Origin: a virus
IMG/VR virus record: IMGVR_UViG_3300046804_001330
Coordinates: 1 to 24,877 of that record
Length of the DNA stretch: 24,877 nucleotides
Direction: 5' to 3' (one strand)
Shown here piece by piece: positions 1-24,877 of the stretch (within the stretch, counting starts at the first letter, position 1; every line of letters starts with the position of its first letter). The position numbers were made by a program, and so were the translations under genes. The notes beneath the pieces were generated by a model. The model did not search any database and was not told the DNA's origin. It saw nothing but the letters and a program-made list of their open reading frames with translations.

Positions 1-1415
1 GTAATGATAGTACCACTAACGTTACCGTTAGAAGTCATGTTGTTAGTTACAATGTTGCCCTGAACACTTACGTTGCCTGAAGTAATAATTGACCCAACGC
101 CCATAGTGCTGGTTGATTTGTCAAATACAAAAGTCGAAACTGCTCCGAAATCGCCACCGTCGTTGAATTGGACAAAAGTATTTGATCCACTTGGCTTACG
201 CAATAATTCTGTGTTTGGGACCCAACGCAAATTACCAAAACCATTAGTACCCAAGACGAAATTGTTTGAGCCTCCTGGAATAATGATGTTACTAACATTA
301 CTTAGATTGATTACGCCAGCAACTCTAAGTGTTTCTAAATTACCAACACTGGTAATATTTGGTTGCGCTGATGTTGTTAGTGTTCCAGTAAAGAAGTTAG
401 CAGTAGCACTGTTACCTAAGTCAGCATTATCAACTACAAGATTACCAGACAATACAGTATTGTCTCCGTCTTGTGTGAATGAATGGTCTCCTACATAAAC
501 TGCTCCGTTAACATACAAGTTATTCCATTTGTTATCAATATCTCCCAAATCAAAAGATTCGGTTGGCTCTGGAATCAAACTACTTGACACATTACCTGTA
601 ACAATTAACTCGCCTACATTAGCAGTTCCAGCAGTGTTAACATTACCTGAATTAGTATTACCTGTTACAGTTAAATTACCTGCTGTTGAAATGTTTGCAG
701 CAGTAACATTTCCACCTGCGTTTATTACGCTAGTTGTGACGATTGTAGTAAATGCACCACTATTAGGAGTTGTTGCACCTACTGTACCGTTAAATGTACC
801 TACCACACTTGCAAGTGTAGTACCGGTAATGTTAGCATTACCGTCTACTAGAAGATTTGAATTTGCAACATCAAAACTAAATTGAGGGACTGCATCAAAA
901 TCATTCCCAGTATTAAATTGAATCTGACCATCTATACCGCCGGGTGTACCTGCAATTGTAACTGCACCGATACTATCAGTCCATGTTAGGTTTCCTTGAC
1001 CATCAGTAGCCAAGAACATACCGTTGACACCACCAGTAATTTTAATATTAGCCGGAGTACCTAATATTAATTTCTGACTGTCAGGACCGATTCTATTACC
1101 GTCCCAGTTAACCCAAGTATTAGCAACAGTACTGTTGCCACTAGCAACTAATAACTGTCCTGTCTTTACGTTGTTTAATTCTAGCGATGTGTTGCTAGTT
1201 CCGCCTATTTTACTGAAACTTAATTCACTGTGTTCAGTCAGAATTTCTGTCTGAGTAGTTTCATTTTCTGTGACGGGAGGATGTAATACAGGATCATCTC
1301 CTACATAAAGTCTGCGGTCGTCATTGGCATAACCCAATTCGCCCGTGTCTAATTGGGGCAAATCTACGTTTGCGCCGGTTCTGTGAATGATTTTTGAGAT
1401 TTGTACGATAGCCAT
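1..1415 (-). CDS. Tail-fibre-type structural protein, N-terminal part (runs off window)
   Basis: The frame is open from an ATG at 1415 to the window edge, giving about 471 residues without a stop. The first 45 residues (MAIVQISKIIHRTG, then LPQLDTGELGYANDDRRLYVGDD) resemble the N-terminal module of major-tropism-determinant and tail-fibre proteins. The rest is rich in Gly, Asn, Thr and Val, with short repeats of the type GNVT/GNLTVTGN. A longer motif occurs twice: IQFNTGNDFDAVPQFSFD and VQFNDGGDFGAVSTFVFD. A third motif, FDLGDIDNKWNNLYVNG, is typical of fibre shafts. I infer a beta-rich, trimeric fibre or baseplate-attached structural protein that contacts the host. A late promoter lies 22 nt upstream, and ACAGG gives a weak ribosome site. 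The C-terminal receptor-binding part is outside the window. Confidence 0.85.
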   Translation of the reverse strand, partial: MAIVQISKIIHRTGANVDLPQLDTGELGYANDDRRLYVGDDPVLHPPVTENETTQTEILTEHSELSFSKIGGTSNTSLELNNVKTGQLLVASGNSTVANTWVNWDGNRIGPDSQKLILGTPANIKITGGVNGMFLATDGQGNLTWTDSIGAVTIAGTPGGIDGQIQFNTGNDFDAVPQFSFDVANSNLLVDGNANITGTTLASVVGTFNGTVGATTPNSGAFTTIVTTSVINAGGNVTAANISTAGNLTVTGNTNSGNVNTAGTANVGELIVTGNVSSSLIPEPTESFDLGDIDNKWNNLYVNGAVYVGDHSFTQDGDNTVLSGNLVVDNADLGNSATANFFTGTLTTSAQPNITSVGNLETLRVAGVINLSNVSNIIIPGGSNNFVLGTNGFGNLRWVPNTELLRKPSGSNTFVQFNDGGDFGAVSTFVFDKSTSTMGVGSIITSGNVSVQGNIVTNNMTSNGNVSGTII

Positions 1416-1436
1416 AGTATAACCTGTTGATTATAC

Positions 1437-1444
1437 TATTTATC
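1437..1444 (-). promoter_or_regulatory. T4-type late promoter box GATAAATA
   Basis: On the minus strand the octamer GATAAATA matches the T4 late consensus TATAAATA at seven of eight bases. It lies 22 nt upstream of the tail-fibre ATG, so a transcript would start near 1431. Confidence 0.65.
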
Positions 1445-1449
1445 GTTAT

Positions 1450-2136
1450 TTAAATGAACTGGGTATAGAACAATTCTAGGCGTTTATACCACTCGTTTTG
1501 ATAGTGGTCAAACTCAGTTCCTTCTAAGATAAACTCTTGGTACAGAGCAGTCGGATCGCACATAAAGATGACTCCTTTACGGATTTTCGTTCCGTGTAAC
1601 TCATTGTGAGCAGTTGCGTATGCCGCAAGTTGGATAAAGTAATCATCAATCCACTCTCTTTTCTTAGGTTTATTAGTCTGCTTATGATCCATAATAGCCT
1701 CACTGCCATCATGGACGCCAACCAAGTCAGTCGTGCCAGCATAAACTTCCGGGAAGTATAAAGGGACCTCAGTTCCCCAGAACTCAGAACAATTTGACAA
1801 ACCTTGTTTGATAATAGAGTCAGCCATCTTGTGACTTTGGATTGAGTATGGATTCGAACCTGATTCACTTAACACTCCTGTTTTGATATAGTCCTCTAAG
1901 AACTTGTGCATACGTGTTCCACGACTAGCGGCTTCTGTTGTAATCTCTTGAGCACGTTTATGTCCCATTCGATTACGCCATTCTTGTAATGCTTGTTTCT
2001 TTTCTTGTGGTGTTGTTGCAGATAACACTGTAGTTACTGATGGTAATTTTTGTCCATCAGGAGTAGCATATCTTCTGCCTTCAGGTGTGTCTACTCGTTT
2101 GATTTCTTCGTATATAAATTTATTGGGAATGTACAT
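1450..2136 (-). CDS. PD-(D/E)XK exonuclease, RecB/Cas4/MGME1-like
   Basis: This 228-residue protein has the motif order of the RecB/Cas4/MGME1 nuclease group: RGTRMH (His77) in a helical region, Glu123, Asp137 in GTTDLVGV, then IMDHKQ with Asp150 and Lys152, and the helical QxxxY motif at Gln169-Tyr173. Members cut DNA ends using a metal ion held by the two acidic residues. In this phage it could process recombination intermediates or degrade host DNA; the exact substrate is an inference. It reads into the space before the tail-fibre gene, and the two stand 34 nt apart. No Shine-Dalgarno is visible before the ATG at 2136; a 9-bp hairpin sits just upstream instead. Confidence 0.8.
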   Translation of the reverse strand: MYIPNKFIYEEIKRVDTPEGRRYATPDGQKLPSVTTVLSATTPQEKKQALQEWRNRMGHKRAQEITTEAASRGTRMHKFLEDYIKTGVLSESGSNPYSIQSHKMADSIIKQGLSNCSEFWGTEVPLYFPEVYAGTTDLVGVHDGSEAIMDHKQTNKPKKREWIDDYFIQLAAYATAHNELHGTKIRKGVIFMCDPTALYQEFILEGTEFDHYQNEWYKRLELFYTQFI

Positions 2137-2142
2137 ATGGAA

Positions 2143-2172
2143 ATTGTACTACAAATTTCTTCATAGTACAAT
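2143..2172. other. 9-bp inverted repeat between two genes
   Basis: ATTGTACTA and TAGTACAAT form a perfect 9-bp stem around a 12-nt loop. It lies 7 nt upstream of the nuclease ATG and 9 nt beyond the end of the gene at 2181. The minus-strand 3' flank is only TTTCC, so it is a poor terminator. It may instead block or tune translation of the nuclease. Confidence 0.5.
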
Positions 2173-2180
2173 CTTTTTGG

Positions 2181-2522
2181 TTAAGCTAGAGGGTTAGTTT
2201 TATTTGCTTGCTTATTCGCCATTTGCTGTCGAATCTTAGCATTTTCATCTGCTCCTTGTTCGGGAGCTTCATCGCCTGTTTGACTCTTAAACATAACTTC
2301 GTGAGAATTTACGTTGTCAATGATGTTAACTAAAGGTTCTTTTTTAACAATATCGAACAAATCTTCTTTACCTAGAACTACGCCATTTTGTCGTAGCAAC
2401 TTTAAAAAATCATCTGTTGTCATCTTGCCATCGCTATGTTGGACAATCTGGTCAAGTTGACTACTTACCGCAGTCAACTTAACACGTAATGGATCATCAT
2501 TAGCGAATTCGAACAATCTCAT
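2181..2522 (-). CDS. Conserved phage protein, possibly virion or prohead related
   Basis: The 113-residue product starts MRLFEFANDDPLRVKL and ends in a hydrophilic tail rich in Gln, Asn, Ala and Lys (residues about 85-113). The middle, TDDFLKLLRQNGVVLGKEDLFDIVKKEPL, looks like a small helical domain. I cannot assign a function with certainty. Its place directly after the gene at 2527, under the same late promoter, suggests a structural or assembly role. The ATG at 2522 lies 4 nt from the stop of the upstream gene and has no clear ribosome site, so it is probably read by coupling. Confidence 0.65.
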   Translation of the reverse strand: MRLFEFANDDPLRVKLTAVSSQLDQIVQHSDGKMTTDDFLKLLRQNGVVLGKEDLFDIVKKEPLVNIIDNVNSHEVMFKSQTGDEAPEQGADENAKIRQQMANKQANKTNPLA

Positions 2523-2526
2523 TTTA

Positions 2527-3243
2527 TTAGCGAGTTGCTCTGCCTAATGGACCTGCTGGCTCTTCAGGAGCTTCTAAGTCAGCTTCAGGAGCTGCTGGCT
2601 CTTCAGGAGCTGCTAAATCTGCTGACGCATCCATTGGGGGTTCTTCAACTGATACATCAGATCCTGGCATTGCACCAGCACCCATATCCATTGCACCACC
2701 TGCTTGACCAGTGATAATACCCAAAGCGCCTGAAAGACCTGTCTTAGAACCTGCCAATGCAGCTTGCAATGAAGTCAATGCTTGCGTTACTTGGTCGTTA
2801 AACTGTTGACCTTGGTCTGTACCGACTTCTGAATTAACACCGTCAACGACTGCTGGTAACTCTTTTACTAGCATATCAGATACTTGCTCAATCATTTTCT
2901 GCATTGAGTCAACCATCTCTTGTGCTGCCAAGATAACTTGTGACTTTTCAACTTCTTCGTTTTCTACAACGATGCGTTGGTTGTACACTGGCATTGCCTT
3001 TAGTTCACCGTAGTGATGTGTCAATGCTTGTTCCATGAATACTAATTTCAAGTATGCTGGATTGTTTTGTGAACCTGTTGTGTGAGTTTCACGGTTTTCT
3101 CTCAAAAGTCCCTTGACTTTGTTGAGCATTGTTTTTGTCTCATAAAGACCTAGCTTGTCCACATTGAAAGATGTGTCAAAATGTTCCTTTAGCGCCTTCT
3201 TAGCGACTAAAGATGGTTTAGAGTTAAATTCTGTTAGTTTCAT
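2527..3243 (-). CDS. Late helical protein with Pro/Glu/Ala-rich tail; possible scaffold or virion protein
   Basis: The product has about 238 residues from ATG 3243; GGGA lies 7 nt upstream, and a TTG four codons earlier is the alternative start. Residues about 1-170 look helical and mixed-charge. Then follow a Gly/Met-rich stretch (GGAMDMGAGAMPG) and an acidic Pro/Glu/Ala tail with APEEPA-type repeats, ending PLGRATR. A late promoter lies 26 nt upstream. A helical body with an acidic, low-complexity tail fits a prohead core or other assembly protein, but I see no motif that proves it. Two 20-nt direct repeats lie in the tail coding region. Confidence 0.65.
   Translation of the reverse strand: MKLTEFNSKPSLVAKKALKEHFDTSFNVDKLGLYETKTMLNKVKGLLRENRETHTTGSQNNPAYLKLVFMEQALTHHYGELKAMPVYNQRIVVENEEVEKSQVILAAQEMVDSMQKMIEQVSDMLVKELPAVVDGVNSEVGTDQGQQFNDQVTQALTSLQAALAGSKTGLSGALGIITGQAGGAMDMGAGAMPGSDVSVEEPPMDASADLAAPEEPAAPEADLEAPEEPAGPLGRATR
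2553..2611. repeat. Two 20-nt direct repeats encoding APEEPA units
   Basis: The 20-mer ctgctggctcttcaggagct occurs at 2553-2572 and again at 2592-2611. The copies are 39 nt apart, exactly 13 codons, so the repeat keeps the frame. It encodes the acidic Ala/Pro/Glu tail and looks like recent slippage or duplication. Confidence 0.85.
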
Positions 3244-3268
3244 AGTTATTCCCAAAGAACTGATATAG

Positions 3269-3276
3269 TATTTATC
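3269..3276 (-). promoter_or_regulatory. T4-type late promoter box GATAAATA
   Basis: GATAAATA on the minus strand lies in the short gap between the genes at 3286 and 3243. It predicts a transcript start near 3263, about 20 nt before the ATG at 3243. Confidence 0.65.
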
Positions 3277-3285
3277 AATTTTAAT

Positions 3286-3765
3286 TTATTTCGTGGCTTC
3301 TTTGAAGGTGTTGTATTGCCAGCGTTTTGTCTGTTCTACAAACCCCTCAAGTTCCCTAGAAATCATGGATTTCTTTACCAAATCCTCTTGTAATTTAGCT
3401 TTGTATAGGACGTATCCGTCTATATCTTTGGCTAATTTACACATACGTTCATGCACTTGAGCTTGGATTTTAGCATCAGTTAGTTTCCTATCCAAGTCTA
3501 AAACTCTGTTAGCTTCCTTAAATCTATTTAACTTATCTAAGGTTGCCCAAGACACTGCATTTTTCAACTGACTGAAAGTTTCAACGGTGTCGAACCCAAT
3601 CTTATTAGCAACAAATCCATCAACTGTCTTAGAAATCGTGTACTTTTCAAAAAGACAATAGACCCCATTTTCTTCATAGATTATTTTGTCCTGAATATTT
3701 GTTTTATCAACAATACTTTGCAGGGCTTTATAAACTTGTTGCTTCTTTGCTTTAGATAATCTCAA
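3286..3765 (-). CDS. Unknown phage protein, lysine-rich and helical
   Basis: I do not recognise this 159-residue protein. It is strongly basic and charged (start MRLSKAKKQQ; many KA/KL/ER pairs), with long predicted helices at residues about 75-130 and no Cys cluster, membrane span or enzyme motif. The start codon is TTG at 3765, supported by AAGGAAC upstream at good spacing. It overlaps the end of the previous gene by 14 nt, so the two are probably translated together. Confidence 0.65.
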   Translation of the reverse strand: MRLSKAKKQQVYKALQSIVDKTNIQDKIIYEENGVYCLFEKYTISKTVDGFVANKIGFDTVETFSQLKNAVSWATLDKLNRFKEANRVLDLDRKLTDAKIQAQVHERMCKLAKDIDGYVLYKAKLQEDLVKKSMISRELEGFVEQTKRWQYNTFKEATK

Positions 3766-4201
3766 AATATATGTTCCTTAATTCTGGACTTGAATCTAAA
3801 AAGTCAGGGAGCTTTTCCCATTCCCCCAGACCTTTAATCATGGGTACTCCATCGCAATCGTCAAATAGATACCCCAATTCTCTTATCCCGTCATTATAAA
3901 CATTTTGATAGTGTATGACAAAATCAAAGTACCACATGTGTTGCGGTTCTTCTTGTTCAAACAAAAATCCAAAATTTTCTGACTTAGCAAAATCAATTTG
4001 AGTTTGCTGCGGATCTGTGATTTCTTCAGGCTGTGTTCTTAGCGACACGACTTGCAAAACTGTGTCAAAGTTACACTGTTTATTCCTACTAATTTCCCAC
4101 TCAAGAATTTTCTCTTGAGGGAGGTTTCCAGGAGTCCTGCGTGTAGAAACCCCTGTTTTAGTGATGTTGAATAAAGTATAACATCTAATCTTTGTAGTCA
4201 T
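3752..4201 (-). CDS. Unknown late protein with a leaderless-type start
   Basis: The 149-residue product starts MTTKIRCYTLFNITKTGV and contains EWEISRNKQCNFDTVLQVVSL and a Trp/Tyr-rich segment (QHMWYFDFVIHYQNVYNDG), followed by a short acidic C-terminal part. I recognise no catalytic motif. The ATG at 4201 lies only 5 nt after a perfect TATAAATA box, and a terminator lies just upstream. The mRNA would therefore start at or next to the A of the ATG, with no room for a ribosome site. No other Met lies near the N-terminus. Confidence 0.65.
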   Translation of the reverse strand: MTTKIRCYTLFNITKTGVSTRRTPGNLPQEKILEWEISRNKQCNFDTVLQVVSLRTQPEEITDPQQTQIDFAKSENFGFLFEQEEPQHMWYFDFVIHYQNVYNDGIRELGYLFDDCDGVPMIKGLGEWEKLPDFLDSSPELRNIYFEII

Positions 4202-4206
4202 GTAGA

Positions 4207-4214
4207 TATTTATA
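4207..4214 (-). promoter_or_regulatory. Perfect T4-type late promoter box TATAAATA
   Basis: TATAAATA on the minus strand matches the T4 late consensus exactly. With the usual placement of the box at -13 to -6, transcription would start at about 4201, the first base of the next ATG. It lies directly after a terminator. Confidence 0.75.
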
Positions 4215-4219
4215 GTGGT

Positions 4220-4245
4220 AAAAAAGCCCCTAGATTTTAGGGGCT
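4220..4245 (-). terminator. Intrinsic terminator after the 92-residue late gene
   Basis: On the minus strand AGCCCCTA pairs with TAGGGGCT (8 bp, 5-nt loop) and is followed by TTTTTT. This is a strong rho-independent terminator for the gene at 4269-4547. The plus-strand flank is also T-rich (gTTTTaatt), so it might work weakly in both directions. Confidence 0.9.
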
Positions 4246-4268
4246 GTTTTAATTAACTTACGTTAATA

Positions 4269-4547
4269 TTAGAATGTTACGTCAGCAACAGTGAAAGTTG
4301 CGCCACCAGCAGACAATGAACCATTGTCAACGCCTGGACCTTCAACCAACATACGAACTACGTCAGAAACGCCAGCTTCGAAAGCACCAATCATCATAAT
4401 TGTGTTCAATTGACCAACTTCAGTAACTAAAGCATCCAACTCAGCTTGAGAGATGTTTGTCTTAGCGAAAGATTTCAATGAATATGCTTGACGACCAACT
4501 GCTGAAAATGGTGCAGCACCACCGTGAACTCTATTTGTATATGCCAT
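4269..4547 (-). CDS. Small late protein, probable abundant virion component
   Basis: This 92-residue protein starts MAYTNRVHGGAAPFSAVG and contains AKTNISQAELDALVTEVGQL and MIGAFEAGVSDVVRMLVEG, ending in a Thr/Ala/Val-rich strand-like tail. I recognise no enzyme motif. It forms its own transcription unit: late promoter CATAAATA at 4592, a short palindrome in the leader, the ribosome site AAAGGA 7 nt before the ATG, and a strong terminator. This layout fits a highly expressed structural protein. The role is inferred from context, not from homology. Confidence 0.7.
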   Translation of the reverse strand: MAYTNRVHGGAAPFSAVGRQAYSLKSFAKTNISQAELDALVTEVGQLNTIMMIGAFEAGVSDVVRMLVEGPGVDNGSLSAGGATFTVADVTF

Positions 4548-4569
4548 GATATTTTCCTTTAAAAATGTT

Positions 4570-4584
4570 GAATCTTATAGATTC
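4570..4584. other. Perfect 15-nt palindrome in the leader
   Basis: GAATC and GATTC pair across the 5-nt loop tatag/ctata. It lies between the late promoter and the ribosome site of the 92-residue gene. It may protect the mRNA 5' end or bind a regulator. Confidence 0.5.
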
Positions 4585-4591
4585 ATATACT

Positions 4592-4599
4592 TATTTATG
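4592..4599 (-). promoter_or_regulatory. T4-type late promoter box CATAAATA
   Basis: CATAAATA on the minus strand overlaps the stop codon of the gene at 4595-4843. A transcript would begin near 4586 and carry the 15-nt palindrome in its leader. Confidence 0.6.
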
Positions 4600-4843
4600 C
4601 CTCTTCGTCATTTTTCTTGATTGACTTAGAGAATTTTGACTGGTCTCTACTCTTGATGGCGCTCAACAATTTGCGCTCTAGAACAGCGGATTTTTCACTA
4701 TCGTAGTGCTTACTAATCATTTCCAATAGGTTAATGGCACTGGTGATAATGTTGTTTGCACGACTCTCAATAATGTGCTTGGTGTCGCGGTTTTTCCCGA
4801 GTTCTTCTAATTCCTCTAAGAGGCTGCGTGTTTTGCGTTGCAT
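4595..4843 (-). CDS. Small charged helical protein of unknown function
   Basis: The 82-residue product starts MQRKTRSLLEELEELGK and is rich in Lys, Glu, Arg and Ser with almost no aromatics, consistent with an all-helical, possibly coiled-coil protein. I cannot name its function. ATG 4843 has GGGA upstream and a late promoter box 21 nt away. That separates its late expression from the helicase gene that ends just before it. Confidence 0.7.
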   Translation of the reverse strand: MQRKTRSLLEELEELGKNRDTKHIIESRANNIITSAINLLEMISKHYDSEKSAVLERKLLSAIKSRDQSKFSKSIKKNDEEA

Positions 4844-4863
4844 AAGATAGATTCCCTATTATA

Positions 4864-4871
4864 TATTTATC
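4864..4871 (-). promoter_or_regulatory. T4-type late promoter box GATAAATA
   Basis: GATAAATA on the minus strand overlaps the last codon and stop of the helicase gene. The predicted start is near 4858, about 15 nt before ATG 4843. Confidence 0.6.
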
Positions 4872-6318
4872 ACTTTTTGAGACCATTCAACATTGCTTTG
4901 AGCTTTGAGCCCTGCACGTCTACTACAACTTTTTTCTCTACTGCTTCTAAAATCTCCCCGGTCGTCTGGTCAATGATAGGCTCAGTTGACGTTATCGTAG
5001 ACTGGGGTTTTAACTGACTCAAAATAGCACTTGCTGAAGGTTGCTGTTTGTACTTTGCTTGCTGGTCAGCATATCCGTCCGGGTCTTCATCAGTAATACG
5101 CATAGTTTCAATATTGTACGTCAAATCAATCTTCTGACCGACACCCGTAGAACTACGAGATTTCATACATTGAATCTGATAGACTCCTCGTTCACGCATT
5201 GCCCTAGATGTAAAGATACCAAACACGTTATCTGCTGTGTTAATCTTTGAAATACCACCTGCAATATGACTGTGGTCGAATTCAACTTCTTCAACAGCAC
5301 TACGATTCAACTGCGAAGCAGTTACCAACAAGATGCCCAACTCTTTTGCTAAGTTACGCAATTCTTCCGAAACATACTTGTCTTTAATGAACTGGTCGTT
5401 GGGGTTAACTTTAACAGACACTGGCATAACCAAGTCAAGATAGTCAACCATTACAAAGTCAACTTTGATTTCAGTTTGAATCTGAACTTCTTTCAAGTAT
5501 GCACGAATGTCGTTAACTGTAGATTGTGCAGGCATAGCCTTTACACGATACTGACCAGACTTCTTTCCAGCCATCTTAACTTTCAACTCAGTGGTATCAA
5601 TATCTTTTCGAATATCTTTTGTACTCATACTTGTTAACATAGCATCGCTACGCAAACAAGTTAATTCTTCTGACAATTCAAGTGATACATAAACCCCTGA
5701 CATACCTTGTTGCAACCAGTTCAATGCCAAGTTCATCATAACCAGAGACTTACCTGAACCTGAGCCACCTGCAAAGATGTTCAATTCACCTCTGCTGAAG
5801 CCACCATACAATAGTTTATCAAGTTGAGGCCAGCCAGTCGAAACTTGTCCACCTGCATTAAAGTATTTGTTAATACGCTGTTTAGGATCAGCAAAGTAAT
5901 CCGTACCCATATCTTTTTGCAAAGACACTTGCACAGCTTCCTTGATTAGTTTTTCTACAGGACCATACTCACCCTTCTCAAGTAAGTCGGCTGCTTTCAA
6001 AATCGCACGTTCTAGTTCTTGTCGTTGTGTGAACTTTTCAAAGTTCTCTAAGAACCAATCGTTGTGACCTTGATTTAAGTTTTGAATAGGATCTAGTTTT
6101 ACCCCAGTAACTGCCTCAATCTGATCCTGCTCAGGTAAAATTTTATATTCATCTGCGTGTGTTTTAATAAACTCTGCTGTGGGTCTTAAACTCTTGTCAA
6201 AGTTTTCAGAGTTGTAGATGTTGATGACACGAGTGAACAACACCGCGTTGGTCATCATCATTCTTAAAAAATATTTTTGCTTCTCTACCGTAAAATCATT
6301 ATCGTAATTGTTTTTCAA
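4870..6318 (-). CDS. 41: Replicative DNA helicase, T4 gp41/DnaB-like
   Basis: This 482-residue protein is a RecA-fold hexameric helicase that unwinds the replication fork 5' to 3' together with the primase. Residues 1-130 form a helical N-terminal domain. The Walker A motif GGSGSGKS is at 184-191, preceded by GGFSRGELNIFAG. The strand VYVSLELSEE carries the usual catalytic Glu, and VDFVMVDYLDLV is Walker B. A DnaB-type region near ELRNLAKELGILLVTASQLNR follows. The C-terminal 60 residues (from about 420) are a hydrophilic extension ending GSKLKAMLNGLKK, possibly a partner-binding tail. The start is TTG at 6318 with AAGGA 9 nt upstream, and the gene overlaps the end of the primase gene by 20 nt. 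Confidence 0.93.
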   Translation of the reverse strand: MKNNYDNDFTVEKQKYFLRMMMTNAVLFTRVINIYNSENFDKSLRPTAEFIKTHADEYKILPEQDQIEAVTGVKLDPIQNLNQGHNDWFLENFEKFTQRQELERAILKAADLLEKGEYGPVEKLIKEAVQVSLQKDMGTDYFADPKQRINKYFNAGGQVSTGWPQLDKLLYGGFSRGELNIFAGGSGSGKSLVMMNLALNWLQQGMSGVYVSLELSEELTCLRSDAMLTSMSTKDIRKDIDTTELKVKMAGKKSGQYRVKAMPAQSTVNDIRAYLKEVQIQTEIKVDFVMVDYLDLVMPVSVKVNPNDQFIKDKYVSEELRNLAKELGILLVTASQLNRSAVEEVEFDHSHIAGGISKINTADNVFGIFTSRAMRERGVYQIQCMKSRSSTGVGQKIDLTYNIETMRITDEDPDGYADQQAKYKQQPSASAILSQLKPQSTITSTEPIIDQTTGEILEAVEKKVVVDVQGSKLKAMLNGLKK

Positions 6319-7276
6319 TCTGCTTTTTCCTTAATTCTAATTTTATTTTTGACATTGTAGCATTTTGTAGTATCGAAAGTATAGTTGCAAGTTTACCGTA
6401 TCTTTTTACTGCATCATTGGCATCCTTAATCTCAGGTGCCCAATCTGGTAAGCTAACACTATAGCCCAATTCTAATGCCTTGTCTATAATAGACAACCCA
6501 GTTTTGTCTCTATCTGGTACTACAATAATTTTCTTGTTTAGATTAGCCAACACTTGTGCTTGCTCTGAACTTATATCATCGTGCATAATAGCAACACCGT
6601 CGATACTAAGTGCATCGAAAATACCTTCGACTACTATACATACTTGCCAATCAGGATGTTGAACGTCCATGTTAAAGACATATCCCGGTTGCTGGTCATT
6701 AATATATTTTGGTGTTCTATTGTCTATGAACCTGCTGGTATGACCTACTATTTTACTTCCATATGTATATGGTATAATGATTCGTTCGCTATATCGTCCG
6801 GGCATACTCGGAGTTACCATGAAGGGATAACTATAAGGATTGATGCCTCTATCCGTTAGATAGTCAATGAATTTAGTGTGATTTGGATTAGACTCGTCTA
6901 ATAGTTCACCGTCAGGAATATCCTTTGTTTTTAATTTTATAGGATCTCGTTTTTTCTTGTGAACAGTAAAGTCTAGCATGTCCTTGTGTTGTAGACTTTC
7001 TAAACTCCATTTTTGAATTTCTTCGTTGTCTACTCCACACCAGCGCAAGAGTTGTCTTGTCTTGTTGTTAATGCTTCTACCCAAAGTAAAACTGCAACTA
7101 TAACCACAGTTAAAGCAGTGCATTACCCAGTTAGTTTGTCCGTCAAACTTTAAACCACCGCGACCTCTTTTGTCAGAACGGTGCCCTCTATGACTACAAC
7201 AGATAGCATTAAAGCTAACCCAGCCACTATGAGTCTTTTTCTTTTTACCCGGTAGTAAGGATAATATATCAAACAT
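6299..7276 (-). CDS. 61: DNA primase, T4 gp61-like
   Basis: The 325-residue product makes RNA primers at the fork as partner of the gp41-type helicase, whose gene overlaps its 3' end by 20 nt. A zinc-binding region lies near the N-terminus: Cys26-Cys27, His29/His32, then CFNC with Cys54 and Cys57. The TOPRIM core follows: VVEGIFDALS (Glu217, Asp221) and VVPDRDKTG (Asp255, Asp257), which hold the metal ions. ATG 7276 is preferred because MFDILSLLP is a natural N-terminus; a TTG at 7294 is possible. A sigma70-like promoter lies just upstream, so the pair can be made early although the flanking genes are late. Confidence 0.92.
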   Translation of the reverse strand: MFDILSLLPGKKKKTHSGWVSFNAICCSHRGHRSDKRGRGGLKFDGQTNWVMHCFNCGYSCSFTLGRSINNKTRQLLRWCGVDNEEIQKWSLESLQHKDMLDFTVHKKKRDPIKLKTKDIPDGELLDESNPNHTKFIDYLTDRGINPYSYPFMVTPSMPGRYSERIIIPYTYGSKIVGHTSRFIDNRTPKYINDQQPGYVFNMDVQHPDWQVCIVVEGIFDALSIDGVAIMHDDISSEQAQVLANLNKKIIVVPDRDKTGLSIIDKALELGYSVSLPDWAPEIKDANDAVKRYGKLATILSILQNATMSKIKLELRKKQIEKQLR

Positions 7277-7295
7277 TCTAATATTGTAGCACAAT

Positions 7296-7324
7296 TATAT
7301 ATGCTACGCAATAGAGTTGGTCAA
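7296..7324 (-). promoter_or_regulatory. Sigma70-type promoter for primase and helicase
   Basis: On the minus strand TTGACC (7324-7319) is followed after 17 nt by TATATA (7301-7296); TATAAT also reads two bases further on. The -35 box begins directly after the TAA of the upstream gene. The predicted start is near 7289, about 13 nt before ATG 7276. Confidence 0.75.
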
Positions 7325-8077
7325 TTATCTAAAAAGAATTTTGGTTGCATTCCCAGAAGTGCTGTCTTTAAACTGTACTCTGACCTTAGGATGAAAACCT
7401 TCTACAGTATAGTAATATGTTCCTGTAGCACTGTCATGTGTGTTTGGACTATCAATGTCATACCAATCAGTATCGAGCATAGTTGTACCCTGGAACTGAA
7501 TGTCACCTGAGTAGTTATCTAGGTAAACTTGGAATGTCAATAAAGGATTTCCCCTAGAATTGAACTGTCCACTGTAGTAAGTTACAGGAGCAAAGTGAAT
7601 AGCTTCTCTGTGGTCTTCAATAGTCAACGTGTCACTAGTAACATGTTTTGGTCTTACGCTATCAACAATCTCAATCTTTCCTTTTGCCCCGCTGTTACTA
7701 TCAACAAACACCGGAATGTTGAATGTACCATCAGGAATCTCAATAGAGTAAAATCCATTCTGTGCTAGGATATCATCCAAGTCATTCTCACGTAATTGCA
7801 ACTCTGCGAGACCAGTTAAAGGCAAAACTGGAACTAAGCTAGTTTTGATTAACTCGACAGTTCCATCAGTGCTCATAATTCTGCACGTGATTTCTTTATC
7901 TGTAATGTCTACAGCTTTTTGGTCTTGATTGATAAACTTGAACTGAATCTTGTTATCGACCCCTTTGTGTAATGTTAGGTTTTTAGCGTACACGGTTTGA
8001 TATCTCCTAGTGGAATCGCCAAAGTACAACACTACGGTTTGTCTTGGAATGTTAAAATAAACTGATGTTGAGTACAC
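7325..8077 (-). CDS. Virion structural protein, baseplate/tail type
   Basis: This 250-residue protein is beta-rich, with Asp, Thr, Tyr and Gly patterns typical of phage tail accessory proteins. Residues about 30-120 (YAKNLTLHKGVDNKIQFKF, then ITDKEITCRIMSTDG) resemble the N-terminal domain of baseplate upper proteins (BppU type). The C-terminal half has alternating strand patterns (YSGDIQFQGTTMLDTDWYDI, then YYYTVEGFHPKVRVQF) that end in an Ig-like domain. The start is GTG at 8077, fixed by the ribosome site TAGGAG 9 nt upstream. A late promoter lies 19 nt above the start. The exact location in the tail is not shown by the sequence. Confidence 0.7.
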   Translation of the reverse strand: MYSTSVYFNIPRQTVVLYFGDSTRRYQTVYAKNLTLHKGVDNKIQFKFINQDQKAVDITDKEITCRIMSTDGTVELIKTSLVPVLPLTGLAELQLRENDLDDILAQNGFYSIEIPDGTFNIPVFVDSNSGAKGKIEIVDSVRPKHVTSDTLTIEDHREAIHFAPVTYYSGQFNSRGNPLLTFQVYLDNYSGDIQFQGTTMLDTDWYDIDSPNTHDSATGTYYYTVEGFHPKVRVQFKDSTSGNATKILFR

Positions 8078-8095
8078 GAATTGGCTCCTATAATC

Positions 8096-8103
8096 TATTT
8101 ATG
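8096..8103 (-). promoter_or_regulatory. T4-type late promoter box CATAAATA
   Basis: CATAAATA on the minus strand drives the structural gene starting at 8077. It faces away from the plus-strand box at 8130. Confidence 0.6.
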
Positions 8104-8129
8104 ACAAATTATTACGGGTTTTGCCCGAA

Positions 8130-8137
8130 GATAAATA
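8130..8137 (+). promoter_or_regulatory. Plus-strand T4-type late promoter box GATAAATA
   Basis: GATAAATA lies on the plus strand 20 nt before ATG 8158. It is the only late box pointing this way and supports the only plus-strand gene. A 4-bp hairpin CGGG/CCCG lies between it and the opposite late box. Confidence 0.6.
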
Positions 8138-8157
8138 TTCCTAGACTACAAAAAATA

Positions 8158-8538
8158 ATGATTCACAACGAATTCTTTAAAAGATTATCAGAAAACCACC
8201 CGTTCATTACAGTCTGTACATACGCTGGACAAGACTACGTGGGAATAGTTCAAAATAGGGACGATATAGTGACCACTATATACGACTACGGAGCCATCGT
8301 GGGGTCGGATTTGAGGGAGAAATTCCTAGAGCTAGGAGATATATGGTGGTGGGAATCCAACAGATTAGTACCAATCAATATGTTCCTAAAAGAAGAATGG
8401 ATTGTGTTCAAGCCATATCTTAGAACATTCAACAACAAGAGCTTAACGATTATGCATGGTCCAATATGCTCAATGCTTGAACTAAACAAACGAAAGAGTA
8501 AGAGAAAATCAATTACTCTTGTTAAGAGACTCCCGTAA
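8158..8538 (+). CDS. Unknown late protein, the only plus-strand gene
   Basis: This 126-residue protein starts MIHNEFFKRLSENHPFITVC. It contains YAGQDYVGIVQNRDD and a Trp-rich segment (GDIWWWESNRLVPINMFL), then a basic tail (ELNKRKSKRKSITLVKRLP). I recognise no family; the pattern suggests a small beta-barrel-like domain. ATG 8158 is chosen because the late promoter at 8130 would start transcription near 8143, downstream of the earlier ATG at 8065, and because that earlier start would overlap the opposite gene. There is no clear Shine-Dalgarno. Its last 30 nt overlap, tail to tail, the DnaE-like gene on the other strand. Confidence 0.75.
   Translation: MIHNEFFKRLSENHPFITVCTYAGQDYVGIVQNRDDIVTTIYDYGAIVGSDLREKFLELGDIWWWESNRLVPINMFLKEEWIVFKPYLRTFNNKSLTIMHGPICSMLELNKRKSKRKSITLVKRLP
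8484..8520 (-). terminator. Possible terminator between convergent genes
   Basis: AAGAGTAA (8494-8501) pairs with TTACTCTT (8513-8520) around an 11-nt loop. On the minus strand it is followed by the T-rich run TCGTTTGTTT. The loop holds the TGA of the DnaE-like gene. The stem is AT-rich, so this is a modest candidate for ending the long minus-strand operon. Confidence 0.4.
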
Positions 8539-9093
8539 CAAATTCATGTGAACAACAACAAGGTTTGCATAGGCGACACTATGACTTTTCTTAAAATGAT
8601 AGTCATCAGATTCTTTCTCCCACACACTTTTCGCCACATCGACCCATGGGAGTCCAATCAAATGTTTCTTCGCTGGGCGAATTACCGCCAAAAACATAGC
8701 AAGACGAGGAATACTATCTACAGGCTCAGGCATACGCTGAAGGCTGTTATAATGATTAGACAAGTGAATTAGTTGTTCAACTGTATTCTTATCGTTCAAC
8801 ATAGACCAATCAGGGTCTTTCATTAATTCTAATAAATGTTGTTCATCACGCACTTGCTCGTACACGTGAACATTCAAAAAGTCTAGCTTTAAATACCCTC
8901 GTTTTTCAGCCTGCGTGTAATCTAAATTACACATATCGTTTTCACTATCATAAGGTACATCAGTAACATATATACCTGTTGCGTGTTTCCGTATAGGATG
9001 CACATTACGCATAGCCGCGGATGTGTATTTTATGTGGCTTAAAATATTGTCTCTGTTGCCAAAGTCAATGTCTACGTCTGAGTTAAATTTCAT
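8509..9093 (-). CDS. Miniature DnaE-like (Pol III alpha) protein
   Basis: This 194-residue protein lines up piecewise with the catalytic palm of bacterial DnaE. DVDIDFGNRD (residues 6-15) matches the PDFDxDF..RD motif with the first two catalytic Asp. HATGIYVTDVP (37-47) matches HAAGVVI. DYTQAEKRGYLKLDFLNV (58-75) matches the segment with the third catalytic Asp (Asp71). IRPAKKH (138-144) resembles the RPGPM region, and HFKKSHSVAYA (166-176) matches FNKSHAAAYA. The PHP domain, most of the fingers and the C-terminal domains are absent (DnaE is about 1,160 residues), so it is unlikely to work as a normal replicase. It overlaps the exonuclease gene upstream by ATGA. It may be a reduced polymerase, a nucleotide-binding decoy or an inhibitor of host DnaE. 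Confidence 0.7.
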   Translation of the reverse strand: MKFNSDVDIDFGNRDNILSHIKYTSAAMRNVHPIRKHATGIYVTDVPYDSENDMCNLDYTQAEKRGYLKLDFLNVHVYEQVRDEQHLLELMKDPDWSMLNDKNTVEQLIHLSNHYNSLQRMPEPVDSIPRLAMFLAVIRPAKKHLIGLPWVDVAKSVWEKESDDYHFKKSHSVAYANLVVVHMNLLRESLNKSN

Positions 9094-9650
9094 CGGGGTG
9101 CTGCCAATCCTGCTTTCATTAATTTCACGTATGCTTGTTGTACGACAATGGCTTGTCGTTCAGCATCTTCTACTGCTTTGTGACTTGTAACGTGTCCGCC
9201 GTCTTTGAGTTTGACTCCTGTGATTTCCCACAATGTTCTTGTGTCTCGCATTGTCCAGAAAGCCCAGGGGATGGGGTTTGGTTTGTCACTTGTTTGTCTC
9301 CATGCGTGTTCCATGACGACCAAATCGAAGGGAGCGCCATTAGACCAAACAGCACGGCGATTCCAACAAAACTTATATAACGTCTCCATACAATCTTTAA
9401 AAGGGACTCGTCCATTATCTCCCATCGCTTCTTCAATCGCTTCGGGGTTTTGCTCGGACCACCAACGAAGTGTATCATCACTAATTCTCCTATTATATAT
9501 TTCTGTTTGGTCTTCTAATGTAGGGCGCAATTCTAAACGTTCTACGACACCTGAACCTCTAGGATCAAATCGAACCGCACCAATTGTAAGAATAGCACAA
9601 TCAGGTGTTGTATCTAAACTTTCAATGTCAATCATAATATCATTTGCCAT
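9090..9650 (-). CDS. DEDDh 3'-5' exonuclease, Rv2179c-like/DnaQ fold
   Basis: The 186-residue product has a full DEDDh active site: Asp8 and Glu10 in MIDIESLDTTPDCAILTIGA, Asp109 in NGAPFDLVVMEHA, and His157 and Asp162 in SHKAVEDAERQA. WW and IYNRRISDDTLRWW (51-64) are typical of the Rv2179c-like branch, which includes ExoVIII-type and RNase T-like enzymes. It should trim DNA or RNA 3' ends with two metal ions. Its stop overlaps the start of the DnaE-like gene by ATGA, a pairing that recalls alpha and epsilon of Pol III. It overlaps the previous gene by 11 nt. Substrate and partner are inferred. Confidence 0.88.
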   Translation of the reverse strand: MANDIMIDIESLDTTPDCAILTIGAVRFDPRGSGVVERLELRPTLEDQTEIYNRRISDDTLRWWSEQNPEAIEEAMGDNGRVPFKDCMETLYKFCWNRRAVWSNGAPFDLVVMEHAWRQTSDKPNPIPWAFWTMRDTRTLWEITGVKLKDGGHVTSHKAVEDAERQAIVVQQAYVKLMKAGLAAPR

Positions 9651-9846
9651 TTTTGTTACTCGTATAAGGTTGTTCTATTCTAGGTAAACCACAGTCAGCA
9701 CAGTTACATTTTGCGTATGGAGTAGAGAACTCATGTCTCTCGACAACTTCATAGTTTGTCCAACGATGCCAACCTAAACGACAACGCCAAGACTGTATGG
9801 GCTTTAGTCCTGCAACTGTTCGCCAAGTATTTTCTGCTGTGTTCAT
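9640..9846 (-). CDS. Small zinc-binding-like protein with CRLGWHRWT motif
   Basis: The 68-residue product has WRCRLGWHRWTNYEV at residues about 20-34 and CNCADCGLPR near the C-terminus. Cys22, His27 and the Cys-x2-Cys pair could hold a zinc ion. The same layout occurs in the protein at 20341-20574 (WCRLGIHNWT then CGNC), so the two are paralogues 10 kb apart. Function unknown. It starts at ATG 9846, overlapping the upstream stop by 4 nt. Confidence 0.75.
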   Translation of the reverse strand: MNTAENTWRTVAGLKPIQSWRCRLGWHRWTNYEVVERHEFSTPYAKCNCADCGLPRIEQPYTSNKNGK

Positions 9847-10136
9847 CGTACTAACTCCATGACCACTTTTAACTTTTCCAATGCGTCTTTGACTGTAGGG
9901 TCATCTTTCTTCTCGTATACTTCTTCCATGAATCTTCTAAATTGCATTCTATTTGAAGGTGTTCCGTGAAACACAAATGTGTTACCATCTCCAATATATT
10001 CATATCTAGCGTCATCCATGATGATACTAACTTCTGATCCAGCACCGGGAGCTGTATGAAACACAACTGAATCTCCGGACAACATGTAGGCGTATCTTGC
10101 CTGAAGTATTCCGTTTACTACTACTAGTTCATTCAT
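9843..10136 (-). CDS. Unknown small protein of the long operon
   Basis: This 97-residue protein starts MNELVVVNGILQARYAYML. The first 60 residues alternate like beta strands (DSVVFHTAPGAGSEVSIIM, then GDGNTFVFHGTP), and the last 35 form a charged helix. The first part recalls short modules of phage structural proteins, but its place inside the early-type operon argues for another role. I cannot assign a function. It overlaps both neighbours by ATGA. Confidence 0.7.
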   Translation of the reverse strand: MNELVVVNGILQARYAYMLSGDSVVFHTAPGAGSEVSIIMDDARYEYIGDGNTFVFHGTPSNRMQFRRFMEEVYEKKDDPTVKDALEKLKVVMELVR

Positions 10137-10501
10137 TTTTTCAACAAGTACACAATGTACTTCTTCTCCAATCTATCTGTGAATAAATTAACATCATCCA
10201 TGTTGTCAAACACTGCACCGAGAATTTCTCTATGGTCTTTTACATTACCACTACGGCGAATACATTCAATTAAATCCTGTGAGGTTGATGTTGCCAACAA
10301 CGTAGAACTTAACCACAACACATACCCATTAGTTAATACAATACCAACTTCCCAACTCTTAGAATCGTTGGCAATCATTTCAACTAATGTATAGAGTTTT
10401 TCAGAGTAAACATCCAAGCCAGTAATGTGCTTGCTCCAAGTAACTTTGTACTTGCCTTTGATTACTTCTAATTCACAGAGGTCAGTTTTTCCACATTTCA
10501 T
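10133..10501 (-). CDS. Unknown small protein of the long operon
   Basis: The 122-residue product starts MKCGKTDLCELEVIKGKYKVTW. It has strand-like segments up to about residue 80 and a helical C-terminal part ending YIVYLLKK. ATG 10501 is preferred because it overlaps the upstream gene by 20 nt; an earlier ATG at 10585 would lie deep in that gene. It has no LRW ending but keeps a short FTDRLEKKYIVYLLKK tail, which could be a very distant form of the array's C-terminal helix. Function unknown. Confidence 0.65.
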   Translation of the reverse strand: MKCGKTDLCELEVIKGKYKVTWSKHITGLDVYSEKLYTLVEMIANDSKSWEVGIVLTNGYVLWLSSTLLATSTSQDLIECIRRSGNVKDHREILGAVFDNMDDVNLFTDRLEKKYIVYLLKK

Positions 10502-10757
10502 ATGTAAACTTTGCTTTGTCGCCCCATACTTCAATATACAATATACCGCCAGCCATCCAAAAGTCCCATGTACTACCTCGGTCACCTAAGTTTCTACGGC
10601 ACCACTTGATATAATCATTTACATCAATTTTATTGTACTTTAAGTCAATCTGATGAAATAAGTGACCTTTATTGTTAGTCTCACAGTGAGTTTGGTCTAC
10701 TGCTTTCACGATGTTAGTATACGGTGCGAATGTTCCTGTACTGTTTGCTAATGCCAT
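10482..10757 (-). CDS. LRW-tail family, divergent member
   Basis: This 91-residue protein is the last recognisable member of the tandem family on the 3' side of the operon. It keeps YIKWCRRNLGDRGSTWDFW, the family's Trp-Cys-x3-(aromatic/Leu)-Gly-x-aromatic pattern, and an Ile-Glu-Val-Trp strand. The ending is degenerate: AKFTYEMWKN in place of A-x-W-F-x-L-R-W. ATG 10757 is set by the TAATG overlap with the preceding stop, with AAGG upstream. Function unknown. Confidence 0.7.
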   Translation of the reverse strand: MALANSTGTFAPYTNIVKAVDQTHCETNNKGHLFHQIDLKYNKIDVNDYIKWCRRNLGDRGSTWDFWMAGGILYIEVWGDKAKFTYEMWKN

Positions 10758-10975
10758 TATAGATACCTTAAACTGAACCATGTTGCTAGTTCATCTTTAT
10801 AAAACTTAAACATAGTATATCTATTATACACTGCATCGCCCGACCAGTCATTATATTCGGGCTTATGATATTCAAAGTCAAAGTCGGTGCCCTGAATATA
10901 GCCCCTTTTTCGTAGTTCTTTTACAATGTCCATAACTTCATTGGGCATTGCATCCATTAGTTTTACTTCTATCAT
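10757..10975 (-). CDS. LRW-tail family protein
   Basis: The 72-residue product has an N-terminal helix (EVMDIVKELRKRGYI), then FDFEYHKPEYNDW and a strand plus helix ending FKFYKDELATWFSLRYL. The ending is a clear family tail with Arg-Tyr for Arg-Trp. It lacks the central Trp-Cys motif. ATG 10975 overlaps the upstream TGA by 4 nt. Function unknown. Confidence 0.75.
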   Translation of the reverse strand: MIEVKLMDAMPNEVMDIVKELRKRGYIQGTDFDFEYHKPEYNDWSGDAVYNRYTMFKFYKDELATWFSLRYL

Positions 10976-11214
10976 TGCGGGAACATCATTAAGAACCAAC
11001 TAGCATATCTATCATCTTCTAACGTGAGGTTCCAAACTGGTTGATGACCACCGTAGAGTCCGTTATTAGTAGGCACGGTTTCAAGTTCATGTTTAGCAAT
11101 CCAACCCTCTCCACCTACACTATTGTGTATATAATGTAGTCTAGGGCCCACGTTCTTAACGAGCCATAGTTCTTCTTTTGAAGATAAAGGTCCGTCAAGT
11201 TTTATTGTTATCAT
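10972..11214 (-). CDS. LRW-tail family, altered tail
   Basis: The 80-residue product starts MITIKLDGPLSSKEELWLV and ends LTLEDDRYASWFLMMFPQ. The Asp/Tyr-Ala-x-Trp-Phe part of the family tail is kept, but Leu-Arg-Trp has become Met-Met-Phe. ATG 11214 overlaps the previous gene by 20 nt in another frame. Function unknown. Confidence 0.7.
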   Translation of the reverse strand: MITIKLDGPLSSKEELWLVKNVGPRLHYIHNSVGGEGWIAKHELETVPTNNGLYGGHQPVWNLTLEDDRYASWFLMMFPQ

Positions 11215-11503
11215 AAGTCAATAAATCAAATATAGTAGCATATTGAGTTTCTGGTTCCATGTGAAAGCCTGTACCCCATACTACCCATACTTTACGCTTG
11301 TATGCTTTCTCCCAGAAGATTCGTTTACCTGTAACTGTCTTGCGAGGGATGATGGCAAAGTATTCGTGCCATGGGTAGCAATCTGCACCGTCAGTTATTA
11401 TAGTGTATTCCATTGGGTTAAATCCTGCAGGTATGTGCTTTCCAATTCCATTAAAACTCATATTCCATCCAATGCTTCTGCCCCATACGATTTTTATCCC
11501 CAT
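11195..11503 (-). CDS. Unknown aromatic-rich protein inside the array
   Basis: This 102-residue protein is rich in Trp, Tyr, Phe and Gly (MGIKIVWGRSIGWNMSFNG; later KVWVVWGTGFHMEP) and seems to be mostly beta. I do not see the family tail; it ends FDLLTYDNNKT. Its ATG at 11503 lies inside the Arg-Trp codons (AGATGG) of the preceding member, a 10-nt overlap. It may be a very divergent paralogue or an unrelated insertion. Confidence 0.65.
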   Translation of the reverse strand: MGIKIVWGRSIGWNMSFNGIGKHIPAGFNPMEYTIITDGADCYPWHEYFAIIPRKTVTGKRIFWEKAYKRKVWVVWGTGFHMEPETQYATIFDLLTYDNNKT

Positions 11504-11841
11504 CTTAATGTCATCCAAGTCATTAATTCTTCGTTTACTAAAAATCGTGTCATACCAAAATGACAACCGTCTGTTTCATCAGCATACTTCCACAAATGTG
11601 GAGGTTGTTCAAGTACCCATAGTTCAACGCTTGGTCTAACATCAATTGCTATACAGTTATGTGAGTATAACACAGTTTCGTTTTGATTCTCAATGATTAG
11701 GTAAGGCTTGAACCCGACTTGCCCGTTTTCTACTTTGAAGGGGCTAAACGGGTCACCGGGCTTTGTTAACTTTTCAGTAGCTTGTTCTTGAACCTTGCCA
11801 CCGAATATCTTTAACACGTTGTTTATCTTTTCTAATATCAT
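11494..11841 (-). CDS. LRW-tail family protein, long member
   Basis: The 115-residue product has an N-terminal helix and linker (MILEKINNVLKIFGGK, then about 20 polar residues). A domain follows with ELWVLEQPPHLWKYADE and the tail FLVNEELMTWMTLRWG. ATG 11841 overlaps the upstream TGA by 4 nt; GAGATGG provides the ribosome site. Function unknown. Confidence 0.75.
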   Translation of the reverse strand: MILEKINNVLKIFGGKVQEQATEKLTKPGDPFSPFKVENGQVGFKPYLIIENQNETVLYSHNCIAIDVRPSVELWVLEQPPHLWKYADETDGCHFGMTRFLVNEELMTWMTLRWG

Positions 11842-12107
11842 GTCCATCTCAATAGAAACGCCGTAAGGAACTCATCCTTGCATAGCATGAGTTCTCCGAA
11901 TGTAGTATTATCAACCCAGTAGCTATCTTCGATATCTTCTCTATAACCACTTTTGCCGAAAGTTTTATAACACCAATCTTGAATCTCTGCACCATCTACT
12001 TCCCCTTTGCCTTTCCAACTGACAGTAGTTATATTGCGTTTGCTACCGTGATAGTGTTCGGTCCAATATCTAAAACTACCTAGCTCTTGTATTTTCTTCT
12101 CACTCAT
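11838..12107 (-). CDS. LRW-tail family protein
   Basis: The 89-residue product (MSEKKIQELGSFRYWTEHYHG...) carries the family's central motif IQDWCYKTFGKSGY and a strand ending in ELMLCKDEFLTAFLLRWT. Trp-Cys-x3-Phe-Gly followed by an aromatic is typical of the array. The start is uncertain: ATG 12107 is preferred, while ATG 12122 would extend it by five residues. Function unknown. Confidence 0.75.
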   Translation of the reverse strand: MSEKKIQELGSFRYWTEHYHGSKRNITTVSWKGKGEVDGAEIQDWCYKTFGKSGYREDIEDSYWVDNTTFGELMLCKDEFLTAFLLRWT

Positions 12108-12345
12108 TTGGCATGTTCCCATATCTTAAAAGAAAGTTAATGTATTTTTCTTCATCATACACAGTTGCACCGTGAATTATCACATGAGTATCAAAGGCAG
12201 CAAAGTCTACTTTTATTCCAAACTCATCTTTACAGTACACATCATAGTGCTGATATTTTTTTGCTAGTTGTGATTTGACCTTTTTCCACTCTCGTGCGGA
12301 TCGTTCAATCATCTCAACTAACTCTGCCGTTGCTTCTAATTTCAT
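12100..12345 (-). CDS. LRW-tail family protein with helical N-terminus
   Basis: The 81-residue product has a charged helix (residues 1-30), then YDVYCKDEFGIKVDFAAF, a variant of the Cys-x3-Phe-Gly motif, and the tail VYDEEKYINFLLRYGNMPNE. The tail extends seven residues past Leu-Arg-Tyr, and the next start is placed within this extension. ATG 12345 overlaps the upstream TGA by 4 nt. Function unknown. Confidence 0.75.
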   Translation of the reverse strand: MKLEATAELVEMIERSAREWKKVKSQLAKKYQHYDVYCKDEFGIKVDFAAFDTHVIIHGATVYDEEKYINFLLRYGNMPNE

Positions 12346-12590
12346 TGCCATTTTAGTACGAACCATTCTAAATCTTTCTTTTCTCTAAACCAAAATCTTG
12401 CTGAGTTAGCATACCATCGTTGACTTGGTTCGAATGCTCCCTTTGATTCACCGTATGTTTCTGTGCACCAGTTCTCCATATGACTCCATGTAATAATACC
12501 ACCCCAATCATCGTCTAAGTTCCAAGTAATAACTTTAGGTTCTACTGTGTAATATCGTGCCCCAAACACACGACCTTCATCTATCTTCAT
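12342..12590 (-). CDS. LRW-tail family protein
   Basis: The 82-residue product shows the full family pattern: MENWCTETYGESKGAF, then FEPSQRWYANSARFWFRE and the tail KKDLEWFVLKWQ. Seven Trp in 82 residues is very high. ATG 12590 makes an ATGA overlap; ATG 12596, two codons earlier, is an alternative. Function unknown. Confidence 0.8.
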   Translation of the reverse strand: MKIDEGRVFGARYYTVEPKVITWNLDDDWGGIITWSHMENWCTETYGESKGAFEPSQRWYANSARFWFREKKDLEWFVLKWQ

Positions 12591-12850
12591 GTCCATCGTA
12601 AAATAAACCACTCAGCATCTTGTTTGTTTTCAAACAAGTAGTCACTGCCCAATCTACGATACTTCCCCTTACAAGTATCACTCAACCAAAATTGAATATC
12701 AACTGCTTGCTCTCCGTTCTTAAAATAAAACTGCACAGGCGTCCAACCGGTTTCAATTAGCATAGAGGACATGATGCCATCATCAATCTCTTTGGCAATT
12801 TGTTTGCCAATCTCATCAAACATTTCTTCTTCTAAAGTTTTTACTGCCAT
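12587..12850 (-). CDS. LRW-tail family protein
   Basis: The 87-residue product has an acidic N-terminal helix (KTLEEEMFDEIGKQIAKEID), a middle strand region, FWLSDTCKGKYRRLGSDYLF and the tail ENKQDAEWFILRWT. ATG 12850 lies inside the AGATGG codons of the preceding gene (10-nt overlap). ATG 12823, with a better AGAAGAAG ribosome site, is a shorter alternative. Function unknown. Confidence 0.78.
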   Translation of the reverse strand: MAVKTLEEEMFDEIGKQIAKEIDDGIMSSMLIETGWTPVQFYFKNGEQAVDIQFWLSDTCKGKYRRLGSDYLFENKQDAEWFILRWT

Positions 12851-13284
12851 CTTAGTTTAAACCACGCTAAATCTTTTTCATTTTTGAAGGCGAAGAATAA
12901 TACATCATGTCCGCCTACATCGTTCATACTGAATTCTTCTATTTCACACCATATCATTGTATCATCATATTCGTTATGAATCAAGCCTCTTTCCCTGATT
13001 ACTCTATGAATATCCCATCTAGATTTGTCCGAACAATTCTTTTCACACCATTCACTTGCTTGTCTTACCCAAGCTACCCAATTTGAGATTCCCGGTGGCA
13101 CACGCTCAAAATAACATAGATATGGATAGCCATGATAATATTGCTTAATCAAGGTAGCAGGATATATCACATCATGGTCATTTTGTAAATTATATTGTTT
13201 CCATGATGTGACTCTGTGCTTCTTTAGAAAGCGTTGATTCTTTTTAAGTCTAATGTAGGCTTTGATTCTTCTAAGTAATTTCAT
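12841..13284 (-). CDS. LRW-tail family protein, long basic member
   Basis: At 147 residues this is the longest member. A basic N-terminal extension (MKLLRRIKAYIRLKKNQRFL) precedes a Tyr-rich region (QYYHGYPYLCYFERV), the motif ASEWCEKNCSDKSRW, and the tail FAFKNEKDLAWFKLRWQ. The basic helix could bind nucleic acid or a membrane surface. Start and stop overlap the neighbours by 4 and 10 nt. Function unknown. Confidence 0.78.
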   Translation of the reverse strand: MKLLRRIKAYIRLKKNQRFLKKHRVTSWKQYNLQNDHDVIYPATLIKQYYHGYPYLCYFERVPPGISNWVAWVRQASEWCEKNCSDKSRWDIHRVIRERGLIHNEYDDTMIWCEIEEFSMNDVGGHDVLFFAFKNEKDLAWFKLRWQ

Positions 13285-13511
13285 TTGTGTTTAAGTAGTA
13301 ACCACGCATACTTACCTTCGTCTAAAATTTCAAAAGTACCATCAATCTTACCATCACGATGGATCCACATTTTTATTCCATATTGTTCTTGTACATACTT
13401 GTCAAATGAATCTGTAAAGCCAGTGTATGACGGTTCATAGTAACCAGTATACTGCTTATCGTATTCTGTTTTAAGAATTCTTAATAAGTGCCAGTAATCA
13501 TACTTGTTCAT
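13281..13511 (-). CDS. LRW-tail family protein, altered tail
   Basis: The 76-residue product is Tyr-rich at the start (YDYWHLLRILKTEYDKQYTGYY). It has FDKYVQEQYGIKMWIHRDG in place of the Trp-Cys motif and the tail EILDEGKYAWLLLKHK, where Leu-Arg-Trp has become Leu-Lys-His. ATGA overlaps lie at both ends. Function unknown. Confidence 0.75.
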   Translation of the reverse strand: MNKYDYWHLLRILKTEYDKQYTGYYEPSYTGFTDSFDKYVQEQYGIKMWIHRDGKIDGTFEILDEGKYAWLLLKHK

Positions 13512-13786
13512 CGGTACTCTTTCATAGTGGTTTCTTCATACTCACCTGCGAATGCGATTCTGAATACTTTAGCAGCTTCACTGTGTTCAAATTGTATGAT
13601 ATCATAGTCTAGTGGATAATCCATTTTGCTGTACACTGAACGCCATTCAACATGAAAACGACTGAATGGACCTTTCTCAGGATATCGTTGTGCCCACTCG
13701 TACATTTCAGTAGTACAAGGTTTTACTTTGAATCTGTATATAAAGACTGGGCGATTGTTTCCTCCGCCACCGTAAAAGTATTCCAT
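13508..13786 (-). CDS. Probable divergent LRW-tail family protein
   Basis: The 92-residue product starts MEYFYGGGGNNRPVF. It has MYEWAQRYPEKGPFSRFHVEW, which matches the aromatic-x3-aromatic-x-Gly core, and IIQFEHSEAAKVFRIAFAG, which matches the strand plus helix of the family tail with Arg-Ile-Ala-Phe for Leu-Arg-Trp. A 13-residue polar extension follows. The TAATG overlap sets the start, with GAGGTTC as ribosome site. Function unknown. Confidence 0.7.
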   Translation of the reverse strand: MEYFYGGGGNNRPVFIYRFKVKPCTTEMYEWAQRYPEKGPFSRFHVEWRSVYSKMDYPLDYDIIQFEHSEAAKVFRIAFAGEYEETTMKEYR

Positions 13787-13995
13787 TATGAGAACCTCAG
13801 CGAAAACCAAGTAGCATCTCTACTATCTTCAAACTCAATAAACTTTTCTGTTAGATAGCCAGGACTATGATAATATTTGCCCTTGCAGTTCTCTTCCAAC
13901 CACTGGTTTACTATGTAATCCTTGTAGCTTACTTGCCACTGTGCTCGGATCCCATCTGTAGTGCGACTGTAAACAACCTTATATAGAGTATTCAT
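13786..13995 (-). CDS. LRW-tail family protein
   Basis: The 69-residue product has a basic strand region (LYKVVYSRTTDGIRAQWQVSY), YIVNQWLEENCKGKYYHSPGY, and the tail IEFEDSRDATWFSLRFS. The Cys sits six residues after the Trp here. ATG 13995 overlaps the upstream TGA by 4 nt. The upstream tail is coded AAA TGG, so no Shine-Dalgarno is present and translation probably depends on coupling. Function unknown. Confidence 0.78.
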   Translation of the reverse strand: MNTLYKVVYSRTTDGIRAQWQVSYKDYIVNQWLEENCKGKYYHSPGYLTEKFIEFEDSRDATWFSLRFS

Positions 13996-14240
13996 GACCA
14001 TTTTAACACAAACCAAGAAAACTTCTTTTCATCAATAACATTGTAACCAACTATCACGTTATGATTTTCTGACAAATGTATTTCTACACCGCATTTAGTT
14101 TCTAGAAAATGCAAGTAAGCATCTTCCTTGGTTTTACCAGTGACGACCTTTGCTTCTGGTGGTAATATGATAGGGTTTTTCAGAAATTCATTCTGCCCTT
14201 GTCTAGCTACTATCGTTTTTACAAGTTCTAAATCCATCAT
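13992..14240 (-). CDS. LRW-tail family protein
   Basis: The 82-residue product has a helical N-terminus, a Pro/Val linker (IILPPEAKVVTGKTKED), AYLHFLETKCGVEIHL as its Cys-Gly core, and the tail VIDEKKFSWFVLKWS. Start ATG 14240 (ATGATG, with 14237 as alternative) follows the perfect ribosome site GAGGTGG coded by the upstream Arg-Trp. Function unknown. Confidence 0.78.
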   Translation of the reverse strand: MMDLELVKTIVARQGQNEFLKNPIILPPEAKVVTGKTKEDAYLHFLETKCGVEIHLSENHNVIVGYNVIDEKKFSWFVLKWS

Positions 14241-14473
14241 TTCCACCTCAATAAAAACCATTCATAATCTTGCTTACGTTTAAAGCCAAAGTATCTACCG
14301 CGGCTTCTCCAGTTAGAACTTTTAAAATTACTGTAACAGAATCTTTCAGCAGGAATTATTGGATGCCAGCTTTGAAATTCAAACTGATGAGGCCAGTATT
14401 TTTCATTAAGTTCTTCCTCAAAATACCATTGTTTTAAATAACTACTAGAAGATAAATTAATTAGTGTAGTCAT
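14237..14473 (-). CDS. LRW-tail family protein
   Basis: The 78-residue product is Trp- and Phe-rich (QWYFEEELNEKYWPHQFEFQSW), with a middle FKSSNWRSRGRYFGFK and the tail KRKQDYEWFLLRWK. It lacks the central Cys. ATG 14473 overlaps the TGA of the coiled-coil gene by 4 nt. Function unknown. Confidence 0.78.
   Translation of the reverse strand: MTTLINLSSSSYLKQWYFEEELNEKYWPHQFEFQSWHPIIPAERFCYSNFKSSNWRSRGRYFGFKRKQDYEWFLLRWK
14243..14249 (-). promoter_or_regulatory. Ribosome site GAGGTGG inside upstream Leu-Arg-Trp codons
   Basis: TTG AGG TGG of the gene at 14237-14473 supplies GAGGTGG 2 nt before the ATG at 14240 and 5 nt before the ATG at 14237. Confidence 0.7.
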
Positions 14474-14907
14474 CGGTTCAACTCAGCCCACATGTTAAGT
14501 TTACTTTTCATAATCTTTTCATTCTCTTGTGCTTTATCTCTGTCTCTGTAAGCCTCGTCACGACACCACTCTATTGTCTTAATCTCTTGCTTTATCTCAG
14601 CGAAAACTTCCATTACAGTTCTTGCTTGTAGGTTCTTAATTTCATTGTTAGCATCAGATAGTTTGTCATTGAGATATTCAACTTCATTTTCAAGGTGGTT
14701 GATATATTGTCCGGGGTGATAGTTAGCACCATTAACTTCACTTCTAAATGTACACCATGTATCATCCATACCAACATCAACTAATCCATCAATGATAGAA
14801 CCTTGTACTCGTTGCATGTGCGTAGCAAGTCTAACTCGTATAGGGTCATCATCATGCTTGATGATGTAGTCAATTAATTCATTATCTGACAAGTGATTCA
14901 AATCCAT
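14470..14907 (-). CDS. Coiled-coil protein within the array
   Basis: This 145-residue protein is not a family member. It starts MDLNHLSDNELIDYIIKHDDD, and residues about 68-140 form a continuous charged helix (HLENEVEYLNDKLSDANNEI, then MEVFAEIKQEIKTIEWC) likely to be a coiled coil. I know no specific function for it. It is translated from TAATG after the 56-residue member and hands over to the next member through ATGA, so it is fully built into the operon. Confidence 0.75.
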   Translation of the reverse strand: MDLNHLSDNELIDYIIKHDDDPIRVRLATHMQRVQGSIIDGLVDVGMDDTWCTFRSEVNGANYHPGQYINHLENEVEYLNDKLSDANNEIKNLQARTVMEVFAEIKQEIKTIEWCRDEAYRDRDKAQENEKIMKSKLNMWAELNR

Positions 14908-15077
14908 TATCTATACCTCAATTTCCACCATACATATAATTTAGGATGAATCCAAAACAATCCAGGACGCATTTCAACCCATAGTGATTCGTCATTAGAT
15001 TCAATCCACTGTTCCATTTCTGGACCTGTCATTATTTCAGTCCAGTCTAAGTAATCAGGGAAGTCTCTTGGATTCAT
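14907..15077 (-). CDS. Very small LRW-tail family protein (56 residues)
   Basis: This short gene is easily missed. ATG 15077 follows GAGGTGG in the upstream Arg-Trp codons and overlaps the upstream TGA by 4 nt. The product reads MNPRDFPDYLDWTEIM, then EMEQWIESNDESLWVEMRPG and the tail FWIHPKLYVWWKLRYR. It keeps the strand plus helix ending with Arg-Tyr and has six Trp in 56 residues. Its TAA shares one base with the next ATG, and GAGGTA acts as that gene's ribosome site. It looks like a minimal form of the family. Confidence 0.8.
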   Translation of the reverse strand: MNPRDFPDYLDWTEIMTGPEMEQWIESNDESLWVEMRPGLFWIHPKLYVWWKLRYR

Positions 15078-15259
15078 AACCACCTCAACTTAAACCATAC
15101 ATAGTCTTGTTCGTCTGTGAACCAAAATTCTTCATTCATGTAATCCCAACGACCAATGGTATTTTCTCTACACCAATTAGATATTTCAGCCCAGTCACCT
15201 TTCCACCACTTATCGGTGCGTTTATACGGGACTTTAAATTTAGCATCTTTTCTGTTCAT
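15074..15259 (-). CDS. LRW-tail family protein, compact member
   Basis: The 61-residue product shows the whole family plan in little space: MNRKDAKFKVPYKRTDKWW, the core ISNWCRENTIGRWDYM, and the strand and helix FWFTDEQDYVWFKLRWL. ATG 15259 sits inside TTATGA after GAGGTGG. This is a good reference member for defining the domain. Function unknown. Confidence 0.83.
   Translation of the reverse strand: MNRKDAKFKVPYKRTDKWWKGDWAEISNWCRENTIGRWDYMNEEFWFTDEQDYVWFKLRWL
15080..15086 (-). promoter_or_regulatory. Ribosome site GAGGTGG inside upstream Leu-Arg-Trp codons
   Basis: TTG AGG TGG TTA TGA of the gene at 15074-15259 holds both GAGGTGG and the ATG (15077) of the 56-residue gene. Confidence 0.75.
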
Positions 15260-15492
15260 AACCACCTCAACAAGAACCATTCAGCATCTTTTTTGTCACG
15301 AAACTGAAAGTCACCCGTAAAGTATCTTGTGTTGCCGTACCAACGAGGATTGTCGTATTTTTCGTTTCTATGACCGAATGTTTTCATACACCATGTATAC
15401 GCCTTAGACGAGCTCCAATCTTTAGTTGTGCGCCATTGAACGTCAATATGATATGGTCTTTTGCCTGGCACGTATTTAATTTCAATTTTCAC
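15256..15492 (-). CDS. LRW-tail family protein
   Basis: The 78-residue product starts from GTG 15492 (MKIEIKYVPGKRPYHIDVQW). It carries AYTWCMKTFGHRNEKYDNPRWY, the clearest copy of the Trp-Cys-x3-Phe-Gly core, and the tail FQFRDKKDAEWFLLRWL. GTG lies in TCGTGA, overlapping the upstream stop, with GAGGTGG as ribosome site. Function unknown. Confidence 0.83.
   Translation of the reverse strand: MKIEIKYVPGKRPYHIDVQWRTTKDWSSSKAYTWCMKTFGHRNEKYDNPRWYGNTRYFTGDFQFRDKKDAEWFLLRWL
15262..15268 (-). promoter_or_regulatory. Ribosome site GAGGTGG inside upstream Leu-Arg-Trp codons
   Basis: TTG AGG TGG TTA TGA at the end of the gene at 15256-15492 supplies the ribosome site for ATG 15259. Confidence 0.75.
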
Positions 15493-15749
15493 GACCACCT
15501 CAACACAAAAAATGTATGACTTTCTTCTTTGTCCCAACGCAAGTACCAACCTTGTGTTTGAGTTTGAATCAATTTACCGCCTAAGGGTTTAAGTTCATAG
15601 TTAGCAACAGTAATAGGAGCCCAACCATTCAATCTAGCAGTAACAGAACAAGTGTTCCAAAAGTTGTCAAAGTACTTGGGCCAAGGGTGAGCCCACAGTC
15701 TGCCTACAGGAACGATGAATCTTTCTCTAACAAAATAAGGTTCTCTCAT
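15489..15749 (-). CDS. LRW-tail family protein
   Basis: The 86-residue product starts MREPYFVRERFIVPVGRLW and includes Pro/Trp-rich WAHPWPKYFDNFWNTC, GWYLRWDKEESHTFFVLRWS at the end, and nine aromatic residues in the first 40. LRW occurs twice near the C-terminus. ATG 15749 overlaps the TGA of the previous member and follows GAGGTGG. Function unknown. Confidence 0.78.
   Translation of the reverse strand: MREPYFVRERFIVPVGRLWAHPWPKYFDNFWNTCSVTARLNGWAPITVANYELKPLGGKLIQTQTQGWYLRWDKEESHTFFVLRWS
15495..15501 (-). promoter_or_regulatory. Ribosome site GAGGTGG inside upstream Leu-Arg-Trp codons
   Basis: TTG AGG TGG TCG TGA at the end of the gene at 15489-15749 supplies the ribosome site for the GTG at 15492. 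Confidence 0.72.
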
Positions 15750-15982
15750 AGCCACCTCAAACTAAAATGAATAGCATCTTCTTCTTTGTGAAAGTAGAAG
15801 TCCATGTAATCTTCTGTTGGATGTGTTGTATAGTATGTACCAGGAACTCCATAGTGTTCCATAGCCCAGATACAGGCCTCGTCCCAATCACTAATAGTAT
15901 CGCCCTTCTTCCAGGGTATGCGTACTCTAGTACCCCGCCAGTTTGAGGGTTTCTCTGATTTGTTGTTTAAGATTTTCGTCAC
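15746..15982 (-). CDS. LRW-tail family protein, first of the array
   Basis: The 78-residue product (MTKILNNKSEKPSNWRGTRV...) has the core ACIWAMEHYGVPGTYY with Ala in place of Cys, and the tail FYFHKEEDAIHFSLRWL. The start is taken as GTG 15982, which overlaps the zinc-finger gene by 56 nt in another frame; no strong ribosome site is seen, so the true start may lie further in. It is the first family member to be translated. Confidence 0.7.
   Translation of the reverse strand: MTKILNNKSEKPSNWRGTRVRIPWKKGDTISDWDEACIWAMEHYGVPGTYYTTHPTEDYMDFYFHKEEDAIHFSLRWL
15752..15758 (-). promoter_or_regulatory. Ribosome site GAGGTGG inside upstream Leu-Arg-Trp codons
   Basis: TTG AGG TGG CTA TGA at the end of the gene at 15746-15982 supplies the ribosome site for ATG 15749. 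Confidence 0.75.
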
Positions 15983-16625
15983 GGTGAAACTTCAATGCCC
16001 ATTGTTCTGGATTTATATAATCATGTATCATTGTAACTTGACTTGGATTTAATGTCTCTAGTAATTGGACACCACTGTCGCTACAATACAACATCCATGG
16101 ACTTATTTTACCCAAAGTTATACCGTGACATATACGATTTGGGTTAATGTACCGAAATACGTCATTGGGCTGAATACCTTCGATTTCGGCAAGCGTAGTG
16201 CAATATTCTACTCCTCGATAGATTGCGTCAAACGCATCTTCGATCCTAAGATACTCACACAAGAACCTAGTGTATGTTGTATCACTATCCCAGTTATCTA
16301 TTTTGATTTGATTGGTCAACAACCATTCAACGTATCTAGGAATGTTAAGAACTTTTGAATCTACACAATAACTTCCGAACTTTGCGAATGCAATATAATA
16401 AGGGCTATTGATGAATTCTTCATATGTTTTGTTCTTTGTCTTACTCATACTATGTTTAGAGTAAAACTGAACCCATGACTGAAATCCGATTCTATTACCT
16501 GCTTGATCCTTATTCAGCCAGCGTGATTTTTTCTCACATATGTGGCTAACTAGTGTTCGTTCTCTAGCAAACTCTTTCTTGCAAAACTCGCAGGAATGTT
16601 TATTCGTTGCCAAGTTCTCTTTCAT
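15927..16625 (-). CDS. Zinc-finger protein of unknown function
   Basis: The product of about 232 residues begins MKENLATNKHSCEFCKKEF and has one zinc finger: Cys-x2-Cys, then after 12 residues His-x-Cys (HSCEFCKKEFARERTLVSHIC). The rest is a helical, aromatic-rich domain with no motif I recognise, ending in a charged tail (HRDENLKQQIRETLKLAGY). The finger suggests DNA or protein binding. Starts at 16643, 16640 or 16625 are possible and none has a good ribosome site; 16625 gives the smallest overlap with the clamp-loader gene. It may help regulate or support replication, judging only from its neighbours. Confidence 0.75.
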   Translation of the reverse strand: MKENLATNKHSCEFCKKEFARERTLVSHICEKKSRWLNKDQAGNRIGFQSWVQFYSKHSMSKTKNKTYEEFINSPYYIAFAKFGSYCVDSKVLNIPRYVEWLLTNQIKIDNWDSDTTYTRFLCEYLRIEDAFDAIYRGVEYCTTLAEIEGIQPNDVFRYINPNRICHGITLGKISPWMLYCSDSGVQLLETLNPSQVTMIHDYINPEQWALKFHRDENLKQQIRETLKLAGY

Positions 16626-17196
16626 AGTTTCTAATGTCATCATCGGTTACTGTTTGTGCTAATACGTCAATGTCTGATAATTTTAAATCGGGGAATCTCT
16701 TTGCAAGATATGCTTTTTTCTTATGTTCTTCAACAAATGCTTCACTAATCATTTGAATAGATTCACTATCAGCCTTAGAATATATTTTAGTATAGTATTC
16801 TTTAACGTCTTTAAGTTTGGGGGTTTCTTTTAGTGTTGCAACTTTACTAGAAAGATGCGGGATCCATTGATGGAACTTTTTACCTAAACCAGGACTAGCC
16901 GCACATAACATCATCCATTGTAGTTTAGGATGTTTCTGAACATGCTCGTTGAACAAAAACTTGTTGGCAGCATATTCTGTACTCATAACATAATAACCCT
17001 GAACACCACCGTTATCTTTAACACAGCTCATCCAGTGCGTCATCATATAAGGCACAAACTTCTTTTGTTGTTCTTCTGTCATCTTATCTAAGTAGTTGTA
17101 ATCTTTACGATCCAACGCCGATAATGCCTCGAACAAGTCAAAGTCTTGTTTTTCTAACTTTTCATCTTTTGGTGTTGCTGGTTTCTTCGTTGCCAT
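16600..17196 (-). CDS. 62: Probable clamp-loader small subunit, T4 gp62-like
   Basis: The 198-residue product has a Lys/Glu-rich start, then a helical domain: KKFVPYMMTHWMSCVK, FLFNEHVQKHPKLQWMMLCA and ASPGLGKKFHQWIPHL. The last part resembles T4 gp62 (LMAAVPRGKRYGKWAKLVE), which bridges the ATPase subunits of the loader that puts the sliding clamp on DNA. gp62 has no ATP site of its own, and none is seen here. The partner gp44 gene is not adjacent, unlike in T4. ATG 17196 overlaps the previous stop as TAATG. Confidence 0.65.
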   Translation of the reverse strand: MATKKPATPKDEKLEKQDFDLFEALSALDRKDYNYLDKMTEEQQKKFVPYMMTHWMSCVKDNGGVQGYYVMSTEYAANKFLFNEHVQKHPKLQWMMLCAASPGLGKKFHQWIPHLSSKVATLKETPKLKDVKEYYTKIYSKADSESIQMISEAFVEEHKKKAYLAKRFPDLKLSDIDVLAQTVTDDDIRNYERELGNE

Positions 17197-17696
17197 TAGA
17201 ATGCCTGATTATAATCTACAATTTCACAGTTACGACTAATCTCTTTAACAAAGTAAACGCATCTAGGTTTCTCTGTATCATCGATTGGTATGCACAAGAA
17301 CTGTCCGTTCTTTAGTCTCGGGGCGTACCAAGTTACATCATGGTAAATATCTACAATTTCAATATCTAAAAAGCTAGGTCTGAATGAACTTAATGGATTA
17401 AACTCAAATGCTTTGAACCCTCTATCATTGATGCTTGTCAATGGTAATGTTTCTAAGTCACCCATTTCAGGTTCACCAATCAATATCTGCCAATCTACTG
17501 GCATCTTGATAGTCTTGTCTCCCACTCTAAGCACTAGCGCTGGTGAGTTAAAGCTCTCTAAGAATATTAAAGGAATGTAATGATAGTCTACGTTCTGTGT
17601 ATTTGAATTGTCTAAAATAGCAAATCTTAAATCATCTACTTCTTCCGGTAATGTCTCTAAATTGTAGTATTGGTTATCTAATGTAAGTATTCTCAT
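17196..17696 (-). CDS. Conserved phage protein of unknown function
   Basis: This 166-residue protein starts MRILTLDNQYYNLETLPEE. It appears to be a single beta-rich domain with VLRVGDKTIKMPVDWQILIG, SFLDIEIVDIYHDVTWYAP and KNGQFLCIPIDD, ending ISRNCEIVDYNQAF. I cannot give a function. Its place between UvsW and the gp62-like gene points to DNA replication or its control. The gap to UvsW is 12 nt, the only real gap in this operon. Confidence 0.65.
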   Translation of the reverse strand: MRILTLDNQYYNLETLPEEVDDLRFAILDNSNTQNVDYHYIPLIFLESFNSPALVLRVGDKTIKMPVDWQILIGEPEMGDLETLPLTSINDRGFKAFEFNPLSSFRPSFLDIEIVDIYHDVTWYAPRLKNGQFLCIPIDDTEKPRCVYFVKEISRNCEIVDYNQAF

Positions 17697-17708
17697 AGTT
17701 ATATTCTA

Positions 17709-19196
17709 TCACTTATAGTTAAGTTTTTCAACATCAAACGGGTAGTTGGCTTCTTTATAGAAACTCTTTCGTTGTGTTAGGTGACGTTTAGCAAATTTAC
17801 ATGAACTGGTAATGTCCCAAATCTGCACAAAGTCTTTGTCCTCTGCTTTACGGATGCCTCGACCTATTGACTGAATAACTCTAACAAACGATTTGCCAGG
17901 CTCCAAAAGAACCAAGTTAAAGATACGAGGAATATTAATTCCAACAGCGGCGACCCCGTAAGTCGCAACAATAACCTTGTTAGTAGCAGTCGCAACTTCG
18001 TCATATTGTTCCTTTCGTTCTACTAAGTCAGTTCCACCTGATACAAAACTAACTTCGTAATCTAATCTACCTTTAGTGAATGCTTCACTAAGTCTAGTTT
18101 GAATCTCTCTTCCGGCAGCTACTCTATCAACTAAAATAAGTGTGTTACCACTCTCTTTAACTTTCTCAAGTAATTGACAGATGGTAGTAAGTCGTTCATC
18201 ATTTTCTAAAAGATATTTCAATTCACTTTGATAGTTACTAAACTCTACTTTATCTTGTAGTTGAATAATGTTCACGTGACATTGTGCCAATACGCCCTTG
18301 TCTTGTAATTCTTTTGCGGATAGTTTATTGATAACAGGTCCCAATGATACCATGATTGCTTTATAATCAAACTCTGACTTTGGAATAGTACCAGTCAGTC
18401 CCCAACGAATCGGAATATGAGCCATTACACCTGATAATAGTTCTTTCAACACATCTGCTTTAGCCATATGAACTTCGTCAACAATAACACAGCATACACC
18501 TTCTAAGAATTCCCCTATGGTAATTTCTGCTTCATCTGCTTTTGTTTTCTTTAGCATGTTGCCGAGACTTTGCCAGGTACAAATTGTATGTGTCTTACCA
18601 TAATCTTTACGGTCACCAAAGTATACACCTACATCTAATCCAACGTTAATATAATCACGCTCGGTTTGAGTAACCAAGTCCTTGTTAGGGACAATAACGA
18701 TACTACGACCATAACCCTCAACACTATAACTCAATGCCGCAGTCATAATTGTCTTGCCTGCTCCTGTAGCAACTTCCTGTAATGACTGTGGGTTCTTCAA
18801 AAAACTGTTAATGATATCTAGTTGATAATCACGAATCATAACTGGCTTGCCTGCCATCGGGTGCTTATCAGGCCAGACGTGTGCGGCGAAACTATCTTCT
18901 TTGAATTCAGTAAAGTTGAATGTAGTCGAATACTCTCGTAAATCTTCTAAATCAATATCATATCCTGCTTCTGTTAGCAGTGGAAGAATATCGGGTAGCA
19001 AGTTTACATAAGTAGAACCTGCTAGACTGAAATAGCTAATCTTACCATTCCAACGCCCAAGACGGACACTTGGTAGATACCTTGCACCTGGCTTCTCATA
19101 TTCAAACATCTTCATTAATGTTTTTCTGTCGCCAAGTTCTAATCCTTCAATCTTAACATTGACTTCATCTTTAATTATTAGTTTACATTCTCTCAT
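17709..19196 (-). CDS. uvsW: UvsW-like SF2 helicase
   Basis: This 495-residue superfamily 2 helicase remodels recombination intermediates and unwinds R-loops and Holliday junctions, thereby switching replication from origins to recombination in T4. The motifs are all present: VATGAGKT (motif I, 142-149), VDEVH (II, 239-243), GLTGT (III, 266-270), ILVDR and VATYGVAAVGINIP (IV-V region) and QSIGRGIRK (VI, 442-450). The N-terminal 110 residues match the UvsW accessory domain (RYLPSVRLGRWNGKISYF). ATG 19196 overlaps the previous stop by ATGA. Confidence 0.95.
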   Translation of the reverse strand: MRECKLIIKDEVNVKIEGLELGDRKTLMKMFEYEKPGARYLPSVRLGRWNGKISYFSLAGSTYVNLLPDILPLLTEAGYDIDLEDLREYSTTFNFTEFKEDSFAAHVWPDKHPMAGKPVMIRDYQLDIINSFLKNPQSLQEVATGAGKTIMTAALSYSVEGYGRSIVIVPNKDLVTQTERDYINVGLDVGVYFGDRKDYGKTHTICTWQSLGNMLKKTKADEAEITIGEFLEGVCCVIVDEVHMAKADVLKELLSGVMAHIPIRWGLTGTIPKSEFDYKAIMVSLGPVINKLSAKELQDKGVLAQCHVNIIQLQDKVEFSNYQSELKYLLENDERLTTICQLLEKVKESGNTLILVDRVAAGREIQTRLSEAFTKGRLDYEVSFVSGGTDLVERKEQYDEVATATNKVIVATYGVAAVGINIPRIFNLVLLEPGKSFVRVIQSIGRGIRKAEDKDFVQIWDITSSCKFAKRHLTQRKSFYKEANYPFDVEKLNYK

Positions 19197-20257
19197 TTTA
19201 CATTGATTGGTTTATTGTTGCCCAAGTGTATTGTTTTTGCAATCTTACTCTTAGGGTGAAAGTTACCCGAACTCCATAGTGCAGTATTGACTAAGATGGG
19301 AAATTCATACTTAGACAAATCGATATCCTCGTGTACATTCTTTGCAATATAGCAATGGTCGATATTACTCTCTGTTAATAACTTCTTTAATTCTGTCTGA
19401 TGTGTTGCGTTGACGTTTTTAAAAACCTCTTGAACAACTACAAAATCGCATCCGATATGCTTAACAAAGCGCACTAGTTTTTCGAGGTCTCCTATATGAA
19501 AGACCACTCTATCACTAACTGCAAAGTCAACGATTTCTACTGCCTCAGGATCATTGTTTATAGATTCAATTGAATCGTATATAACTTGTTCATCAATATC
19601 GATACCTGCGGACTTGATCCTTGCCAGTGAAGAAGGACTTATGTTAAGTGGTATGTTTGCTGTTGCTTCGTCTAGGTATCTGTTGGTAGCCGCTATTACA
19701 TAATTGCCGTTGACTTTCTTGTATATCGGGTCCCATGTTAAACCTTCATACTCAGCAAATCTATTTATAATTTCAGTGGTGTTGGTGCAATATCTAACCA
19801 CTTGGTAGTGCTTATCTAGGCAATCAATAAAATGCTTTAACACTACTTCGCAGAGAGGACCACTCCAAATTTTAGTTTCTTTTTCCCATGTAAGATACAC
19901 CGACGTATTTTTTATGTCTTTGACAAAATCTTTCTTATATGGACTTCTAACTTCGATTGTGTTATCTTTGATTGTACAAAAGGCATCAGTGTATTCTGGT
20001 AGACTTTCGATGGGTTCAACACCCCAGGGTAGTTTTATCATTAGGTCTGCATCAAGTTCTTTTTTACGCAATTGCCTTGCATAGCGCAAAATAATTTTGT
20101 TTAACAACTCAGCTTGGTTGCTGGTTACGGGATTTTTATCTTTATAATGACTTGATTGAAGGTTAGTTAGGAACTTCTTATCGTAAGTCCCTAGACTTAT
20201 ATTCTGCATCAAGTAATATACTAATTGTTCCTTTGTCGTTGGTTTCACTTTTGACAT
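19193..20257 (-). CDS. Unknown protein coupled to UvsW
   Basis: The 354-residue product opens the long operon. An N-terminal helical part (to about residue 70) is followed by VEVRSPYKKDFVKDIKNTS-like and YLTWEKETKIWSGPL segments, which recall the small beta domains (HARP-like) found beside SF2 helicases. The C-terminal part alternates strands and helices (FVVVQEVFKNV; FPILVNTALWSSG). I see no complete Walker motifs, so it is not a helicase itself. It may help UvsW, with which it overlaps by 4 nt. ATG 20257 lies at the predicted transcription start, so the mRNA is probably leaderless. Confidence 0.65.
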   Translation of the reverse strand: MSKVKPTTKEQLVYYLMQNISLGTYDKKFLTNLQSSHYKDKNPVTSNQAELLNKIILRYARQLRKKELDADLMIKLPWGVEPIESLPEYTDAFCTIKDNTIEVRSPYKKDFVKDIKNTSVYLTWEKETKIWSGPLCEVVLKHFIDCLDKHYQVVRYCTNTTEIINRFAEYEGLTWDPIYKKVNGNYVIAATNRYLDEATANIPLNISPSSLARIKSAGIDIDEQVIYDSIESINNDPEAVEIVDFAVSDRVVFHIGDLEKLVRFVKHIGCDFVVVQEVFKNVNATHQTELKKLLTESNIDHCYIAKNVHEDIDLSKYEFPILVNTALWSSGNFHPKSKIAKTIHLGNNKPINVK

Positions 20258-20263
20258 TCTTCT

Positions 20264-20292
20264 ATTATAATACTTATGATTGATGAAGTCAA
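20264..20292 (-). promoter_or_regulatory. Near-consensus sigma70 promoter of the 12-kb operon
   Basis: TTGACT (20292-20287), 17 nt, then TATAAT (20269-20264) on the minus strand. The transcript is expected to begin about 7 nt downstream, at 20257, exactly the A of the first ATG. Confidence 0.88.
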
Positions 20293-20302
20293 TGCTAGAG
20301 GC

Positions 20303-20325
20303 AAAAAAAGGGGACCTAAGTCCCC
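20303..20325 (-). terminator. Strong intrinsic terminator
   Basis: On the minus strand GGGGAC pairs with GTCCCC around TTAG and is followed by seven T. It ends transcription after the gene at 20341 and insulates it from the operon promoter 11 nt further on. Confidence 0.92.
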
Positions 20326-20340
20326 AGAAAGCGTGTGAAA

Positions 20341-20574
20341 TTAATGATATATTGAACCTAGTACTGTCACACCTCGGTTAATCTTGTTGCAGTTTCCGCA
20401 ATGACGATATTGGTACAACGCTTTACGCTTAGTAGCTAGGAATACATTCTCATGTACGCCTTGTTGTGGGTCGCCCCACATCGTCCAATTGTGTATTCCT
20501 AAACGACACCAAACACTTTTCATAAGAGGGACCTCATCCTTTAGAACCCTGAATGTATTTTCTTTTTCATTCAT
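20341..20574 (-). CDS. Small zinc-binding-like protein with CRLGIHNWT motif
   Basis: The 77-residue product has SVWCRLGIHNWTMWG at residues about 20-34 and YRHCGNCNKINRG near the C-terminus. Cys, His and the Cys-x2-Cys pair could bind zinc. It is a paralogue of the protein at 9640-9846. It is the last gene before the terminator and overlaps the membrane-protein gene by ATGA. Function unknown. Confidence 0.75.
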   Translation of the reverse strand: MNEKENTFRVLKDEVPLMKSVWCRLGIHNWTMWGDPQQGVHENVFLATKRKALYQYRHCGNCNKINRGVTVLGSIYH

Positions 20575-20915
20575 CGCTTCAATTCTTCAAATACTCGTTC
20601 ACGTTCAGCCAAGAAACATTCAAATGCTGCCTTGACTACATTGTAAAAGAATGTAAACACTACAAGCCAGAAACCGGATGCTCCGATAAGTTGGACTGTC
20701 TCTTTATCTTCAATTAACCAAGCAGATAACAATAATGTCACTAGCAAGGCAATCAATGAGAGGATAATAAATCCGCAGATAGCAAAGATTGAATCGGGAG
20801 CACCCTTCTTCAATTCATACCTGAAGTTTTCTAGGGCAATAAAAGTGCCACCGAAAATCTTCATAAAGCACCATTTTACAAATGCTAGGTACATTTTAAT
20901 ATTCATCTTGTTCAT
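20571..20915 (-). CDS. Two-pass membrane protein of unknown function
   Basis: The product of 114 residues has two hydrophobic spans, at about residues 42-68 (IFAICGFIILSLIALLVTLL) and 75-95 (LIGASGFWLVVFTFFYNVV). They are flanked by a basic N-terminal part and a charged C-terminal helix (FLAERERVFEELKR). It should sit in the inner membrane. Small phage membrane proteins often act in lysis control, superinfection exclusion or host takeover, but nothing here tells which. Starts at 20915, 20906 and 20894 are possible. Confidence 0.75.
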   Translation of the reverse strand: MNKMNIKMYLAFVKWCFMKIFGGTFIALENFRYELKKGAPDSIFAICGFIILSLIALLVTLLLSAWLIEDKETVQLIGASGFWLVVFTFFYNVVKAAFECFLAERERVFEELKR

Positions 20916-21240
20916 CCCTAAAGACCTTAGTATGGTCGGTAATGGTGTAACCTCTCAAACTTAGCTTGCTACGTGTAGGAATATCACCACGTACATATTC
21001 ATACTTGATGAACATACCCAACTCGGCATCAATCTCTTTGACTGTTTTCCCATGCCAGGGTTTACCAAGAATGTATTTAACTTTAACCCATTTTACATTG
21101 TTTTCGGGTGCACCTGTATACTGATTTTTGAAACTGTAGTAGTCACTATACCCACCACTCATTGAGGTTATAGATAGAGGTCTACACCAGTCTTCTGGCT
21201 CAACTACATCATCGGCTTCAAGTAGTTGTAGACTTATCAT
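20896..21240 (-). CDS. Unknown small protein
   Basis: The 114-residue product from ATG 21240 (MISLQLLEADDVVEPEDWC...) contains YSDYYSFKNQYTG, VKWVKVKYILGKPWHGKT and a basic strand region (RSKLSLRGYTITDHTKVF). I recognise no family. It overlaps the gene upstream by 23 nt and the membrane-protein gene by 20 nt. A TTG three codons earlier is an alternative start. Confidence 0.65.
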   Translation of the reverse strand: MISLQLLEADDVVEPEDWCRPLSITSMSGGYSDYYSFKNQYTGAPENNVKWVKVKYILGKPWHGKTVKEIDAELGMFIKYEYVRGDIPTRSKLSLRGYTITDHTKVFRDEQDEY

Positions 21241-21445
21241 TTTCTTCAATCCCTGCGTTCGGTGTAAAGTACTCTACAGCTTGTGCGAATCCTCGCAAAC
21301 CATCAACCGACTGACAATCAGCAACGATAGTGCCTTTACTGTTATGAATGTAAAGACCATTTGTGAGGACACTTACTTTGTATCCATAGTTACCTAGTTG
21401 TCGCTCCCAACTTTGAAAGCTACGAATCAATTCTGAATCTTTCAT
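21218..21445 (-). CDS. Unknown small protein
   Basis: The 75-residue product (MKDSELIRSFQSWERQL...) has a helix, two or three strands (YKVSVLTNGLYIHNSKGTIVA), a second helix, and a Thr-rich end. Nothing identifies its role. Its start lies one base after the stop of the ATPase gene, so it is probably co-translated. Confidence 0.65.
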   Translation of the reverse strand: MKDSELIRSFQSWERQLGNYGYKVSVLTNGLYIHNSKGTIVADCQSVDGLRGFAQAVEYFTPNAGIEENDKSTTT

Positions 21446-21446
21446 A

Positions 21447-22454
21447 TTATACTCGCTTCATACAAGTTGCTTTTGCCAACTCACGCCAGTTGCCGGAAAT
21501 CTTAACGAGGTCAGCAATCTTCAAACACATACGCAAGGACACTTCACGCAATTTTGAATGATTAGCCTCAATGAACGACATAACTTCGTCAGTTTGTTCC
21601 TGAGTAAAGTCATAGTCAGCAAACAAGCCACCGTCAGCATCTCGGTGAACTTGCTTGATACGCAACATTTTGTCACGCTCAGTATCCACAGTCAAGTCCA
21701 AGAAGTGACTACGTGATTGGAGAGCATCCAAGTGAGGAGCCATCTTGCTTGCTTTCTTTGTGTCGAAAGTTTTGTTTGTAATAAAGATGATTGATCCGTT
21801 AAAGTTGAAAGTGTTAGGCACACCTTCGTCACGCAACAAACGACTATCTTTGTTCCAACTGATACGGCGAGTCTTGCCTGAATCGAGGGCACCTTTCAAC
21901 ACGTTAACAGCGTCTTGGTCATCCCAAATATCACAGTCATCAAACACCAACACATTCTTAGCGTCACTGAATTTGTACAACTTAGCGAACAAGCCGATAC
22001 CTGACATAGCACCTTTGACAATCTCAAAGCGAGGGCGCTTGCCTGAGATTTTATCAAACATAGATGCTTTTTCCATTTGTGTGATAACACCGTGTGACTT
22101 ACCGATACCTGCAGGACCTGTGACAATCATAGCACGAATGTCACCTGCGATACATGCTTTGGACATTTCGTCAAGCACTGCGAATCGTGAGGCAATACGA
22201 TCCATTGCTTCTGTTTCAGTTTCAGTGACTTTTGTTTCAACAACAGGGGTATCACCTGACACGAATTCTAGACATTCGTGATTGTCTACATTAATACGCA
22301 ATTCGTCACTACGACCTGGGAACTGACCCTCATTACGAACTGTCACGAATCCACCTTTGGCACCTAACTGATAACCTTTGACAAGTGTGAAAACTTGATT
22401 AGAAACTGGAGTGTTACGATATGTACCTGAAGTGATGCGAACTGTGCTAGTCAT
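21447..22454 (-). CDS. AAA-type P-loop ATPase
   Basis: This 335-residue protein has about 90 N-terminal residues of strand-rich sequence (TYRNTPVSNQVFTLVKGYQL), then an ATPase core. Walker A is VTGPAGIGKS (111-120), Walker B NVLVFDDCD (167-175) and sensor 1 SIIFITN (221-227). An arginine lies in the region ALQSRSHFLDL, and a helical lid follows. It resembles phage AAA ATPases that remodel protein or DNA complexes. It lacks the features of a gp44 clamp loader, so I would not name it as one. A TTGACA/TATAAT promoter and the ribosome site AAAGG precede ATG 22454. Confidence 0.85.
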   Translation of the reverse strand: MTSTVRITSGTYRNTPVSNQVFTLVKGYQLGAKGGFVTVRNEGQFPGRSDELRINVDNHECLEFVSGDTPVVETKVTETETEAMDRIASRFAVLDEMSKACIAGDIRAMIVTGPAGIGKSHGVITQMEKASMFDKISGKRPRFEIVKGAMSGIGLFAKLYKFSDAKNVLVFDDCDIWDDQDAVNVLKGALDSGKTRRISWNKDSRLLRDEGVPNTFNFNGSIIFITNKTFDTKKASKMAPHLDALQSRSHFLDLTVDTERDKMLRIKQVHRDADGGLFADYDFTQEQTDEVMSFIEANHSKLREVSLRMCLKIADLVKISGNWRELAKATCMKRV

Positions 22455-22480
22455 GTGAACCTTTCGTATGTAAAGATGTT

Positions 22481-22509
22481 ATTATAGTTGATTTTGGGTT
22501 TATTGTCAA
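22481..22509 (-). promoter_or_regulatory. Consensus sigma70 promoter of the ATPase gene
   Basis: TTGACA (22509-22504), 17 nt, TATAAT (22486-22481) on the minus strand: both boxes are perfect. The -35 box contains the TGA stop of the gene at 22506-22739. Confidence 0.92.
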
Positions 22510-22739
22510 GCCTTTTGTGCTTGCTTGGATTCCATCATTTCAGACAAAATGAACTTGGCAATGTTCATCATTTTGCGGCTGTCGTCATTACGATCCATAA
22601 CCAAGAGTTCCTGAGCATCAGAAAGGACGCTCATCACAACCATTTCGATTCCGCACAATTCTGCGGTAATACTTTTGATGTACTGTTCACGGATATCTTG
22701 CTCAGTGATACCATAGCACTTTGTTTCAAACTCGGTCAT
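22506..22739 (-). CDS. Unknown small helical protein
   Basis: The 77-residue product (MTEFETKCYGITEQDIREQY...) looks helical and Met-rich (AELCGIEMVVMSVLSDAQEL; MMNIAKFILSEMMESKQ). I cannot assign a function. ATG 22739 is set by the strong ribosome site AAGGAG five bases upstream. It has its own consensus promoter and ends with GCT TGA, where the TGA belongs to the next promoter. Confidence 0.75.
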   Translation of the reverse strand: MTEFETKCYGITEQDIREQYIKSITAELCGIEMVVMSVLSDAQELLVMDRNDDSRKMMNIAKFILSEMMESKQAQKA

Positions 22740-22771
22740 GTGAACTCCTTCAATCAATCAAATAAGACTAT

Positions 22772-22800
22772 ATTATATACCCAAAGTGATTTATTGTCAA
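22772..22800 (-). promoter_or_regulatory. Consensus sigma70 promoter
   Basis: TTGACA (22800-22795), 17 nt, TATAAT (22777-22772) on the minus strand. The -35 box contains the TGA stop of the gene at 22797-22994. Confidence 0.92.
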
Positions 22801-22994
22801 GCCATTTTGTTGTTTATTTCACGGGCTTTCATTATGAATTCACACATAGCACTATTGTATTCACCTTCAAAATTGAATACTTTTGTATTACTTCCGGACT
22901 TGTACTCAATTTGATATTGATAGTCGCCGGTTCTCCACAAGACAATTTTAGTATCGCCTATTTGCTGGCTTTCAATGTATTGTATTTGAGACAT
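22797..22994 (-). CDS. Unknown small protein
   Basis: The 65-residue product (MSQIQYIESQQIGDTKIVLW...) shows strands (YQYQIEYKSGSNTKVFNF) followed by a helix (EFIMKAREINNKMA). ATG 22994 follows AAAGGG at good spacing. It has its own promoter and ends with GCT TGA inside the next promoter's -35 box. Function unknown. Confidence 0.75.
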   Translation of the reverse strand: MSQIQYIESQQIGDTKIVLWRTGDYQYQIEYKSGSNTKVFNFEGEYNSAMCEFIMKAREINNKMA

Positions 22995-23018
22995 GATTAC
23001 CCTTTCAAACAAACAATG

Positions 23019-23047
23019 AGTATACTACCAAAATGATTTATTGTCAA
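23019..23047 (-). promoter_or_regulatory. Sigma70 promoter TTGACA / TATACT
   Basis: TTGACA (23047-23042), 17 nt, TATACT (23024-23019) on the minus strand. The -35 box contains the TGA stop of the gene at 23044. Confidence 0.85.
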
Positions 23048-23886
23048 GCCATTTCTAGCTTCCAACCGTTAACCCCAAAGTATTCAAATTCATCATTGTA
23101 CTTACGGATAAAGCTGCCTGTAATTTTTAATACTTTTTCATTATTAAAAAGATGTTCCCAAATATGACCTAAAACATTGTCTTTTGACAGAGTAATGACC
23201 ACTGCGGCATTTAGTTTATCATCAACCATCCAATACTGGTTAGTTTCCATGCGTGAAGTTTTGCGTGTGATTTTTTTGAGTGGTGTTAGATTAGCAGTAG
23301 TACCCAATGATTTAGGAACTCCATTCATATTCATTCTTCTGAAACCCTGGTCAAATGTTACTTGCGACTTTATTTCGTCTAATTGCAAATCATAGTCATA
23401 GAACGTGGGTAGATAACAAATCATTCCCAAATCTTTTTCTTTGAAATGAATGCCATCACTATGGATGAATGTATTCATATCAGTTCTAAATTGTGTCATT
23501 GATAATTTGTCATTCAATTTACCAAACATAATTTTTTTACTGTAATAATCTCTGATTGCCTGCGAACGTAATTGATCCTCAGTAGTAACAGATTCTACTA
23601 CTTTCTTGTCTAGTATTTTGTGACCCCATTCACTATTCGCCCGCATACGTTGAAGTGTACAACTCAATGTCAACACATCAATGGGTGTTTCATACATTTC
23701 AAATTTCTTTATACTTGAGTGATGTTGGTTATCTAAATTAAGTGTAATATGGTCTAATGCGTTCCAAGCTGATTGCCCGGACGCCCCTGACAATGTGATT
23801 GTATTATGTGAATTGTTAAAAAGTGTGGACATATTTTGTCTTCCTGTTAATTGAACGAAACCTCTGCCTTTATATCGATATGACAT
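23044..23886 (-). CDS. Unknown protein with GH19-lysozyme-like N-terminal peptide
   Basis: The frame gives 280 residues from ATG 23886. The first 19, MSYRYKGRGFVQLTGRQNM, look like the GH19 chitinase/lysozyme motif (YRGRGFIQLTGRxNY). Nothing after it resembles that enzyme: the rest (STLFNNSHNTITLSGASGQS...) is a mixed helix-strand protein with no motif I know, ending NGWKLEMA. ATG 23886 lies at the predicted transcription start, so it would be leaderless. ATG 23832 has the ribosome site AGGAAG at 7-nt spacing and would give 262 residues without the GH19-like part. The latter may be the main start. Confidence 0.7.
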   Translation of the reverse strand: MSYRYKGRGFVQLTGRQNMSTLFNNSHNTITLSGASGQSAWNALDHITLNLDNQHHSSIKKFEMYETPIDVLTLSCTLQRMRANSEWGHKILDKKVVESVTTEDQLRSQAIRDYYSKKIMFGKLNDKLSMTQFRTDMNTFIHSDGIHFKEKDLGMICYLPTFYDYDLQLDEIKSQVTFDQGFRRMNMNGVPKSLGTTANLTPLKKITRKTSRMETNQYWMVDDKLNAAVVITLSKDNVLGHIWEHLFNNEKVLKITGSFIRKYNDEFEYFGVNGWKLEMA

Positions 23887-23891
23887 GCTAT

Positions 23892-23921
23892 ATTATACAA
23901 AAAACCTCGTACTGTTGTCAA
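23892..23921 (-). promoter_or_regulatory. Sigma70 promoter built into a terminator
   Basis: TTGACA (23921-23916), 18 nt, TATAAT (23897-23892) on the minus strand. The -35 box lies in the terminator loop, and the spacer covers the second stem arm and the T-tract. The predicted start is at 23885-23886, next to the ATG. Confidence 0.8.
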
Positions 23922-23928
23922 TACGAGG
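23899..23928 (-). terminator. Intrinsic terminator overlapping a promoter
   Basis: On the minus strand CCTCGTA (23928-23922) pairs with TACGAGG (23911-23905) around a 10-nt loop and is followed by TTTTTT. It ends the unit of the UvsY-like gene. Confidence 0.88.
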
Positions 23929-23934
23929 TTTATG

Positions 23935-24393
23935 TTAAAGGGTAATATCTTCCATTCCAGCTGTCCGTAATCGAACTATGTGACCCATTTGCCATTGTTT
24001 AGCATCGAGTCCTTTCATCACACCTAACCATTTATTCCTTAATAAGGCAACTTCATTGATTAGTGTCTCATAGTCAATCACTTCTTGTTCACCGTCTACA
24101 TACTTCTCGGCATCACGTGAAGTCAATGCTCTGTTATATGCTTCCAGATACTTTTGGAAGTGCTTCCTACGAATCTTACGTAGTTGAATATTAAGATGGT
24201 TCAATACTGCTTCAATTTCTTGTAGCTGATTGAAACGATGCTCAGTAACACCGGGCAATGCCGCAATGTTCTTTTCTACGTTACCCCAAATCTTTACATC
24301 CTGTTTGGCAGAGTTTAGTTCTGCTTCGTAGTGTGCTACGAAATCGGGTAGTCTACTGATATCGTTACTGACTATTGTTAACCAATTTGCCAT
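23935..24393 (-). CDS. Probable UvsY-like recombination mediator
   Basis: This 152-residue helical protein begins MANWLTIVSNDISRLPDFV. It has YEAELNSAKQDVKIWG, a long basic helix (NHLNIQLRKIRRKHFQKYLE), ALTSRDAEKYVDGE, and a C-terminal helix LRNKWLGVMKGLDAKQWQMG followed by IVRLRTAG. Size, helix pattern and the last segment resemble UvsY, which loads UvsX recombinase onto ssDNA coated with gp32. The match to T4 UvsY is weak by eye, so this is a probable call. Its ATG follows directly after the upstream TAA, and a terminator closes the unit. Confidence 0.6.
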   Translation of the reverse strand: MANWLTIVSNDISRLPDFVAHYEAELNSAKQDVKIWGNVEKNIAALPGVTEHRFNQLQEIEAVLNHLNIQLRKIRRKHFQKYLEAYNRALTSRDAEKYVDGEQEVIDYETLINEVALLRNKWLGVMKGLDAKQWQMGHIVRLRTAGMEDITL

Positions 24394-24642
24394 TTAGTCC
24401 CATTCTTCGTCTTGGTCTTCGTCTTCGTATTCTTCGTATTCTTCTTCTTGGAAATGTTCGTCAGCGTAATCTTTCAATGCCTTAGAGATATCTTTATCTC
24501 TAAATGCTTCTTTGATTTCTTCAACTTCATGGTTGTTTTCAATCAAATATGTGACTAACGATTCTGCCGCATCACTGCGGTCATTGAAATCGATATGCTC
24601 ACGCAACAATTCCCAAACTTCTGATACTGTATCTAAACTCAT
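24394..24642 (-). CDS. Small protein with acidic C-terminal tail
   Basis: The 82-residue product (MSLDTVSEVWELLREHIDFND...) has a helical first part (HEVEEIKEAFRDKDISKALKD) and a very acidic tail of about 17 residues of Glu, Asp and Tyr ending DEEWD. The tail is coded by an imperfect tandem repeat (ttcgtattc units at 24420-24450). Acidic tails can mimic DNA or bind basic proteins, but the role here is unknown. ATG 24642 has GGAG 9 nt upstream. Confidence 0.7.
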   Translation of the reverse strand: MSLDTVSEVWELLREHIDFNDRSDAAESLVTYLIENNHEVEEIKEAFRDKDISKALKDYADEHFQEEEYEEYEDEDQDEEWD

Positions 24643-24646
24643 AGTA

Positions 24647-24820
24647 TTACTCTCCAAGTTTAGCTTTTACTTGCCTAACTAATTCTTTGCCTAAGTCAGC
24701 ATAGAATTGTTCTTCTGTAATGCCAATTGGTTGATTTGCCGCATCTACTGCGATAGTACCTTGGAACTGTGCTTTAGTACCGAATTGGTCTTCAACCAAT
24801 TCAACGTTAGTGATAATCAT
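24647..24820 (-). CDS. Very small unknown protein (57 residues)
   Basis: ATG 24820 overlaps the upstream TGA by ATGA, and GGAG lies 9 nt before it. The product reads MIITNVELVEDQFGTKAQFQ, then GTIAVDAANQPIGITEEQF and YADLGKELVRQVKAKLGE. This is a beta hairpin plus a helix. I know no function. Confidence 0.72.
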   Translation of the reverse strand: MIITNVELVEDQFGTKAQFQGTIAVDAANQPIGITEEQFYADLGKELVRQVKAKLGE

Positions 24821-24877
24821 TCTGTAGTGTCTCCTTCATCAGTGGTTTCTACAGTATTACTTATCTCAGTCTTGTCA
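24817..24877 (-). CDS. C-terminal end of an upstream gene (partial)
   Basis: The frame is open from the window edge to a TGA at 24817-24819 and gives the last 19 residues, DKTEISNTVETTDEGDTTE. This is an acidic, Thr-rich tail. It overlaps the next gene by ATGA, and its GAAGGAGAC codons act as that gene's ribosome site. Confidence 0.6.
   Translation of the reverse strand, partial: DKTEISNTVETTDEGDTTE

Follow-up and report, generated by a model that had tools for sequence, protein, structure and literature searches.

Small cassettes called PeSL (promoter-early stem-loop) cassettes were reportedly described in T4-like phages by Arbiol et al. in 2010 (RB49/phi1) and by Comeau et al. in 2014 (PST, nt-1). 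A PeSL cassette consists of a stem-loop terminator and a strong sigma-70-like promoter, a definition drawn in part from papers citing the original descriptions. RB49 is one of the founding PeSL phages, and KVP40 is a relative of nt-1. Promoters and unit ends also meet at frd/ampC of Escherichia coli, where a unit's promoter overlaps the end of the unit before it and precedes the terminator/attenuator. The promoter of the N4 virion polymerase is a small hairpin in single-stranded DNA, without sigma-70 hexamers, and transcription starts just downstream of it. In single-molecule studies, RNA polymerase often stays on the DNA after intrinsic termination and can restart at a nearby promoter (PMC6978380; PMC6978322), with downstream re-initiation of 37-55% in vitro (PMC6978380).

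We analyzed 48 bases of T4-like phage DNA in which a predicted terminator hairpin and a consensus promoter share bases. The window, that is, the whole stretch of DNA analyzed, is an entire virus record of 24,877 bp and a linear fragment. We judge, with a probability of roughly 0.75, that the element is a nested (KVP40-like) terminator-promoter of the PeSL type that would end the transcript of a uvsY-like gene and start a probably leaderless mRNA of the next gene.

Anatomy and setting of the element

On the minus strand, the element immediately follows the stop codon of the uvsY-like gene and reads (5' to 3') AAACCTCGTA-TTGACAACAG-TACGAGGTTTTTTG-TATAAT-ATAGC-ATG. The 5' stem arm AAACCTCGTA (23931-23922) is followed by a -35 box, TTGACA (23916..23921), by ACAG (23915-23912), by the 3' stem arm TACGAGGTTT (23911-23902) and by TTTG (23901-23898). 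A -10 box, TATAAT (23892..23897), comes next, then ATAGC (23891-23887) and the ATG of a 280-aa gene (23884..23886); both boxes were identified by a consensus scan. The hairpin (23902..23931), a predicted terminator based on the sequence, the scan, folding and conservation in at least 19 versions, has 10 pairs between AAACCTCGTA and TACGAGGTTT; further in, TTG of the -35 box pairs with CAG, which adds three pairs and leaves ACAA as the loop. Features of an intrinsic terminator are present: a 13-pair stem with 5 G-C pairs that begins 4 nt after the uvsY stop, and a T6 tract (23899..23904) that overlaps the end of the 3' arm.

The promoter (23921-23892) matches the sigma-70 consensus at 12 of 12 positions and shares bases with the hairpin (23931-23902), such that the 3' arm and T-tract of the hairpin are also the promoter spacer. 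The original prediction had described a stem enclosing TTGACA, a T-tract in the spacer and TATAAT; sequence reading and the consensus scan placed each of these at the predicted position, and the spacer measured exactly 18 nt. The stem itself was there as predicted but had been drawn too short. With 5 nt between the -10 box and the ATG, the A of the ATG comes sixth after the box, and a transcript made from this promoter would therefore begin at the start codon or next to it. This distance is among the shortest usual for a start site, a point against the proposed reading.

The upstream gene (23935..24393, minus strand) encodes a UvsY-like recombination mediator of 152 aa (phrog_231, E 5.7e-15), and its stop codon is 4 nt before the hairpin. 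The downstream gene (23044..23886, minus strand), an ORF call that has relatives, encodes the 280-aa protein, which had no PHROG match and no Pfam match above the cut-off. Its start, MSYRYKGRGFVQLTGRQN (23829-23886, minus strand), resembles a motif of GH19 chitinases/lysozymes, and relatives have similar starts; a GH19-type domain was not found by Pfam. The gene content of the window is T4-like (UvsY, a DNA helicase, a DnaB-like helicase and a primase). Judged by the helicase protein, the nearest isolated relatives are large phages, e.g., PA5oct, Atu_ph07 and Phosso, at 46-54% identity. BLASTN of the element region against isolated phages gave no match. Elsewhere in the window, 10757-15982 (minus strand) contains about 15 small ORFs, mostly ending in WF.LRW, which make up an expanded small-protein family; three that were tested had no Pfam match above the cut-off.

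The hairpin RNA has a minimum free energy of -17.3 kcal/mol (z = -6.5 relative to dinucleotide shuffles). In a scan of 10,000-24,877, its 13-pair stem was the longest among 10 terminator-like sites, and three promoter-like sites, this one included, matched at 12/12. Perfect promoters averaged 0.04 in 100 dinucleotide-shuffled windows, compared to the three observed. We defined a composite as a promoter with no more than 2 mismatches whose -35 box is enclosed by a hairpin of score at least 11. By this definition there was one composite in the window and a mean of 0.02 in the same 100 shuffled windows. It is hardly credible that a terminator and a promoter have overlapped here by chance. Both signals are common in phages and the intergenic space is short, but only 0.02 such overlaps are expected per window, the arrangement is conserved in at least 19 versions, and it recurs in other phages far above controls.

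Near-identical promoters of the form GGCTTGACAATAAA(T/C)C... are located at 22509-22481, 22800-22772 and 23047-23019 (minus strand), and in these TTGACA overlaps the TGA stop of the preceding gene. The motif TTGACAATAAATC..TTTGGGTATATAAT of these three stop-overlapping promoters recurs many times in related contigs.

Conservation at the uvsY junction

The original prediction suggested a search for the same combined element in related phages, and that search was positive. We gathered relatives, from fragmentary genomes, using both flanking proteins and sequence patterns. Because sets selected by a pattern fix the letters that were searched for, we searched separately for TTGCAA and CCTCAT variants, and loci selected by protein were read directly. 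There were at least 19 distinct versions of the element at uvsY ends in related viral contigs. The hairpin was kept in all 19 versions listed, with energies from -13.5 to -17.0 kcal/mol. Among these 19, the -35 box was TTGACA or TTGCAA, and the -10 box was TATAAT, TATCAT or TATTAT. Loop length varied by 1-2 nt among the listed versions, and despite this the spacing between the -35 and -10 boxes was 17-18 nt in every one.

The stem is maintained along with this spacing. All of the scored stem cells paired (174/174), and sliding the 3' side by 1-3 columns reduced pairing to 30-58%. A G-C pair was replaced by A-U through a double change in version L413 and in L072/L416, and promoter spacing was kept. 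Covariation amounts to this one pair in two sequences, since 7 of the 10 stem pairs never vary. The T-tract is 4-6 T in length and is interrupted in L072/L416 (TTTCC) and in L413 (TTTTC).

These data bear on whether one of the two signals might be idle. It is quite unlikely that the element is only a terminator, one that ends the uvsY transcript next to an inactive match to the -35 and -10 boxes. Four of the listed versions do have TTGCAA, which matches the -35 consensus at 4 of 6 positions, and several have TATCAT or TATTAT as the -10 box. Against this, the window has a 12/12 match, a perfect promoter is expected by chance only 0.04 times per window, and the spacing of 17-18 nt is kept in all versions listed. 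That the element is only a promoter, with uvsY transcription reading through and the hairpin serving RNA stability or nothing, is very unlikely. The T-tract is short in some versions, and phage polymerases can pass terminators late in infection, as reported for terminator t97 of a staphylococcal phage (PMC7698491). On the other hand, the stability of the hairpin and its T-tract are typical of intrinsic terminators, and the hairpin was kept through compensatory change.

The position of the start codon is also conserved. Of the 12 listed versions that have an ATG close by, 11 (the window plus 10 relatives) had exactly 5 nt between the -10 box and the ATG; the twelfth, L032, has ATGs at 1 nt and at 5 nt. 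After the ATG, L028 and L286 differ mostly at third codon positions, as judged by eye, and this supports translation from that ATG. In L294 and the L021 group, a 5' leader precedes the gene instead.

The nested element is present once in the window, and in relatives it was always between uvsY and the next gene. Other relatives of uvsY do not have the element, and in these uvsY often runs straight into the same downstream gene. On a tree of UvsY proteins the element has a scattered distribution that needs at least 3 changes, but branch support is weak, with 59 of the 116 branches open. Because of this weak support the tree favors neither one gain nor several.

The same architecture in unrelated phages

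We found the same arrangement, with different stems, in other phages. IMG/VR was scanned with the pattern TTGACA-N9-12-TTTTT-N0-2-TATAAT, giving 125 distinct sites with enough flanking sequence among the matches listed. Eight of these 125 had a hairpin score of at least 13 around the -35 box. When upstream flanks were permuted among the sites, the mean was 0.16 and the maximum 2. Two of the eight best sites listed, L163 and L262, are near-copies. In several of the eight the -35 box is the loop, e.g., GAAACCCC-TTGACAA-AAGGGGTTTC. In bacterial and archaeal genomes the same scan gave 116 listed sites, of which 2 had such a hairpin, compared to 0.15 by permutation.

Isolated phages have such elements as well. 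In the Pseudomonas phage PA5oct, at 186478 between gp199 and gp198, the sequence is GGGCAC-TTGACAA-GTGCCC-TTTTTTT-GCCA-TATAAT. Vibrio phage KVP40 and Escherichia phage 121Q have multiple copies of AAAGGGTTGAC-N-GTCAGCCCTTT hairpins with a -10 box 17-18 nt after TTGAC(A/T); the 121Q copies at 109279, 110561 and 112729 are just after gp216, gp219 and gp222, respectively, each before the next gene. Across IMG/VR, 72 of the 109 listed sites with KVP40-type hairpins had a -10 box at 16-18 nt, and the two control spacing sets together had 11. Like the element in the window, those in PA5oct, KVP40 and 121Q have the -35 box within a hairpin, a T-rich tract in the spacer, the -10 box 17-18 nt downstream of the -35 box, and a location between same-strand genes. 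Their stem sequences are unrelated to that of the window, and the hairpins use the -35 box differently: most of TTGAC pairs with GTCA in KVP40 and 121Q, TTGACAA is the loop region in PA5oct, and in the window TTG pairs and ACAA loops out.

An inverted repeat around a -35 box might instead be an operator that binds a dimeric regulator, with the T-run being simply an AT-rich spacer. The nearly invariant stem (7 of 10 pairs) is more conserved than a terminator stem needs to be and is consistent with such a site. In addition, some relatives have inverted repeats, ACCCAAA..TTTGGGT, around a -35 box (L120:7861, L112:2634, L473:5800). Those repeats are possibly operators, and because they are without a T-tract they were left out of the terminator count. 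For the element itself we consider an operator unlikely: the T-tract is at the right place, the site is directly after a stop codon, loop changes of 1-2 nt would alter the spacing of half-sites, and the arrangement recurs with entirely different stems in PA5oct, KVP40, 121Q and other viral contigs. The recurrence of the nested form with unrelated stems argues that selection acts on geometry.

Proposed function and comparison with known systems

Based on the arrangement of its letters, the element would work as follows. In RNA transcribed from uvsY, a hairpin of 10-13 bp and the U-tract would end the transcript near 23899-23901. The same letters in duplex DNA would provide a consensus sigma-70 promoter, with TTGACA in the loop region, the 18-nt spacer and TATAAT. 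Host sigma-70 polymerase would initiate about 13-15 bp beyond the point of termination, at the ATG of the 280-aa gene or next to it, and the product would be a leaderless or nearly leaderless mRNA, presumably translated as such. In this way the 280-aa gene would be uncoupled from the uvsY transcript and would gain, within minimal space, a host-polymerase promoter of its own.

The proposal that one element ends one unit and starts the next was part of the original prediction. The punctuation of two same-strand genes is well supported by the position after a stop codon, by the same junction in at least 19 versions, by the compensatory change that keeps spacing, and by the examples of unrelated sequence; termination and initiation themselves are predicted steps. 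The two would be mutually exclusive while polymerase covers the site, and competition between arriving and initiating RNA polymerase, also raised in the original prediction, may plausibly occur. The further suggestion that a stem in the DNA might affect sigma binding found no support: a single DNA strand of the element was able to fold in computation, and nothing indicates extrusion in duplex DNA.

It is possible that the two events are coupled. Direct hand-over of polymerase could occur at the element because polymerase stays on DNA and restarts nearby (PMC6978380; PMC6978322), and the promoter start would be merely 13-15 bp past the point of termination. Polymerase that had released the upstream RNA would then re-initiate at the nested promoter, a relay that would have evolved repeatedly with unrelated stems. 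We regard such a relay as doubtful. Recycling after termination was shown on separate, engineered units, whereas the element in the window is nested. If there is a relay, expression of the downstream gene would depend on upstream transcription, yet a separate leaderless mRNA would be made. Nested elements are ready templates for testing direct passage of a terminated polymerase to an overlapping promoter. More generally, they would represent a compression of transcription signals by phages, in which a single hairpin both closes one unit and opens the next, and annotation that treats promoters and terminators separately would enter the site as two features with no link between them.

The element resembles the promoter at frd/ampC in that it overlaps the end of the preceding unit, and differs in that the -35 box is inside the terminator hairpin. 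It does not correspond to a folded-DNA hairpin promoter of the N4 type, since it has full sigma-70 hexamers and its -10 box is outside the hairpin.

The closest match is to PeSL cassettes. Like these, the element is small, lies between T4-like phage genes of the same strand, and combines a stem-loop terminator (predicted here) with a strong sigma-70-like promoter. It does not have the tandem order of RB49. In most RB49 composites the -35 box is at least 13 bp downstream of the hairpin; in the window it is inside. We rejected RB49 as a model for the element, as its composites are mostly tandem; none in the composite scan had the -35 box inside. With up to 3 mismatches allowed, composites were absent from T4, T5, SPO1 and RB49, and a looser, terminator-first count gave three in T5, one in SPO1 and one in RB49. 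One RB49 site (L279 3174-3201, minus strand) has TTGACA-16-TATAAT with the -10 box, not the -35 box, in a hairpin, AAGGGAGA..TCTCCCTT. The window also has a tandem pair, at 20325-20257 (minus strand), in which a terminator, GGGGACTTAGGTCCCC-T7, is followed by TTGACT-17-TATAAT and an ATG 6 nt after the -10 box; this RB49-like arrangement is probably a second leaderless start.

The gene shuffling associated with PeSL cassettes was not seen for the element in these genome fragments; it is single-copy in the window and keeps the same two neighbors. This analysis contributes a tally of nested elements across phages, together with the conserved spacing of 5 nt in front of the start codon. KVP40 carries nested copies like that of the window, and tandem order thus defines the RB49 type and not the whole PeSL class. 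Nesting and the probably leaderless start are particular features of this element within the PeSL kind.
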